Of a DNA stretch of 64,000 nucleotides, positions 1 through 64,000 are shown piece by piece. The stretch spans positions 1 to 64,000 of the forward strand of contig CAMHKW010000005.1 of NCBI GenBank assembly GCA_946185835.1, given 5' to 3'. Below the pieces are notes generated by a model that saw only the letters and a list, made by a program, of their open reading frames with translations, did not search any database and had not been told where the DNA came from. The position numbers were made by a program, and so were the translations under genes. This stretch comes from an uncultured Bacteroidales bacterium. Lineage in GTDB: Bacteria > Bacteroidota > Bacteroidia > Bacteroidales > Paludibacteraceae. Numbering within the stretch: position 1 is the first letter of the stretch; the number at the start of each line of letters is the position of its first letter.

Positions 1-1510
1 TTTGGAACGGGAAGAAATTAGATCCTTGTATATTCAGACATGCATTTCCTCCCCGCCAGTCTCCAACAGCGAAATTCTCGTAAACTTTGGCACCATTATT
101 TGCAGTAATTGTACCCACACCTACGGTATTGTTTCCCTGATCCATATCTTGGCCTTTCACAAAACCCCACGCGTAAAAGTAAGAATTATTATTAAGTTCG
201 ATATGACCTCCTAATGACATATCTATCACACCACAAGCACCTGTAACATAGCCGGAAGGTTTACCTCCACCCATACATGTTTGTTGTCCACCAACGCAGA
301 TATTTCCATTGACAGTTATATTTGCTCCATCAAGCAATGTGAGTTTTCTATAGATTGTCAATGCCGATTCTGCTGTTACTAATGCCGGTTTTGTCTGCGT
401 ATTATTAGCACTATTATATGGCACAAGCAACGTCACTCCGGCAGGAATCGTATAATTACCGGCAGGAACTGTTCCGTCCGCTATTGGGTACACAATTTTA
501 GACGAAGAGGAAGCCGCTTCTGAACAAGCCCGACCTAAGTCATAATAGTACTGCTCTGTACCTTTCACATTGAAGATAGCCTGATTGGAAGGAATGAATT
601 TTGCATAGATTGTTATATCATCAGGATAAGCACGCGTGTAATTTTCTGACGTAGAAATGAAGTTCTCAGTCGAACCTTCCATCGTATACCATCCAAAAAA
701 CACATACCCTGCATCAGGAGTTGCTACTAGTGCAAGATCATATTTCGTTGTGACGACCTTCTCTGACGTAAGCGTCGTGGCCGGATAGGATTCATATGAG
801 TACGTAATTGTTCCGTTGGTTGGCACCTTGAGGGTTATATTCGCGGGAACACGAAGTTTGAAAAAGGCATAATATGTTTCCGAATATGCAGTCGACGAAT
901 AGTCGGGATTGCCCTTACTGCCTGATGTATATCCCGTTATTTTCATGTCGGAAACAATCTCACGCGGATTATCGTAGTTATCTATACTCGATTCAGATGT
1001 AGTCGTTCCCCAACCTGCGAAGTAATAGTCATCACTAATAGGTGTGGCGCTAATTGTGAACGTTTTTTTGTGAGCAACCGTAATCTGTTCAGATGTATAA
1101 GTAGGAGAACTCGCATTCGTCTCTGTTGCCAACCCGCTATTCCAAGAAATAGTAGCTGTGCTTCCCGATGTTGCAGCAGAAGAAGTAACTGTTCGAGGAT
1201 TACCACTAGAAGGAGCCGTCACATTTGCCGTTTCTGATGTCGAAATAGTAACGTATCCATTCCCTCTCGTTTGTACATTAGTGTTGGCCTTATCTACCGT
1301 ACTGTTATATTTATGAGTAACAGCACCTGTACATGAAGTGGAACTATTATCCCAGTGTGCCCGTCTCGGGCCGGACATGACTATTTCTTCCTCCTCGCTC
1401 TCGTCATAGACGGGACGGAAGGACATACCGATGGTCGTAAAAACTACTATGAGCAACCCTGTCGATATGAAGGAAAGGGTCTTACTGCTCCATGTTGAAA
1501 TCTTACTCAT
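1..1510 (-). CDS. Partial giant secreted repeat protein, paralogue of the 5820-aa ORF
   Basis: The reading frame opens at an ATG at 1510 and stays open to the window edge, giving 503 residues with no stop. It is absent from the ORF track because its end lies outside. The N-terminus has a hydrophobic segment at about residues 13-31 (signal peptide or anchor), then an acidic stretch (DESEEEE). Two Flg_new/InlB-type 'GW' segments follow (YYFAGW, YVFFGW). From about residue 265 it aligns closely with residues of about 235-430 of the giant protein: GVTLLVPYN, AYRKLTL-like, NICVGGQQT, YAWGFVKGQDMDQGNNT, WRGGNA. It is therefore a paralogue, probably secreted to the cell surface. No convincing promoter was found in the 150 bases before the start. 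Full length and C-terminus cannot be known from this window. Confidence 0.85.
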   Translation of the reverse strand, partial: MSKISTWSSKTLSFISTGLLIVVFTTIGMSFRPVYDESEEEEIVMSGPRRAHWDNSSTSCTGAVTHKYNSTVDKANTNVQTRGNGYVTISTSETANVTAPSSGNPRTVTSSAATSGSTATISWNSGLATETNASSPTYTSEQITVAHKKTFTISATPISDDYYFAGWGTTTSESSIDNYDNPREIVSDMKITGYTSGSKGNPDYSSTAYSETYYAFFKLRVPANITLKVPTNGTITYSYESYPATTLTSEKVVTTKYDLALVATPDAGYVFFGWYTMEGSTENFISTSENYTRAYPDDITIYAKFIPSNQAIFNVKGTEQYYYDLGRACSEAASSSSKIVYPIADGTVPAGNYTIPAGVTLLVPYNSANNTQTKPALVTAESALTIYRKLTLLDGANITVNGNICVGGQQTCMGGGKPSGYVTGACGVIDMSLGGHIELNNNSYFYAWGFVKGQDMDQGNNTVGVGTITANNGAKVYENFAVGDWRGGNACLNIQGSNFFPFQ

Positions 1511-1663
1511 ATTCTTTCTGTTTGTTATGTATTTATATTCAGTTTGTATAATGCCTTGTTTTAGATGTGTCGTGTAACTGCATTTTTAATAAACATGCTG
1601 TTTCCGGAACTTTAACAATGTAAATTTCTCCTTGCAGGATACGCTTATATGCACACACACAAA

Positions 1664-1690
1664 GCGGTAACACCATATTGATATTACCGC
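1664..1690 (-). terminator. Hairpin terminator of ATPase gene 1
   Basis: On the minus strand GCGGTAA ... TTACCGC forms a 7-bp stem followed by TTTG. It lies 64 bases after the ATPase stop. The hairpin's upstream arm is also the left inverted-repeat end of the cassette. Confidence 0.6.
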
Positions 1691-1753
1691 TTCGTTTGGT
1701 TGAAGATATACCTTTATTGGAGGATAATCTATTTGAATCTATTTGAGGATACT

Positions 1754-3181
1754 CTATTTAAACAAGTCGTCCATTGTCAGTTGGGCTTGTATGTCGTAAT
1801 ACTGCTCGTTTTCGATGAGTCCGTAAGGCGTTATCATCGTGAGCAATACTCCTTGCTTGCTGCCGGTTTCGATGAGGAAATTCTGTCGGCGCAGTCGCAG
1901 ACGTTGCATCTCGTCTTTGCTTAACAGATATTGGTCTTGTGCGTATTTGATCTCGCAGAGGTTCACCAACCTGTCAGCACGGTCGAGTATAAGGTCGATC
2001 TGCGAACGCGGAGTGGTTGTTTTGCTTCGCCATGCGTAGTAATTAACCCCAATACGATTAATACCCAAAACTTCTTTTATTTGCTCTATATGGAGCATCA
2101 CCACTTTCTCGAATGCCAATCCTTGCCATGTGTTGATTTGTGGAGTATTGATGTTGTTTTGCCAAAAATACTTATCATTGATACCTTTCTGATGAAAATG
2201 CAGATGAAAGAGAGTAAACATATCGGTTAGCTGATAAAGACAAGCATTTACTCTAATTTTCTTTCCTCGCCCTCGTGTATAAAACGAACGGATAAAGTCG
2301 CTATTTTCCAAATCGGTTAGCATCCGCGTAAGATTACCTCCCGTGCCTAACCCTGTTAGCGTGGATATATCATCTCTTGTAATCCCTTGTTGGTGCTGTG
2401 AAAGCACTTCTACTATCTTATAATAGGGCTCCGGTGAGCGGAAAAGTGAAGCCATGAGTCGGTCATACTCGTTTGATAGTGGTGCATCATTCTGAAAATA
2501 AAGTCTGTCAAGTGCTTGCGGAAGAGATTCTTTAGACATTACATGACTTAAATAGAAAGGAACCCCTCCCATCACCATATACAACTGCAAAACGCTATCT
2601 CTATTCCATGAAACACCTCTCTGTTTCAGATAGTTTTCGGTTTCACCGAGTGTAAATGGACGCAGATGTATTGTGGCGGTCAGACGATTATGTAGACCTC
2701 CATGGCTATTAATAAGATTGTTGATAATCCACGAAGTAGCACTTCCGCAGACTATGAGTTTCATATTGTCATAGTCTGAGGCCCATGTGTTCCAGAAATG
2801 ATCGAGTGCTGCAATAAAATCGGAGTGAGGCGTATCAAAACACGGCACTTCATCTAAGAAAATAACACAAGGCGAATCGTCCTCTATTCTTAATTTTAGC
2901 CACAATTTGAGTGATAAGAATAAGTCCATCCAACTATTGCCTCTTGGAGTTGGCGCCCCACACTCTTCTAAAGCTTGTCTGAAGGCATTTTTCTGTGTTG
3001 CAGAGTCTTTGTCTATCACTCCGGATGCATAAAAAGTAATACTTCCGCGCAAATGCTCTTTGATAAGAAAAGTCTTACCTACCCGCCTCCTGCCATAAAC
3101 AGCTATGAACTCGGGCTGATGGCTATGCAGCAATTCGTCTAATTGATGCCGTTCTTTATCTCGTCCAAATAATCTGTTCAT
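1754..3181 (-). CDS. AAA/ATPase_2-type ATPase with DUF234-like C-terminus
   Basis: 475 residues. The N-terminus has a Walker A loop at about 30-37 (GRRRVGKT) and a Walker B at about 107-112 (FLDEVP), the layout of the archaeal/bacterial ATPase_2 (DEXX-box) family. The middle contains a winged-helix-like region (about 260-310). The C-terminus carries IDLILDR followed by CEIKYA at about 395-412, a D...ExK arrangement like the PD-(D/E)XK nuclease fold reported for DUF234-type proteins. Such ATPases are common, poorly understood, and often present in several copies in Bacteroidales genomes. The gene stands alone with its own promoter, operator-like repeats and terminator, and it sits inside the inverted-repeat cassette. 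Its function is unknown; a role in mobility of the cassette or in defence are both guesses. Confidence 0.85.
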   Translation of the reverse strand: MNRLFGRDKERHQLDELLHSHQPEFIAVYGRRRVGKTFLIKEHLRGSITFYASGVIDKDSATQKNAFRQALEECGAPTPRGNSWMDLFLSLKLWLKLRIEDDSPCVIFLDEVPCFDTPHSDFIAALDHFWNTWASDYDNMKLIVCGSATSWIINNLINSHGGLHNRLTATIHLRPFTLGETENYLKQRGVSWNRDSVLQLYMVMGGVPFYLSHVMSKESLPQALDRLYFQNDAPLSNEYDRLMASLFRSPEPYYKIVEVLSQHQQGITRDDISTLTGLGTGGNLTRMLTDLENSDFIRSFYTRGRGKKIRVNACLYQLTDMFTLFHLHFHQKGINDKYFWQNNINTPQINTWQGLAFEKVVMLHIEQIKEVLGINRIGVNYYAWRSKTTTPRSQIDLILDRADRLVNLCEIKYAQDQYLLSKDEMQRLRLRRQNFLIETGSKQGVLLTMITPYGLIENEQYYDIQAQLTMDDLFK

Positions 3182-3274
3182 ATTTCATCAATATTATACT
3201 ATTCGTAGTTTTATCCTAATATACACCCCTCCTTGTTAAATTAGTAAGAGGTGGCGTATTCTCTCCTACCGGCT

Positions 3275-3306
3275 GCAAAATTACACATTATATTTGGAAT
3301 AAACAA
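3275..3306 (-). promoter_or_regulatory. Bacteroidetes-type promoter for ATPase gene 1
   Basis: On the minus strand TTG (3306-3304), a 20-base gap, then TAATTTTGC (3283-3275). Predicted transcript start is near 3268, giving a leader of about 85 bases before the ATG at 3181. Confidence 0.65.
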
Positions 3307-3312
3307 GTATTA

Positions 3313-3403
3313 TCGTCCAAAAACAATGTTTTTGTTGTGTTTTTGGACGGAGTTGTGTTGTATATTCGTCCAAAAATCGCTGTGTTTATAATATTTTGGA
3401 CGA
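3313..3403. promoter_or_regulatory. Twin 38-bp inverted repeats (CGTCCAAAA...TTTTGGACG)
   Basis: Two inverted repeats of equal length, 3313-3350 and 3366-3403, each start with TCGTCCAAAAA and end with TTTTGGACG. Their centres are 53 bp apart, about five helical turns. They lie directly upstream of the -33 region of the ATPase promoter. This looks like a double operator; the regulator is not known. Confidence 0.5.
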
Positions 3404-3634
3404 GATTAAGAGTCTTGCAACTATTTGTTGCGGTAATATCAATATGTCAAAGACCACATTTAAGTACCAAGTGACCAAGTACAAAGTACCATTTATTTGA
3501 CCATTTGGTGCGCTTGCACTAATTCTTGCACGACTGCGCGCTCTGCGCTTGTATGGTGCTACGTTTTGTGCTACGCTTCCCCCGCTGCAAATGTAACCAT
3601 TTACACCGGGGACCCTATATTTTTCAATCCAGCG
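3404..3634. other. Intergenic stretch with right cassette end, otherwise featureless
   Basis: Together with the promoter and operators to its left this fills the 453-bp gap 3182-3634. It holds the right inverted-repeat end (3430-3446) and a short tandem-like stretch around 3470-3490 (AAGTACCAAGTGACCAAGTACAAAG-type). I see no gene in the rest. Confidence 0.5.
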
Positions 3635-4306
3635 TCAAGACGCTTCTGCCGTCGGGCAGTATTTGGGATGTTGTGCTAATATAACGATATAAGCTATATC
3701 AAGCAGCAGGCATACTCCTCCTAATAAAATTCCAAATAATTGTCCGGCAAATATCATTGTCATGGTAGCACATAACGTGCCGATACATTTCGCAATTGCA
3801 ATAGACAAACTCTGCCCGCGTTTCCCTCCTCTAATGTAATACATCACAATGAAAAGAAGACTCATTATTACATTATTTGGGAATACAAAATACATTTTCC
3901 AATTATCCATTGTATGATACATCGTTAGTATAATTGCTAATACAGAAAGGAACACCCCTAACGAATATAGCGCAAATACCTTCCCCGTATCTATTTTCCG
4001 CCCTAACGACATCCTTTTAATTTTTCTATTAAACTCTTGTTTTCCAAATACTATGTAGGTAACAACGATTCCTATATCCAAAATTGTCCACGTCCCGTAC
4101 AATACATACGTTGATGCGTTCTCTCCCCCACATAAACAATAATCAACCAAACTTAATGCCTCCCAACAGAAATTCATACACAGTGCCAATAATGGCATGC
4201 AGTATGTTTTTTCTTTTATTCCAATGCGGATACATTCAATATAAGTCACGCACCAGAATATCATCATATAGATATCAAACAAACCTAACCAATCCCATCG
4301 ATTCAT
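3635..4306 (-). CDS. Small polytopic membrane protein, possible Pyr4-type membrane cyclase fold
   Basis: 223 residues with about seven hydrophobic segments. The start overlaps the upstream sulfatase stop as ATGA, so it is translationally coupled to it. Two polar motifs lie within membrane segments: MNFCWEA near residue 44-50 and WTILDIG near 73-79. An N-x-x-W-E motif and a W-x-x-L-D motif in a small seven-helix protein recall the integral-membrane terpene cyclases of the Pyr4 type, in which the conserved acidic residues act in catalysis. That resemblance is from memory and is weak without a search. No signal peptide. Its operon partners (lgt and a sulfatase-fold envelope enzyme) suggest a job in the cell envelope. 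Confidence 0.7.
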   Translation of the reverse strand: MNRWDWLGLFDIYMMIFWCVTYIECIRIGIKEKTYCMPLLALCMNFCWEALSLVDYCLCGGENASTYVLYGTWTILDIGIVVTYIVFGKQEFNRKIKRMSLGRKIDTGKVFALYSLGVFLSVLAIILTMYHTMDNWKMYFVFPNNVIMSLLFIVMYYIRGGKRGQSLSIAIAKCIGTLCATMTMIFAGQLFGILLGGVCLLLDIAYIVILAQHPKYCPTAEAS

Positions 4307-5712
4307 AATTCCATTATCGTTTTTCCGTCAGGCAGAAGTAATGTTCTTCCTTTATATTTCACTTCTTCTTCAAAGACAGACAAACCTTCTTGTTGCAAGG
4401 TGCTGTCTATCCGTATATTCGCCATGTCGAGTACAGACCAAAACACATGGTCGGCACAGACCGGTTCGTCTTTATGTATGATGAGGTTTACCACCTTTTC
4501 AGGGTGCGCCTCTTTATATTCATCGCTATACCAGACCATCAGGGGGACGTGGTACTCCTCTTTGGTGGGGTGGTAGGTGTGCCCGTGTCCGCTGACTTTC
4601 GGGCTTATATATTCGCCGTGGTCGCTTACAAACAGCCATGCTGCGACCCGATGTGTCTGTTTTAATGTTTCTATTTCTTTGTTCAACAGTCTGTCCGTAT
4701 AACGCAATGAGTTATCATAAGCATTGAGGAAGAGGCTGTCGCTTTTGGTTTTCGGGTCTGCGTTATAGTCCGGTCGCCATACAAGGCAATCTTCTGTCCG
4801 GTTGGTATAAAACATGTGGTTGCCCAAATAATGCGTTACCACAAACAGTTTATCATTCTTTTTCGCCAAGTTGGATAATGCCGGTGCTATGAGACTGTCA
4901 TGTTTTACAAAAACCACTGTATCAAAGTTCTTCGCCAGATAGTCATGATAGCCGTTATTCATCAGTTGTGCCCGATGACTGACCAAAGCAGTCTTGAACC
5001 CTGTTTCCGAGAACGCCGCTGCAATCGTCTTTTTGCCGAAGTGTTGCTCAAAATCATCGGTCTGTGCGTCCGTGAGCAACATTGGCAAGGCGTGTTGCGT
5101 CAGCGTGGCATTGGCGTAATAGTCCGAATACAACACAAGGTCTGTCTGCTTTCCCAACAGAGGCGTTGTTTCTCTGTTGTATGTACCATTCAGCGAGAGG
5201 TTTTTATAGCGCACCGATTCGCCAAGGGATAACACATATATCTCTTTGTCCACTGCCGGTTCTTGTCGGACGGAGTTGTATCGGAAACTATCATTATCGT
5301 TTTGATGCTTTTCGATGTTCCGTATCTGCCGTGCCACACAGGCTATCTCGTTTGCCAGAGAATTAGTAACGCCCGGAAGCGCAAAAGGTACAGCCAAGAA
5401 AACGATAATTCCGATTGCAGTATAGCGTGCGAGAAGAGTATTTTTTACAACCGTCAGCCACCACACTAATACACCTATCCCCAAATATATCAAAGAACAA
5501 ACTATCCAATACGGCCATACATACCGCAAGCAATAATCTGCTATGTCATTTGTCTCGAAACGGTTAGCGGTTATCCATGCGAAAATCTCGCCGGCAGTAA
5601 ACCAATTCTCATAACTGACGAGTGTTGTTGTCTCAATAAGTGTCGCTACGCATTCTGCAATCAACACTGTCAACAGAACAACGCACAAAACTTCTTTTCT
5701 GCTTTTTTTCAT
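4303..5712 (-). CDS. Sulfatase-fold phosphoethanolamine-transferase-like inner-membrane protein
   Basis: The ORF track starts this at 5859, inside lgt, but the ATG at 5712 overlaps the lgt stop as ATGA and starts with MKKSRKEVL followed by a membrane segment; this gives 469 residues. The N-terminal third has about five membrane helices. The periplasmic alkaline-phosphatase-fold domain follows: LGESVRYKNLSLNG with the family's Ser/Thr nucleophile position in GES, then ETTPLL, later VSDHGE and SGHGHTYHP, which match metal-binding Asp/His positions. The family (EptA/CptA/EptC) transfers phosphoethanolamine from phosphatidylethanolamine to lipid A, LPS core or other glycans; the exact acceptor cannot be told. 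Operon order: lgt, this gene, small membrane protein, all coupled by ATGA overlaps. Confidence 0.85.
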   Translation of the reverse strand: MKKSRKEVLCVVLLTVLIAECVATLIETTTLVSYENWFTAGEIFAWITANRFETNDIADYCLRYVWPYWIVCSLIYLGIGVLVWWLTVVKNTLLARYTAIGIIVFLAVPFALPGVTNSLANEIACVARQIRNIEKHQNDNDSFRYNSVRQEPAVDKEIYVLSLGESVRYKNLSLNGTYNRETTPLLGKQTDLVLYSDYYANATLTQHALPMLLTDAQTDDFEQHFGKKTIAAAFSETGFKTALVSHRAQLMNNGYHDYLAKNFDTVVFVKHDSLIAPALSNLAKKNDKLFVVTHYLGNHMFYTNRTEDCLVWRPDYNADPKTKSDSLFLNAYDNSLRYTDRLLNKEIETLKQTHRVAAWLFVSDHGEYISPKVSGHGHTYHPTKEEYHVPLMVWYSDEYKEAHPEKVVNLIIHKDEPVCADHVFWSVLDMANIRIDSTLQQEGLSVFEEEVKYKGRTLLLPDGKTIMEL

Positions 5713-6608
5713 TTCTTCATTCGTCTTCTTTCTGCCCGTGTCGGTTGGACAGATAAGGTGACATTTGCTTGTTTGCCTTGTTCCAACGAGCGGAAAAGCA
5801 GCCAGATAGCATAGACAGCAAAAGGAATGGAGAGCCACTGTCCCATCATCAAAATCCAATCTTGCTCTATCTCCATTTGCGGCATTTTAACAAACTCAAT
5901 CATGATGCGCAGCAGCAAGACTATCGTCATAATTACTGCGGATAGTAAACCTTTATATTGTCCGCCGTCTCTTTTGAGAAACAGCCACCATGCGATACTC
6001 ATCGCCAGCAGATAACTCAAGAGTTCGTATATCTGCGAAGGATGACGAGGTACTGTTTCTTCACCAAAGTAGAAACCCCATGGAAGGGTTGTTTCAATGC
6101 CGCAAATCTCATTATTAATCAAGTTGCCTATTCTAACTGCTACCGCTACCCAGAACAACCCCATCATGCTTCTGTCTGTTGCGTACCACATGTCGCACTT
6201 AAATATTTGAGCGCATATCCATCCTGCAATCAGTACTCCTGCCACACATCCATGACTTGCAAAACCTCCGTGTGCAAAGTCAAAGAATTTCCACGGATGC
6301 TCGAAATAATGGTTGCGATAGTGCCATTCAGTCCCTAAAAAATGCACCGGTTCATCAGCGGTGTAGTACCATTCATAGAACAGGCCTTGAAACATGTGAC
6401 CAAAGAAGATGACGCACACTAACGACACCATGAATGTAATGAGAGCGTATTGAGATGGCACTCCGTCATGCTTGAAAGTCACGAGCAGCGTAACCAACAT
6501 ACCTATCAATCCGAGCGTCCACAATGTCCCATACCAACCGATAGCGAAATGCTCACCTTCGTAGATGAAAGGCGAGACGTCCCATGTTATGTAAAGCAGG
6601 TTGGTCAT
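5709..6608 (-). CDS. lgt: Prolipoprotein diacylglyceryl transferase
   Basis: 299 residues with about seven membrane segments. Signature regions are present: the HGG motif (FAHGGFASHG), RIGNLINNEICG with the conserved Arg and Asn, and RHPSQIYE. The enzyme moves diacylglycerol from phosphatidylglycerol onto the lipobox cysteine of prolipoproteins in the inner membrane. Several lipobox-bearing proteins in this window (two Omp28-like, CotH-like, a 262-aa lipoprotein) are its likely clients. It is the first gene of a three-gene operon. No clear TAnnTTTG promoter was found in the repeat-rich region upstream. Confidence 0.95.
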   Translation of the reverse strand: MTNLLYITWDVSPFIYEGEHFAIGWYGTLWTLGLIGMLVTLLVTFKHDGVPSQYALITFMVSLVCVIFFGHMFQGLFYEWYYTADEPVHFLGTEWHYRNHYFEHPWKFFDFAHGGFASHGCVAGVLIAGWICAQIFKCDMWYATDRSMMGLFWVAVAVRIGNLINNEICGIETTLPWGFYFGEETVPRHPSQIYELLSYLLAMSIAWWLFLKRDGGQYKGLLSAVIMTIVLLLRIMIEFVKMPQMEIEQDWILMMGQWLSIPFAVYAIWLLFRSLEQGKQANVTLSVQPTRAERRRMKK

Positions 6609-6681
6609 GGTTTTAAGTTTGTGTTTGTTGGTCTATTATAGGTGGTGTGCCTTGTCGTGGTTAATGGGTGTACCGGGTTGA

Positions 6682-6713
6682 CATGAGACGAGTCGCAGCC
6701 TCGTCTCTACGTG
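6682..6713. repeat. 32-bp hairpin repeat, copy 1
   Basis: CATGAGACGAGTCGCAGCCTCG... contains GAGACGAG/CTCGTCTC, an 8-bp stem with a 7-base loop. An identical 32-bp copy is at 6857-6888, same orientation. Confidence 0.75.
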
Positions 6714-6734
6714 CCGGCGGGTGCGGGTGATGTG

Positions 6735-6759
6735 CCGCCAATAGCAAATTGGCGTACCC
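6735..6759 (-). repeat. Palindrome family GGGTACGCC, member 1
   Basis: On the minus strand GGGTACGCCAATTTGC then TATTGGCGG. Stem GCCAA/TTGGC. It matches the copy at 9776-9800 except that the inner stem pairs are A-T instead of G-C. Confidence 0.6.
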
Positions 6760-6820
6760 GGTGCTTGCGTGGTCATGGTGTGCTCACCGGGAGCGTGAGT
6801 ACCCTACTCGCGGTTCATTT

Positions 6821-6844
6821 GGGGCGCCGGTTTGTAGCCGGCGG
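6821..6844 (+). repeat. Palindrome family, member 2
   Basis: GGCGCCGGTTTGTAGCCGGCGG; stem CGCCGG/CCGGCG around TTTGTAG. Same family as 9776-9800 with a changed loop. Confidence 0.55.
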
Positions 6845-6856
6845 TTGCCGAGTTGT

Positions 6857-6888
6857 CATGAGACGAGTCGCAGCCTCGTCTCTACGTG
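6857..6888. repeat. 32-bp hairpin repeat, copy 2
   Basis: Identical to 6682-6713, 175 bp away in the same orientation. Confidence 0.75.
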
Positions 6889-6908
6889 TCGTGGGTAGCG
6901 GTGGTGAG

Positions 6909-6933
6909 CCGCCAATTGCAAATTGGCGTACCC
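6909..6933 (-). repeat. Palindrome family, member 3
   Basis: On the minus strand GGGTACGCCAATTTGC then AATTGGCGG; nearly the same as member 1. Confidence 0.6.
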
Positions 6934-7013
6934 GGTGCCTGAACCTGTTTGCACTGCGTCTGAGTCCGAGATCTCAACACTTAGCGGTGTCTTATCGTGT
7001 CAGCACACAAAAA

Positions 7014-7056
7014 GCGGTAACCCGCCGTGGTCTTGTACCACATATTGGATTACCGC
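7014..7056 (-). terminator. Hairpin terminator of ATPase gene 2
   Basis: On the minus strand GCGGTAA ... TTACCGC followed by TTTTTGTG. A second small stem (GTGGT/ACCAC) sits in its loop. It begins 36 bases after the gene's stop. Confidence 0.7.
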
Positions 7057-7091
7057 TACAGAGCAGATAGGTATTTGTTTATTTCTGTCTT

Positions 7092-8225
7092 TTATTTGCC
7101 TGACAGATATTGTGCAAAAAATATATCATACACGTACCATTTGCCGTTGTTCTCAATCACTATATCTTTTCCATACAGTCCTTTCAATGCAGCCTGAACG
7201 CTACTTGCAGAAACTAATTTGTACTTTTGAACGAATGCTCCGGATGTGATGTTTTCTACCCCATTTTCCTTTACTATGGCAAATAACAAACTTTTTTGTT
7301 TGGTCGGCAATGCTGCCAGAATCTCTCGATAAAAAGGCTCCTGTACTTGTACAACATTACGTAATGCCTCATCAATGGAACCGGTCTTGCAATGGTCTCC
7401 GGGATTAGTGATTGTAAACATCTCGTTAAGAAGCATCTGCATATACCATGTTATACCTCTACACAGCTCATATACTTGCCTGACAGCTTCATCTTCGATA
7501 GTTTTTTTGCCGAGGATGAACATCCGTTTGGCAAAATCAACATATATTTCGCAGGGAATAGGGTCAAGCCCCATATTAATCGTGCTTTGGTAAAACGGTT
7601 TGGAGGGAGAGAGAAACATTTGCGTCATAAGGTGTTTTCTGCTTCCTGAAAAGATGAACTGCGTTTTTGTGCATCGCTGTATGTATGTGCGCAGCAAGGC
7701 TTCTATATTCTTTTCGGGATACCTGGTCACTTGTTGGAACTCATCGAAAGCCACCACACAAGGTCTGTCCGCCGCCTCTAAGAAAGCGAATACTTGCTCT
7801 AACGTCATTTCCGGAGCGGCAATATCGCCTAAACCGATGTCGAAAGCCGGGGAGCCTGTGAGTGCGTCCAACTTGAAACCTACACGCAGTGAGGATATAA
7901 TCTGAAAGAACTTGTCTTTCCATGATTTTGACTGCCGTTCTACGCACCGATAGACCTCATTACTGAATGTATATACCATTTCAGCCAAACTGCCGGTGGC
8001 GTACAGGTCAACCGATATAGTATAAAACTGCTTTTGTATCTCAGGTTGCGCAAAGACATGGCTGATTAATCCCGATTTGCCAATACGACGGTCTGCAATT
8101 AGAGTCACATTCCGCCCATTGATGATTTGTTTTTCGAGAAAAGCAGTCTCTTGTTCGCGGTCACAGAAGTAGTCTGGCGACAAGTATCTCCCTATAACAA
8201 AGGGGTTTTTGCAATTATTGTCCAT
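7092..8225 (-). CDS. AAA ATPase (ATPase_2-like) of cassette 2
   Basis: The track starts at 8294, but that start lies upstream of the promoter -7 box (8253-8261). The ATG at 8225 (MDNNCKNPFVIGRYL) gives 377 residues and a short leader. Walker A is at about 43-51 (ADRRIGKSG), Walker B at about 155-160 (VVAFDEF). A C-terminal winged-helix-like region follows (SASSVQAALKGLYGKDIV). Unlike ATPase gene 1 there is no D...ExK nuclease-like tail, so the two cassette proteins belong to different subfamilies of ATP-binding proteins. The gene is solitary, with its own promoter and terminator. Function unknown. Confidence 0.85.
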   Translation of the reverse strand: MDNNCKNPFVIGRYLSPDYFCDREQETAFLEKQIINGRNVTLIADRRIGKSGLISHVFAQPEIQKQFYTISVDLYATGSLAEMVYTFSNEVYRCVERQSKSWKDKFFQIISSLRVGFKLDALTGSPAFDIGLGDIAAPEMTLEQVFAFLEAADRPCVVAFDEFQQVTRYPEKNIEALLRTYIQRCTKTQFIFSGSRKHLMTQMFLSPSKPFYQSTINMGLDPIPCEIYVDFAKRMFILGKKTIEDEAVRQVYELCRGITWYMQMLLNEMFTITNPGDHCKTGSIDEALRNVVQVQEPFYREILAALPTKQKSLLFAIVKENGVENITSGAFVQKYKLVSASSVQAALKGLYGKDIVIENNGKWYVYDIFFAQYLSGK

Positions 8226-8252
8226 GTAATTATTGTAATTATAATAATTGCT

Positions 8253-8284
8253 GCAAAAGTACATTTTTTTTCCGAAACACACAA
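8253..8284 (-). promoter_or_regulatory. Promoter of ATPase gene 2
   Basis: On the minus strand TTG (8284-8282), a 20-base gap, then TACTTTTGC (8261-8253). It sets the start codon at 8225 rather than 8294. Confidence 0.65.
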
Positions 8285-8448
8285 GAAGGAACAATAAAAT
8301 TCTTCAATTCGTGAAAAAAAACGGTAATCCAATATGTCAAAGAGCGTTTTCAGCTGAACAGTTTGTCAGCTTCGATGTTGCCTATAAGAGCATTAATGCA
8401 TCTGCTCCTAATGTGCGTTTTTATTATAATCGCTTTTTAGCGGCGAAG

Positions 8449-8515
8449 GGCAGCGCCTCCGAGTGCTTCAAACGCTTTTGAAGACGAGCCTGTGAATATG
8501 AGAAGGAGGCGCCGC
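8449..8515. other. Nested inverted repeat in intergenic DNA
   Basis: GCGCCTCC (8453-8460) pairs with GGAGGCGC (8505-8512), and CTTCAAA (8466-8472) pairs with TTTGAAG (8477-8483) inside it. No gene adjoins it closely. It may be a decayed terminator or another repeat. Confidence 0.4.
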
Positions 8516-8550
8516 CAACTGCCGCTGTTTCACTAATGTCAATATCTTTT

Positions 8551-8720
8551 TCTTTTGGTCATCAATTGGTCATCAATCTTTTTTGTCTACGAATTGCGCT
8601 AATTGGACTGATTTCTTTTAGTCATCAATGGTCGTCAATCTCTTTTGGTGGTCATCAATTATCATCAATTGGTCATCAATCTTTTTTGTCTATGAATTAA
8701 GCTAATAGAACGGATTTGTT
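8551..8720. repeat. Two diverged copies of a 65-78 bp direct repeat
   Basis: Copy 1 at 8551-8615 and copy 2 at 8641-8718 share TCTTTTGG, repeated GTCATCAATT units, CTTTTTTGTCTA and GAATT..GCTAAT. No coding content seen. Confidence 0.6.
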
Positions 8721-8723
8721 TTC

Positions 8724-9043
8724 TGCTGTGTGTTGTCAACAGAGACAAGTGGGAAATCTGAGTCAATCTGCTTCGTCTGCTTAATCTGTGGTTTTCTTTT
8801 CTTTCTACTGTGTTGTCAACAGAGGAAAGTGAGAAAGCTGAGTCAATCTGCTTCGTCTGCTTAATCTGTGGTTTTCTTTTCTTTATGCTGTGTTGTCAAC
8901 AGAGACAAGAGAGAAATCTGAGTCAATCAACTTCATCTGCTTAATCTGTGTTTTTTTTTCTTTCTGCTGTGTGTTGTCAACAGAGACAAGTGGGAAATCT
9001 GAGTCAATCTGCTTCGTCTGCTTAATCTGTGGTTTTCTTTTCA
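8724..9043. repeat. Four tandem copies of an 80-bp repeat
   Basis: Copies begin at 8724, 8806, 8886 and 8965. Each contains TGTTGTCAACAGAG, a palindrome-centred start (TTGTCAAC-like), then CTGAGTCAATC, CTTCGTCTGCTTAATCTGTG and a T-rich tail. Units differ by a few substitutions and small indels. There are no unique spacers, so it is not a CRISPR array. Confidence 0.8.
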
Positions 9044-9125
9044 TGTCGGTATCAGTAATCATAGCATCACCATTTAGTAATTAGAACTAAGAAATCAATT
9101 CTGATGTATATGGACACGACGAAAG

Positions 9126-9283
9126 CGCCGAATTACTATCGTAACTCGACGTGAGAAGTTTGCTTAATGTTTTTAAGTGGTTGATTATGAGTGTGATGGG
9201 GGGGGGTATAAATACCCATTGTCATGATGGCGAAGCCATCATGACTCTCGGCATGCTTCCCGTGACGAATGAAGCTTAGTGGC
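9126..9283 (-). other. Structured element, copy A (downstream of the giant gene)
   Basis: In order on the plus strand: hairpin 1 (9129-9148, 8-bp stem, 4-base loop TATC), ATTAT-rich linker with TTGATTAT, nine G (9198-9206), TATAAATACC, hairpin 2 (9221-9245, perfect 11-bp stem, 3-base loop), and CTTAGTGGC (9275-9283). The same order and almost the same spacing recur at 27435-27563, with different stem sequences. A promoter on the minus strand at 9360-9391 would transcribe it. Identity unknown: leader RNA, small RNA or single-strand DNA recombination site are all possible. Confidence 0.55.
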
Positions 9284-9359
9284 TGAATGTTAGTTTGGTA
9301 GTTGTGCATTTAGCTATTTGTAAGGTCGGCCTTTTTGAAGCCCACTCTCCATTTTCGCT

Positions 9360-9391
9360 GCAAAATTACTCGTTTTTTTTATATTGGCAAA
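9360..9391 (-). promoter_or_regulatory. Promoter upstream of structured element A
   Basis: On the minus strand TTTG (9391-9388), a 19-base gap, then TAATTTTGC (9368-9360). It faces element A and no gene follows within 1 kb, suggesting a non-coding transcript or a lost gene. Confidence 0.55.
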
Positions 9392-9624
9392 TTTTTTTCT
9401 TAAAAATATGTCGTGTTTCAATGTTGACTTTGCAATTCCGCTGCCCTTCCCTGTGTCTCACTGCAGAGTTACAGCTAATGGAAATTAAACCGCAGATGGC
9501 AGCTAATGTACACAGATTTTTTATTTCTTATTTTTGAATGGTGATTGTTATTTTTGATTTCTGATTTCTTATTTCTGAATGGTGTGGGTTATTTTTGATT
9601 TCTGATTTCTTAATGGTGTTGCTT

Positions 9625-9736
9625 CGGGATGGCGGAAAATCGGGATACCGAGATTTCGAGATGTCGAGATGACGAGATGTCGAGATTTCGAGATGCCGGA
9701 ATACCGGAATGCTGGGATGACGAAAGCCCGAAATGA
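9625..9736. repeat. 8-bp-period array, 14 units
   Basis: Fourteen consecutive 8-bp units of the form CGRRATNN (CGAGATTT, CGAGATGT, CGAGATGA, CGGAATAC...). Period is exact across the array. Related arrays lie in six other gaps of this window. Confidence 0.85.
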
Positions 9737-9740
9737 AAAA

Positions 9741-9768
9741 TGATACATGGCGGTAGCGCCATGTATCA
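9741..9768. terminator. Strong hairpin after the giant gene
   Basis: TGATACATGGCG and CGCCATGTATCA form a perfect 12-bp stem with a GTAG loop, with A and T runs on both sides, so it can work on either strand. It lies 84 bases beyond the giant gene's stop. Confidence 0.65.
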
Positions 9769-9775
9769 TTTTGTT

Positions 9776-9800
9776 GGGTACGCCGGTTTGCAACCGGCGG
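9776..9800 (+). repeat. Palindrome family GGGTACGCC, member 4
   Basis: GGGTACGCCGGTTTGC then AACCGGCGG; stem GCCGG/CCGGC. Compare GCCAA/TTGGC in members 1 and 3. Confidence 0.6.
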
Positions 9801-9851
9801 TGTGTAGAACATTAAATCATTTCACCATTCAGAAATCTCATCATTCAGAAA

Positions 9852-12800
9852 TCAAAACATTTCCACCCGTTTTCCGTTGGTGTCGTAGACGGTGCCGTTG
9901 GGGAGGATGATGTAGATGTATCCGTCGTGGTAAACCTTGCGTGGCTGAGCATCAGCGCCTCCATTAAGCAATCCTCCATTTTCACCATTAGCGCCAGCGT
10001 CACCATTCTGCAATCCACCATTAGCGCCAGCGTCACCATTTTCACCATTAGACAATCCACCATTGAGGTTCTCGAGGTTGGTGGCGATGCCGGGTTGGCG
10101 GAAGACGGTGCGCAGTATGAAGCGGTCGCGTGTGACGCCTTGTTCGGTCTGAGCTATGTAGTCATCTTCCAACAGGTCGACGAGCAGGTCTTGCTCGGCG
10201 TCGTAGAGGTAGACGTGGTCGAGTCGGCTCATGTATTCGGTTGGTTCGAGCGAGAAGAGGTAGATGCCCTCTTGAGCAGCGTTGACGGTGACAGGCAGTC
10301 CTGCCTGAGCCATGTCGTCGGGCACGGCAGCGAAGGCGAGGTCGCCGCAGCTGAGCGAGGTGTAGACGAGCGGCTTGCTGCCCGAAGTCGTGAGTTTGAC
10401 GACGTCGAGTTCGGTCTCGTAGTCAGCCGAGAAACGTGTCGGGTGCAAGAAGATATTGGTTACGTCTTTCGACAGACCGCTTTCGCTATTAGAGGTTAGA
10501 CCGCTGGCGCTGTTAGAGGTTAGACTTGTCGGTTCTGCGGGTGCCATCGGTTGTGCGAATCTGAGTCGGAGCCACTGTTCTTCGATGGAGTTGTCGGAGT
10601 AGTCGACGTCGTTCGAAGAGGAGGTGTAGGCATGCGCGCGGCGACGTACTATATTCGACGAGGTGGCGGCGAACGAGAGGTTACCCGAATTCTCTACCTG
10701 CAGGTAGAAGGGCACTGCGGGTTCGAGGTCGCGAGCCACGTCTTGGTAGTAGTTGACGTTGTCTTCGTAGAGCTTCGAGATCTTAAGCGTCTGCGAGGGG
10801 AACGGTGCCGTTATGTCGCTTGTCGTGGTGAAGGGCGAGACGACGACGTTCCATCCCTCGTTGGCAGCCGATGCACTTGGGTGGGCAGTGACGCCGACGG
10901 TGGCGGCGGCATTAGCATCGTAGGTCATGGGGAAGAGGTACTCGCGGTAGAACGCCGAGGTGGAGAGCAGCAGGTAGCCTTGTTTGGCATTCATGGTGTT
11001 GCCAGCGTCTTTGCTGTAGAGTTTCCAGTTGCCACCCACACCGTTGGCAGCGCGTGACTCGCCGTCGTAGTATTGTAAGGCAAAGTCGGTGCCTCGAGCG
11101 ATGGTGATGCCGTTGGTGAGTGTGACCTTCGTCAGGTCGACATCGAACGGGAAGCCGATGGGGTAGAGGTGTTGCTTATCCGCCACGATACGCGAGTAGT
11201 AGAACTTAGCACCATCGTTGAAGGCGAGTGTGCCGTTGTTGATAAGCTCGGGTGCGCGGTAGTCTATGTCCTTCTGAGTGCGCGTGCGCAGCGTGAGTCG
11301 TCCGCCGATGGTCAGTTTCTTGTCTTTGGCTATCTTGAGTTTAGCCCCCGGTGCCACGCTGACGGTGTCGATGCTCACGTTGTTGTCGATGGTGAGTGTG
11401 CCTTGGCGAACGACGACGGTGTTGGCTTTGTCGGTGGGCAGTGTAGATACGTTAGCATCTTTGTTGACCACGATAGGCACTTTGTAGAGATGGTAGCTCT
11501 CGGTAGCAGATTTGTCGTTGTTGCGTGCTTCGATGACGAACTCATCACCCGGGTTGAGGGCGCTGAAGCTCAGGTCGAGGGTGCGGTCGGTGTTGCGTAA
11601 TTCTTTGTTGTATTCGTGTCCGTCGCAGAGCAGTACCCAGTTCGACTTCGAGGTGGGCGACGAGTAGCCGTTCATGTTGAGTTGGCAGCCGGTCACCTTA
11701 CCGTTGGCGTCGGCAGTCCAGTCGACGATGTCGAGCCATGTGCCGAGTGAACGCAGCGTGGTGTTGAACTGTGCGGTGTATTCGGCATTTTGGCTGACAG
11801 CCACGATAGCGGGGCTCCAAGTGTCGTTGAAGGTGTAGCTCTCGGCTTGTGTTTGTGTTTTGGTAGGCGTTGTGCCGTTGTAAGTCGGTGTTGTGCCTTC
11901 CTTCCAGATATTGCCTGTATGTGGTGCGTCGGTGTTGACGAGCGTATTGTTGTCGCCATCTTTGAAGATTATCTCATAGCCTTTGGCAACTTCGTATTTA
12001 TATGGCGCTTCGGAAGCGGGCAGGTCGAAGACGTAGTATTCGGAAGTTTTATTGGTGGGTGCTACGTATTTCTGCAAGTAAGAAGTGTTGTCTTTGATAT
12101 TGAACCAGCCGCCTTGCAGTTTGAAGTTGGCAGTTGTAGCAGCATTATTCGTAGCAAATACAGAGCTTGTACCTGTCACTTTGAACTTACCGCCGTTGAC
12201 GGTCATCTTGGCAGTAGCAGAAGCGGCAGGGCAAGCGGTGCCTGATATCGTTGCTGCGGCTTGAGTAACAGTTCCGCTGCATATAATTCCGGCGATCGCA
12301 CTATTTCCATCAACAACGAATTCTCCGCCATTGACAGTCACCGTACCGGCAGAGGCATAGTTACCTATATAGTAGCCGGAGTTGGTACTCGTTATTTGGC
12401 GTTTATTAGCATAAGCTCTCACTCCGTAAACCGAATTATTGTCGGCAGAAGCCTTCGAAGTAGTTGCTACATCGAATGTGCCGCCATTGATTTCCAACTC
12501 GCCGTCGTAAGGCATACCTGTTGTTTCAGAAGGAGTCTCACCGGCAGAAGCGCCATAGACAGTAGCATTAGCGCGAACAGTGAATGAAGGATTACCATTA
12601 ATGGTTGTTTTCCCTTTATACACATGCACGCCGTAAGCAGTACTGGTGTTGGCTTTGATATCAAAGGTGCCACCCGATATGATAGTCTGACCAAATGAGC
12701 GTACTCCCACAGCAGTGCTTGTACCGGTCGTTTCGGCGGTCTTGACGTTGAATTTACCACCTGTGATTTCTGCGGTTGATTGATAGAGCGTCTTGACTTC

Positions 12801-15800
12801 GTTCGGGGTAGTCTTGGTATAGAATGCACCGAGGCCTGCATAAACTCCGTAGGCACCACTCGTATGCGAAGTAACATTGAATGTACCGCCATGAATATTC
12901 AGTGTTGACTCAGTTCCATACTCGCCCGGTGTATAGTCTGTCTCAGTTTTGGTTATCGTTCTTGTTGCAGGGATAGTGTATGCACCATAGGCATTTTTGC
13001 CGGTTGTAGTAGTTACATTGATAGTACCGCCTTCAACCGTGAGGGTTGACTTGTATGCCGCGCCGGTTCTACTATTGGTACTTGATAATGATGCCACACC
13101 ATAAGCAGCAGTAGGAGCCTCTACCGTAATGGTAGCACCGTCATAAATCGTTGTGGTATTCGCAAATGCTGCCACACCATAAGCGATGCCATGATTAGTT
13201 CCGGCAGGAACAGTAGCCTTTACCGTACCGCCATTAATCTTGGTTGTGCCGTTAGAGTAAACGCCGTATGCACGATAGTTACCCTTGGCTTCGACCGCAC
13301 CACCGTTCATCGTGAAGGTGTAGCCGACAGCTCTATTCACACCTACAGCGACAGCACCAAGACTTGTACCGTCGGTTCGCGGACGCCGGTTCTCGAAGTA
13401 TATTGTACCTTCTTCGAGTACTAAATTTCCGGCATTTACATAAACACCATATCTGGTGGCATTATCTACAGCCGTACCTGTATATACAGAGCCGATCTGT
13501 CCTTCTTTCTCGGCTGACTTATCGGTAATGGTAAAGGTTGACTTGTTCTTGTCAATATATAGCAGGCTATAGATAGTTCCTTCGACCTTATGGTTGTGAA
13601 GGTCTAAAGTACACTTATATGCAGTAGTAGGATTATACTGAAGTTGTGTTGTCAGTCCTTCAACATCTTGCAGCATGGTTATCTCTGCGTTGTTGCCTGT
13701 TTTAGCTTTTTCGAACGCATCGGCGAGTGTGGTGTGATAGGTTGTGGTAGAGCCAATCTTGACTGATGCCACATAGATGGTCCACCCGGCGGTGTAGGTC
13801 TGAGCTTCGGCAGGCATGGTGGCAGCCGGAGTAGCATCCCAGCCGTCGAATTGGTAGCCGTCGCGGGCGACTTTAGGAACGGTGATGGTAGCACCGTACT
13901 TAATGTCTATAGACGGTGTGCCGGTAGCATCTTTGGCGGCACCTGTACCTGCTGTAGTTACCGTACCGCCGCTAAGGTTCCATGTGAGGGTGTACTTGTT
14001 GCGAGTATAGCGATATTCTACAACACGTGTGCCGTCAGGCAGGATAGTTACCGTCTGTGTTGCGGGAGCAGTGAAGCCGGTGTAGGTCTTGACTGCCGGA
14101 GTTACAGAAGCATCGGTCGTGCCTGTGAGATTTTCTGTTTCAAAGAGCGTGTATTCGTCGTCGGCGATGTTCTGCTGATAGTGCTTAACGGTATAAGCCG
14201 TATTTGTGTTAGCCGTCCATGTAGCAGTGTAGGTAGTGTTAGCGGCAGGCATGGTAGCGACTACGGCAGGTGTCCAAGCGGCGAAGGTGTAGCCGGTCTT
14301 GGTTGGAGTAGCAGGAGCGGTAATAGCGGCTCCTACAGCTGTTATGCCCTGGGTGTAAGTGCCTGTAAGAGCATCGCCATCGGTTGTCCATGTGAGGGTG
14401 TAGGCGTCAACCACTTTGTATTTATAGTCGGAGCCAACCGCAGCTATTTCGGCAGCGGTCATTGGAACGCAATGCTTAGGTGCGACGCAATAGTTTTCAA
14501 GGTTGGTGTTGTGTGAGTAGTAGCCGCCTTGAAGTTTTAGATTATTGGTGTTAGTTACGACAGCGATGGTTGGGCTACCTGATTTGAACTTACCGCCGGT
14601 AATGGTTACATCGGCTTTGTTGACATTGCTTTCTTTCGTGAATTGCTGTGCATAAATACATGTGCTACCACTAATGAATGTACCGCCGGAGATGTTGAAA
14701 TATGCCGTATGATTAGAAACATATTGGTTGGCTGCCGCATAGATGGCATGAGTGGCGGCATTAACTATCGGGTTACCTGAGATATTGACTGTTCCTGAAT
14801 AAGTGCGAATAGCGATAGCAGAGGTCGTATGACTCTTGTTGGTAACAGTGAACGAGCCGCCTGAGATATTGACAACGGCATTCGGACTTGATCCCCAGAT
14901 ACGCACTCCTTCTATATTCCAATAGTCGGTTGTAGCGTGAGTACCGGTAGTAATGGTGAAGGTGCCGCCTTCAATATCTGCTTTAGCTGCACCTGCGTTG
15001 GTTGCCACTTCCACGCCATACGCACCATTGCCATTTGATGTGACTGTGAAGGTACCGTCTTTGACCGTAGCCTTACCGGCAGACTCCAAATGCACACCTG
15101 CTGCATTTTCACCATAGGAAGTAGCTTTGACAGTGCCGCTCTTGAATTGGATGTCGGCAGATGCACCTGAGTAGAAACCATAAGCTATAGATGTCTTGGC
15201 TGTTACATTGTATGTAGAGTTTTCGATGATAGCTTTGGCATTGGTGCCCGATGCATAAATACCGTAGGCTTTGTCAGCTGTTTTGGCTTCAACATTAAAT
15301 GTCAGGTTGTTTGCATTTATGGTAGAAGCATTGGCAAGATAGATGCCGTAGGCTGAACCTGAGTTGGCTGTTACATCGAATGTACCGCCGGTCAGATTAA
15401 AGGTATCGCCTGCTTTGGACTCACAGATGCCATACGCACCTGTGCCTGCCTTAACCGTATACTTTGTATTTTCGCTTATGGTAATCGGATTGGCGGATGT
15501 GTTGTTGATAAACATACCATACGCATTATTGCCCAAAGTACCGGTGGTCAGTTCGGTTGAGGCAATTACCTCGCCTCCGCTCATGTTGATAGTACCATAG
15601 TTGATATTTATACCTTGAACATTTGCTGCACCTACAACTTCCACCTTACCGCCCGACATGGTCAGTTTGGCTGTAGCGGAGTTAGCGCAGATACCAACTT
15701 TAGTACTTGTTGCATCTCCTGCATTGTTGTTCTTTACATAGATAGTACCGGCAAGCAGTTTTACTTCTCCTTTCAGAATGTTCAGTCCCCAAACTTGTTG

Positions 15801-18800
15801 GGCAGCGTTCTCTATATGCTCTATTCGTCCGCCTTTGTCGGTTGAGTTGTCGGTGATAGTAAGTAGGGCATCATCCTTATTAAATTGCAAAACTTCGAAT
15901 TTCGAGCCGGAGGTACTGATGGTCTTGTTATTTAAGTCGAGTGTGCCTTTCCAGTTAGCGATGGTAGGAGTGATGGTGTATCGTGCTGTCAGAGCGCAAT
16001 CGTGCAGAATAGTGATAGTCGGGTTGGCTTTGGTCTTGGCATAGTCGAGGGCAGCCTTGAGGTCGGTATAGTATGTACGGTTGCCGTTTTCTACTACCTT
16101 TGCCACGCGTTTTTGGCATACCTCGTAGGCATAGCCGGCAGTCTTGTTTGCATCGCCGTCTTCGAGTGTGAAGACTTCATACGGGTCGGAAACGAAGTTA
16201 GCTATCTGGTTCTTGAATGTGGAGCCTGTTTTCTCGTTGAAGAAGCCGTCGGTGATGGTGAGCGTTGACGGATCGGCACCGGCAGGTGCTGCATCCATTT
16301 GCACTATAGTTGAGCCTGTTGACTTAAACTTACCACCTTCGATAGTTACTTCCGAATGAGCGTTTCTTGAGTTGTTAGCCTTCGAAGATACGTATATTGC
16401 CTGAGCAGTAGTATTGAATGTACCACCTTTGACTGTCAGTTTGCCGGTGATAGGAGTAGCGTCAGCCCAGTCCATAGCACGGATACCTGTCGCTGCCGTG
16501 AATGTACCGCCGTTGATAGTGGTCTCACCACCGCGGATAGATACCGCTTGAAATTGTGTTCCGCTTTCTCCGCCATAGAATGTACCGCCATCGATTGTCA
16601 TCGTGGCATTATCCCCTGTTCGTATCGGCGACACATTAGATGCATTGGAGATGTTGTCAAGGGCATAGAATGTACCGCCGGTTATATGAGCAGTAGCGCC
16701 CAACAGCGCATATACCGTAATAGATGCACTATTAGCACTCGAGTATGAAGTAATGGTACCTCCTTCGATGGTTGCATTAGCATTATCCCCTTGTGCCAAG
16801 ACGGTATATGACGATGTTCCTGCATTTGCCCTGATTTTGGCATTTCCGCTAATGGTCAGTTGACCATTTCCCACATACGCTCCACGCGCAGCTTTGGTTG
16901 TACAAATAGCGGTGTCGCGGGCATTCTCGCTGATTGTCAGTTTTCCTCCACCTGCTACATAAAGACCATAAGCTGTTTCTGCAGATGCTATTGCTTTTAT
17001 GACCGCATTGCCTTTAACCTTGACATCGGCATTGGCATCCTGCGAATTCACGCCGCGGGCATCCGCTCCTTCAGCGAGAAGCAAACCGCCGGTTATGGTG
17101 GCAGGACCGTAAGAGTTAACAGCATAGGCTGTACCGGTAGCCTCTGCATGCGCCTTACCGTCGGTCATCTGGATAATGGCGTCAGAGCCGGTGGAGCGCA
17201 AAGCCTGTGCGCCTCCTGAGGTGTTCTTGCAATGCACCGTACCGCTCTCCAACACCAGCGTACCGTGATAAACGACAGCTGCGAAAGCAGCACCGCTCTT
17301 CTCATGGCTGAACTTACCGGTCTTGCCTGCCGACGAGTCTTTGATAGTAAAGGTACATCCGCCTTTGGATACTACGAGCAACCTGTCAGGTTCACCTGAT
17401 GTTGCCTGTCCTTTGAATGTAAAGCCGTTGAGGTCGAGCGTACACGACTTAGCCGTAGAAGGGTTATAGTAGAGGGTTGACCCGGCATAATCATCCACGG
17501 CACGCAGAAGCGTGATGGTTGATTTATCTTGCGTCTTGGCATAGTCGAGAGCATCTTTTAAGTATATGTATTTAGTAACCGTTGAGCCTACTGTTACCGA
17601 AGCCTGATAGTCAGGCTCTATCTTATAGCGATAGCCGTTGGCATGTTCGGGGTCGGCATTGGTAAGGGTAGTTATTTTGCAGGTATCGGCTTTGTGAGCT
17701 TCGAGGTGGTTGTTGTTAGAATAATAACCTCCCGTTAGACCTGCAAGTTTGACAGACGCATTACCTGTTTCGACATTAGCACCTGCTCCTGTTACTGTAT
17801 TGATAGTGCCATCGGCTTTGAAGGTTGCAATTTGCGACTTGAACTTACCGCCTTTGACAAATACCTCTCGCTTGGCTGTGCCGTAGGTACCTGTTACGGG
17901 TCCGTATTGATAGAATGTGCGAACCATTTTCTGACCGGAACAGATAAACTCACCACCATTGATGGTTATCTTCGACGACATCGCATAACCTGCCAATGCG
18001 GCAGCATCGGTAGCACTTGTAGAAGAGATACTTCCGTTAGTCCATGCGCCTATCACATTGCCATCGGCACCGGTTGCCGTTACATTGAACGTACCGCCGT
18101 TGACTTCAATCTCGGCAAGGTTATTTGTAGCATCTTTGTCGCAGTAGCTTGAGTGGTTCCACGGACCTGCTATTATACCTCTGGTCTGAGTTGTACCATT
18201 GATATTGAATACAGGATTGCCGCTAATGGTTACCTTGCCGCGATAGCAACCTATGCCCGTTGCACCAGAATTTTGATAGATGGTGAACGTACCGCCGGTG
18301 ATATTTATAGTACCCCAACAGCGGAGGATATCGTTATTATTTTTATTTACCACGTATGCTCCGTTGTCTCTCGTATCAACGAGGAATGTACCGCCTGAAA
18401 TAATGGCTTCAGCGCGGCTCTCGCCAATCAAGTTATGGTCGTCGTCGAACAAGCGTGCTCCGTTAGAAACCACGCTAAAGATTTGTGTTGCAGTAGCAGC
18501 CGGAGCGAGGGTCGTAAACTCGCCGCCAGTGATAGTGAGCGTACCATGTGCGGTAACTATTTCTTCGCCAATCTTTTTAACCACGCCGTCAGCAAATGCA
18601 CAGAATGCACTTGATGAAGCCGTCTGTGCTTTGAATTTACCTCCGGAGATGTTAACCGTAGCGCTTTGTGCTGACGCAGCCGTTGAGCCGATCCAAGCAC
18701 CTGCCATCACGGCATAGATGCCTGTAGCATTGCCGGTAGAGTATGCTTCAAAAGTACCATCGGTGATCGTGGCAGTATTCATCTGCTGCGAGAGGGCACG

Positions 18801-21800
18801 AGCGTTGTTGTATTTCTTGACTGTGGCTTTCACGAGTCCGCCGGAAACATTTACAGGACCATAGCCCGTAATAGCGTATGCTGTTATCTGGGCAGCCGCC
18901 TCAACAGTACCTCCTGTAACGGTTATCTTGGCATTGGCGGAGGCATTATATAAACCTCCTGCGGGATGCCAACCGCTGTCGTCGATAGTGTTCTCGCAAT
19001 AAACTTTACCGCCTGCCATAATCACTTCACCGTTATATACATAGACACCATAGATACTTGTACTGCTTGACATCTTCTTATAGATGCAGCCGCCCTTATC
19101 ATCTGATGTATCGGTAATGGTCAGTTTGGCATCAGCCTTGTTAACATGGATGGAGTATAGTGCACTGTTCTGAGTGAGAGTGAAGTTGTTGAGATCGAGG
19201 GTGGTGCGAGCATTGGCTATCGTCGGCTTATAAGCCAAATAGTCATCGAGAGTTACATTGTTGAGCAGCGTAATGTTGACATTGGCGTTGGTTGCTGCCA
19301 TAGCGTCGTTCCATGCCTCGTCGAAGTCGTCATAAATTGTCCATGCACCTGAACCAATCTTGACTTTGGCTACATGGTATTTGCCCTCGGCGTTGTAGGT
19401 GATGTCTGAAATGACGGGTGACGGCGTAGGAGTCCAACCGGTGAAGTAGAAGGTGGAGTCGTTGCGCACGAAGGATGTCACTTCGGTGTTGGAAGGTGTT
19501 TTACCACTTCTGACGGTTTCTGACTTAGTATATGAAGTGCCGGCTTTCCATGTTACGGTGAAGTCGGTGAGCAGTTGGTATTTATACGTCTTGCCGTCAA
19601 CCGTCTCGTTGATGTCGTTGATGGTGGTCGTAGCACCTTTGAGAGCGTTGATTTGATTTTTGAAAGTCGTGCCTGACTTCTCGAAATACTTACCGCCGTT
19701 GAGGACGAGAGTAGATGGGTTGGTACCGGCATCATTTCTCAAGTTTACAATATAAGAGCCTGTCGAGTAGAAGTAACCACCATTGATAGTTACATTGGCG
19801 TTGTTCTTAATAGTACTTTCTCTAACCAATCCGTAAGCACGCACGGCACAGTCTGTAGCTATGAACGTACCGCCATTGACAATCACGGTTGCCGTCTGCG
19901 TGGCAGAAGCGTAATCGACAGCGTGCAAAGCAGTTTTGGAAGTAATCTTACCACCGGTGATAGTGGTTGTACCGCCATGGACAGAGACACCTATCGGTGA
20001 TGCACCGTTATCCGATGATATATCACCGCCGGAGATATTGAGAATACCATTGCCGGAGCAGTGAGCACCTTCTACGTTCCACATGCTTGTCACATCTGCA
20101 ACAGTGGAGTGAGCATCAATAGTACCGCCATCGATATTTATTGTTCCGTACGCATTAACCCACGCACCAAATACACGCTTGGTCTTGGTGATGGCAGTTA
20201 CAGTTCCAGATTTGACGGTAATCTCACCTTTTGCCGTAGCCGAAGTGCCTTCGGCATATATACCGTAAGCATCTTGGTTGGCATGCGATGTGACAGTATA
20301 GGTTCCGTCAAGAGTAGCCTTTGCACCCGCTCTTATATGAACACCATAGGAGTAGTTGCCCCATGCCGGTGTGCCGGCATTGTCGTACTCGGTGCTCGCT
20401 AAAATAGCACCACCTGAGATGTTAACAACTTCTGTTCCACCGGCTTCTGTATAAACGCCTTTTGCTGACTGCCGTGCATACGCCTTGATATTTCCGCCTG
20501 TCATTGTGAAGGTGGTAGCTTGACAAGGATATACGCCAATTGAAGTATTGGTAGCGTTGTTGTTGCGCGCAAGGATAGTACCGCCACGGAGTTCGAGGTC
20601 GCCATAGTGTGTTGCAACACACATCACCAAACCTGCGCGTGTGCCTTCATATTTGATTACACCGTTCTTTTGAGCCGAACTGTCGTCGATGATGAATTTC
20701 GAGCCTGTCTTATTGATAACAAGGAAGCGGTCGTTGGCGGTGCCGGTGAAGGCGAGGGTATGGTTGTTGAGATCGAGTGTAGTGGTAGCGTTGGTGAAGT
20801 AAGCTTCGTCTTCGGTTGTGGTGCCTGCCGGTGGAGCGGGATTGTAGGTGAGTTGCACTGACGAGTTGACATTGCTGAGCAGCCTGAGTGTGCAATTCTG
20901 TAGTTGCTGTGCGTCGGTCCATGCTGTGGCGAACGATTCGAATCGCTTGCTTGTGCCGTTAGGCATAATAATCTCTGCTTCCCATTTCTTGAACACAGCC
21001 GTATAAGTGGCATCAGTAGTCACCGGTGCTATCTCAGGTGTCCAGCCGATAAAGTCATAGGTATTGCCATCGTTGATAGCAGGTGTAGAGCCGAACGAGG
21101 GTGTCTCGTTGCGGTTGTACTGCTTAACGGTGTTCACTCCGTTGACAGAGAAGGTGACGTTGTATTTGGTATTGACGCGATAGCGATAGCCTTCGGTATA
21201 TTCTGTTGTGCCGGAAGCTAAAGCTTCTGCCGTACTTGGCGAGACAACATATTGGGTCAGATTGCTTACATTCGATGAGGTATAAGAAGAATAGTACCCA
21301 CCGCGAATCTTGATGTTGCTTGTACTTGTATTGGCATTTACGATTACCGGTTTAACCGATGATGGCGAATGGAACTTACCGTCCCAGATGGTGAGGTCGC
21401 CGGTAACAACATCGGTATGCTCTGTGGCTTTTCCGGCATCCTTCACTGTTGAGGTAGTATAACAACGCACTGCATCGCCAACAGTGGCATTGAACGTACC
21501 GCCGTCAACGACCATGGTGGCAGTACATGTAGCCGCAGCCCATGAACCTATATCTATACCATAGCGAGCCGTGAAAGTAGGATTGCCTGAGATATGGGTT
21601 GTACCGCCAAATGCACGGACTGCATAGCCGCCTTTTGTCATAGTGAAGCTACCACCTGAGATATTGAGTTGTGCAGTGTTGTTGGTTGCACTTCCGTTAA
21701 TGCGAGCCGCATCGTTGTTGCCCCCATCTTGAGGTGCTATTGCAGTGAATGTACCGCCTTCGACATTCACAACGCCCGCTTCTTGAGCCCAAACACCGAA

Positions 21801-24800
21801 AGCATTTTCATACCCGGAAGTCTTAACCTCACTTGTGAATGTACCTCCTTTAATTTTTGCCACACCACCGGCATGAGCTGTAACGCCCGTTGCGCCACTT
21901 GCATTTGTCGCATAGACATTGAAGGTTCCGCTCTCCACATTGACTTCCACGTTTGAGTTGCCGTATGAATACACTCCATAAGCTCCGGTATTCATACCAT
22001 TGACAATAAATATTGGATTGCCGGTAACATTAGCCAAACCATAGTTCTCACCGGAAACTGTCATATAGATACCTCTTGCGGTACTCCATGTGCTGCCATC
22101 TTTTATTGCCGTCACGTTGTAGGTACCACCGGTAATATCCGCTGCACCATAGCCATAAACTCCGAATGCCTGACAGCCGTTTACATTTACAGTCAAGCCG
22201 TCTTCCAATGTTGTCTGAACATTACGGCGCATTACTTGTATGCCGGCAGCTTGATATTTGGCATGTGTTGCATTGATTGTACCACCGGATAATGTGGTCT
22301 TTGAATAAGCATATACGCCGGTAGCAGCACCGGCAGCAGTAACAGCATCGCCTTCTTTCTTTGCTTCAATAATACCACCGGTCATTGTGAACACACCGCC
22401 ATTGGTTTGTACGCCGACAGCATTGCAACTTGCATGGGTGTTGTTACACTTTAGACCGCCGCCTTGCAAAATCAATTCGCCGCCTGTAACATTAGCACAA
22501 ATCAGATTCTCACCGCAAGCCCATTTGTTCATCAAGTAACCGTTGCCTGCGGCTGAGTTGTCGGTAACGATGAGTTTGCAATTAGCCTTTGACGGACTGA
22601 CTTTGAGGAATACATTTTTATTGTATGAGGCAGTCGTGTGGTTACCCATGGTCCAGATATGTCCGTTGAGGTCAAGGGTGATGATAGAACCTTCGTTGGC
22701 AGGGTTGAATACCAACTCTGTCATATTACCAACATTGGCTTCGCTACCGAGGTTGCTCAGGATGCGGATAGTTGCCTGTTTGTGCTTCATGGCTTCTGTC
22801 CATGCTACTTGAGCAGAATTATAGCGTGTAGTCGTACCATCAGCTGTTACATCGGCATAGATGGCTTGACAGGCAGCGTAGTAGGTAACATCAGATGCCG
22901 CAATAGCGGGCAAAGGTGTGCCGTTAACGTATTGAGTTCCTCTGTTCCATGTGTCTGTCGCCCAGCCAATCCATTCGCGTTCTGATGTCGCATCTTTATA
23001 GTCAGGACGCTCGCCTGTCCATACCGGCACCTTGCCGCTTTCCACTTGCGTCGTGGCAAGCTTCGTTGCACCGTTAAAGCTCATCCATGTCACGGTATAT
23101 TCATTACCGGCAATTTTCTTTACATATCCGGCATCATAGATGGCTTGCTCTTTTGCCCTAACAACGTCCTTCACCGACTTGCCGGCGGCGATATTAGTTG
23201 TTCCGTTAGGAGCGACATTATAGTAACCGCCAGCCATTGAGAAATTGGCAAGTGTGGCACCTGTGTTATTGATAGTACCATTAGCAGATCCATCGCTATT
23301 CTTCACCATGAACTTACCGCCGTTGATAGTCAGTTTAGGTGCGTTTGCCGTTGTAACATACATACCATAGGCATCGGTGGTCTTGGCTGTTACCTTGAAA
23401 TCACCATCGTTTACCGTACATGTTCCTTTATCGGCATAGATGCCGTATGCTTTATTGGTAGAAAGTGTCTTTACAACGAATGTACCGCCGTTAACCGTAA
23501 CGGTAGGAGTGCCACTTACATAATAAATGCCTGAAGCATCGGAGTTGGCATTGACATTGATAGTGACTCCGGCGTTGATTGTTGTAGTGTTGTTAGCTAC
23601 ATACAGACCTTTAGTATCAGATGTGCCGGCTGTGGTAGTTATCGTACCGCCGCTGATTGTAGTTGTACCGTATGAGATAATACCGCGTGCAGTAGTTGTG
23701 GTTGTGGTACTTGTGATATTGCCGCCATTGATATTGGCTTTAGAACCGGCAGTTACATACACACCATAAGTTATGCTGCCGGCTGAAGCTTTGATAGTGC
23801 CGCCTGTGGTAGTAAATGTGCTGTTTGCATTAGTCAGATTGACACCATAAACGTATTTTGAAGATGTGGAATGAGCGTTAATAGTACCTCCGTTAACATT
23901 GATTGTTCCACCTTCACTATATATACCGCTTACCAATTTATCGGCTGTACCGGTTGATGTAACGTCAATTGTTCCGTCATTGATATTGACGACCGTCGTG
24001 GTGGTCGATGGTATGTTAATACCATGAGATGCACCATTCGATACCGCCTCTACCTTACCGCCGTTCATGGTGAACTTCTGACCGGAATAAAGATGCACTG
24101 CGTTGGAACCTTTCGAGGTATGGGTATTCTCTATATGCACCGTACCGCTGTTCAGAATCAGATGACCTTTGGTGACGTTGATACCATATACAGGATTGTC
24201 GCTGCGCGAGAACTTGGATAGTATCTTACCTGTTCCGGCACCGTTCTGGTCTTTGATGATGAAAGTAGCCGAAGCGTTATTGATGGTAATCATACTGGTT
24301 ACCTTACCGGTGAGAGTATGTCCGTTGAGGTCAAGACCGCAGTTGTTAGCGCCGTCATAGGTAAAAGCAGAGGTAATAGTCAGGTCTTTGAGCAGTCGGA
24401 TGGTTACATTGGTACCTCCGGCTTTGGCTTTGGTTTTAGCTGTTTCAAGTGCATAGACTTGTTCTGTTCCGGCAGAGGTAACGACCTCAGCCACAGGTGT
24501 GGCAAGCGTCCATGCACCACCGCTATACTCGTAGTAGATCTTCACGTTGGTGGCAGAGAGCGAATAATACAAGTCAACGGTGGCGTCGTTCTGCACGGCA
24601 AGCCAATCGCCGTTGTACCATATATACACCGTACCGTCCACCGTATAGGCTTTCTCCTTGCCTGCCACTTTGGTTGCCGGATGCCATACGCAGCCGTCGA
24701 AACAGATATAATATGTAGTGGCTGCTCCGACTTTATGATATGCCTCATCGCCTGTATTCTTCTCTATCTGCACAAAACTGCCGTTAACCAATGCCTTCTT

Positions 24801-27314
24801 CACGCCGCCTATTGTATAGAGACAGTTGGCGTCGATGGTTCCTTCGGGCGCTATGTCGCACCCCTGCTTGTTGTAAATCTTTCCATCAGAGCCGACATAG
24901 CTTTCTATCGGGTCTTCCCCTTCGCTTCCGGCGGTAGTGCCGGTCTTGATATACTGATGCCAAGCACTGTTGAGCGTCCAGTTATACAGATGACCATCGT
25001 CTATTCCATCCCACCAGTTGTCGCAGGTGCCGGCTTTGACGTTAGCCCATTTGTCGCGCAGCTCGAGTCCGGTCTTGTCTTTGGAATATACGGCGCTGAC
25101 GGTCTTGGTGGAGCCACCTGAGCCATATACGTCGCCCGACGAGATATATGTGAAGTCGTAGGTATGGTTGGCTTTCTCCGTACTCTTGTCGCTGGTGAAC
25201 CAGCGGCCGTTGACGTTCTTGTAGGTAGTGGAAGCGGCAGCACGGGTGTAGGTGCCGTTCTCGTTGTGCATGTTAGCCGAGCGGATGTTAACCGTCACCC
25301 TGTCGCTAAGTACCTTACACTGTGTCATGGTGGTATTGGTGGGCAGAGTGCCGTATTTGAGCGTGCCGCCGCCGTTACCGACAATGCTTGCTCCGTGTGC
25401 GGTAGCATACAGACATTGTGCGCCCACATTGACCGTACCATCCACTATCAACGTGGCATCTTCCAGATTGGTCTTCGAGGTTCCTGTACCACGGTCGTAA
25501 TGCGAAGTGAGGTTCTTGTAAGTGCGGTAGTAATATGCGTACATACAGTAAGTATCCCAGTCGTCCGCATCATACATATATACTTTTGCATTGATATTCA
25601 GTGTTGCGCCGGATTTCACTTCTACCACCGCACCGGCATGTGCCGTCATCGGTTTACTTATGGTCAAAGTATTGCCGCTTTTCAGGATTATATGCATGTT
25701 GGCGGGTATAGGAAGATTGTAGTCTGCCGACGAAACCGACTCTCCCAACACATTCAGATTCAATGCATCGACGGTAGCCCCACCACCTAATTCATAGCAT
25801 ACGCGGTCGGTGGTAGGGTCGTACCACTTGCGGAGGGTACCACCTGACGCCAATTTGAAGAGAGATGAGTCGGTATTTTTTGCCACTAAGGGGAAGGTAA
25901 CGGTGAATGTAGAGCCGTTACCGAATATAGCCCAGTGGCATTGGAGTTTAGAGCCATAGGCATAGTTAACGGGAGCTTCGACATTCTGTATGGTATAGCT
26001 TTGGAAGGGGAAGAATTTCCAACTACCTTTGTTGCTATATATTGTAGAAGAAGCCGTACCGCCGCGCCATTCGCCGCATTGGAAGTCCTCCCAAACAGTA
26101 GCGCCTGACGCAGCATTGATAACACCAACGCCCGAAGCATCGGTGTTGTTGCCCTGATCCATATCCTGACCCTTCACGAAGCCCCAAGCGTAGAGGTTAG
26201 AGCCGCTCTGGAGGTTGATAGTACCGCCTCGCGAGAGGTCGAGCACACCTACCGGTCCGCAGACTTGCGATGTAGGGTTACCGCCATTGACGGCTGTTTG
26301 TTGTCCGCCGATACAGATGTTTCCCGAACAATTGATGACGGCATCGGATGCGAGTGTCAGTTTACGGTATGCCGACAGTGCCGGTGCCGAACTTGCAGAG
26401 GTGTAATGTTGCACCTTAGGTGTGGTCATCAGGTTGTAGGTCTCGTTGTAGGGGATGAACAGCGTGACGCCGGATTTGATAGAGTATGTGCCGGCTCCTA
26501 CCACACCGTCGCTCACCACCACTATGATGTTGCCCGACGAAGCATTGGAGTTAGCGGTATTGAGGTTGTCGTACATCTTGCTTGTGCCTTTGATCCAGAA
26601 TGTAGCTTTTCCGTCGTCGGGCACGAATTCGGCACCGATAGTAACATTGGATGTGAAGTTAGGTTCGCAGGTGTTGCCGAAGGCGAACCAGTTTTTGGTG
26701 GTACCGCCGTTGGTGGTGGTGTACCATCCGCGCAGTTTGTAGCCGTCGGCGGGGTGTGCGGTGAGCACAACTTTGCCATCAACGGTGATGGATGCGTAGT
26801 TAGATACGGCGGAGCCGTCGTGGGTTATATCGAACGAGCCTTTGGTAGGCTTCACAAAACTCATCTGTATGATCTTGATGAAGGCGGCGTGCATGTCAAG
26901 GTAGGCGTGCGTGTCGTCCATACCTGCCGTACCCGAGGTCACCGAGCCGCTGACATGTGCGGCACCTGAGCCTTGCAGCGCACCGGTGGAACTATACCAG
27001 CCGATGAACTTATATCCGGCATTGGCAACTGCCCAGAAGTGGTAGGTCGTCTTTTTCTTGTCACCACTGACCTGAGCCTTGGCACTCGGCGTGGTGGTCT
27101 CAGATGTCTGCACCGTGTTGCATGCCTTGTAAGCCGATGCTGCCGGCTCCGACGACGAAGTGCTGACATATACCTTACCGGCGCCGGAGGGGCTGCCGGC
27201 TCGCAAGTAGGCGCGACCGTCGGTGTATGCAGTACCGGCGAAGGTGTTCTCGACTGTTGCAAAAAAGCATCCCATAGCTACAAGGAGCAATACGTACAAT
27301 CCTCTATTTTTCAT
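9852..27314 (-). CDS. 5820-residue modular secreted surface protein
   Basis: One uninterrupted ORF of 17.5 kb. An N-terminal signal peptide (LLLVAMGCFFATVENTFA) is followed by GW-type Flg_new/InlB segments and a region (about 235-430) shared with the paralogue at 1-1510. About seven large modules follow, beginning near residues 945, 1508, 2138, 2668, 3261, 3758 and 4538. Each opens with a DAWNDA/KAALDYAKT-like segment and LLxxV, then LDLNxHTL, FTIxDxS, then many short ISGGTF / INGGT / YGVYV units typical of a right-handed beta-helix, and ends with GGYYS and a GW domain. Around 4310-4500 there is a MucBP-like stretch (YTVKHYQQN). The C-terminus has Gly/Asn-rich tandem repeats and a terminal segment (YIYIILPNGTVYDTNGK) like those on Bacteroidales cell-surface proteins, possibly a T9SS-related tail. 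An adhesive or ligand-binding role is inference. Confidence 0.9.
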   Translation of the reverse strand: MKNRGLYVLLLVAMGCFFATVENTFAGTAYTDGRAYLRAGSPSGAGKVYVSTSSSEPAASAYKACNTVQTSETTTPSAKAQVSGDKKKTTYHFWAVANAGYKFIGWYSSTGALQGSGAAHVSGSVTSGTAGMDDTHAYLDMHAAFIKIIQMSFVKPTKGSFDITHDGSAVSNYASITVDGKVVLTAHPADGYKLRGWYTTTNGGTTKNWFAFGNTCEPNFTSNVTIGAEFVPDDGKATFWIKGTSKMYDNLNTANSNASSGNIIVVVSDGVVGAGTYSIKSGVTLFIPYNETYNLMTTPKVQHYTSASSAPALSAYRKLTLASDAVINCSGNICIGGQQTAVNGGNPTSQVCGPVGVLDLSRGGTINLQSGSNLYAWGFVKGQDMDQGNNTDASGVGVINAASGATVWEDFQCGEWRGGTASSTIYSNKGSWKFFPFQSYTIQNVEAPVNYAYGSKLQCHWAIFGNGSTFTVTFPLVAKNTDSSLFKLASGGTLRKWYDPTTDRVCYELGGGATVDALNLNVLGESVSSADYNLPIPANMHIILKSGNTLTISKPMTAHAGAVVEVKSGATLNINAKVYMYDADDWDTYCMYAYYYRTYKNLTSHYDRGTGTSKTNLEDATLIVDGTVNVGAQCLYATAHGASIVGNGGGTLKYGTLPTNTTMTQCKVLSDRVTVNIRSANMHNENGTYTRAAASTTYKNVNGRWFTSDKSTEKANHTYDFTYISSGDVYGSGGSTKTVSAVYSKDKTGLELRDKWANVKAGTCDNWWDGIDDGHLYNWTLNSAWHQYIKTGTTAGSEGEDPIESYVGSDGKIYNKQGCDIAPEGTIDANCLYTIGGVKKALVNGSFVQIEKNTGDEAYHKVGAATTYYICFDGCVWHPATKVAGKEKAYTVDGTVYIWYNGDWLAVQNDATVDLYYSLSATNVKIYYEYSGGAWTLATPVAEVVTSAGTEQVYALETAKTKAKAGGTNVTIRLLKDLTITSAFTYDGANNCGLDLNGHTLTGKVTSMITINNASATFIIKDQNGAGTGKILSKFSRSDNPVYGINVTKGHLILNSGTVHIENTHTSKGSNAVHLYSGQKFTMNGGKVEAVSNGASHGINIPSTTTTVVNINDGTIDVTSTGTADKLVSGIYSEGGTINVNGGTINAHSTSSKYVYGVNLTNANSTFTTTGGTIKASAGSITYGVYVTAGSKANINGGNITSTTTTTTARGIISYGTTTISGGTITTTAGTSDTKGLYVANNTTTINAGVTINVNANSDASGIYYVSGTPTVTVNGGTFVVKTLSTNKAYGIYADKGTCTVNDGDFKVTAKTTDAYGMYVTTANAPKLTINGGKFMVKNSDGSANGTINNTGATLANFSMAGGYYNVAPNGTTNIAAGKSVKDVVRAKEQAIYDAGYVKKIAGNEYTVTWMSFNGATKLATTQVESGKVPVWTGERPDYKDATSEREWIGWATDTWNRGTQYVNGTPLPAIAASDVTYYAACQAIYADVTADGTTTRYNSAQVAWTEAMKHKQATIRILSNLGSEANVGNMTELVFNPANEGSIITLDLNGHIWTMGNHTTASYNKNVFLKVSPSKANCKLIVTDNSAAGNGYLMNKWACGENLICANVTGGELILQGGGLKCNNTHASCNAVGVQTNGGVFTMTGGIIEAKKEGDAVTAAGAATGVYAYSKTTLSGGTINATHAKYQAAGIQVMRRNVQTTLEDGLTVNVNGCQAFGVYGYGAADITGGTYNVTAIKDGSTWSTARGIYMTVSGENYGLANVTGNPIFIVNGMNTGAYGVYSYGNSNVEVNVESGTFNVYATNASGATGVTAHAGGVAKIKGGTFTSEVKTSGYENAFGVWAQEAGVVNVEGGTFTAIAPQDGGNNDAARINGSATNNTAQLNISGGSFTMTKGGYAVRAFGGTTHISGNPTFTARYGIDIGSWAAATCTATMVVDGGTFNATVGDAVRCYTTSTVKDAGKATEHTDVVTGDLTIWDGKFHSPSSVKPVIVNANTSTSNIKIRGGYYSSYTSSNVSNLTQYVVSPSTAEALASGTTEYTEGYRYRVNTKYNVTFSVNGVNTVKQYNRNETPSFGSTPAINDGNTYDFIGWTPEIAPVTTDATYTAVFKKWEAEIIMPNGTSKRFESFATAWTDAQQLQNCTLRLLSNVNSSVQLTYNPAPPAGTTTEDEAYFTNATTTLDLNNHTLAFTGTANDRFLVINKTGSKFIIDDSSAQKNGVIKYEGTRAGLVMCVATHYGDLELRGGTILARNNNATNTSIGVYPCQATTFTMTGGNIKAYARQSAKGVYTEAGGTEVVNISGGAILASTEYDNAGTPAWGNYSYGVHIRAGAKATLDGTYTVTSHANQDAYGIYAEGTSATAKGEITVKSGTVTAITKTKRVFGAWVNAYGTINIDGGTIDAHSTVADVTSMWNVEGAHCSGNGILNISGGDISSDNGASPIGVSVHGGTTTITGGKITSKTALHAVDYASATQTATVIVNGGTFIATDCAVRAYGLVRESTIKNNANVTINGGYFYSTGSYIVNLRNDAGTNPSTLVLNGGKYFEKSGTTFKNQINALKGATTTINDINETVDGKTYKYQLLTDFTVTWKAGTSYTKSETVRSGKTPSNTEVTSFVRNDSTFYFTGWTPTPSPVISDITYNAEGKYHVAKVKIGSGAWTIYDDFDEAWNDAMAATNANVNITLLNNVTLDDYLAYKPTIANARTTLDLNNFTLTQNSALYSIHVNKADAKLTITDTSDDKGGCIYKKMSSSTSIYGVYVYNGEVIMAGGKVYCENTIDDSGWHPAGGLYNASANAKITVTGGTVEAAAQITAYAITGYGPVNVSGGLVKATVKKYNNARALSQQMNTATITDGTFEAYSTGNATGIYAVMAGAWIGSTAASAQSATVNISGGKFKAQTASSSAFCAFADGVVKKIGEEIVTAHGTLTITGGEFTTLAPAATATQIFSVVSNGARLFDDDHNLIGESRAEAIISGGTFLVDTRDNGAYVVNKNNNDILRCWGTINITGGTFTIYQNSGATGIGCYRGKVTISGNPVFNINGTTQTRGIIAGPWNHSSYCDKDATNNLAEIEVNGGTFNVTATGADGNVIGAWTNGSISSTSATDAAALAGYAMSSKITINGGEFICSGQKMVRTFYQYGPVTGTYGTAKREVFVKGGKFKSQIATFKADGTINTVTGAGANVETGNASVKLAGLTGGYYSNNNHLEAHKADTCKITTLTNADPEHANGYRYKIEPDYQASVTVGSTVTKYIYLKDALDYAKTQDKSTITLLRAVDDYAGSTLYYNPSTAKSCTLDLNGFTFKGQATSGEPDRLLVVSKGGCTFTIKDSSAGKTGKFSHEKSGAAFAAVVYHGTLVLESGTVHCKNTSGGAQALRSTGSDAIIQMTDGKAHAEATGTAYAVNSYGPATITGGLLLAEGADARGVNSQDANADVKVKGNAVIKAIASAETAYGLYVAGGGKLTISENARDTAICTTKAARGAYVGNGQLTISGNAKIRANAGTSSYTVLAQGDNANATIEGGTITSYSSANSASITVYALLGATAHITGGTFYALDNISNASNVSPIRTGDNATMTIDGGTFYGGESGTQFQAVSIRGGETTINGGTFTAATGIRAMDWADATPITGKLTVKGGTFNTTAQAIYVSSKANNSRNAHSEVTIEGGKFKSTGSTIVQMDAAPAGADPSTLTITDGFFNEKTGSTFKNQIANFVSDPYEVFTLEDGDANKTAGYAYEVCQKRVAKVVENGNRTYYTDLKAALDYAKTKANPTITILHDCALTARYTITPTIANWKGTLDLNNKTISTSGSKFEVLQFNKDDALLTITDNSTDKGGRIEHIENAAQQVWGLNILKGEVKLLAGTIYVKNNNAGDATSTKVGICANSATAKLTMSGGKVEVVGAANVQGININYGTINMSGGEVIASTELTTGTLGNNAYGMFINNTSANPITISENTKYTVKAGTGAYGICESKAGDTFNLTGGTFDVTANSGSAYGIYLANASTINANNLTFNVEAKTADKAYGIYASGTNAKAIIENSTYNVTAKTSIAYGFYSGASADIQFKSGTVKATSYGENAAGVHLESAGKATVKDGTFTVTSNGNGAYGVEVATNAGAAKADIEGGTFTITTGTHATTDYWNIEGVRIWGSSPNAVVNISGGSFTVTNKSHTTSAIAIRTYSGTVNISGNPIVNAATHAIYAAANQYVSNHTAYFNISGGTFISGSTCIYAQQFTKESNVNKADVTITGGKFKSGSPTIAVVTNTNNLKLQGGYYSHNTNLENYCVAPKHCVPMTAAEIAAVGSDYKYKVVDAYTLTWTTDGDALTGTYTQGITAVGAAITAPATPTKTGYTFAAWTPAVVATMPAANTTYTATWTANTNTAYTVKHYQQNIADDEYTLFETENLTGTTDASVTPAVKTYTGFTAPATQTVTILPDGTRVVEYRYTRNKYTLTWNLSGGTVTTAGTGAAKDATGTPSIDIKYGATITVPKVARDGYQFDGWDATPAATMPAEAQTYTAGWTIYVASVKIGSTTTYHTTLADAFEKAKTGNNAEITMLQDVEGLTTQLQYNPTTAYKCTLDLHNHKVEGTIYSLLYIDKNKSTFTITDKSAEKEGQIGSVYTGTAVDNATRYGVYVNAGNLVLEEGTIYFENRRPRTDGTSLGAVAVGVNRAVGYTFTMNGGAVEAKGNYRAYGVYSNGTTKINGGTVKATVPAGTNHGIAYGVAAFANTTTIYDGATITVEAPTAAYGVASLSSTNSRTGAAYKSTLTVEGGTINVTTTTGKNAYGAYTIPATRTITKTETDYTPGEYGTESTLNIHGGTFNVTSHTSGAYGVYAGLGAFYTKTTPNEVKTLYQSTAEITGGKFNVKTAETTGTSTAVGVRSFGQTIISGGTFDIKANTSTAYGVHVYKGKTTINGNPSFTVRANATVYGASAGETPSETTGMPYDGELEINGGTFDVATTSKASADNNSVYGVRAYANKRQITSTNSGYYIGNYASAGTVTVNGGEFVVDGNSAIAGIICSGTVTQAAATISGTACPAASATAKMTVNGGKFKVTGTSSVFATNNAATTANFKLQGGWFNIKDNTSYLQKYVAPTNKTSEYYVFDLPASEAPYKYEVAKGYEIIFKDGDNNTLVNTDAPHTGNIWKEGTTPTYNGTTPTKTQTQAESYTFNDTWSPAIVAVSQNAEYTAQFNTTLRSLGTWLDIVDWTADANGKVTGCQLNMNGYSSPTSKSNWVLLCDGHEYNKELRNTDRTLDLSFSALNPGDEFVIEARNNDKSATESYHLYKVPIVVNKDANVSTLPTDKANTVVVRQGTLTIDNNVSIDTVSVAPGAKLKIAKDKKLTIGGRLTLRTRTQKDIDYRAPELINNGTLAFNDGAKFYYSRIVADKQHLYPIGFPFDVDLTKVTLTNGITIARGTDFALQYYDGESRAANGVGGNWKLYSKDAGNTMNAKQGYLLLSTSAFYREYLFPMTYDANAAATVGVTAHPSASAANEGWNVVVSPFTTTSDITAPFPSQTLKISKLYEDNVNYYQDVARDLEPAVPFYLQVENSGNLSFAATSSNIVRRRAHAYTSSSNDVDYSDNSIEEQWLRLRFAQPMAPAEPTSLTSNSASGLTSNSESGLSKDVTNIFLHPTRFSADYETELDVVKLTTSGSKPLVYTSLSCGDLAFAAVPDDMAQAGLPVTVNAAQEGIYLFSLEPTEYMSRLDHVYLYDAEQDLLVDLLEDDYIAQTEQGVTRDRFILRTVFRQPGIATNLENLNGGLSNGENGDAGANGGLQNGDAGANGENGGLLNGGADAQPRKVYHDGYIYIILPNGTVYDTNGKRVEMF

Positions 27315-27341
27315 AATCGTTCTGTTTTTTCTTTTCTTTAG

Positions 27342-27413
27342 ATGTTCCGGAATTTCGGTGTTCCGGCGTTCCGGTGTTCCGATGTTTCGGCATTCCGGTG
27401 TTCCGATGTTCCG
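27342..27413. repeat. 8-bp-period array upstream of the giant gene
   Basis: Nine 8-bp units of the form NNNTTYCG (ATGTTCCG, GAATTTCG, GTGTTCCG...), starting 28 bases upstream of the giant gene's ATG, so within its predicted leader. Confidence 0.8.
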
Positions 27414-27434
27414 GCTTTATGGTGCATGCAAAAA

Positions 27435-27563
27435 ACGCCAAGTAGCACGGATGCTACCTGACGTAGTTAGGTGTATATTGTAAAGTGTTGATTATTAGCC
27501 CAATGGGGGGGGGTGAAAATACCAAACGTCATAGCGAGAGACTCGTTATGACTACTTAGTGGC
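27435..27563 (-). other. Structured element, copy B (leader of the giant gene)
   Basis: Same order as copy A: hairpin 1 (27440-27459, 8-bp stem with one wobble, 4-base loop), TTGATTAT linker, nine G (27505-27513), GAAAATACC, hairpin 2 (27528-27552, 11-bp stem with one non-Watson-Crick pair, 3-base loop) and CTTAGTGGC (27555-27563). The distance from the G tract to hairpin 2 is 14 bases in both copies. It lies between the predicted promoter (27737-27767) and the giant gene's start, so it would be in the mRNA leader. Confidence 0.55.
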
Positions 27564-27641
27564 AAAGTCGATATCGGGCTTGTCAGTTCATGGTAATATG
27601 GGCTTTGCTTAAACTCGGTTTTCATCAGTACGATACCCTTG

Positions 27642-27699
27642 AATAACGTGGGTTAGTCTAAATAACGTGGGTTAGTCTAAAATAACGGCTGTTAATCTA
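27642..27699. repeat. Three 19-bp direct repeats in the giant gene's leader
   Basis: AATAACGTGGGTTAGTCTA at 27642-27660 and 27661-27679, and a diverged AATAACGGCTGTTAATCTA at 27681-27699. They are close to two helical turns in period and lie just after the predicted transcript start. Confidence 0.75.
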
Positions 27700-27736
27700 A
27701 TGTATACAATATCTGCGAAAATATCCAAATTGCGCA

Positions 27737-27767
27737 CAAAATTATTAAATCTTTTCTAAATGGCAAA
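27737..27767 (-). promoter_or_regulatory. Predicted promoter of the giant gene
   Basis: On the minus strand TTTG (27767-27764), a 19-base gap, then TAATTTTG (27744-27737). It implies a leader of about 410 bases holding the 19-bp repeats, element B and an 8-bp array. Confidence 0.5.
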
Positions 27768-27801
27768 ATGTTTTTGCTTTTTTTCTTGTTGTTGAGGTTC
27801 G

Positions 27802-27857
27802 GTTTTTCGGTATTCCTGTATTCCGGCAATCCGATGTCCCGGCAATCCGAGATTCCG
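27802..27857. repeat. 8-bp-period array after porX
   Basis: Seven 8-bp units (GTTTTTCG, GTATTCCT, GTATTCCG, GCAATCCG...) ending six bases before the porX stop codon region on the complementary strand. Confidence 0.75.
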
Positions 27858-27862
27858 TGGTC

Positions 27863-29443
27863 TTATTTGGGTGTCATGGTTACGAGTGGGATGAGCATCT
27901 CGTCCATCGACACGCCGCCATGCTGGAAGGTGTTGCGGTAGTACTGCACGTAGTAGTTGAAGTTATTGGGGTAGGCAAAGAAGTCGTTGCCGGTGGCGAA
28001 GGCATACGTCGAGCTGAGGTTGGGTGCGGGCAGTCCGATGCGTTCGGGGTGCTCTACCCATATCACGTCGCGGCTCTTGCAGCTGAGCGACTTACCCACC
28101 TTATATCTGAGGTTGGTGTTGGTGTTCTTGTCGCCTATGATACTCACGGCGTTGTCGACGCGTGTGGTGCCGTGGTCGGTGGTGAGCACGAGGGTATAGC
28201 CCATTGAGGCTATCTGTCGCAATAGGTCGTAGGTCGACGAGTGGCGGAACCACGAGAGGGTGAGGCTGCGGTAGGCGGCTTCGTCGCCTGCCAGCTCGCG
28301 CATCATCTTACTCTCGGTGCGCGAGTGCGAGAGCATGTCGATGAAGTTGACCACCACCACCTGCAGCTGTGCGGGGTCGTTCTTCTGCGACTGCAGACGG
28401 TGTATCACCTTCTCGCCGAAGTCGCTCTCGTTGACTTTGTAGTAGCCGTAGCTGTAGGTCTTACGGTAGCGGCGGAAGAAGTTGTCGATCAGCTCTTTCT
28501 CGTGTTGGTTCTTACTCTCTTCGTCGCCTTCGTCGACCCACAGGTCGGGGAAGAGCTGCCCTATCTGTGTGGGCATCAGTCCGGCGAACAAGGCGTTGCG
28601 GGCGTACTGCGTGGCGGTGGGCAGGATGCTGCAATACAGCTCGTCACAGCTCACGTCGAACAGCTCGCTGAGTGCGGGTTGCAGCGTCTTGTATTGGTCG
28701 TAGCGCAGGTTGTCGAACACAAGCAGGCAGACGCGCTGTCCGTCGTCGAGCAGGGGCAGCACGCGGCTGCGCATCACGTCGGGCGACATCAGAGGGGTGC
28801 TCGGGTCGTTGAGCTTGACGGCGGGCAGCTTGCGGGTGTCGAACCACTGCTCGTAGTGTTGGCGTATGAAGCGTGCAAACAGCTGCTCCGCCTCGCGCCG
28901 CTGCATGCGAAGCATCTCTATCATGCCGCTGTCGCTCTCCGTGAGTTCGAGTTCCCAGCGCACCAACTCGCGCTGTATGACGTAGAAGTCGTCGATGCTA
29001 CGGGCACTGTTGATTTTCGACGCTATCTCCTGAAACTCCTGTTGGTAGCCTGCCTGAGCATGCTGACCCACTATCTCGCGCTGGTGCAGATGTTTCTTCA
29101 GACATAGCAGTATCTGACTGGGGTTGACGGGCTTGATGAGGTAGTCGGCTATCTTCTCGCCGATGGCCATGTCCATGATGTTCTCCTCCTCTGACTTAGT
29201 GATCATCACTACCGGCACCTGCGGCAGCAGACGTTTGATTTCGGTGAGCGTCTCCAACCCGCTCAGACCCGGCATCATCTCGTCTAAGAAGACGATGTCG
29301 GGTTGGTGCTGACGGCTCAGGTCGATGGCGTCGACGCCGTTGCTCGTGGTGATGACCTCGTAGCCTTTCTGCTCGAGGTAGATGGTGTAGGGCGCGAGAA
29401 GCTCTATCTCGTCGTCAGCCCAAAGGATGGTAGGACGCTTCAT
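27863..29443 (-). CDS. porX: T9SS response regulator with PglZ effector domain
   Basis: 526 residues. Residues 1-120 are a receiver domain with ADDE at the acidic pocket, phosphoacceptor Asp54 (IVFLDEMMPG), and MITKS and KPVNP at the switch Thr and Lys positions. The rest is a PglZ (alkaline-phosphatase-like) domain with LVFDNLRYDQ and TTDHGTTR, metal-site motifs. This architecture is that of PorX, which controls type IX secretion genes and contacts the PorL motor protein and the SigP sigma factor in Porphyromonas. It implies that the organism has a T9SS. It follows on the same strand upstream of the giant secreted protein, but with a 550-bp gap and a separate promoter for the latter, so co-transcription is doubtful. 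Confidence 0.92.
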   Translation of the reverse strand: MKRPTILWADDEIELLAPYTIYLEQKGYEVITTSNGVDAIDLSRQHQPDIVFLDEMMPGLSGLETLTEIKRLLPQVPVVMITKSEEENIMDMAIGEKIADYLIKPVNPSQILLCLKKHLHQREIVGQHAQAGYQQEFQEIASKINSARSIDDFYVIQRELVRWELELTESDSGMIEMLRMQRREAEQLFARFIRQHYEQWFDTRKLPAVKLNDPSTPLMSPDVMRSRVLPLLDDGQRVCLLVFDNLRYDQYKTLQPALSELFDVSCDELYCSILPTATQYARNALFAGLMPTQIGQLFPDLWVDEGDEESKNQHEKELIDNFFRRYRKTYSYGYYKVNESDFGEKVIHRLQSQKNDPAQLQVVVVNFIDMLSHSRTESKMMRELAGDEAAYRSLTLSWFRHSSTYDLLRQIASMGYTLVLTTDHGTTRVDNAVSIIGDKNTNTNLRYKVGKSLSCKSRDVIWVEHPERIGLPAPNLSSTYAFATGNDFFAYPNNFNYYVQYYRNTFQHGGVSMDEMLIPLVTMTPK

Positions 29444-29476
29444 TATTTTAGATTTTAGATTTCAGATTTCAGATTT

Positions 29477-29575
29477 TCGTGATGTCGAGATTCCGAGATT
29501 TCGAGATGCCGAGATGCCGAGATGTCGAGATGTCGAGATTCCGAGATTTCGAGATGTCGAGATGTCGAGATGTCG
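29477..29575. repeat. 8-bp-period array between porX and clpP
   Basis: Twelve 8-bp units (TCGTGATG, TCGAGATT, CCGAGATT, TCGAGATG...) within the divergent gap, just before the clpP promoter. A TTTCAGATTTCAGATTT stretch lies between it and the porX start. Confidence 0.85.
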
Positions 29576-29608
29576 TTTTCTAAATTTCTTATTCAAAAAT
29601 CGTTCCAT

Positions 29609-29641
29609 TTTTGCCGTATTAGATAATTTTCTTATCTTTGC
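29609..29641 (+). promoter_or_regulatory. Promoter of clpP-clpX
   Basis: TTTG (29609-29612), a 20-base gap, then TATCTTTGC (29633-29641); near-consensus. The leader then carries a TAGA-type short repeat stretch (29645-29697). Confidence 0.75.
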
Positions 29642-29644
29642 AGG

Positions 29645-29697
29645 CTCTAAAGCTTTAGATACTATAGAAACTCTGTATGCTATAGAAACTTTAGATA
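29645..29697. repeat. TAGA-type short-period repeat in the clpP leader
   Basis: Irregular 9-10 base units such as CTTTAGATA, CTATAGAAA, related to stretches at 32695-32736 and 33557-33610. Confidence 0.5.
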
Positions 29698-29724
29698 CCC
29701 CTAACCATTTAACAACCACATCTC

Positions 29725-30396
29725 ATGAACGATTTTCTAAAATTTGCCAAGTCAGAAGGACTCAACACCATGCATGTTGAGCAAGTAATGCAGCAGTCGT
29801 ATCCGCGTATGAGCGGGTATATCTCACCCAGTATCCTCGAGGAGCGTCAGCTCAACGTCACTCAGATGGATGTGTTCTCGCGTCTGATGATGGACCGCAT
29901 CATCTTCCTTGGAACGGAGGTCAACGACTACACAGCCAACGTCATACAAGCCCAGCTATTGTATCTCGACTCAGCCGAGCCGGGCAAAGATATCTCTATC
30001 TACCTCAACACCCCGGGCGGGTCGGTATATGCCGGTCTGGGCATCTACGACACCATGCAGTTTATCTCGTCCGACGTGGCTACTATATGCACCGGCATGG
30101 CAGCCTCGATGGGCTCGGTGCTGCTGGTGGCCGGTACCAAAGGCAAACGTGCCGCACTGCCACACAGCCGCGTGATGATGCACCAGCCGATGGGAGGAAT
30201 ACAAGGACAGGCAAGCGACATCGAAATCACGGCACGAGAGATACTCAAACTCAAGCAAGAGCTCTATCAGATTATCTCTAACCACTCAGGACAGACTGTA
30301 GAGAAGATAACAGCCGATGCCGACCGCGACTACTGGATGACAGCACAGGAAGCTCTCGCTTACGGAATGATAGACAAAGTATATTCAAAGAAGTAA
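29725..30396 (+). CDS. clpP: ATP-dependent Clp protease proteolytic subunit
   Basis: 223 residues, usual length. The catalytic triad context is clear: Ser128 in GMAASMGS, His in VMMHQP about 25 residues later, Asp after it. An N-terminal extension with [14 protein letters not shown] precedes the conserved [14 protein letters not shown]. ClpP forms the tetradecameric chamber that degrades proteins unfolded by ClpX. The stop overlaps the clpX start by one base (TAATG), so the two are co-translated from the promoter at 29609. Confidence 0.97.
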
Positions 30397-31619
30397 TGCC
30401 AAGAAAGAATAAACCCCATTGCGCTTTCTGCGGTCGTGAAGACGTCTTTCTGATGAACGGCTTGGAGAGCGATGTATATATATGTCCCGACTGCGTGAAA
30501 GAGGCACAGAAAGTAGTCGAGATGATGCAACCCGTAGCGCAAGCCAATGGCGACAAGTCGGCACTGAAAGGCTTGAACCTAAAGACGCTGCCGCGTCCGC
30601 ACGACATCAAAGCCTACCTCGACCAATATGTCATCGGGCAGGATGAAGCCAAGCGCACCTTGTCGGTGGCGGTATACAACCACTACAAACGTCTGTTGCA
30701 GCCAGCCGACGACAACGAGGTGGAGATAGAGAAGTCGAACATCATCATCGTCGGTCCGACAGGTACGGGTAAGACGTTGCTCGCCCGCTCGATAGCCAAG
30801 ATGCTCGAGGTGCCCTTCGCCATGGTCGACGCCACCGTGCTGACACAAGCCGGCTATGTGGGCGAAGATGTCGAGTCGCTGCTCTCGCGACTGCTGCAGG
30901 CGTGCGACTACGACGTCGACCGTGCACAGACAGGCATCGTCTTCATCGACGAGATCGACAAGATAGCACGCAAAGGCGACAACCCCAGCATCACACGCGA
31001 CGTGAGCGGAGAAGGTGTGCAACAGGCACTCCTCAAACTGCTCGAAGGCTCGATAGTCAACGTACCACCACAAGGCGGCAGAAAACACCCGGAGCAGGAG
31101 TTTATACACGTCGACACCACCAAGATACTATTCATCTGCGGCGGCGCCTTCGACGGCATCGACCGACAGATAGCATTGCGACTGAATAAGAAAGTGGTGG
31201 GATTCTCGGCTACCGAGCAGCGTCAGAGCTCGCCCGACAAACAACTTGAGGACATGTACCAATACGTGTCGCCGCAAGACCTGCGCTCCTTCGGACTCAT
31301 TCCCGAGATAGTGGGTCGACTGCCGGTCATCACCTACCTGCAACCACTCGGACGGGAGGCTCTGAGAAACATACTGACAGAGCCTAAGAACGCTATCGTC
31401 AAGCAGTATCAGAAGCTGCTCATGATGGACGGCATACAGCTCGACTTCGACGACGACGCTCTCGACTATGTGGTCGACAAAGCCCTCGAGTACAAACTCG
31501 GAGCACGCGGACTGCGCAGCCTGATGGAGACGGTGATGAAAGAGGTGCTCTTCGACGCACCCTCACAAAAAGAAAAGACGTTCCGCGTCACACGCGAATA
31601 CGCCAAACAAAGGATTTAG
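30396..31619 (+). CDS. clpX: ATP-dependent Clp protease ATP-binding subunit
   Basis: 407 residues. The N-terminal zinc finger has Cys9, Cys12, Cys30 and Cys33. Walker A is at 120-127 (GPTGTGKT), the pore loop GYVGED follows, Walker B is FIDEIDKI, and sensor and Arg-finger regions ([11 protein letters not shown]-like, GARGLRS) are present. ClpX unfolds tagged substrates and feeds them to ClpP; GF in VVGFSA corresponds to the ClpP-binding loop region. It is the second gene of the clpP operon. Confidence 0.97.
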
Positions 31620-31622
31620 ATT

Positions 31623-31666
31623 TTCCGGAGTTTCGGAGTTCCGGTATTCCGGCATTCCGAAGTTTC
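31623..31666. repeat. 8-bp-period array between clpX and rluD
   Basis: Five and a half 8-bp units (TTCCGGAG, TTTCGGAG, TTCCGGTA, TTCCGGCA, TTCCGAAG) fill the gap between the convergent genes clpX and rluD. No ordinary terminator hairpin is seen there. Confidence 0.8.
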
Positions 31667-31667
31667 T

Positions 31668-32678
31668 TTATTGAGCTATCGTGCGCCACTTGTCTATCAG
31701 GGCGCTGAAGTCGGGTGCCCATGGCGAGTCGAAGAACATGTGCTCGCCGCTGACGGGGTGAACGAATCCTAAGGTCTTGGCATGCAATGCCTGCCGCGGA
31801 CATATCTTCAAGCAGTTCTCTACGAACTGCTTGTATTTTTGTGTGCGTTCGCCTCGTAGTATCTCGCACCCTCCGTATTTCTCGTCGCCGAAGAGCGGAT
31901 GTCCGATATGTCGCATGTGTACGCGTATCTGGTGCGTGCGTCCGGTCTCGAGCTTGCACTCTACCAACGTGACGAACCTAAGGTTCTCGAGTACGTGATA
32001 GTGGGTGATGGCAGGTTTGGCAAGGGGGTTGTCTTCGATGTCCCACACGCGGTAGATGGTGCGGTCGCGGTTGTCGCGCGCCAAGGCTCCTTCGATGGTG
32101 CCGTCAGCCTCGTCGAACCTGCCCCATACCAAAGCGTTATAGGTGCGCGAGGTGGTGTGCTCGAAAAACTGCAACGCCAATGCCGCCTTCGCCTGTGGCG
32201 TCTTGGCGATGAGTAGCAGACCACTCGTGTCTTTGTCGATACGGTGTACCAGTCCGATGTCGGGGTTGTTGATGTCGAAGTCGGCATCGTGGCGGAAGTA
32301 ATAAGCTAAGGCGTTGAGCAACGTGCCCGTCCAGTTGCCGTGTCCGGGGTGCACCACCAAACCCGCAGGCTTGTTGACCACCATCAGCGAGCTGTCTTCG
32401 TAAACGATGTCAAGAGGTATGTCCTCAGGCTCGATATGTCCGTCGAAAGGCTCGTGGTCGAGCATGACGACGATGACGTCGCCGGGCTTGACCTTGTAGT
32501 TGCTGCTCACCGGACGGTCTGCCACCCACACATGACCCGCATCGGCAGCATGCTGAATACGGCTGCGCGACGTCTGAGGGATATGCTCGGCAAGGTAACG
32601 GTCGATACGCAGAGGTGCCTGACCACGATCGACGACCTGGCGCCAGCGCTCGAATAACTCATCGGTGTCAGGGGACAT
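31668..32678 (-). CDS. rluD: RluD-family 23S rRNA pseudouridine synthase
   Basis: 336 residues. An S4 RNA-binding domain (about 18-85; RIDRYLAEHIPQTSRSRIQHA) precedes the catalytic domain with the signature HRIDKDTSGLLL (catalytic Asp near residue 147) and the usual GRTHQIRVH motif. Members with this layout modify 23S rRNA uridines (1911/1915/1917 in E. coli for RluD); the exact target in this organism is inferred. It lies 54 bases downstream of the PASTA gene on the same strand and is probably co-transcribed with it, a pairing seen in other Bacteroidetes. Confidence 0.92.
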   Translation of the reverse strand: MSPDTDELFERWRQVVDRGQAPLRIDRYLAEHIPQTSRSRIQHAADAGHVWVADRPVSSNYKVKPGDVIVVMLDHEPFDGHIEPEDIPLDIVYEDSSLMVVNKPAGLVVHPGHGNWTGTLLNALAYYFRHDADFDINNPDIGLVHRIDKDTSGLLLIAKTPQAKAALALQFFEHTTSRTYNALVWGRFDEADGTIEGALARDNRDRTIYRVWDIEDNPLAKPAITHYHVLENLRFVTLVECKLETGRTHQIRVHMRHIGHPLFGDEKYGGCEILRGERTQKYKQFVENCLKICPRQALHAKTLGFVHPVSGEHMFFDSPWAPDFSALIDKWRTIAQ

Positions 32679-32694
32679 AGGACGGATTGGTTTT

Positions 32695-32736
32695 GTTTAG
32701 ATGCTATAGGTTTTCTATATGCTATAGACTCTTTAG
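32695..32736. repeat. TAGA-type short repeat between PASTA gene and rluD
   Basis: TTTAGATGCTATAGG...CTATATGCTATAGACTC; irregular units like those at 29645 and 33557. Confidence 0.45.
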
Positions 32737-33536
32737 AAGAAGTCTTCTTCGGTGTTTTGCTGCTCGATATGTTTGTTGGTGTCAGTCGAGAGGTATAGTG
32801 TCACACTCGAGCCGAGTTGCACCCATTTGCCGGCTTCGGGCTGTTGGTGGTAGACGTACTGCTCTTTGTCGGTCTGAGCCTCTTGGTTGATGGCGCCCAC
32901 CACCAGCGAGTTCTTGAGTATGGTGCGACGTGCATCTTCTAACGTCATGCCGTGAAGCTGAGGTACATACACCGTCTCTTCGCTTTCAGCATTCTGACCT
33001 ACCACTAACACCACGGTCGAGCCTATCGGTAGCTTCTGCTGAGGCTGTATAGGCTCGTCGTCGAGGGTGACGTCGAGCACCAGTCCGTTATATTCCGAGG
33101 GCTGATATATCACCTCGCTCACTTCGATACCGAGCGAGCGCAGTGTGGCCTCTGCCTGCCGATACGAGATGTCGTGAAGGTCGGGTATAGAAACGGTAGG
33201 TACCATGCGCGAGTTCATCACTACGTATACGGCTCTGCCTGCCTTCGTCGATGCCATAGCGGGCGGGTTCTGCTCGATGATAGTGCCGAGCGGCACAGCG
33301 CTGTTGTAGGTAGAGTCCACCACCTGCATGCCTAACTCACAGCTGCTCAGGTGAACACGAGCCTCTTCAACGTACATGCCGGTGACATCGGGTACCACTA
33401 CCTCCTCACCGTGGTGAGTGTAGTCGCGAAGCCAATAGTTGGCTGCTATCACTATGCCAACGACTACCACGACGGCAAGTAGCAGCATCTTCAAAACAAA
33501 AGCGAAGTTACTATTCCAGAAAGTGCGAAAATCCAT
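32733..33536 (-). CDS. Membrane-anchored three-PASTA-domain protein
   Basis: 267 residues: a short cytoplasmic N-terminus (MDFRTFWNSN), one membrane helix at about 12-34, then three PASTA domains (about 45-112, 113-182, 185-255), each starting with a VPDV/IPDL/VPQL-type motif. PASTA domains often bind peptidoglycan or muropeptides. There is no kinase or transpeptidase domain, so this is the stand-alone Bacteroidetes form; its role in envelope biology is inferred. Promoter at 33625-33656, with an rluD-family gene downstream. Confidence 0.85.
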   Translation of the reverse strand: MDFRTFWNSNFAFVLKMLLLAVVVVVGIVIAANYWLRDYTHHGEEVVVPDVTGMYVEEARVHLSSCELGMQVVDSTYNSAVPLGTIIEQNPPAMASTKAGRAVYVVMNSRMVPTVSIPDLHDISYRQAEATLRSLGIEVSEVIYQPSEYNGLVLDVTLDDEPIQPQQKLPIGSTVVLVVGQNAESEETVYVPQLHGMTLEDARRTILKNSLVVGAINQEAQTDKEQYVYHQQPEAGKWVQLGSSVTLYLSTDTNKHIEQQNTEEDFF

Positions 33537-33556
33537 GGGCGTGTGTTTTTTTTTGG

Positions 33557-33610
33557 TCTAGAAGCTCTAGATAGTCTAGATAGTCTAGAAGCTCTAGAAG
33601 CTCTATATAG
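33557..33610. repeat. 9-bp-period TAGA array
   Basis: Six 9-bp units (TCTAGAAGC, TCTAGATAG, TCTAGATAG, TCTAGAAGC, TCTAGAAGC, TCTATATAG) in the leader of the PASTA gene. Confidence 0.8.
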
Positions 33611-33624
33611 TTATATAAATCGCG

Positions 33625-33656
33625 GCAAAGTTACGATTTTAATTTTGTAATACAAA
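33625..33656 (-). promoter_or_regulatory. Promoter of the PASTA-rluD unit
   Basis: On the minus strand TTTG (33656-33653), a 19-base gap, then TAACTTTGC (33633-33625). It overlaps the opposite promoter at 33644-33674. Confidence 0.75.
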
Positions 33657-33674
33657 AAAAAATCGTAATTTTGC
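33644..33674 (+). promoter_or_regulatory. Promoter of the barrel-TPR-CotH operon
   Basis: TTTG (33644-33647), an 18-base gap, then TAATTTTGC (33666-33674). The -33 boxes of the two divergent promoters cross, so both are unlikely to be bound at once. Confidence 0.7.
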
Positions 33675-33688
33675 ACGTTTTATACGTC

Positions 33689-34597
33689 ATGCCGATGCGT
33701 CATCATCAGTTTATATTAACCATCTTTTTCATAGCCTTGTTGAGTGCTACTCGTTGCGAGGCTGTTAGTTATATCTCGTTTGACGTGAGCGGTGGTTATC
33801 CTGCCACCTTAGACCGCACGCCCAATACCCGTATCGGCATGGGCGGCATGGGGGCTGTGGGTATGAGCTATCAGCTTCATCACGAGGCTTTCCTGTTCTC
33901 TGTAGGTTTCGACATAGCCATGATGCGCCAGTCGCTCACCCTTTCCAACCGTTCGCTCTCGCTCTCGGCTGTCGACGACCGCGACATACCCTATACCCTT
34001 GCGCTCAGTGTCATTAGCCGGCGCGACCGTTCGACCACTACCGATCTGCGTTTCCCCGTGTTGTTCGGCGGTATGTGGCAAGGCTGGTATGTGATGGCGG
34101 GCGCGGTACCCGTGCTCAATATATGGGGCAACACCTATCAGTCGGCTAAGTACGCCACCGAGGGCATCTACGACCGCTACTACGAGCCGCTCACCGACCT
34201 GCCGCAACACGGCTTCCACGACTACGAACCCGTCAGCTCACAAGGTAAGATACAGTTCCGTTTCGACGTCCGACTACGGGGTGAGGTAGGCTACGACTTC
34301 GCTGTCGCCTCGCCGGCGCATACTACCTCGTCGCGTCAGCACCTGCGTGTCGGGCTGTTTGCTGAGGTCGGACTGCTCGACATCTCGCCTGCCACACACG
34401 ACCAAGCCTCGCTCGTGGCTACGATGCAAGGCACACAGCTCAACCTGAGGATGAACCACGCCTACAACACCACACTGCTGCAAGACTCGTGGGTCAGACA
34501 AGCTATAGTAGGTGTCAACTTCAGATATATGATACGTGTCAGATATCAGAAACGGCACAAATGCAAGTGCGATACCCAATATATGTATTTTAGGTAG
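33689..34597 (+). CDS. Outer-membrane beta-barrel protein, unknown function
   Basis: The track's TTG start at 33671 lies in the promoter -7 box; the first usable ATG is at 33689 (MPMRHHQ), with another at 33695. About 302 residues. A signal peptide (FILTIFFIALLSATRCEA) is followed by alternating hydrophobic/polar strands (SYISFDVSGGYP, IMFSVGF-like, YVMAGAVPVLNIW, VGLFAEVGLLD) suggesting a small barrel. It is the first gene of an operon with the TPR/PD40 gene two bases on and the CotH-like gene. I do not recognise a named family. Confidence 0.75.
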   Translation: MPMRHHQFILTIFFIALLSATRCEAVSYISFDVSGGYPATLDRTPNTRIGMGGMGAVGMSYQLHHEAFLFSVGFDIAMMRQSLTLSNRSLSLSAVDDRDIPYTLALSVISRRDRSTTTDLRFPVLFGGMWQGWYVMAGAVPVLNIWGNTYQSAKYATEGIYDRYYEPLTDLPQHGFHDYEPVSSQGKIQFRFDVRLRGEVGYDFAVASPAHTTSSRQHLRVGLFAEVGLLDISPATHDQASLVATMQGTQLNLRMNHAYNTTLLQDSWVRQAIVGVNFRYMIRVRYQKRHKCKCDTQYMYFR

Positions 34598-34599
34598 TC

Positions 34600-35985
34600 A
34601 TGAAAAGACTGATATACATAGTCATGGTTTTGGCTCTGTCGTCGGCACTGCAGGCTCAGACCGCCGCTCAAGCCGATGCCGCCTTCTCGGCAAAAGACTA
34701 CGCGAAGGCTGCTGTCGCCTATCGTCATCTTTTAGACAAAGCGCCGCAGAACCAGCTCTACCTTTACCGTTATGCACGTTGTCTGCAAGAGACCGACAGC
34801 GTCGAGCGTGCCATCGAGTACTTCCGTCTTGCGGGCGACAGATACCAGCTGCGCAACTACCACCTTGCCACGCTCTATGCCAAGACCTACCGTTTCGACC
34901 TCGCGGCAGAGACCTATCAGAGCTACCTGTCGTCGCTCACCGACGACACCACGCGCCGCCAGGAGGTGCTACAGCAGTTGGCATACTGCCGGAAGGCGCA
35001 GCGTTATATCCGCCGCGTCGACGACATCGTGTTTGTGGATAGCATCACGCTTCCCTTCGAACAACTGCTCTCGCACCTGAGTCTGTCTGATGAGTGCGGC
35101 AGCATCGAACAGAGTGGTGCCACTACGGCTTACACCACGCAACGTCACGACCGCCGACTGTTTGCCGACACGGTCAGTGGCAAGCAGCAGTTAGTGGGTT
35201 GCTTCGACTACGATGGCGTCGCCGACTGCGACACGCTGGCGGCACCCGTCAACGGCAACCATAACGACGCCTTCCCCTTTATGCTCACCGACGGGGTGAC
35301 GCTCTATCTCGCTTCCGACCGCGAAGAAGGGCTTGGGGGATACGACATCTACATCACACGCCTTAACTCGACCACGCAACAGTGGTACGAACCCGAGAAC
35401 ATAGGCTTCCCTTATAACTCGGCTGCCAACGACTTCTTATACGCCGAAGACGAGGCGCGCGGCATCGGCTATTTCGCCACCGACCGTCATGCCCCTCAGG
35501 GCTATGCCACCCTCTATAGCTTCCTTCTCAACGAGTCGAAGACCGTCGTTGGCGACGACGAGCGTGCCCGACGTTTGGCTCAGCTCGCCGACCTTAGGTT
35601 CGCCACGCCTGCCGACCTCGAGGCGCGAGACGCTGTCGCCAACGAGGTAGAGCAAGAACAGACGGAGGCAGACGAGCAACAGCTACAGCAGGTACCTGTC
35701 ATAGTGCTCAACGACAGCATCGCTTACTTCTCGGCTGACGAGTTCGTGTCGAACACGGCGCGGGCTATGTTCCTGCAACTCGTGCAGCTGGATAGCAGCA
35801 TATCAGAAGAACGACAGCAGTTAGACCTCGCCCGACAGCGTTATGCTCAGATGCCCGACAACGGACCGCTCAGAGCTGTCATCACCACGGCTGAGTATAC
35901 GCTTGTCAATATGTACCGCGAGCGGCATACACTGCTGCTCGATATCCGCCGCGAAGAGACAACAGCCCTCAGCCAACGACAATGA
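34600..35985 (+). CDS. Secreted TPR and PD40 beta-propeller protein
   Basis: 461 residues. A signal peptide (MKRLIYIVMVLALSSALQA) is followed by TPR-like helices (about 20-135, with AFSAKDYAKAAVAYRHLL) and a PD40/WD40-like propeller region (about 195-310) with AFPFMLTDGVTLYLASDR, GLGGYDIYI and GIGYFATDR. A coiled-coil-like tail rich in Glu and Gln ends the protein. The layout resembles the front part of PorE-type and other OmpA-linked proteins, but the OmpA domain is missing, so I do not call it PorE. It probably works in the periplasm with the barrel encoded upstream. Confidence 0.75.
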   Translation: MKRLIYIVMVLALSSALQAQTAAQADAAFSAKDYAKAAVAYRHLLDKAPQNQLYLYRYARCLQETDSVERAIEYFRLAGDRYQLRNYHLATLYAKTYRFDLAAETYQSYLSSLTDDTTRRQEVLQQLAYCRKAQRYIRRVDDIVFVDSITLPFEQLLSHLSLSDECGSIEQSGATTAYTTQRHDRRLFADTVSGKQQLVGCFDYDGVADCDTLAAPVNGNHNDAFPFMLTDGVTLYLASDREEGLGGYDIYITRLNSTTQQWYEPENIGFPYNSAANDFLYAEDEARGIGYFATDRHAPQGYATLYSFLLNESKTVVGDDERARRLAQLADLRFATPADLEARDAVANEVEQEQTEADEQQLQQVPVIVLNDSIAYFSADEFVSNTARAMFLQLVQLDSSISEERQQLDLARQRYAQMPDNGPLRAVITTAEYTLVNMYRERHTLLLDIRREETTALSQRQ

Positions 35986-37481
35986 ACACCGCAGGTCTTC
36001 ATAAGGCTCTTTGTATCGTCGGCATAGCCTTGCTGACAGCATGCGTACACGAGGAACCTCTGATTGACGATAACCATCACAGCTCCGACACTATCCCGAC
36101 AGATACCTTACCGACCGACACCATGCCGTCGGATACCATCTCACACGACACCTTGCAGGTAGAGACGCCCGACCAAAGGCGTAACCCGCAGTATCTGTAC
36201 GACCTCGAGGCTCTGCCCGAAATCACACTCACACTCACCGAAGACGACTGGAACACCTATCTTAGCAATTTCGATGCTAACCGCGATACGCGTAAGTATG
36301 TGCCGGCGCGTTGGACTATGCGCAAGGGCAACGACGTGTGGCACCGCGACAGCGTCGGACTCCGACCGCGAGGTAACACCTCAAGAGCGAGAGCGGAAGG
36401 AGAGTTTGGCATGCCGCATGTCGACGGCGGTGACTTCCACCACTCACATTTCGGCGTCAAATTCACAGAATACGCAACAGGCGAACGTTTCTTCGGATCG
36501 GATAGGGTGATACTTAAGTATTTCCGCCAAGAGCCGGCATACGTTCGCGAGGTATACTGCTACGACCTGTTCCGGCGATTCGGCGTGTGGACGGCACCAC
36601 GTGCCTCGTATTGCAGGCTGTGGCTGTATATCGAGGGCGACACAAAACCCGTATACCTCGGGGTATATGCCCTCATCGAAGGCGTGAGGAAAGGCTGGCT
36701 CGATGACAGACGCAAAGACGGCTACTTGCCCGACGACGACGGCAACCTGTGGAAGGCTGCATGGGGTGCCGACCTCTCGGATTTCAACATTGTGGGGACA
36801 GCTAACATGGGTGTGACAACAGAAGAGACAAATTATATATATGCCCTGAAGACCAACAAGACCAATGGTCTTGCTGCCGCACAGAAAGAGCTGTATGACT
36901 TCATGGAGCAGATGCGTCCTCTGCCCAGCGGATCGGAGCAGCTGCGCAGTTATCTGGAGCAGCATGTCGACATCGACCTCTTCCTCAGGATGATGGCAGT
37001 CAACGTGGCTGTGGGCATGTGGGACGACTATTGGATTAACAAAAACAACTACTACTTCTATTTCGACTCTAACCACCGTTTCTACTTCATCCCCTTCGAT
37101 TACGACAACACCCTCGGCACGTCAGCCTTAGGCTTGATGGACGATGCCGGCACGGCTAATCCGCTGACGTGGGGGAGTCTTGACGGCGACAGGTTGCTCT
37201 GTCGCAAGATATTCTCTATTGCCGAATACAAAGACCGCTACCGCCGCTATCTGTTGCAGCTCTGCGACGACGACGAGCTGTTTACGGCGGCAGGTAGTGC
37301 ACAGCGTATCAGGCGCTGGCAACAGATGGTGAAACCATATATCGTCAACGATACGGGCGAAGACGGCGAGCTGTACGACGCACCGGTGTTGTGGGGCTGT
37401 ACGCCGCAATATCGGCTACTCTCGCCCGATAATAACTTCTTCGACACCCGAAAGACAGCCATCTATCGCTATTGCAAGTGA
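35982..37481 (+). CDS. CotH-like kinase-fold lipoprotein
   Basis: 499 residues; the start overlaps the upstream stop as ATGA. A lipobox (LLTAC) is at the end of the signal peptide. A Thr/Asp/Pro-rich spacer made of TDTLPTDTMPSDT-type repeats follows (about 35-62). The CotH domain then shows RPRGNTS, the motif with which CotH proteins bind, later YLGVYALIEGV, NLWKAAW, and NKNNYYFYF...FIPFDYDNTLG, the position of the metal-binding Asp of the spore-coat protein kinase family. In Bacillus CotH phosphorylates other coat proteins; here it is surface or periplasmic and its target is unknown. Confidence 0.85.
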   Translation: MNTAGLHKALCIVGIALLTACVHEEPLIDDNHHSSDTIPTDTLPTDTMPSDTISHDTLQVETPDQRRNPQYLYDLEALPEITLTLTEDDWNTYLSNFDANRDTRKYVPARWTMRKGNDVWHRDSVGLRPRGNTSRARAEGEFGMPHVDGGDFHHSHFGVKFTEYATGERFFGSDRVILKYFRQEPAYVREVYCYDLFRRFGVWTAPRASYCRLWLYIEGDTKPVYLGVYALIEGVRKGWLDDRRKDGYLPDDDGNLWKAAWGADLSDFNIVGTANMGVTTEETNYIYALKTNKTNGLAAAQKELYDFMEQMRPLPSGSEQLRSYLEQHVDIDLFLRMMAVNVAVGMWDDYWINKNNYYFYFDSNHRFYFIPFDYDNTLGTSALGLMDDAGTANPLTWGSLDGDRLLCRKIFSIAEYKDRYRRYLLQLCDDDELFTAAGSAQRIRRWQQMVKPYIVNDTGEDGELYDAPVLWGCTPQYRLLSPDNNFFDTRKTAIYRYCK

Positions 37482-37500
37482 AAGTTGCTATGGCTAATCG

Positions 37501-37570
37501 TGATCCCGTGATCTCGAAATCCCGTGATCTCGTGATTTCGAAATCTCGTGATCTCGAAATCTCGAAATCT
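37501..37570. repeat. 8-bp-period array after the CotH-like gene
   Basis: About nine 8-bp units (TGATCCCG, TGATCTCG, AAATCCCG, TGATTTCG, AAATCTCG...), next to a palindrome and a terminator. Confidence 0.8.
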
Positions 37571-37573
37571 AAA

Positions 37574-37592
37574 CGCCGGTTACAAACCGGCG
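37574..37592 (+). repeat. Palindrome CGCCGGTT...AACCGGCG, member 5
   Basis: CGCCGGTTACAAACCGGCG, followed by CTCCCGGTGA. The copy at 56181 has the same follow-on CTCCCG. Confidence 0.6.
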
Positions 37593-37621
37593 CTCCCGGT
37601 GACAATCCCGAAAAAAAAAAA

Positions 37622-37639
37622 CGGCTCCCTTTGGAGCCG
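37622..37639 (-). terminator. Bidirectional terminator between cotH-like gene and malQ
   Basis: CGGCTCC...GGAGCCG, 7-bp stem with a CTTT loop, 11 A on one side and CTTTTT on the other. On the minus strand it is a textbook terminator 18 bases after the malQ stop; it may also stop the plus-strand operon. Confidence 0.85.
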
Positions 37640-37657
37640 CTTTTTCGATATCCGTTA

Positions 37658-40333
37658 TCACGAGCGTCGTGCCGTGAGGTCGCGTATCTTTTGGTTGAGT
37701 GAGTCAGCCTTCATGAGGTCTTCTACCTTGAGGTGCATGCGGTAGCACCAGAAGTGGCGCGGGTTGTCGGGCACGTTGATGCGTTCGGCATGAGCGTCGG
37801 CGAGGCGTATGTCGCCGTCGATGGCGAGCCAGTCTTGCAGAGGCAGTATCACCCACATGGCAGGTGAGTAGACATGCTGGTTGATGATGAACTCGGCTAT
37901 CTCGGGTGTCATCTCGGCGGGTGCTTCGCCCCACCAGCCCATCTGCTCGTTATAGAAGCGTTGTGTCTTCTCGCGGTCTTCCTCCCACCATGCGCGCAGC
38001 GGGTTGGTGTCGTGAGTGCCGGTGGTGCATACGCTCAGGTAGGGAGCATCGGCAGGGTGAGCAAACAGCTTTTTGGGGTCTTTGGGCATGCGTTGTATCT
38101 CGAGCGAGAGAATCTGCAACTCGTGCATCACCGATGGCACGCATTCGGGCACCATGCCGAGGTCTTCACCGCAGACGAGCATCTGTGTCGAGTTGATCAG
38201 AGTAGGCAGTTTGCGCAATGCCGACTGACGCCAGAACTCGTTGTGACGACGGTAGAAGTAGTCGTTGTGTATCTCGGCAAGCAGGTTCTTCTGGTCGTCC
38301 CATAGCTCGTTCCACGAGTGCGACGACATCAGCGAGATACGCGGGTGGAGCAGGGCAGGGTTCTGCTGGTCAGGAACGAACAGCACCTCGCAGTGCAGGT
38401 ACATCAGTCCGTTGAGCAGGTTCTTTTTCTGTTGCTGCTCTTCTGCGGGAAGTGCGTCGTACCATGCTTGTATCTTCTGCTGGGTGTCGTACTGGTCTTT
38501 GAACCAGTATATATATCCGTCGTTGGTGTTGAGGAACTGCTCTTTTGCCAGTTCGGTGTCGTAGCCGAAGACGTCGCCCAAGAAGTTAGAGCGTATGTAT
38601 GGTTTGACAAGTCGGTCGTAGTCGAGTTTGACGCCGCGTTGCCATAGCTCGTCCATCGAGTAGGGCAGTGCAGGGCAGAAGTGACCTGTCAGACCCCATA
38701 CTGCGGTCTTGGGCATCTGCCAGATACGGAAGAAGCCGAGGATATGGTCGATACGGTAAGCGTCGAAGTAGTCTTGCATCTTCTGGAAGCGGCGTTGCCA
38801 CCAGCGGAAGCCGTCGCGTGCCATCACGTCCCAGTTGTAGGTGGGGAAGCCCCAGTTCTGACCCGAGATAGAGAAGTCGTCGGGCGGAGCACCGGCAGAG
38901 GCGTTGAGGTTGAACAGCTCAGGTGAGGTCCATGCATCGACAGAGTCGGGTGAGATGCCGATAGGTATGTCGCCCTTGAGTGCTACGCCAAGCGAATGGG
39001 CATAGGCGATGGCATCGGAGAGCTGACGGTCGAGGTGGTACTGCAGGTAGTAGTGGAAGGCTACCTTGTCGTATTCACGTGCCGAAGGAGTCGACAACCG
39101 GCGCATATCCTGCTCCGAGAAGACCGAGTATTTCTTCCAGTCGACGAAATGCGGGGTGCCGTATTTGTCGCGCAGGTAGCAGAACACAGCGTAGGGCACG
39201 AGCCACTCTTTGTTCTTCTCGAAGAATGCTTTGTAGTCGTCCGACGAGAATACTGCCTCTTTGTCTTGGCGATAGAGGGCGAGGAAGTACTTCATCTTCT
39301 CGTCGTATACTGCCTGGTAGTCGGCTATGGGCTTGCTGTTGAACTCCTCTTTCTGTGTGTTGTATTGGTGCCTGAGTGTTACCGAGAGTTTACCCATCTT
39401 CTCGATGTTGAGGTAGATGGGGTGCAGTGCGAACACCGAGACGGCGTTGTATGGGTACGAGTCGCGGTTGGTATGCAGCAGGGTGGTGTCGTTGATAGGC
39501 AGCGTCTGTATCATACGTTGTCCGGTCAGGGCTGCCCATTCGGCTAACTTCTTGAGGTCTTGGAACTCGCCTATTCCGAATCCCTCTTCGGTGCGTAGCG
39601 AAAACACCGGTACGGCGACTCCCGCACCTTTCCAGCGGGGCTGTGTGCGGCGGAAGCCACGGTCGTTTTGTATGATGCTGACGCCTTTCTGCAAACCCCA
39701 TATCTGGCGGTTCTCGCCATATTCGATGTCGACAACGCGACCACTCTTGAGCTCGTAGATGACGTACTTATATTCTATCACCTGCTCGCCTTGAGCTTTT
39801 ATCGTCACATCCCAGCGCGGGAAGCAGGTGTCTGCCATGACGAGCTTGTCGTCGATGTTCCAGTTGCCCAGTTCAGGTATGTTACCTATCACTGCCACTC
39901 CTTGTGTGGGTAGTATCTGTGGCAGGTGTATGGTCAGACAGAGGTTGCCGTGTGCCTGCCGTGGCTTGGCGGGTTGTGTGCGGTGAAACAGTGCCTTGAC
40001 GAAGGCTGTCGACTCGAACGCTTTCTCGTAGTCGTCGTGCTGCCAGTAGTCGTGCACCACCACTTTCTTGGTCTGTGCCTGTGCCACATTGAGTTCGCGC
40101 ATGCTGCCGTCTTCATACTGAAGGCTGCCGTCGGCATGCCGGATGGCATACTTATAGGTGATGTGGTCGACGAAGTCGGATACCGGAACGGTAGCTGTCC
40201 AGAAGTCCGTCCCCTGGCATGCGAGGGTCAGTGGCGCTTGCGGCTGCCAGCCGAGGATGGGTTGCTCGGTCTCTACGACGCATAAGGTGTCGCCCCATTG
40301 AGCGCGGTAGTTGATTTGAAATGTAAGTGTCAT
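37658..40333 (-). CDS. malQ: 4-alpha-glucanotransferase with two N-terminal starch-binding domains
   Basis: 891 residues, the long form found in Bacteroidetes and plants (DPE2-like). Two CBM20-type domains (about 1-105 and 125-235) precede a GH77 domain. Catalytic regions are visible: YRIDHILGF with the nucleophile Asp (near 525), CGEDLG with the acid/base Glu (near 721) and TGTHDTNPLR with the third Asp (near 774). The enzyme transfers alpha-1,4-glucan segments in maltodextrin and glycogen metabolism; no signal peptide, so cytoplasmic. It is the last gene of the long minus-strand unit, 32 bases after an Omp28-like gene with which it has no obvious functional link. Confidence 0.93.
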   Translation of the reverse strand: MTLTFQINYRAQWGDTLCVVETEQPILGWQPQAPLTLACQGTDFWTATVPVSDFVDHITYKYAIRHADGSLQYEDGSMRELNVAQAQTKKVVVHDYWQHDDYEKAFESTAFVKALFHRTQPAKPRQAHGNLCLTIHLPQILPTQGVAVIGNIPELGNWNIDDKLVMADTCFPRWDVTIKAQGEQVIEYKYVIYELKSGRVVDIEYGENRQIWGLQKGVSIIQNDRGFRRTQPRWKGAGVAVPVFSLRTEEGFGIGEFQDLKKLAEWAALTGQRMIQTLPINDTTLLHTNRDSYPYNAVSVFALHPIYLNIEKMGKLSVTLRHQYNTQKEEFNSKPIADYQAVYDEKMKYFLALYRQDKEAVFSSDDYKAFFEKNKEWLVPYAVFCYLRDKYGTPHFVDWKKYSVFSEQDMRRLSTPSAREYDKVAFHYYLQYHLDRQLSDAIAYAHSLGVALKGDIPIGISPDSVDAWTSPELFNLNASAGAPPDDFSISGQNWGFPTYNWDVMARDGFRWWQRRFQKMQDYFDAYRIDHILGFFRIWQMPKTAVWGLTGHFCPALPYSMDELWQRGVKLDYDRLVKPYIRSNFLGDVFGYDTELAKEQFLNTNDGYIYWFKDQYDTQQKIQAWYDALPAEEQQQKKNLLNGLMYLHCEVLFVPDQQNPALLHPRISLMSSHSWNELWDDQKNLLAEIHNDYFYRRHNEFWRQSALRKLPTLINSTQMLVCGEDLGMVPECVPSVMHELQILSLEIQRMPKDPKKLFAHPADAPYLSVCTTGTHDTNPLRAWWEEDREKTQRFYNEQMGWWGEAPAEMTPEIAEFIINQHVYSPAMWVILPLQDWLAIDGDIRLADAHAERINVPDNPRHFWCYRMHLKVEDLMKADSLNQKIRDLTARRS

Positions 40334-40365
40334 GATGATATAATTTAAGGGTTATTAGCAAGATG

Positions 40366-41715
40366 TTATTTGCGTGATATAAGGCTTCTCTTCGGAGCCG
40401 AGGCTTTGGCAGCCTTCCCGCTGAAGGTGCCCGCTGTATGCGAGCCGTTGAGGGTAGTGGTTGAGAAGCTGATACCATCTGCGCTCACCACAATAGAGCC
40501 TTCACGCAGCAGATACTGTTTCTCGTAGTACATCGAGCCGGTCTGCTTGTAGTAGGCAGCGTCGATATAGTATAGTATCGAACCATCGAGATAGGCTTCG
40601 GTCTCCGACTCATAGCGGTAACCTTGAATTGCGGTGCCTGCCGTCAGATTCTCTACATCCACAAGGTTGTAGGTGCCGTATGGGAGGGTGTCGGCATCGG
40701 CAACGATAAGGAAGTCGGCTAAGGGGAAGTACGAGTTGTTGTCGGTCAGTGTCGACGGAGCTGCCAGCATCAGCTCGAAGAGGTTGCTATTGCCTACTTT
40801 GTCGACAACGCCATACTGTGCCATCTCGTATGTGACGTCAGCTATGGCTGTTCCTTCTTCGGGGTAGGTGTCGCTTACGGGCACCACTTTTTTACCGCCG
40901 CCTTCGATGTCGGCGCCGCCCTTAGTACCTTCCACTACGGGGCACTCTTCGGCATTGACGATGGGGTAGTTAGCCGGTCCGGTGATATAAGCCACCACCA
41001 TGCAGTTGTCAGCCACCCATTCGCTGCTCAGGGTGCAGCTGCGCTCGATGGAGTATTCGTGCTTGCTGAGCATTGCCACGTCGCCCATAGGTTCGGTCAG
41101 GAACGTGCGCACGGCGTTGGTATGTACGAACTCCTCCCAGCCTTCGAAGGTGTGGTTGTAGTCTAACTGCGGTGCCACCATGCCGCTCTCTTTGACGAGG
41201 ATAGTGACACGATAGCCCTCGGCAGTGGCGTCGGCACTCTGTCCACTGACCTTGACCTTAAGCTCTCGGGTAGCACTGTCGTAGCTACGGCTGATAACGA
41301 CGCTGGCAAGAGCCGTCTGAGCCTGTGTGGAGGCTACGCTTGCCAAGTAGTAGGGGTGGAAGGGCTTGCCTGAGCCTTCTTCGGTGGTGATGTCGTCGCG
41401 GTTGAGCATGATATTGGGAGCACTGCGAACCTTAAAGGTAGAAGTGATGGTCTTGCTGCCTTTGATGGTGTAGATGTCGTCGGCAAAACCTGCGTGGTGG
41501 CTCACCCATATATAGTTGCTGTTGCCGGCTATACCTTGTTCGATATAGGCGATGCCGTCGGGGCAGTAGCCGCAACTCTGTGAGGTGAAATGCTCGATGA
41601 GCTGCTTGCGGGGGAAGTTCTCAGGGATGTTCTGCTCGGGTTCGTTCTGTCCGCATGCGAGCATTACTGATGCGATGGCTACGTATGCCATCTGACGTAG
41701 TACGTTGTTTCTCAT
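40366..41715 (-). CDS. Omp28-related outer-membrane lipoprotein 1
   Basis: 449 residues. Signal peptide with lipobox (VMLAC). The Omp28 region follows at about 35-150: LIEHFTSQSCGYCPDG with a thioredoxin-like CGYC pair, later APNIMLNRD. A C-terminal extension (about 290-449) has further beta-rich sequence. Omp28 of Porphyromonas is a surface-exposed lipoprotein with suspected adhesin function; the CxxC suggests thiol chemistry. A second member lies directly upstream, and a TlpA-like thioredoxin two genes further upstream. Confidence 0.85.
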   Translation of the reverse strand: MRNNVLRQMAYVAIASVMLACGQNEPEQNIPENFPRKQLIEHFTSQSCGYCPDGIAYIEQGIAGNSNYIWVSHHAGFADDIYTIKGSKTITSTFKVRSAPNIMLNRDDITTEEGSGKPFHPYYLASVASTQAQTALASVVISRSYDSATRELKVKVSGQSADATAEGYRVTILVKESGMVAPQLDYNHTFEGWEEFVHTNAVRTFLTEPMGDVAMLSKHEYSIERSCTLSSEWVADNCMVVAYITGPANYPIVNAEECPVVEGTKGGADIEGGGKKVVPVSDTYPEEGTAIADVTYEMAQYGVVDKVGNSNLFELMLAAPSTLTDNNSYFPLADFLIVADADTLPYGTYNLVDVENLTAGTAIQGYRYESETEAYLDGSILYYIDAAYYKQTGSMYYEKQYLLREGSIVVSADGISFSTTTLNGSHTAGTFSGKAAKASAPKRSLISRK

Positions 41716-41782
41716 AATAGTATATTGTTTGTTGATGATACGGTTTAGTGCTCCTTGTCTTCGGAGCTTGTTTTGTGGTATG

Positions 41783-42979
41783 TCAGTCCTCCGGCTGATA
41801 CTTGACCGTCAGGCTCAGGCTGCGGGCGTTATTATAAAAACGATAGGTGATGACGGCAGGTTGCATGTCGCGTGGGTAGTAGTGTGCGAACCACGACGAG
41901 TAGCCTGCGACGTTGAAGTCGAACAGCTGTGTGGTCTCTCCGTTGCCGTTGACGCATGTGCCGATGCATAGCTGGTCGTCGAAGTCAGCTGCTGAGCGTT
42001 CTGTGTCGACGTAGATATGTTCTGCTATGATGCTGCCTCTCACCTCCATCTCCTCTTTGCCGGTGATGGGGTCGGTATGGTGTGCGGTAACGACGATGGT
42101 GGTGTCGTTGCCGATGGCGCCTATGCCGTTGACGTTCAGCACGAAGGGCTCGTCTTGCACTTGGCTCTCTTTGGGAAGGTCGGTCTGTGCTACGGCTATC
42201 ACCTCGCTCATGTCGGAGCTGAGGGCTACTGCCACCACGCTATAGTGCCGACCGGTGTAGCAGTATCGGCTTACGTCGACGATATCTGTGAGGCTGCCTT
42301 TGCCAAAGGCACTCTGCTGACTCCCCCATTGCCCGTTCAATGCACCGCGGAAGATATGGCGGTGCATGTAGTCGGTGCTGACCTTACCGTCGGGCATGAG
42401 TTGCCGGCCTTCGATACTGTCTTCCACCAACCAATATAAGAGGCGGAAGTCGAGAGCGTCGGTAGCGTGGTTGACGGCTTGGGCAGTGAGCATATAGCTA
42501 TCGCCTTCTGAAGAAGGTGTGAGGTCAAGCGATAGTGTAGGCTCTTGGTTGAGGCGCCGATGTATGGCTGTTGCCCATGTGGTGTAGTCGATGAAATAGG
42601 CATTGCCGTCTTTCATGAAGTCGACCACTCCGGTAGGGAATGGGGTGGTGGCGGTGCCGTTGAAATGAGAGTAGTAGACGTCGGCATCGGCTGTGGTGTA
42701 GTCGTATAGAGGGTCAGCCGAGAAGGTGAAGCTGTTGGCGGCGGGGTGCATCTGTACCACTATGAGCCGTCCGTCGCAGTCGTCGGCAAGGTCGTCGGCG
42801 AGTTGCTGGGCAGTGGGGCAGTTGACGCAGCCGATGCCTGAGAATTCGGTGAGCAGGACACAGCGCTCGAGAATCGTCGGCTCGAGGGTGATGAGCTGTT
42901 GGTCGGGGGCGATGGTCTCGCACGACAATAGCACGAGGCTCAGCAGAAGCGGCAGTATGTAATGATAATGGCGATACAT
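41783..42979 (-). CDS. Omp28-related outer-membrane lipoprotein 2
   Basis: 398 residues. Lipobox VLLSC. Omp28 region with LLTEFSGIGCVNCPTAQQL (CVNC pair), then an expected thioredoxin-like segment (RLIVVQMHP) and PFPTGVVDFM with a cis-Pro-like position. Paralogous to the downstream gene but without the same C-terminal extension. Only three bases separate it from the DUF6029-like gene upstream, so both are in one operon. Confidence 0.85.
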   Translation of the reverse strand: MYRHYHYILPLLLSLVLLSCETIAPDQQLITLEPTILERCVLLTEFSGIGCVNCPTAQQLADDLADDCDGRLIVVQMHPAANSFTFSADPLYDYTTADADVYYSHFNGTATTPFPTGVVDFMKDGNAYFIDYTTWATAIHRRLNQEPTLSLDLTPSSEGDSYMLTAQAVNHATDALDFRLLYWLVEDSIEGRQLMPDGKVSTDYMHRHIFRGALNGQWGSQQSAFGKGSLTDIVDVSRYCYTGRHYSVVAVALSSDMSEVIAVAQTDLPKESQVQDEPFVLNVNGIGAIGNDTTIVVTAHHTDPITGKEEMEVRGSIIAEHIYVDTERSAADFDDQLCIGTCVNGNGETTQLFDFNVAGYSSWFAHYYPRDMQPAVITYRFYNNARSLSLTVKYQPED

Positions 42980-42982
42980 GGG

Positions 42983-44614
42983 TTAGAAGTTGAAGTTATA
43001 GCTCAGGTTGACACCTTTCTGTGCGGGCACATAGCGGCATACGCCTCCCGTGCAGTTGTAGCCGGCACGTGTCCTGCCAAACGATGCCATCAGTCGGTGT
43101 GCCCCCTTCTGGTAGGTGACGGCTGCCATATAATAGTGCAGCTTCGACGAGAGGTCGGTGCCGCCGATGTTGTACATGTCGCTTACAGAGAGCATCAGGT
43201 CGTTGAATAATGATAGCTCATACAGGGCGTATATCCATTGTCCTTCGTCTTGCTTGGAGTATAGGTACTGCAACTCGGCACGCATCTCCACCTTGTCGGA
43301 CGTCACGTATTTGACGTCGGCGACAAGGATGTGTGAGCGGCATAACTCGCCGCTGCCTTCTATCACCGGCGCGTTGAACGTCTGGTACATATACATGGCA
43401 TTGAGATACCATTTGCCGGCGATACGTTTCTGCAACTCGAGGTTGACATCGGTATAATATGCCTCTTTGGTCATGCTCACCCAACTCTGTGGTGTAGTGC
43501 CTCTGATATGAGCACCTTGCAGACGGAGTGTAGTACCGTAGCGTCCGCCCATGGCGGTACGTTTCTTCCATGTGTACCACAACTCACCCTGGAATGCCCA
43601 TTCACCTTGAAGCTGTGTGGCGTAGGCATTGAGGTCTGCCAAGTGATAGGTATGTGTCTGTGTGAAAGGAGGCAGGTGGTTGATATGTGCGGCGATGCCG
43701 CGTGACATGCGGTCGGAGCGGAACGACATATTCTGTGAGCGTTTGGCCTGCAGCAGCAGACTCATGCCTCGGCGTGAGTAGCTTGCCGACAGCAGTAGTG
43801 CCTCGCCGTGTTTGTAAGAGAAGAGGTTGTCGACCGATGGGTCGTTGGCTTTCCATGCGTACTCGGCGAGCAGCTTAAAGCCTTGGTAGCCTATTGAGAA
43901 GCGGGCGTCGGCGGAGCCTACCCAGCGGGGTAGGTTGTACATTACGGGTGGGGTGAGCGAGTAGAAGACGGTGTCTTGGGGCTGGTATTTGCTAACCCAC
44001 GAGGCGCCTATGTTGAGTGTCACCCCCGCCTGCTGCATGCGCTCGCTCCACTCGTCGATGTCGACTTCGGCGTCGGCGCCTACCACGGCACCCTTGGTGA
44101 AGTCGAGGTTCCACGCGGTGTGGTCGTAACAGTTCCAGTATACGCGCTGTTTGCCCCCTATCGCCTCGATATGTATGCCTTTGTATGGTGTGAGTTCGAG
44201 TCGTGCACCGCGCAGTGAGTTGTCGATACCCATGCTACGTTCTTCGTACAGACGTAGTATCAGTCCGCTGCCGAACTGTGAGTATACGTCGCCTATCGTC
44301 AGCTTGCCCCATCCCCAGTTGCCTTGCACGTAAAGGTTACCGATGCCGCTGCCTTTGAAGCCTGCCTCGAAACCGGGCAGTGGCGCCTGCATCGTCTCCA
44401 GACGCAGACCCGCATTCACCCACTTGCTCGTCAACGACAGGTTGAGGTACGTGTTGCTCAGATAAGGGAACGAGTACGACTCGGTGCCGATAGCCTCGTC
44501 AGTCATAGCAAACAGTCCGTCGTGTTGCAGACTGCCAAAGAAACTGATGCCGTCGGATGCCATGATGGCAACCGACGTGTAACATGCAATCAAGATGACG
44601 AGGACTCTACGCAT
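42983..44614 (-). CDS. DUF6029-like outer-membrane barrel protein
   Basis: The track's start at 44971 runs through the thioredoxin gene in another frame; the ATG at 44614 (MRRVLVILIACYTSVAIMA) begins a signal peptide 26 bases after the thioredoxin stop and gives 543 residues. The mature protein has many amphipathic beta strands and ends in Phe (LSYNFNF), as barrel proteins do. It resembles the Bacteroidetes DUF6029 family, often encoded beside Omp28 and TlpA-like proteins. Function unknown; it may be the membrane partner of the two lipoproteins downstream. Confidence 0.75.
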   Translation of the reverse strand: MRRVLVILIACYTSVAIMASDGISFFGSLQHDGLFAMTDEAIGTESYSFPYLSNTYLNLSLTSKWVNAGLRLETMQAPLPGFEAGFKGSGIGNLYVQGNWGWGKLTIGDVYSQFGSGLILRLYEERSMGIDNSLRGARLELTPYKGIHIEAIGGKQRVYWNCYDHTAWNLDFTKGAVVGADAEVDIDEWSERMQQAGVTLNIGASWVSKYQPQDTVFYSLTPPVMYNLPRWVGSADARFSIGYQGFKLLAEYAWKANDPSVDNLFSYKHGEALLLSASYSRRGMSLLLQAKRSQNMSFRSDRMSRGIAAHINHLPPFTQTHTYHLADLNAYATQLQGEWAFQGELWYTWKKRTAMGGRYGTTLRLQGAHIRGTTPQSWVSMTKEAYYTDVNLELQKRIAGKWYLNAMYMYQTFNAPVIEGSGELCRSHILVADVKYVTSDKVEMRAELQYLYSKQDEGQWIYALYELSLFNDLMLSVSDMYNIGGTDLSSKLHYYMAAVTYQKGAHRLMASFGRTRAGYNCTGGVCRYVPAQKGVNLSYNFNF

Positions 44615-44640
44615 ATCCAAAGCCTGACTAAGTGGTCGTA

Positions 44641-45147
44641 TTACTTCTTCTTTGATACTTCTAATATCTTTTGGTATAAGTCGTTTTCGCTGCCGTCGGT
44701 GTAGCCCGAGTGGTTGTATACCATCTTGCCGTTGCCGTCGAACACGAAGACATGCGGTATCTGCTGCACTTGCATCAGTCGCTTGAGTTCGCTGTTGACG
44801 TCGAGCAGCACTTCGAAGTCCCACCCTTGTCCGTCTACCAAAGGTCTTACCTTCTGTACGTTCTGTGCGTCGTCGATGCTGACGAGGATGAACCGTACGC
44901 CGGTCTGCTCTTCCCACTCGTCGAACATGGCATCGATGGCGGTGAGCTCGCGCATACAGGGTTTGCACCATGTGGCAAAGAAACTGATGACGATGGGGTT
45001 GCCGTTGTTGCGGAGCTTACCCGTGTCGATGGTCTTACCTTCTATATTCTTGAGTTTGACCGAGGGGATCGACTGTGCACCGCATGCGATAGTCACTGTC
45101 AAGAGCAAGGCAGCTGCGAATATGATTTTTTGTAATTGCGGATACAT
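44641..45147 (-). CDS. TlpA-like periplasmic thioredoxin
   Basis: 168 residues. An N-terminal hydrophobic segment with IACGAQ may be a signal peptide or lipobox-like site. The thioredoxin fold follows with ATWCKPC (Trp60, Cys61, Cys64) and QQIPHVFVF containing the cis-Pro. Family members reduce or exchange disulfides in exported proteins. Both Omp28-like neighbours carry CxxC pairs, which makes them plausible substrates (inference). It lies seven bases after the upstream protease gene. Confidence 0.9.
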   Translation of the reverse strand: MYPQLQKIIFAAALLLTVTIACGAQSIPSVKLKNIEGKTIDTGKLRNNGNPIVISFFATWCKPCMRELTAIDAMFDEWEEQTGVRFILVSIDDAQNVQKVRPLVDGQGWDFEVLLDVNSELKRLMQVQQIPHVFVFDGNGKMVYNHSGYTDGSENDLYQKILEVSKKK

Positions 45148-45154
45148 GTTGTTG

Positions 45155-46759
45155 TTATTTGTTGGTTTGGTTGATCTGTCGGATGGCTTCGCGTGTCACT
45201 TCGTCGTCGCGTTCGAAGAGTTGGAAGAAGCCATCGTCGCCGAGTATGTTACGAACGATATATGCGTTGACCAAGCGTGTGTATAGCGGTTTCGACTTCT
45301 CGATGTCAGCTTCTACAGGGTCGACACCTTTCTGTTTGCAGAAGCTCACGAACTCGGGTATCCAGTTTTGGCGGTTGAGGTATTTCTCCATCTCTTGCCA
45401 CGTCTTGATACGGCTGAGTTCCTTGCGATGGCGGTCGGTATACTGATAGGCGAACTGATAGGTGTAAGCACGGTTGACGACGCGGTTGTACCATACGGAG
45501 TTGAGGGTGGTGTCTCTGCCTACGAACACGTCGGGCATGATGCCACCGCCGCCATATACCACCCGACCTTGCTTGGTGTAGTAGCGAGTGGTGTCTTTGA
45601 GGTGTATGCTGTCTTTGGTGAAAAACTCACCTTTGTCGTAGCGGTCGAGCATATCTTTCATATAGTCTTCGCCTTTGCCCATCTCGTATGGTTTTTGAAT
45701 GCAACGTCCGGAGGGAGTGTAGTAGCGTGCTACTGTCAGACGTATGGCGCTGCCGTCGTCGAAGGGTATCTGCTGCTGCACCAGTCCTTTGCCAAACGAG
45801 CGGCGTCCGACTATAGTGCCGCGGTCGTTGTCTTGCATGGCGCCGGCGAAGATTTCGCTTGCTGAGGCTGAGAACTCGTCGATGAGCACCACTACCAGTG
45901 TCTTATTGAAACGACCTAAGCCATTGGCGCGTGCCTCGTATTTGGGATACGAACGACCTTCAGAATACACTATCATGTCACCTTTCGAGAGGAACTCGTT
46001 AGCCATGCGTATGGCTTGCTCCATGTATCCGCCTGAGTTCTCGCGCAGGTCGATGATATATTGTGTGGCACCTTTCTCGCGTAGCGAGGCGAGGGCAGCT
46101 ATGAACTCGTCGTAGGTCTTCTCTGCGAACTTATTGACGCGCACGAAGCCTGTCTTCTTGTCGACCATGAAAGCGGCGTCGACAGAGTGTACGGGTATGT
46201 CGCCTCGGGTGACGGTGAAGGTGAGTATCTCCGGCTCGCCGCTACGCAAGATGCCCAGTTTCACTTCCGTACCTTTCTCGCCGCGCAGCGTACGCATCAC
46301 TCGCTCGTTGTTGATGCCCTTGCCGGTGAACGTGGTGTCGTTGACCTGAACGATCTTGTCGCCGGCAAGCACGCCCACACCTTCGCTCGGACCACCGCTG
46401 ATGACCGACACTATGCTCACCGTGTCGTTCTGTATGGAGAACTGCACGCCTATACCCGAGAACGATGCTCCGAGTTCGGAGTTGACCAGCTCAAGGTCTT
46501 TCTTGGGTATGTATGCCGAGTGAGGGTCGAGCTTCTGAACGATGTCGACCATCACCTCGTCGGTGAGTGAGTCGAGGTCGACAGGGTCGACATAGGCTTG
46601 TTGCATATAGCGAAGCATGAGGTCGATTTTGCTGCTCGGGAAGCGGAAGGTGTTCCAACCAATAGACTGTGCCTGAGCCTTCTGATGCAAGGCATTGACC
46701 GACAACGCTCCAAGCATCAGACTGATAACTACGATGGCAGGATATAAGTAACGTTTCAT
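45155..46759 (-). CDS. S41-family C-terminal processing protease
   Basis: The track's start at 47020 overlaps the deaminase gene; the ATG at 46759 (MKRYLYPAIVVISLMLGAL) begins a signal or anchor segment and gives 534 residues. A PDZ domain (about 85-165; SGIGVQFSI, GPSEGVGVLAGDKI) precedes the S41 catalytic core with DEFSASASEIF (Ser near 295) and GRRSFGKGLVQ (Lys near 321), the Ser/Lys dyad. Such periplasmic proteases trim C-termini of envelope proteins. It is followed within seven bases by the TlpA-like gene. Confidence 0.93.
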   Translation of the reverse strand: MKRYLYPAIVVISLMLGALSVNALHQKAQAQSIGWNTFRFPSSKIDLMLRYMQQAYVDPVDLDSLTDEVMVDIVQKLDPHSAYIPKKDLELVNSELGASFSGIGVQFSIQNDTVSIVSVISGGPSEGVGVLAGDKIVQVNDTTFTGKGINNERVMRTLRGEKGTEVKLGILRSGEPEILTFTVTRGDIPVHSVDAAFMVDKKTGFVRVNKFAEKTYDEFIAALASLREKGATQYIIDLRENSGGYMEQAIRMANEFLSKGDMIVYSEGRSYPKYEARANGLGRFNKTLVVVLIDEFSASASEIFAGAMQDNDRGTIVGRRSFGKGLVQQQIPFDDGSAIRLTVARYYTPSGRCIQKPYEMGKGEDYMKDMLDRYDKGEFFTKDSIHLKDTTRYYTKQGRVVYGGGGIMPDVFVGRDTTLNSVWYNRVVNRAYTYQFAYQYTDRHRKELSRIKTWQEMEKYLNRQNWIPEFVSFCKQKGVDPVEADIEKSKPLYTRLVNAYIVRNILGDDGFFQLFERDDEVTREAIRQINQTNK

Positions 46760-46783
46760 TTTTTTGTTTTTTTTCTTGTTTAG

Positions 46784-46871
46784 GGATTTCGGGATTCCGG
46801 GATTCCGGTGTTCCGATGTTTCGGTATTTCGGTATTCCGGTATTTCGGTATTCCGTGATTTCGGGATTTCG
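46784..46871. repeat. 8-bp-period array upstream of the S41 protease gene
   Basis: Eleven 8-bp units (GGATTTCG, GGATTCCG, GTGTTCCG, ATGTTTCG, GTATTTCG...). It fills the gap between two co-directional genes, so it would be transcribed in the same mRNA. Confidence 0.85.
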
Positions 46872-46875
46872 GTTG

Positions 46876-47343
46876 TTATTCTTCGTTTTGGCTTTGTTGT
46901 CTTACCACTTGTATTCCTGCTCTGCGGAGCAGGTCGATGCCGTCTAAGATGCGATATTCGCGGTCGTACACGACGCGTCGGATGCCTGCTTGGATTATCA
47001 GCTTCGAGCACTCCATGCATGGCGAGTCGGTGACGTATAGTGTGGCGCCGTCCGACGAGTTACCCGACCGTGCTACCTTACTGATGGCATTGGCTTCGGC
47101 GTGCAGCACGTATGGTTTGCTTTGGTTGTTGTTGTCTTCGCAGTTGTTCTCAAAGCCCGACGGTGTGCCGTTATAGCCGTCGGAGATAATCATCTTGTCT
47201 TTGACAAGCAGTGCTCCTACTTTGCGGCGCTCGCAGTAGGAGTTCTCCGACCATATATGTGCCATGCGCATGTACAAACGGTCGATCTTTTCTTGCTTGG
47301 CTGTGCTGTTATCTTGTTTTTTGGGGTTATCTGTATGGTTCAT
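46876..47343 (-). CDS. dCMP/cytidine deaminase-family protein
   Basis: 155 residues. The zinc site is HAEANA and PCMECSKL, the pattern of deoxycytidylate deaminases (ComEB-type); the usual R-x-VGALLV strand precedes it. It would turn dCMP into dUMP for thymidylate synthesis. The promoter at 47409-47441 makes it the first gene of the long minus-strand unit reaching malQ, unless the 8-bp array interrupts transcription. Confidence 0.9.
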   Translation of the reverse strand: MNHTDNPKKQDNSTAKQEKIDRLYMRMAHIWSENSYCERRKVGALLVKDKMIISDGYNGTPSGFENNCEDNNNQSKPYVLHAEANAISKVARSGNSSDGATLYVTDSPCMECSKLIIQAGIRRVVYDREYRILDGIDLLRRAGIQVVRQQSQNEE

Positions 47344-47408
47344 AGACTTGTTTTCTTTTTGCTGCTTTGCACTTGCTTTAGTTGGTCAATATGCTTTTAT
47401 TGCACCCT

Positions 47409-47441
47409 GCAAAGATACATTTTTTTTTTGAATGTAGCAAA
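47409..47441 (-). promoter_or_regulatory. Promoter of the deaminase-led operon
   Basis: On the minus strand TTTG (47441-47438), a 20-base gap, then TATCTTTGC (47417-47409); near-consensus. Confidence 0.75.
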
Positions 47442-47523
47442 TTCTATGCCGAGATATGTTTTTTTTATGTTAACGGAAGTTCTAAAAACTCAATAACGCG
47501 TTTCTTTTGTGCCTGCAAAACAA

Positions 47524-47551
47524 AAGAAACGACCCTATGCGAGTCGTTTCT
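47524..47551 (-). terminator. Terminator of the 262-aa lipoprotein gene
   Basis: On the minus strand AAGAAACGAC ... GTCGTTTCTT, a 10-bp stem followed by TTGTTTTG, 22 bases after the stop. Confidence 0.75.
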
Positions 47552-47572
47552 TTGCAGTATGTGTTATGCTGA

Positions 47573-48361
47573 TTAGCGTTTCAGACCAACCACTTTAGCG
47601 GGAGCAGCTGCCTGTTCTTCTGACTTGAGGTCGTAGGGACGATATTCGATTGCGAAGACATATCCGGTTGCGACAGGATCCGTATCAAGCATCTGTAAGA
47701 TGAACAAGTTGTCGGCGTCGATGTCGTTCCATGAGCTGGCTCCTTCAGGTATCTCGGCGTCTACCAAGAGATATTTCATTGAAGTGTTGTCGGCTACAAC
47801 TGTTTCACCATATTGTGAAAGATAGGCCAAGTAGTTTTGCAGAGCTGTCTGATTGGCGACAGTTACATATACGTCGACGCAAGTGATGTTGTTGTTTTCA
47901 TCGAACAGGTATACATACTGTGGGAAGCCTGTGCTTTCCATGTAGCGCATCCAGCGATCGTCGGTAGCGATGGTGTCGGGGTCGCCGAACTCAGCTATCA
48001 CCTGGTCTTTGGTCTTGTTGAAGATAGTCACGTCGATCGGACGGCTCAGGGCGTTGATTGACGGGATGACCTTCACTGTCACGTTGCCGGTGAGTTTCGA
48101 GGTCTTGGCTTCGAGTACGGTCTCACCTACGTGAGCTCCTTTTATTGACGTGGCTACACCGCTTTCACCTAATACTGTTGCCACGAAAGGCTTAGCTGAG
48201 GTCCATGTGGCAGCTTCGGTCTCGCCGATGAGTGAAACGTCGGTTGACTGACCATAGGTTACGGTAACTTGTGACTTGCTGAACTGCAACTCTTTGTTGC
48301 CTCCGCAGGAGCAGATGAGTGCTGCCAATGCAACAACTGATAAAAATTTAACGCTTTTCAT
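47573..48361 (-). CDS. Lipoprotein with bacterial Ig-like N-terminal region
   Basis: The track starts at 48421; the ATG at 48361 (MKSVKFLSVVALAALICSCGG) gives a standard lipoprotein signal with lipobox ICSC and 262 residues. The next 90 residues (VTYGQSTDVSLIGETEAATWTS, VGETVLEAKTS) look like a BIG2-type Ig-like domain. The C-terminal half has no recognised fold. It is 66 bases downstream of secDF across a hairpin; not otherwise identified. Confidence 0.75.
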   Translation of the reverse strand: MKSVKFLSVVALAALICSCGGNKELQFSKSQVTVTYGQSTDVSLIGETEAATWTSAKPFVATVLGESGVATSIKGAHVGETVLEAKTSKLTGNVTVKVIPSINALSRPIDVTIFNKTKDQVIAEFGDPDTIATDDRWMRYMESTGFPQYVYLFDENNNITCVDVYVTVANQTALQNYLAYLSQYGETVVADNTSMKYLLVDAEIPEGASSWNDIDADNLFILQMLDTDPVATGYVFAIEYRPYDLKSEEQAAAPAKVVGLKR

Positions 48362-48394
48362 TGTAGTAAGTGTTAGTTGATTTATAATTTGTGT

Positions 48395-48419
48395 GTATGC
48401 GGCTGACTGAGCCGCATAC
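48395..48419. other. Perfect hairpin after secDF
   Basis: GTATGCGGCT/AGCCGCATAC, a 10-bp stem with a GACTG loop, eight bases after the secDF stop on the minus strand. No T-run follows, so it may stabilise or partly terminate the mRNA rather than fully stop it. Confidence 0.6.
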
Positions 48420-48427
48420 ACCTGTCT

Positions 48428-51400
48428 TTATTTCTTCTCAGCCAGTTTGCGCTCTTTGCGACGGTCTTGAGCTTGCTGTATGTCGTATGCTATCGGGGTA
48501 GCTATGAAGATAGACGAGTAGGTACCGATAATCACACCGAGCAACAGAGCGAAGACGAAGCCGCGTATCGAGCTGCCGCCGAAGAGGAAGATGGCAAATA
48601 GCACAACGAACGTCGACATAGAGGTCGAGAACGTACGAGAGATAGTGGCATTGATGGCATCGTTGATGTTGACCTTACGTTCGCGTTTCGGATACAGCTT
48701 GTTGTATTCGCGGATACGGTCGAAGATAACCACGGTATCGTTGATAGAGTAACCTATCACGGTAAGGATGGCTGCGATGAACGATTGGTCGATCTCCATC
48801 GAGAACGGCATGATACGCCAGAAGATAGCGTAGATACCAAGGATGATGATACTGTCGTGTGCAAGAGCGATGATACCGCCTGCCGAGAACGAGATGTTGC
48901 GGAAGCGAAGCAGGATATAGAGTGCTATCACTATCAGGGCTATGATGATAGCCCAAACGGCTGCCACCTTGATGTCGTCGGCTATCGACGGACCAACCTT
49001 CTGGCTCTGCATTATACCTACAGCGTTGTCTTCGCTGCCTGCCGAACCGTTGACGAAGTCAGCATAGCTGACGTCAGAGCCGAGCTTCTCTTGAAGACCG
49101 CGATACAGACGGGCGTTGATGTCGTCGTCGATATTGGGATCCTCTGAGTTGACACCATACTTGGTCGATACACGCACTTGGTTCTGGTTGCCGATGGTGA
49201 TAACGGTTACCGACTCACCGTCGAACTCGTCTTCCAAGAGCGAACGTATCTCTTCTGTCTCGACAGGCTCAGCAAAACGGATGACGTAGTTGCGACCACC
49301 CGAGAAGTCGATACCCAGATTCAGACGACCGAAGATATGAGGCTCCAGACCGAAGATAGAAATCACTACCAAAGCACCTGAGATTATATATGTCACCTTG
49401 CGAGCGCTAACGAAGTCGAAGTGCAGGTTCTGGAACCAGTTCTTGGTGATGTCAGAGGTGAAAGCCAAAGGTTTGGCTGTCGGACGCTTAGCATAGTCTT
49501 CGAGCATCAGACGTGTCAAGAACACAGCTGTCAGGAACGACGAGATGATACCTATCATGAAGGTGACGGCGAAGCCGCGGATAGGACCTGTACCGAAGAC
49601 AGCGAGAACGACACCGGTGAGGAACGAAGTGACGTTAGAGTCGACGATGGCGGAGATGGCACCCGAGAAACCGTCGGTGATAGCTTTCGAGAGGTTCTTG
49701 CCTGCCTTCATCTCTTCGCGGATACGCTCGTAGATAAGCACGTTGGCATCGACTGCCATACCCAATGTCAGGACGATACCTGCGATACCGGGCAACGTCA
49801 GTACTGCCGAGAACGAGCAGAGGATACCAATCAGAAGGAAGACGTTGCACAACAGGGCTGCGTCGGCTATCAGACCGGGGATGACACCATAGTAGAATAT
49901 CATATACAGAAGCACGAGGCAGAAAGCTATGATGAAGCTTATCAGACCATCGTGGATGGCTTCCTGACCGAGCGACGGACCTACAACGTCTTCTTGAACG
50001 ATATGTGCGGGAGCCGGCATCTTACCCGACTTAAGGGTGTTAGCCAAGTCCTTGGCTTCTTCAACGGTGAAATGGCCGGTGATCTGTGAGTTGCCACCGT
50101 CGATCTTGGACTGAACGGTGGGGAACGAATATACGAATCCGTCGAGCACGATGGCTACCGACTTGCCGATATTCTGCTCTGTCAGACGTGACCATTGCTC
50201 GGCACCTTCTTTGTTCATCGACATGCTAACGTAAGCTTCGCCGGTGGTCTGTTGGAAGTCGCTGCGAGCGTCGGTAATCACGTCGCCGGCAAGGCTGGGA
50301 CGTCCGTCGCGCTGAGCCTTCAGGGCGATGAGCTGATAGTAGCTGCCTGCCTCGTCGATAGGCTTAACGGTCCAATGCAGACGCAGGTTACGCGGCAGAA
50401 CCGACTGTGCCTGCTTCGAGGCGAAGATGGTGTTGATGGCGGCAGTATCCGACCAGTGAGCTGTTCCCACTACCGGACCCTGATATGCCTGACCTGCAGC
50501 GTTAACCGAGGGCTGAAGGATGGCGAACAGAGGGTTCTGTTTCTTCCATTGCTCGGCTTTGGCGGCTTCGTCTTCGGCGGCTGCCAAAGCTAATGCGGCG
50601 CTGTCGGTGGCAGCGGTGTCGGCTGTAGCGGTTTGAGCAGCGGCTTCGGGCTGAGAGGCTGACTGCGAAGCAGCATCGGTAGCTGCCTGAGTGGCTGCCA
50701 ACTCGCTGTTGATCTGGGCAAGACGAGGATAGATCTCGTCGAAGTTGTAGGTCTCCCAGAACTCGAGGTTGGCTGTTCCTTGCAAGAGTTTGCGAACACG
50801 CTCCGGCTCTTTGATACCCGGAAGCTCTATCAAGATACGACCGGCTTGGTCCATCTTCTGAATGTTAGGCTGAACCACGCCGAAGCGGTCGATACGAGTA
50901 CGCAACACGTTGAACGAGTTGTCAACGGCGCTGTTGGTCTCTTCGCGAAGCACGTCAAGCACCTGAGCATTGGTCGACGACGACGATATCTTGTCTTTGA
51001 GCTCGTACTTGGCAAAGATGGTCGACAGTTTGGCACCCGGAGCCACCTCGTCCCATGCCTGAGCAAACAACGTGATGAAGTCCGACTGTGAAGCGGTCTG
51101 ACGAGACTTGGCAAGCTCCATAGCTGCCTTGAAGTTCTCTGACTGGTCGTAGCCCGACAAAGCGTTGACAATGTCAGGAACGCTCACTTCCATAATAACG
51201 TTCATACCACCCTTGAGGTCAAGACCCAAGTTGATTTCTTTTTCACGACACTCTTTGAGAGTGTAACCGAACCATACCTTCTCTTTTGCCATGTTGTCGA
51301 GGTAAACCATAGCTCCTTCAGGAGCTTGGGCTGCCTTCTTTTCGTAATGACGAACAACAAAACTGAAAGAGAGATAGAAGGCGCATACCAATGCTAATAG

Positions 51401-51436
51401 TACCGCCAGTGTTCTAACAAGTCCTTTGTTTTGCAT
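48428..51436 (-). CDS. secDF: SecDF fusion of the Sec translocase
   Basis: 1002 residues. The SecD half has an N-terminal membrane helix, LGLDLKGGMNVIMEV, the periplasmic P1 domain and SecD membrane helices from about 500 (IAGIVLTLGMAVDANVLIYER). The SecF half starts near 680 with NLGIDFSGGRNYVIRF and contains GYSINDTVVIFDR. SecDF uses the proton gradient to pull exported proteins across the membrane. An unusual Ala/Ser/Thr/Gln/Glu-rich insert of about 55 residues (about 245-298; ATDAASQSASQPEAA) interrupts the P1 region. Promoter at 51558-51590. Confidence 0.96.
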   Translation of the reverse strand: MQNKGLVRTLAVLLALVCAFYLSFSFVVRHYEKKAAQAPEGAMVYLDNMAKEKVWFGYTLKECREKEINLGLDLKGGMNVIMEVSVPDIVNALSGYDQSENFKAAMELAKSRQTASQSDFITLFAQAWDEVAPGAKLSTIFAKYELKDKISSSSTNAQVLDVLREETNSAVDNSFNVLRTRIDRFGVVQPNIQKMDQAGRILIELPGIKEPERVRKLLQGTANLEFWETYNFDEIYPRLAQINSELAATQAATDAASQSASQPEAAAQTATADTAATDSAALALAAAEDEAAKAEQWKKQNPLFAILQPSVNAAGQAYQGPVVGTAHWSDTAAINTIFASKQAQSVLPRNLRLHWTVKPIDEAGSYYQLIALKAQRDGRPSLAGDVITDARSDFQQTTGEAYVSMSMNKEGAEQWSRLTEQNIGKSVAIVLDGFVYSFPTVQSKIDGGNSQITGHFTVEEAKDLANTLKSGKMPAPAHIVQEDVVGPSLGQEAIHDGLISFIIAFCLVLLYMIFYYGVIPGLIADAALLCNVFLLIGILCSFSAVLTLPGIAGIVLTLGMAVDANVLIYERIREEMKAGKNLSKAITDGFSGAISAIVDSNVTSFLTGVVLAVFGTGPIRGFAVTFMIGIISSFLTAVFLTRLMLEDYAKRPTAKPLAFTSDITKNWFQNLHFDFVSARKVTYIISGALVVISIFGLEPHIFGRLNLGIDFSGGRNYVIRFAEPVETEEIRSLLEDEFDGESVTVITIGNQNQVRVSTKYGVNSEDPNIDDDINARLYRGLQEKLGSDVSYADFVNGSAGSEDNAVGIMQSQKVGPSIADDIKVAAVWAIIIALIVIALYILLRFRNISFSAGGIIALAHDSIIILGIYAIFWRIMPFSMEIDQSFIAAILTVIGYSINDTVVIFDRIREYNKLYPKRERKVNINDAINATISRTFSTSMSTFVVLFAIFLFGGSSIRGFVFALLLGVIIGTYSSIFIATPIAYDIQQAQDRRKERKLAEKK

Positions 51437-51557
51437 TTTGTTGAGTATTTAAATTTAGTTTTTAATCGGGTTATAAGTCTGCCAAACGAACTCAGTCCGG
51501 CAGTGTCTTGTTTGCTGCTAACACGCTATTATAGCGCATACCTATACAAATTAGCGT

Positions 51558-51590
51558 GCAAAGATAAGTTATTTTTCTGATACGAGCAAA
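51558..51590 (-). promoter_or_regulatory. Promoter of secDF
   Basis: On the minus strand TTTG (51590-51587), a 20-base gap, then TATCTTTGC (51566-51558), about 120 bases before the ATG. Confidence 0.75.
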
Positions 51591-51647
51591 TTTTTGCATT
51601 TTTTTGTTTGTTTGGACGCTATGAAGGGCTGTAAGAAAAAAAATGAT

Positions 51648-51656
51648 TACCTTTGC
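51648..51656 (+). promoter_or_regulatory. -7 box of the dacB-birA operon
   Basis: TACCTTTGC with no convincing TTTG at the usual distance. It excludes the track's start at 51653, which lies inside it. Confidence 0.55.
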
Positions 51657-51682
51657 AGTCCGTGCCGTTTTGGCGGTGTATT

Positions 51683-53137
51683 ATGATAAAGAGTATGAAG
51701 AAAACGATAGCCATATCCCTCTTTTTGTATGTATGTGTCGGCGTGTATGCACAGTCGGCACTCGAGAAAATGCTTTCGAGCGACGTATGCCGCAGTGCTA
51801 ATGTCAGTGTGCTGGTCAAGAACATGCGAACGGGTGAGACGTATGCCACTTATAGGTCCGACAACGTGTTGCCTCCGGCTTCTACCATGAAGCTGCTGAC
51901 CACTGCTACCGCACTCGAGATGTTAGGTGCCGACTTCCGCTTTGAGACCACCATCGAGACCGATGGCAAGCTGTCGGCTGACGGAACACTCGAGGGTAAT
52001 CTGTATCTCAGAGGCACGGGCGACCCCACTCTCGGCAGTCAGAAAGTAGGCAACCAGATGTTCCTTTGCAAGTGGGCACAGCAGATGGCGCTACTCGGGC
52101 TGCGCCGCGTGAAAGGGGCGGTAGTGGCTGACATGAGTTTCTTCGACGGCGATGCCACTAACCCGGGGTGGCTGTGGGAAGACATAGGCAACTACTACGC
52201 GCCGGGAATCTTCTCGTTGGCATATATGGACAACACCATGAACGTGCAGCTGCGCTCCGCAGCTCGCGGCACTGTGGCAGAGGTGGTGAAGACCATACCC
52301 GAAGTGCCGGAGGTGACGTTCGAAAACCATATATTATGCACCTCTATACAGTACGACGGTGCTTACGTACATGGAATGCCATATAACAACGTCCGTTATC
52401 TCACCGGTTCGGTGCCGTCCGACAGAGGCATCTTCGGCGTGAAAGGCGACCTGCCTAACCCGGGACTGTTGTTGGCGCGACATTTCACTGCCCGACTGCG
52501 TGAGGCAGGCATAGTGGTCGACCGCGAAGCCGAATACATCACTGTGCCGCAGACCGATGCCGACGGCAACAGCGTTGAGCGCAACGTGCTCTATACTCAC
52601 CTCTCAGAGCCTTTGTCCGAGATAGTGGCAGAGACCAATATCAACTCCAACAACCTCTACGCCGAGCAGGTGTTCCGCTATTTAGGCAGCCGTATCGCCA
52701 CACCTACCACCATCCGCAACTCTCAAGACATAGTGTCAGCCTTCTGGCGTAATCGTAAGATCGACATGTCGGCATGCACGGTGCAAGACGGTTGCGGACT
52801 GTCGCCCGTAGATGCCATGTCGGCGAGCCTGTTCGTAGCACTGCTCACCTATATGTACAAGAGCGCTTCGGCTGAGGCTTTTAAGGCCTCGTTGCCGGTG
52901 GCAGGTGAGTCGGGGACATTGCGAGGATTCGGTGTGGGTACTGCTCTCGAACATAGGCTCCGTGCTAAGTCGGGAACGACATCGAAGATAAAGAGCTACG
53001 CCGGGTATATCGACACCGCTGATGGCGAGACACTCGTCTTTGCCGTGATAGTACACAACCCCAAAGGTAAAGTGAAGAACGCGCAGGCGCAGATACAGCG
53101 TTTTCTCACGCAACTGGTCGACGAGATAAAGAAATAG
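51683..53137 (+). CDS. dacB: D-alanyl-D-alanine carboxypeptidase/endopeptidase (PBP4 type)
   Basis: Start chosen at the ATG 51683 (MIKSMKKT; 51695 also possible), downstream of the promoter; 484 residues. Signal peptide ends near VYAQ. Penicillin-binding motifs: SxxK at Ser67-Lys70 (PASTMK), SNN in NINSNNLYAE and the KTG-type KSGT in RAKSGTTSK. The long insert after SxxK is that of the S13 family. It trims peptidoglycan stem peptides in the periplasm. birA follows after eight bases, likely co-transcribed. Confidence 0.93.
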   Translation: MIKSMKKTIAISLFLYVCVGVYAQSALEKMLSSDVCRSANVSVLVKNMRTGETYATYRSDNVLPPASTMKLLTTATALEMLGADFRFETTIETDGKLSADGTLEGNLYLRGTGDPTLGSQKVGNQMFLCKWAQQMALLGLRRVKGAVVADMSFFDGDATNPGWLWEDIGNYYAPGIFSLAYMDNTMNVQLRSAARGTVAEVVKTIPEVPEVTFENHILCTSIQYDGAYVHGMPYNNVRYLTGSVPSDRGIFGVKGDLPNPGLLLARHFTARLREAGIVVDREAEYITVPQTDADGNSVERNVLYTHLSEPLSEIVAETNINSNNLYAEQVFRYLGSRIATPTTIRNSQDIVSAFWRNRKIDMSACTVQDGCGLSPVDAMSASLFVALLTYMYKSASAEAFKASLPVAGESGTLRGFGVGTALEHRLRAKSGTTSKIKSYAGYIDTADGETLVFAVIVHNPKGKVKNAQAQIQRFLTQLVDEIKK

Positions 53138-53145
53138 ACGCCGCT

Positions 53146-54096
53146 ATGCTTACTTATCTTGCTTCTACCGACAGCACCAACACCCGACTTGTCGAATACC
53201 TGCGCTCACAACGGCAACAAGGGCTGTGTGTCGACAACCTTACTACTTTCTACACCGACTATCAGACGGCAGGACGCGGTCAGCAGGGTAACTCGTGGGA
53301 GAGCGAGGCAGGGCAGAATCTGCTGTTTTCCACCTATCTGCAGTCCGATATCTCGGCTGAGTGTCAGTTTCGTATATCCGAACTCGTAAGCGTGGTTATA
53401 GCCCGGGTGGTGGCAGAGGTGTTGTCGTGTCATGCGCCCGAGCATGCCGACGCGGTGAAAATCAAATGGCCCAACGACATCTACATCTACGACAAGAAAG
53501 TGTGCGGCATACTGATAGAGCACGAGCTGCAAGGGCAAGCCGTCTCGTCGATCATAGGTGTGGGACTCAACGTCAACCAGCTCTTGTTCCGCTCGCCGGC
53601 ACCTAACCCTGTGTCGATACGGCATTACACCACTGTGGCGTTAGACATACATCCTATTCTCAGCGATATCCTTTCCGGCTTTGCCGCGTTGCTTGCGCTG
53701 TTGCAGCAGCCCGAAGAGCTTCACCGACTGTATATGTCAATGCTCTATCGCCGCGAAGGCTATTTCAGGTATATGGAGCGCGAGTGTTCCGTCGCACCAA
53801 CCTCTATTGTCAGTTCAAACGGCGATACACAGACTACTACTCGTCTGACTACAAACGAATCAGAGACATCACTGCGTGACGCCTCTGATTATTCTGCCGC
53901 ATCTGCTGCAAGCTCTACTGCCGCATCTGCTGCAAGCTCTACTGCCGCATCTGCTGCAAGTTCTTCTGCCGCGACCTCTTTCCCTATATTCTCCGCCCGA
54001 ATCGTTGATGTCGACCGGTTTGGCAGACTCGTCCTACAGGACGAAGCCGGCATGTTGCATACCTATCACTTCAAACAAATCCGCTTTGTGGTGTAG
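53146..54096 (+). CDS. birA: Biotin--[acetyl-CoA carboxylase] ligase with repeat-encoded insert
   Basis: 316 residues. The catalytic domain has STNT, the biotin/ATP loop GRGQQGNSW (about 44-52), KWPNDIY and GILIE, then GVGLNVN. No N-terminal DNA-binding domain, so it is a ligase but not a repressor. Between the catalytic domain and the C-terminal SH3-like cap (RIVDVDRFGRLVLQDE) is a Ser/Ala-rich linker from three 24-bp tandem repeats, absent from ordinary BirA. The enzyme attaches biotin to carboxylase carrier proteins. Confidence 0.93.
   Translation: MLTYLASTDSTNTRLVEYLRSQRQQGLCVDNLTTFYTDYQTAGRGQQGNSWESEAGQNLLFSTYLQSDISAECQFRISELVSVVIARVVAEVLSCHAPEHADAVKIKWPNDIYIYDKKVCGILIEHELQGQAVSSIIGVGLNVNQLLFRSPAPNPVSIRHYTTVALDIHPILSDILSGFAALLALLQQPEELHRLYMSMLYRREGYFRYMERECSVAPTSIVSSNGDTQTTTRLTTNESETSLRDASDYSAASAASSTAASAASSTAASAASSSAATSFPIFSARIVDVDRFGRLVLQDEAGMLHTYHFKQIRFVV
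53896..53967 (+). repeat. Three 24-bp in-frame tandem repeats inside birA
   Basis: GCCGCATCTGCTGCAAGCTC... at 53896, 53920 and 53944; the first two units are identical and the third differs by two bases. Each adds eight residues (AASAASST) to a linker. Confidence 0.9.
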
Positions 54097-54153
54097 CAAA
54101 GGAATATAGTGGGGTAGAAAGAATATATTAAGTAAGAGAAAAGAGCATATCAA

Positions 54154-54558
54154 CTAATTATGTTTCTCGATTAAGGATATCACGTGATTTATAAATAATC
54201 GCGTTTCTTCAATACGTGGAGTAATATCACTCTCGGTGGCATAATAGGTGCAATTGTAGTCAGCTCTTTCTCGAAGCGCTTGCAGTTGACTATAAAACGA
54301 ACCTTCTTGCTGTGATATCAGGCCGGTTTTTACATAAAACTGATTGAGTTGTACCACTGCACCTTGGTGCGTTCCTACTGAATGCCCTGAACTGATTAGT
54401 AAGGCGCTAACTGCGTGGAAGGCAGAATAATATAGTCTATTGGCTATGTTGTTCCACAATCCGATTTCTTTTAGCTTGGCTATTTCGTCAAAAGTACGCA
54501 GTGCTTTTTCTTTCTCAAAATCAACCATTATTTGGCGTTCTTCTTGTGTCAGGCTCAT
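54154..54558 (-). CDS. HEPN-domain protein
   Basis: 134 residues, helical, with NRLYYSAFHAVSALL and LRERADY, the layout of HEPN proteins (PF05168 type). Its start overlaps the nucleotidyltransferase stop as ATGA. HEPN/MNT pairs often act as toxin-antitoxin modules in which HEPN is an RNase and the nucleotidyltransferase neutralises it by AMP transfer. The RX4-6H RNase motif of HepT toxins is not evident here, so RNase activity is uncertain. Confidence 0.85.
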   Translation of the reverse strand: MSLTQEERQIMVDFEKEKALRTFDEIAKLKEIGLWNNIANRLYYSAFHAVSALLISSGHSVGTHQGAVVQLNQFYVKTGLISQQEGSFYSQLQALRERADYNCTYYATESDITPRIEETRLFINHVISLIEKHN

Positions 54559-54872
54559 ATTATTTGAATTTTATCGTGTTCCACGTTTTTGTAGTATGGT
54601 AAGAAACTCAATCCTTGCCATTCTTTGATACCATATATTTGTATGCTAAAATACTGATTCAGGTCAAAACCAACTTGCATGATAGGGTATGCAAATTTCT
54701 TGTAATCTGCGTTTTCGTCGATTTCTTTGTTGAGCAACAAAAGCATATCCCAATCGGAATCGTCTCTGTAGTCGCCGCGAGCGCGTGAGCCATATAGATA
54801 GAGATGACCATCCGGAGGTATTACTTTGATAGCAGTCGCTCTGATTGCTGATATTACGCTGTCTCGGTCCAT
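54555..54872 (-). CDS. Minimal nucleotidyltransferase (MNT-like)
   Basis: 105 residues. The active-site pattern GSRARGDYRDDSDWD is present with Gly28-Ser29 and Asp40/Asp42, typical of the MNT/DNA-polymerase-beta superfamily. First gene of the pair with the HEPN protein. The 120-base leader contains a GC-rich hairpin. Confidence 0.9.
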   Translation of the reverse strand: MDRDSVISAIRATAIKVIPPDGHLYLYGSRARGDYRDDSDWDMLLLLNKEIDENADYKKFAYPIMQVGFDLNQYFSIQIYGIKEWQGLSFLPYYKNVEHDKIQII

Positions 54873-54959
54873 GGCTGTGATTGATTATGTTCTAACTTAC
54901 TTAGGGATAATTATTATGGGCACTTCTATATGGCAAATCTGTTATTACCTGTTTTTGTT

Positions 54960-54977
54960 GCGGGCGAGGACGCCCGC
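54960..54977. other. GC hairpin in the MNT-HEPN leader
   Basis: GCGGGCG/CGCCCGC, a perfect 7-bp stem with AGGA loop, about 30 bases after the predicted transcript start. No T-run; possibly a regulatory structure. Confidence 0.5.
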
Positions 54978-54993
54978 ATTCCCAAAGACGACT

Positions 54994-55025
54994 GCAAAGT
55001 TAGTATTTGTTTTTGAAATAGCAAA
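54994..55025 (-). promoter_or_regulatory. Promoter of the MNT-HEPN pair
   Basis: On the minus strand TTTG (55025-55022), a 19-base gap, then TAACTTTGC (55002-54994). Confidence 0.7.
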
Positions 55026-55081
55026 TTAGGGGAAGTAAAATTAGCAAATAAATATTTTCCGATAGATATGAGTCATAAAAA

Positions 55082-55109
55082 AAACTTGCTGCCTCGAGGC
55101 AGCAAGTTT
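55082..55109. terminator. Terminator of the aldolase gene
   Basis: AACTTGCTGCC/GGCAGCAAGTT, 11-13-bp stem with a TCGA loop, with A and T runs on both sides; seven bases after the fba stop on the minus strand. Confidence 0.9.
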
Positions 55110-55116
55110 TTTTGTG

Positions 55117-56118
55117 TTATAAGGCTTTCCCGTCGGAGCCGAGCACTTCGATGATTTTGTGCTTGTAGAGTTGCTCCATCAGGTCGCGTGCCGGACCGCA
55201 GTATTTGCGCGGGTCGAACTCTCCGGGTTTCTCAGCGAAGACCTTGCGAACGGCTGCGGTGAAGGCGAGACGTGAGTCAGAGTCGATGTTGATTTTGCAT
55301 ACAGCCGACTTAGCAGCCTTGCGCAGTTGCTCTTCGGGTATACCTACTGCGTCGGGCAGTTTGCCTCCGTATTTGTTGATCATGTCGACATACTCTTGAG
55401 GTACCGACGACGAACCGTGCAGAACGATGGGGAAGCCCGGCAGTTTCTTCATTATCTCGTCGAGGATGTCGAATGCGAGTGGAGGAGGAACGAGTCTGCC
55501 GGTCTTGGGGTCGCGGGTGCACTGCTCGGGTGTGAACTTATATGCTCCGTGGCTGGTACCGATAGAGATAGCGAGCGAGTCGCAGCCGGTGCGCGATGAG
55601 AAGTCGATAACTTCTTCCGGACGGGTATAGTGGCTTGCCTCTGCTTGTACTTCGTCTTCAACACCTGCCAGCACGCCAAGCTCAGCCTCTACGGTAACGT
55701 CGAACTGATGAGCGTACTCAACGACACGCTTCGACAGAGCGATGTTCTCTTCGTAAGGAAGAGCCGAACCGTCGATCATCACCGACGAGAAGCCCATGTC
55801 GATACACGACTTGCAAAGCTCGAAGCTGTCGCCGTGGTCGAGGTGAAGAACAATCTGTGGATTCTCCCAACCGAGTTCCTTTGCATACTCTACTGCACCT
55901 TGTGCCATGTAACGAAGCAGAGTGGCATTGGCATAGTTGCGAGCACCTTTCGACACTTGAAGGATAACGGGCGACTTGGTCTCTGCAGCTGCTTTGATGA
56001 TAGCCTGAAGCTGCTCGAGGTTGTTGAAGTTAAATGCAGGAATGGCATAACCGCCATTGATGGCTTTGGCAAACATCTCACGGGTGTTTACAAGCCCTAA
56101 TTCTTTGTAGCTTACCAT
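55117..56118 (-). CDS. fba: Class II fructose-bisphosphate aldolase
   Basis: 333 residues. HLDHGDSFE holds a zinc-binding His and the catalytic Asp region; VTVEAELGVLAG, LAISIGTSHGAY and VLHGSSSVP are the other conserved metal and phosphate-site segments. It splits fructose-1,6-bisphosphate in glycolysis and runs backwards in gluconeogenesis. Single gene with its own promoter and terminator. Confidence 0.95.
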   Translation of the reverse strand: MVSYKELGLVNTREMFAKAINGGYAIPAFNFNNLEQLQAIIKAAAETKSPVILQVSKGARNYANATLLRYMAQGAVEYAKELGWENPQIVLHLDHGDSFELCKSCIDMGFSSVMIDGSALPYEENIALSKRVVEYAHQFDVTVEAELGVLAGVEDEVQAEASHYTRPEEVIDFSSRTGCDSLAISIGTSHGAYKFTPEQCTRDPKTGRLVPPPLAFDILDEIMKKLPGFPIVLHGSSSVPQEYVDMINKYGGKLPDAVGIPEEQLRKAAKSAVCKINIDSDSRLAFTAAVRKVFAEKPGEFDPRKYCGPARDLMEQLYKHKIIEVLGSDGKAL

Positions 56119-56180
56119 GATTAAAGATTTATAATTGATGATTTATAATATGATTTCTAATTTCAAAATTCTTCCATTTT

Positions 56181-56199
56181 CGCCGGCCAGAAACCGGCG
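56181..56199 (+). repeat. Palindrome CGCCGG...CCGGCG, member 6
   Basis: CGCCGGCCAGAAACCGGCG followed by CTCCCG, upstream of the fba start and close to its promoter. Confidence 0.55.
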
Positions 56200-56234
56200 C
56201 TCCCGCTAAACTCTAAACAAACTCCACTACGCCT

Positions 56235-56266
56235 GCAAAGTTAATGATTTTCTTTGATAGTGCAAA
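56235..56266 (-). promoter_or_regulatory. Promoter of fba
   Basis: On the minus strand TTTG (56266-56263), a 19-base gap, then TAACTTTGC (56243-56235). The leader of about 110 bases includes the palindrome. Confidence 0.75.
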
Positions 56267-56403
56267 AACGCTTTATTTTTCTTTTCAAACTGCAACCTCC
56301 ACTTTTCAAACTGCTATATTCGTTGGTTCAACACTCTCGGTGACGATGGTCTTGGTAGCCGCTAATATGCATGTCCGGGCAAAGTGATGTCGTGTTCTTG
56401 TCG

Positions 56404-58356
56404 TCACCATCTGACTCTGAGCATGGCGTGAATATCGGTGTCGGTGAGTCGGTACTGCTTATGAGCATCGAGCCATTTGTCGGTTTGCAAGGTCTGTGAG
56501 GCTCGCAGATAAAGGCTGAAGTGATCGTTGATATGGTATCGGAGGTTGACATAGTAGCGTGCTCCGATGCCGTAGACTGCCGGAATAGAGAACGAGTAGG
56601 GCATGTCGTTTTCGTAGAGGTTGACGCGGTTATCCCACGCGGGGCAGTAGAACCCTTCGGCACGTAGTTGCAGCGTCAGTGAGCACGGGAAGCGATATTC
56701 CACTTGGTCGCCTATCACCGTTCCGGGGGTGAGGGTGTCGGCTGATTGTGCTATGTTGACTTCGGCGAAGGCGTTGTTGGTCCAGTTGCCGACAGGTGTG
56801 ATGAGTGTGGCTCTGAGAGCATGTCGATAGCTGTCGGCTATGCCTTTGCTTTGAGCTCTAAGACGCAGTATGAGACTCTCGGTCTTGCTGTATTGTGCTG
56901 TCGCCATCACGTCGTATCCGGTGGCGGGTGCGGGTTGTCGGTAGCTCGGCGTGGTATGTCGGTAGACGTCGGCGTAGGCGGACAGCTGCCAGTGCGGCAG
57001 GCTGCGTATGTCGGCTCCCACGAGCATGCCGTGTTCGCCGCCGCGGTGTGTCGAACTGCTCAGACCTTGTCCGTGCAGACTATGAAAGAAGGGTGAGTAG
57101 TAGCGGTGTATGGCTACCATGCTGATGTCGCTTGTGGGTGAGAGGCGCAAGCCGATGATGTTACCCACACCCCAGCGCGTGTTCTGTGCTGCCGAGAGCT
57201 CTCCGAAGAGTTCTATCTTTCGGTAGCGCCATTGGTAATGTAGACCGATGCTGCTCTGTCGCGTGCCGCGAAAGTAATAGGTGTTGTAGTATTCAGGTGT
57301 AGGTGCAAGGGTGTCGCTAAGGTTGGTATATGTGGCGACGATGCCGAGGTGCAGTTTGTCGAGTCGGAGTGTAACGTTGACGGCTGCCGTCTGCTCCCAT
57401 ACGCTGCGTTTGGCATTCAGCTCGCTTTCGGTGCGGTGGTAGCCGGTGCGTTGTATCGAGCTGAAACAGCCGTCGACCACGTTGCCGTCGACTTTGCGTG
57501 CCGAATACATAGCTGACAGCTGCACTTTCCACCACTGCAAGGTGGCTCCGATGCCGCGCATGAAGTCGTATTCCGAGGTCGAGAGTTTGCGGTCGATACC
57601 CTCTCGGCGGTATCCGTTGTCTTGCACGTATGCTATCTTACTTGTGTAGCTGAGGCTGTTGCTGAGCGTGAGTCCTTGTCCGAACGAAGCCCTCATGTCG
57701 CCTATTACAAGCTTGCGCAGACAGCCGAGGTCTTTGAGTTGCATGAAGCCTCCGTAGAAGTCGGCTCCGTAGGTCTTACCTTTCACATACCATGGCTCGT
57801 GGGTGTCGCGTTCGGCACTGAGTCCGAGTTCTAAGTGTGGCGATGCCTTCAGCTGATAGCGCAAGGCTGTGTAGAAAGGGTCTGCGCCGTTGCTCTCTAT
57901 CCGTCGGGCGTCGAGACGCAGCGAGAGCTCCTGACGCGGGTGCTGCCATAGCGAACGCCAAGAGAGGCTGTCGGCTGCCACTTGCCTTACCACAACGAAA
58001 GGCAGGAGGTTGCGTATCTCGTAGTCGGCGAGTTCGCTTACTAACCGTAGCTCGTAGAGGCTCGTCAGAGGTTGGCGGTAGACGAGTAGCAGGATGGCAT
58101 CGATCTGCGACTGACTCAGAAAAGGCAAGCGGCGCAGGTCGTCTTCGGTGGCGCTATTGAGGTCGATAGGGTCGGCATGGATGGCATAGAGCTCTTGCTC
58201 GAGCTCTTGGAAGTCGACTTCGGCACCCTCTTCGATGAGCTGCGAATAGATATCTTCGATGATAAGGGCTATCATGTCGTCGTGGTAGACCACAGCGGAG
58301 TGGCAGACGAAGCTCAGCAGCAGCGCAAACAATAATATGTTAAGGCGGCGTGTCAT
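56404..58356 (-). CDS. Helix-hairpin-helix plus outer-membrane barrel protein
   Basis: Start at ATG 58356 (MTRRLNILLFALLLSFVCHSA), five bases after the upstream stop; 650 residues. After the signal peptide, about residues 55-115 contain tandem helix-hairpin-helix motifs of the ComEA kind (PIDLNSATEDDLRRLPFLS, LTSLYELRLVSEL). The rest is a beta-rich domain ending in Trp (MLRVRW), as in barrel proteins. HhH domains usually bind DNA, so an exported HhH-barrel fusion is notable; DNA uptake is possible but not shown. Coupled to the barrel-like gene upstream. Confidence 0.8.
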   Translation of the reverse strand: MTRRLNILLFALLLSFVCHSAVVYHDDMIALIIEDIYSQLIEEGAEVDFQELEQELYAIHADPIDLNSATEDDLRRLPFLSQSQIDAILLLVYRQPLTSLYELRLVSELADYEIRNLLPFVVVRQVAADSLSWRSLWQHPRQELSLRLDARRIESNGADPFYTALRYQLKASPHLELGLSAERDTHEPWYVKGKTYGADFYGGFMQLKDLGCLRKLVIGDMRASFGQGLTLSNSLSYTSKIAYVQDNGYRREGIDRKLSTSEYDFMRGIGATLQWWKVQLSAMYSARKVDGNVVDGCFSSIQRTGYHRTESELNAKRSVWEQTAAVNVTLRLDKLHLGIVATYTNLSDTLAPTPEYYNTYYFRGTRQSSIGLHYQWRYRKIELFGELSAAQNTRWGVGNIIGLRLSPTSDISMVAIHRYYSPFFHSLHGQGLSSSTHRGGEHGMLVGADIRSLPHWQLSAYADVYRHTTPSYRQPAPATGYDVMATAQYSKTESLILRLRAQSKGIADSYRHALRATLITPVGNWTNNAFAEVNIAQSADTLTPGTVIGDQVEYRFPCSLTLQLRAEGFYCPAWDNRVNLYENDMPYSFSIPAVYGIGARYYVNLRYHINDHFSLYLRASQTLQTDKWLDAHKQYRLTDTDIHAMLRVRW

Positions 58357-58361
58357 GATAG

Positions 58362-59168
58362 CTAATCCCAATGATAGCCGATACGTGTGAGCAGACAGAC
58401 ACCTAATATAGGGTGCAGCTCGGCGTTGGCGGAGATGGTCAGTGAAGAAAGGTATATGTCGAGTCCGGCGGAAGGTATGATATACTGCTGATACTTCACC
58501 CCTATCTTAGCTCCGAGTTGTGGTAGTGCTCGCCATTCGATGCCGGTGGCAGCTCTGAACGAAGAACTCACGTCGTAGCTCAGTTCAACGTCCCATCGCA
58601 GCGAGCCGAGAAAGCGCAGGTCGGAGGCGAGGGTGTAGATGGCAGGTATGGTGTTCGCTCGGCTGTCGGTCAGCAGCGTCTGTATGAAGGGGTTGAAGGT
58701 GGCGATGCCGAGTGTCCATGCCTTGGTGACGTCGATGGTGATACCTAACTGCGGCACCGCCGTCAGTCGGTAGCCTTGCGTAGGTCCGCTGTATACCGCT
58801 ATCAGGTCGGCGGCAACGCCTATGGTCAGACGCGAGAAGCGGCGCGATAGGCACAACGTAGCCATCATCTCGTTGAACTCGTCGTACCCGAAGAACGAGT
58901 AGCCCACGCCTATGTTGACGTAACGGTTGCACCACGAGGCTTGCACCATGGCTGTCGACAGCTCGGCTGTCAGATAACGGTTCTCATACGAAGCCGCCAC
59001 GCCCCAACCGTGTTGGTCGAGCGTGGCGGGATTATGGAAGGCTGTCCAGCTGTCGGTGCGCGCGGCGCTGATGCCTGCTACTGACGTCGAGGTGGGTAGC
59101 AGATAGCCTACTTGCGAATGGGCAACCATCGCTATCGGCAGCAGTATGCAGACGAGGTGGTAGCGCAC
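58362..59168 (-). CDS. Outer-membrane protein, PorV/FadL-like, GTG start
   Basis: The track start at 59360 lies inside ileS. In frame, a GTG at 59168 gives a signal peptide (RYHLVCILLPIAMVAHS) 17 bases after the ileS stop and 268 residues. The mature start (GYLLPTSTSVAGISAARTD...FHNPATL) resembles the first segment of PorV/PorQ and FadL-type proteins, with many beta strands after it. A link with type IX secretion is possible because porX is present, but is only inference. Confidence 0.65.
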   Translation of the reverse strand: MRYHLVCILLPIAMVAHSQVGYLLPTSTSVAGISAARTDSWTAFHNPATLDQHGWGVAASYENRYLTAELSTAMVQASWCNRYVNIGVGYSFFGYDEFNEMMATLCLSRRFSRLTIGVAADLIAVYSGPTQGYRLTAVPQLGITIDVTKAWTLGIATFNPFIQTLLTDSRANTIPAIYTLASDLRFLGSLRWDVELSYDVSSSFRAATGIEWRALPQLGAKIGVKYQQYIIPSAGLDIYLSSLTISANAELHPILGVCLLTRIGYHWD

Positions 59169-59185
59169 GGCAGCTATGACGATTA

Positions 59186-62100
59186 CTATATCTTCTGTAT
59201 GGCAGCGTACATCGTTGCGCCTTCGATGTCGAGGGCGGTAGCGACGTCTTCCGAGGGGTGTTGGGCGAGTGGCAGCAGAGTAAGCTCTACGCATAGCGTC
59301 TGTTGCATGACGTAGTCGCGTTTCGAGTCGAGCTGTTGTTGTGCCGTGTCGTCGCACCACAGCTGTACCCTGATGCGGTCGGTGATGTTGAGGTCGGCTG
59401 CCTTGCGCATGTTCTGCAGACGGTTGACGACTTCGCGTGCCGTACCTTCGGCGATAAGCTCGTCGTCAAGCTCGATGTCGAGTGCGACGGTGAGGTCGGC
59501 GATGGTCTCTATCATCCAGCCGGGCATATCCTCGGTGGTTATCTCTACGTCTTCGCTTTGCAGGGTGTAGTCGACGGTGCTGAGCTTCCACTCGCCGGTA
59601 TCCTGAAGCGTGCGTATCTGCTCTTGCGTCATGGCTGCTATCTCGGCAGCGGCGGTCTTCATCTGTCCGCCTAACTTCTTTCCTAACACTCGGAACTGCG
59701 GGCGTATCTTCTTGACTAAGCGGAACTGTCCGTCGTCGGAGGTGATTAGACGCAGCTCGCGTATGTTGGTTTCGTTTTCGACTATGTCGCGAAGCATGTC
59801 GAGTTGTCGGTGTGTGTCGGCGTCGGGTGCGGGTACCACAGCGAGTGGCAGGGGCTGGCGAACGCGTATGTTAGCTTTCTTGCGCAGTGCTAAGATGGTG
59901 GATGTCACCTGTCCGGCACGCGTCATAGCTTTCTCGAGGTCGGCATCGACGAGTGTGTCATCGGGTTTGGGCCACTGGGCGAGGTGTACCGACTGACCAT
60001 CGGTCAGGTCGCGGTACAGACGGTCGGCATAGAAGGGTGCGAGAGGTGCCATCAGCAGGGCTACCGTGCGCAATGCGCTATATAAGGTGTCGTAGGCAGC
60101 ACGTTTGTCGGCGTTGTCGCCCGACTGCCAGAAACGCTTGCGGCAGAGACGTACGTACCAGTTGCTCAGCTCGTCTTGTACGAAGTCGGAGACAGCGCGA
60201 CCAGCCTTCGTCGGGTCGTAACCCTCGTAGCTGTCGGTGACAGAGCGGATCAGCGACTGCAGACGCGAGTGAAGCCAGCGGTCGAGGATATTGGTCGAGC
60301 GGCGACCGGCGCTGAGGTCGTCGGGCTGGTAATGGTCGACATTGGCATACAACGCAAAGAACGAGTAGCAGCTCTGCAAGGTCATGAAGAACTTACGGCG
60401 TATCTCTTTGATGCCTTCTTCGTCGAAACGGAGGTTGTCCCACGGCGACGAGTTGGTCATCATATACCAGCGTACGGCATCGGCTCCGTATTCGTTCATC
60501 GTCTCGAAGGGGTCGACGGCATTGCCCAAGCGTTTTGACATCTTATTGCCGTACTTGTCGAGAACGAGTCCGTTGGAGATGACATTGCGGAAAGCCACCG
60601 TATGGTCGACCATAGTATGTATGGCGTGCAGGGTATAGAACCATCCGCGTGTCTGGTCGACGCCTTCGGAGATGAAGTCGGCGGTGGTAGGCTCGTCGGC
60701 GTTTTCGAAGGGGTAGTGCAGCTGTGCATACGGCATAGCTCCTGAGTCGAACCATACGTCGATGAGGTCTGTCTCGCGGTACATAGGCTTGCCTGTGGGG
60801 GAGACTAATACTATGGCGTCGACGTAGGGGCGGTGCAGGTCAAGAACAGCGGTCGAGTAGTTGTCGTCCGAGAAGTCACCCTTGCGGAACTTATGCCACG
60901 GGTTAGCTTTCATCACTCCTGCTTTGACGGCGTCTTCTATTCTGTCGTATAGTTCGGCGACCGAGCCTACGCATATCTCTTCGCTGCCGTCTTCGGTGCG
61001 CCAGATGGGCAGTGGCGTGCCCCAGTAGCGTGAGCGCGAGAGGTTCCAGTCGTTGAGGTTCTCGAGCCATTTGCCAAAGCGTCCGCTACCTGTCGATGGT
61101 GGTTGCCATGTGATGGTGGTGTTGAGTTCCGACATCTCTTCTTTCACGCTCGAGGCACGTATGAACCATGAGTCGAGCGGGTAGTAGATGACGGGTTTGT
61201 CGGTGCGCCAGCAGTGTGGGTACGAGTGCTCATGTTTCTCGATTTTGAAGACCTTACCTTCGGCTTTGAGCACTACGCATAGGTCGATGTCGAGAGTGGT
61301 GTCGTCGGCGCTGAGAGTGTCGTCGTAGGCGTTTTTGACATATCTGCCCTGCCATGCGGAGTAGTTGTCGATGTTGACGTGGCGGCTTACATAGTCGGCG
61401 TCGAGGTCGCTGATGAGGAAGAACTTACCTGTCATGTCGACCATTGGTCGCGTCTCGCCTTTGGCGGTGAGCATGGTGAGTGCTGCTATGCCTGCCTTAC
61501 GTGCCACGAAGGCGTCGTCGGCACCGAAGGTAGGAGCTATGTGTACTATGCCGGTACCATCGTCGGTGGTGACGTAGTCGCCCGAGATGATACGGAAGGC
61601 GTCTCCGTCGGGGCGTACCCAGTCGAAGAGCTGCCGGTAGCGGATGCCAAGTAGGGCATTGCCTTTCACTGCTGCTATCTCGGTGTATTCGGTTGCGTCT
61701 TTGAAATAGTGCGACAGACGTGCGCGTGCCATCAGGAACAGACCTTCGGCTTTGCTATATGGGTTGGCGGCACGTACGACGACATATTCTATCTTCTCGC
61801 CCACACATAGCGCCGTGTTCGACGGCAGTGTCCAAGGCGTGGTGGTCCATGCTAAGGCATAGAATGGCAGCTGTTGTTCTTCTACGGCATGGCGAAGCTC
61901 GGCATCGGCGATGGTGGCGATGTCGAGGCTGAACTGTACAGTGCAAGTGGTGTCTTTTACGTCGCGGTAGCAGCCGGGCTGGTTGAGCTCGTGCGACGAC
62001 AGACCGGTGCCGGCAGCAGGAGAGTAAGGCTGGATGGTGTAACCCTTGTAGAGCAGACCTTTCTTATATAGCTCAGATAGCAGGTACCACAGCGTCTCGA

Positions 62101-62563
62101 TATATTTGTTGTCGTAGGTGATATAGGGGTGCTCGAGGTCGACCCAATAGCCCATGTCGAGTGTGAGTTTCTCCCACTCGCGGGTGTACTTCATCACTTC
62201 TTCGCGGCAGGCTCTGTTGTAGTCGTCGACAGAGATTTTCGAGCCTATGTCTTCTTTGGTGATACCTAATTTCTTCTCTACTCCTAACTCTACGGGTAGT
62301 CCGTGGGTGTCCCAGCCGGCTTTGCGGTCGACGCGGTAGCCGCACATGGTCTTATAACGGCAGAAGGTGTCTTTGATGGTGCGTGCCATGACATGGTGAA
62401 TGCCGGGCATGCCGTTTGCTGAAGGAGGACCATCGAAGAATACAAAGCGCGGGCGGCCTTTCTGCAGGTCGGTCGAACGCTCAAATAGTTTCTCGCCTAA
62501 CCATTGCTCAAGCATGGCATGGTCGAGTTGTGCTAAGTCGAATTGTTTATATTCGTTGAACAT
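59186..62563 (-). CDS. ileS: Isoleucyl-tRNA synthetase
   Basis: 1125 residues, class I synthetase. The HIGH-type motif is GIHHVMA (near 55) within PSANGMPGIHH, and the KMSKR loop is near 676. The editing domain lies between them (TTPWTLPSNTALC). It charges tRNA-Ile. The two outer-membrane genes follow on the same strand within 17 and 5 bases. Confidence 0.97.
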   Translation of the reverse strand: MFNEYKQFDLAQLDHAMLEQWLGEKLFERSTDLQKGRPRFVFFDGPPSANGMPGIHHVMARTIKDTFCRYKTMCGYRVDRKAGWDTHGLPVELGVEKKLGITKEDIGSKISVDDYNRACREEVMKYTREWEKLTLDMGYWVDLEHPYITYDNKYIETLWYLLSELYKKGLLYKGYTIQPYSPAAGTGLSSHELNQPGCYRDVKDTTCTVQFSLDIATIADAELRHAVEEQQLPFYALAWTTTPWTLPSNTALCVGEKIEYVVVRAANPYSKAEGLFLMARARLSHYFKDATEYTEIAAVKGNALLGIRYRQLFDWVRPDGDAFRIISGDYVTTDDGTGIVHIAPTFGADDAFVARKAGIAALTMLTAKGETRPMVDMTGKFFLISDLDADYVSRHVNIDNYSAWQGRYVKNAYDDTLSADDTTLDIDLCVVLKAEGKVFKIEKHEHSYPHCWRTDKPVIYYPLDSWFIRASSVKEEMSELNTTITWQPPSTGSGRFGKWLENLNDWNLSRSRYWGTPLPIWRTEDGSEEICVGSVAELYDRIEDAVKAGVMKANPWHKFRKGDFSDDNYSTAVLDLHRPYVDAIVLVSPTGKPMYRETDLIDVWFDSGAMPYAQLHYPFENADEPTTADFISEGVDQTRGWFYTLHAIHTMVDHTVAFRNVISNGLVLDKYGNKMSKRLGNAVDPFETMNEYGADAVRWYMMTNSSPWDNLRFDEEGIKEIRRKFFMTLQSCYSFFALYANVDHYQPDDLSAGRRSTNILDRWLHSRLQSLIRSVTDSYEGYDPTKAGRAVSDFVQDELSNWYVRLCRKRFWQSGDNADKRAAYDTLYSALRTVALLMAPLAPFYADRLYRDLTDGQSVHLAQWPKPDDTLVDADLEKAMTRAGQVTSTILALRKKANIRVRQPLPLAVVPAPDADTHRQLDMLRDIVENETNIRELRLITSDDGQFRLVKKIRPQFRVLGKKLGGQMKTAAAEIAAMTQEQIRTLQDTGEWKLSTVDYTLQSEDVEITTEDMPGWMIETIADLTVALDIELDDELIAEGTAREVVNRLQNMRKAADLNITDRIRVQLWCDDTAQQQLDSKRDYVMQQTLCVELTLLPLAQHPSEDVATALDIEGATMYAAIQKI

Positions 62564-62616
62564 GACGATTAGAGTTTATGTTATTGTGTGAATGTCTGTT
62601 GTTGGTTGGAGGTATT

Positions 62617-63492
62617 TTATTTCTTGCTATTTGCCGTTTTCACATTCTTCTTCTCTCTTAGGTTGAGTATTATCAGCAAGACGAGCATGGTGATGAAAAT
62701 CAGCGAGAAGAGCGGTCGGAGTTCGGGTGTGAGTCCGCCTTTTCGTGCGTCGGCGTAGATGAAGGTCGACAGGGTGTCGAGTCCGCCGCTGCCTTTGGTG
62801 AAGAAGGTGACGCCGAAGTCGTCGATGCTGAGGGTGATGGAGAGGATGAAGCCGCTGAGCATTCCGGGCCATAGTTCCGGCATCATAACCTTGTGCAGTG
62901 CTTGAAAAGGTGTAGCTCCGAGGTCGAGAGCTGCCTCGTAGATATTAGGATTCATGCGCGTCAGACGCGGCATTACCGAGAGCACTACATAAGGTGTGCA
63001 GAACACCACATGAGCTATCACTACCGTTGCCAGACCTCTACTGATACCCAAGAATACGAACAGCAGGAACAGCGAGATGCCGGTGAGTATGTCGGGGTTG
63101 ATCATCGGGATGGAGTTGAGGAACTGTATGGCACGGCGGTCGCGTTGGCGCATGTTGTAGATGCCAATGGCAGCCAGCGTGCCGAGCAGGGTGGCGATGG
63201 TGGCAGCAAGCAAGGCGATAACCACGGTGTAGAAGATAGAGTGGTAGAGGTTAGGGTCGACATGCACCTGTGCCACACGGTCGTAGCCGGTGAAGAGGTT
63301 CTCGTAGAGCTGAAAAGTGAAACCGGTCCAGTTGCCCAACACCTTACTCTTGGTGAAAGAGAAGATGATGATAAGCACTATGGGTGCATATAACACTATC
63401 AGTAGCAGCCATAGGTAGGTGTTGGCAAAGATACTTCTCAGTCTTGCCGTCTTGGCGCGGCGTTGTGCTTCGAGTTGCGTTGAGGTTGACAT
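62617..63492 (-). CDS. potC: Spermidine/putrescine-type ABC transporter permease
   Basis: 291 residues with six membrane segments and an EAA-loop (IYEAALDLGATPFQALHKVMMPEL). Matches PotC, the second permease of the PotABCD polyamine importer. The partner genes would lie beyond the right edge or elsewhere. A long hydrophilic N-terminus of about 20 residues precedes the first helix. 53 bases separate it from ileS. Confidence 0.88.
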   Translation of the reverse strand: MSTSTQLEAQRRAKTARLRSIFANTYLWLLLIVLYAPIVLIIIFSFTKSKVLGNWTGFTFQLYENLFTGYDRVAQVHVDPNLYHSIFYTVVIALLAATIATLLGTLAAIGIYNMRQRDRRAIQFLNSIPMINPDILTGISLFLLFVFLGISRGLATVVIAHVVFCTPYVVLSVMPRLTRMNPNIYEAALDLGATPFQALHKVMMPELWPGMLSGFILSITLSIDDFGVTFFTKGSGGLDTLSTFIYADARKGGLTPELRPLFSLIFITMLVLLIILNLREKKNVKTANSKK

Positions 63493-63542
63493 TGTTGACT
63501 TAGTGTGGTTGGTGAATGTTGTTGGTGTTGTCGCGGTCTGGG

Positions 63543-64000
63543 TTATACGTATCGCCTTATCTCTACGAGGTCGTGTGTTAGTGTGCCGTCTTGTTCCGAC
63601 AGTATGCCCTCTTTGGTGAGTCGTTCGATTTTTACTCTGCCCGAGCAGTGCATGATACTATCCGAGCTGATGACGATACCCACATGTGAGATGTTGGTCT
63701 CAACTTTAGAGCGTGACACATGGTTGAAGAAAGCGAGGTCGCCGCATTGTGCTTGTTCTAACGACTCTACTCTCGAACCTTGTGTTATCTGTTCGCGTGC
63801 GTTTCTAAGCAGCTTGACGCCGAAGATGCTGAGCAACACTCCGCTCAGTCCGGAGCAGTCCATGCCCATGCTGTTCTTGCCACCCCACAGGTATGGTATG
63901 TTCATAAAGAAGCGTGCCACCTGCATGAAGCTCTCGGGGGTGAGAGTAAGAGGCTTGGGAGCCACTATCGAGGGGTCGATATGAAAGCTGTGACCTAACA
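63543..64000 (-). CDS. NlpC/P60-family peptidase, partial (N-terminus outside window)
   Basis: The frame is open from the stop at 63543 to the window edge; the track's GTG at 63965 is internal. The visible 152 residues hold the papain-like core: catalytic Cys in MDCSGL, His in SHVGIVI and a third polar residue after it (MHCSGR). Such enzymes cut peptidoglycan stem peptides; N-terminal SH3 domains would be expected upstream. It is 50 bases downstream-side of the potC start on the same strand. Confidence 0.88.
   Translation of the reverse strand, partial: LGHSFHIDPSIVAPKPLTLTPESFMQVARFFMNIPYLWGGKNSMGMDCSGLSGVLLSIFGVKLLRNAREQITQGSRVESLEQAQCGDLAFFNHVSRSKVETNISHVGIVISSDSIMHCSGRVKIERLTKEGILSEQDGTLTHDLVEIRRYV

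Follow-up and report, generated by a model that had tools for sequence, protein, structure and literature searches.

The window, that is, the whole stretch of 64,000 nt that we analysed (contig CAMHKW010000005.1, positions 1-64,000; assembly GCA_946185835.1, Paludibacteraceae), carries two ATPase genes, each enclosed by a pair of short inverted ends. Both cassettes lie wholly on the minus strand and follow the same plan of parts (Table 1), cassette 1 running from 3456 down to 1660 with the core ATATTACCG. As an earlier note on this DNA had observed, the inner core is unlike between the two cassettes and the same at both ends of each: CGGTAATCCAATATG faces outward at both ends of cassette 2, and CGGTAATATCAATATG does so in cassette 1. 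The pattern CGGTAATN{0,4}AATATG finds just these four cassette-end sites in the 64 kb, against 0.01 expected. The consensus CGGTAATnnCAATATG given in that note holds for cassette 1 and fails for cassette 2, which is shorter by one base. No tRNA genes were found in the window.

Table 1 Parts of the two ATPase cassettes, with positions in the window.
Feature	Position	Strand	Evidence
Cassette 2 boxA CGCTCTTTGACATATTG	8330-8346	-	boxA pattern search; equals the 16S-23S spacer boxA of the genus, GCGATCTTTGACATATTG (L247)
Cassette 2 5' strand CATATTGGATTACCG	8322-8336	-	perfect complement of 7041-7055; duplex -25.1 kcal/mol
Cassette 2 probable internal promoter, -7 box TACTTTTG (Bacteroidetes TANNTTTG)	8254-8261	-	read from sequence
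Cassette 2 ATPase gene, 376 aa from MDNNCKNPF	7092-8222	-	weak ATPase_2 and AAA_14 matches, under curated cut-offs
Cassette 2 3' strand CGGTAATCCAATATG	7041-7055	-	inverted match to 8322-8336 (+)
Cassette 2 intrinsic terminator, left arm = 3' strand	7009-7057	-	fold -24.9 kcal/mol and T-run
Cassette 1 boxA TGGTCTTTGACATATTG	3440-3456	-	boxA pattern search
Cassette 1 5' strand CATATTGATATTACCG	3431-3446	-	perfect complement of 1674-1689
Cassette 1 probable internal promoter, -7 box TAATTTTG	3276-3283	-	read from sequence
Cassette 1 ATPase_2 family gene, 475 aa	1754-3181	-	Pfam ATPase_2 over cut-off; PADLOC PDC-S27, 573 bits, full length
Cassette 1 3' strand CGGTAATATCAATATG	1674-1689	-	inverted match to 3431-3446 (+)
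Cassette 1 intrinsic terminator overlapping 3' strand	1660-1693	-	fold -23.5 kcal/mol

The two ATPases belong to different families. NCBIfam has no name for either of them, and the cassette 2 protein has no match to the PADLOC profiles PDC-S01 and PDC-S27. Between the 5' end and the promoter of cassette 1 (3312-3403) lie short direct and inverted repeats, CGTCCAAAAA/TTTTTGGACG, and the ATPases of loci L023, L024, L025 and L026 are likewise preceded by their own sets of short repeats, which look like operators or iterons particular to each ATPase. Upstream of cassette 2, one open frame of 5820 aa (9852-27314) encodes a repetitive secreted protein; giant secreted-protein genes adjoin many cassettes. 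Palindromes such as GTAGAGACGAGGCTGCGACTCGTCTC and CGCCAATTTGCAATTGGCG recur beside several cassettes of the window genome (window 6680-6900; downstream of the L024 cassettes).

The rRNA boxA at the cassette head

The upstream end of the cassette is the boxA of the rRNA spacer (YGNTCTTTGACATATTG); the strand that comes right after it is complementary to the downstream end of the same cassette. The earlier note had read TCAAAGA as the continuation of the right end of cassette 2; it is present, and its fuller identity is the complete boxA motif of the rRNA operon of the genus. The single 16S-23S spacer from the genus that was compared has the same boxA as the cassettes; other Bacteroidales families have GTTCTTTGACATATTG ahead of the 23S gene. 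In cassette 2 the 5' strand stands immediately 3' of the boxA 12-mer and is partly shared with the 3' extension of boxA. The flank 5' of the search pattern is conserved as YGNTC, with G in 113 of 113.

Searched alone, the boxA motif is present in 91 of the 178 genomes of the genus, where many additional sites also head cassettes, their cores unrelated and their cargo sometimes antisense. Elsewhere in Bacteroidales the motif mostly occupies one site per genome, several of these before 23S, and no comparable partner strand was found there. One locus (L389, G071:C8) has two units in which either end bears a complete boxA, the two copies being inverted relative to each other and the cores matching in each unit. 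At different sites (group A loci L080, L090, L109, L118, L123 and L130; also L356 and L388), boxA has in front of it short repeated spacers, for example CCAAATGGTACATCGTAAATGACCAAATGGTAAATGAATTG, which may travel with the cassette.

Distribution, cargo and placement in operons

About 200 cassettes of this design occur in one genus of rumen Paludibacteraceae. The window's own genome has the pattern 11 times, and the reversed control none. Across the family, TTTGACATATTGN{0,4}ATTACCG was found in 57 of 358 genomes (control 0), all but one of them in one genus; the exception is a genome of another genus. In GTDB, the exact 20-mer is found in contigs of rumen Bacteroidales or Paludibacteraceae MAGs and in one record labelled Eubacterium, which is probably mis-binned. 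The SSU rRNA match of a further MAG (L250, G107:C40) looks eukaryotic (GCGGTAATTCCAGCTCCAATAGCGTA), and that bin therefore probably includes a contaminating contig. A viral origin was considered and rejected: the 15-mer occurs in 50 stretches of IMG/VR, a number that we attribute to chance given the size of that collection, and no stretch there has the 21-base 5' end.

The fetched neighbourhoods contain 133 distinct 5' ends, and their cargo falls into 46 protein clusters. Pfam names of the cluster representatives include AAA_14 with DUF4143 and ATPase_2; the toxin-antitoxin types YoeB, YafQ, Gp49 with HTH_3 (HigBA-like), HepT with nucleotidyltransferase (HepT/MNT), ParE, PIN and others; and MqsA-like (weak), RelE, GNAT, KilA-N, Bro-N and aspartyl protease. 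By PADLOC, many cargo ATPases are the phage-defence candidates PDC-S27 and PDC-S01, the PDC-S01 match reaching 610 bits for ATPases other than those of the window and being weak for some. Units with no gene also exist, with 60-70 bp between the ends. Among the scanned cargo representatives there was no transposase or recombinase, although such an enzyme could be supplied in trans.

The ends, matched in the two examples seen before, behave as a pair in far more cassettes and cores. It had further been proposed that unrelated ATPases share one mobilisation system. Unrelated cargoes with one end design do come and go at the same site, but the ends are not specific to ATPases, since toxin-antitoxin modules and empty units have the same ones; an explanation in terms of ATPases alone is ruled out by the toxin-antitoxin cargo.

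In orientation the cassettes follow the host genes. The boxA is co-directional with the downstream gene at 76 of 83 sites (92%; p ~1e-15 versus random orientation) and with the upstream gene at 137 of 175. The downstream gene starts at a median of 166 bp past the cassette; many of these genes are for large secreted proteins, others are ordinary cell genes. The clearest junction is that of a pair of small membrane-protein genes, which overlap by 4 nt or are separated by 2-29 nt in seven relatives. In four other relatives the junction is filled by 570-1761 bp: by cassettes with the core GATTTACCG (L388, L356), by one with the core GAATTACCG (L088) and by a relic (L430). At this junction, the second gene would be cut off by any cassette that brings a terminator of its own, unless there were read-through.

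Loci with flanks about 91-97% similar hold different or emptied cassettes, and homology breaks at the ends (e.g. L022, L244, L085), indicating that units move or are swapped. No clear target duplication was seen when filled and empty junctions were compared, where neighbouring spacers are repetitive and the exact insertion points cannot be fixed. As to the surroundings of the window itself, one relative that retains the lgt-sulfatase pair (G174, L457; lgt 67% identical) has no boxA cassette within 1.5 kb upstream of lgt.

These observations bear on the idea that the ends are conserved flanks of duplicated paralogues, functionless in themselves. Neighbouring cassettes on the same contig do share upstream and downstream flanks in the manner of tandem duplicates. 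The ends are nevertheless common to unrelated genes, the cores differ and yet match inside each cassette, and a single operon junction has no cassette in some relatives and different cassettes in others. We regard this explanation as highly improbable, and simple paralogue duplication as a full account is ruled out by the cassette-specific cores, the unrelated cargo and the empty or filled gaps.

Paired ends, terminator and probable internal promoter

To measure the pairing of the two end strands, we took 71 boxA sites without ATTACCG and matched the 16 nt that follow boxA against complemented downstream DNA, either from the site's own locus or, as a swapped control, from other loci. Complements of at least 9 nt were found at the own locus in 42 of 71 cases (9.0 expected), of at least 10 nt in 26 (3.1 expected) and of at least 11 nt in 15 (0.8 expected), counts that are not all independent because some cores recur in several loci. 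Own-locus complementarity far over the swapped controls supports a closing helix that spans the unit; about one third of the sites in this test had no convincing partner strand. Examples of strand pairs are CATATTGTGATGAAACA with TGTTTCATCACAATATG (L097), CATATTGTGATGAT with ATCATCACAATATG (L099), GATTTACCG with CGGTAAATC, and AAAAAGACTGA with TCAGTCTTTTT.

In the ATTACCG set the 3' strand is present in 117 of 128. Transitions among its departures keep a G-U pair in 41 cases versus 11 that break the pair (p=0.003, related loci not being independent), and 85 further departures are transversions, mostly at outer bases; many 3' strands have decayed beyond the core. The median duplex energy is -21.7 kcal/mol with the own strand versus -8.5 kcal/mol with foreign 5' strands, in a set whose pairs were chosen for complementarity. 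In the sequences compared, pairing is the conserved property, and sequence is not.

The 3' strand is also tied to the transcription stop. The fold that had been noticed at the left end of cassette 2 is a minus-strand hairpin with a T-run; it is an intrinsic terminator, and the inverted-repeat strand forms its left arm. Of the 73 cassettes in which terminator and 3' strand could both be located, unrelated cores included, 71 have a 3' strand that overlaps the left arm of the terminator, against a background of terminator-like hairpins in 75 of 549 random windows. Terminators accompany sense cargo in 34 of 52 cases and antisense cargo in 2 of 10 (p=0.013). In cassette 1 the duplex of the 3' and 5' strands (-26.7 kcal/mol) competes with the terminator fold (-23.5 kcal/mol). 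A general energy comparison of the two competing helices was discounted, the search pattern having fixed the 5' strand. Within the terminator loop or next to it, L069, L124 and L129 have a segment of about 130 bp in the orientation opposite to that in L072, L113 and L117, as if inverted between GCGGTAATCC repeats.

The matched pair of ends had been compared to terminal repeats. On such a DNA-level reading, the ends would be terminal inverted repeats read by a transposase or recombinase acting in trans, with boxA derived from the target or hitch-hiking. In its favour, cassettes are clearly gained and lost, or exchanged, at fixed ends; the inverted repeats stand at both ends, also with antisense cargo and in the gene-less units of 60-70 bp; the L389 units have the full boxA at both ends; and the terminator-loop segment of group D occurs in both orientations, as if inverted between repeats. 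With unrelated cores, however, one enzyme would have to recognise CATATTG only, neither a recombinase in the scanned cargo families nor a clear target duplication was found, and co-direction with the downstream gene would be unexpected for a transposon. As boxA is usually at a single end and mostly faces the downstream gene, the paired strand overlaps and tracks the terminator, and complementarity is conserved in place of a common sequence, a reading at the RNA level fits better, and we consider the transposon-like one unlikely.

The Bacteroidetes -7 motif TANCTTTGY is found 20-330 nt after boxA at 91 of 190 sites in the sense direction and at 1 of 190 in antisense. By this position, the cargo mRNA probably starts beyond boxA and the 5' strand. 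This speaks against the possibility that it is the cargo, and not the downstream host genes, whose expression boxA and the paired ends control, for instance by Nus-dependent regulation of the toxin or ATPase from read-through transcripts: the main cargo transcript would be without boxA. In favour of that possibility, toxin-antitoxin genes are abundant in the cargo, and in Citrobacter koseri the Nus targets include a boxA that precedes the gene of a ParE-like toxin (PMC5725501). The cargo can nonetheless run antisense to boxA, and the orientation follows the downstream host gene, making such regulation quite improbable in our judgement.

Proposed antitermination and known systems

Starting with boxA and ending in paired strands that overlap their own transcription stop, the cassettes look built to sit in operons without silencing the genes behind. 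We consider it fairly probable that they are mobile cassettes made transcriptionally transparent by antitermination of the rRNA type. With sense cargo, the proposed order is boxA, 5' helix strand, internal promoter, cargo and 3' helix strand overlapping the intrinsic terminator, with boxA oriented as the host genes behind. Transcripts of the cargo would begin within the cassette, contain neither boxA nor the 5' strand, and end at the terminator. In host transcripts arriving from upstream, boxA would be made first; NusB-S10 would bind it and keep the 5' strand close to the exit channel for RNA, in the way suggested for the leader-trailer helix of rRNA, and Rho would be kept off. The emerging 3' strand would then be captured from the terminator by the 5' strand, and transcription would go on into the downstream gene. 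Where the cargo is antisense, boxA may guard untranslated RNA against Rho. The published model of rRNA antitermination has the same order of parts (PMC10250234). For the cassettes, computation shows the boxA identity, the pairing, the terminator overlap, the -7 motif, the co-direction and the insertion into operons with varying cargo, whereas Nus binding, read-through and the benefit to the host are what we infer.

Some observations do not sit easily with transparency. Cassettes with antisense cargo keep their paired ends though they have no terminator to disarm, suggesting that the helix has some other or additional role; this is the main weakness of the proposal and leaves room for a role of the ends at the DNA level. 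The boxA at both ends of the two L389 units, the many 3' strands that have decayed outside the core, the many departures that are transversions and the third or so of non-ATTACCG sites with no convincing partner also count against it.

Several known systems share parts of this design. As in rRNA operon antitermination (boxA, NusB-S10, leader-trailer helix), the cassettes have the rRNA-spacer boxA of the genus, then directly a strand pairing with a distal strand, and a long RNA between. Unlike rRNA operons, they enclose mobile protein-coding RNA that has a promoter of its own, and their distal strand also serves as a terminator's left arm; the rRNA helix in this comparison is that of the published model. 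Integron cassettes, of which chromosomal integrons hold many with toxin-antitoxin genes, resemble them in single-gene or toxin-antitoxin cargo, arrays, a folded 3' end and cassette exchange. The boxA cassettes, in contrast, are scattered in operons and not behind attI, have boxA as 5' end and cassette-specific cores, and their hairpins share no single sequence. The pdif modules of Acinetobacter plasmids carry toxin-antitoxin and other genes between inverted short sites and are moved without an enzyme of their own. The boxA cassettes likewise hold such genes between inverted short ends, but are chromosomal, with boxA at one end and cores not common between units; read by eye, their ends appear to have no fixed 11-6-11 dif layout or two-arm pattern.

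As in attenuators with mutually exclusive terminator and antiterminator, one strand pairs either with the right arm of the terminator or with an upstream strand; in the cassettes, by contrast, the strand that competes is next to boxA, as far as 1-2 kb upstream, and is not part of the cargo transcript. Sites of boxA outside rRNA have been described at suhB and at the ParE-like toxin gene of C. koseri (PMC5725501). The cassettes share with these a boxA outside rRNA, in one case at a toxin gene, but the published sites are single ones near a gene, and no cassette, closing helix or mobility is described for them.

Each part is known by itself: boxA in rRNA operons, the helix of leader and trailer, cassettes with toxin-antitoxin genes, and a boxA beside the gene of a ParE-like toxin. 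In the open-licence papers searched, neither boxA-headed cassettes nor this combination of parts is described. We lean towards regarding these units as a previously undescribed class of mobile cassette that copies rRNA antitermination logic, in which boxA and a cassette-spanning helix would disarm the cassette's own terminator, letting defence and addiction genes insert in working operons whose own genes stay expressed.

So far boxA has been described chiefly in rRNA operons and phages and at a few single genes; in this one genus it heads about 200 cassettes. If the mechanism is true, insertions with their own promoter and terminator can occupy operons while the genes behind are kept, and the units would be natural expression cassettes, insulated yet transparent. 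The boxA tether proposed for rRNA would then be testable on non-essential units with many natural pairs of matching strands.
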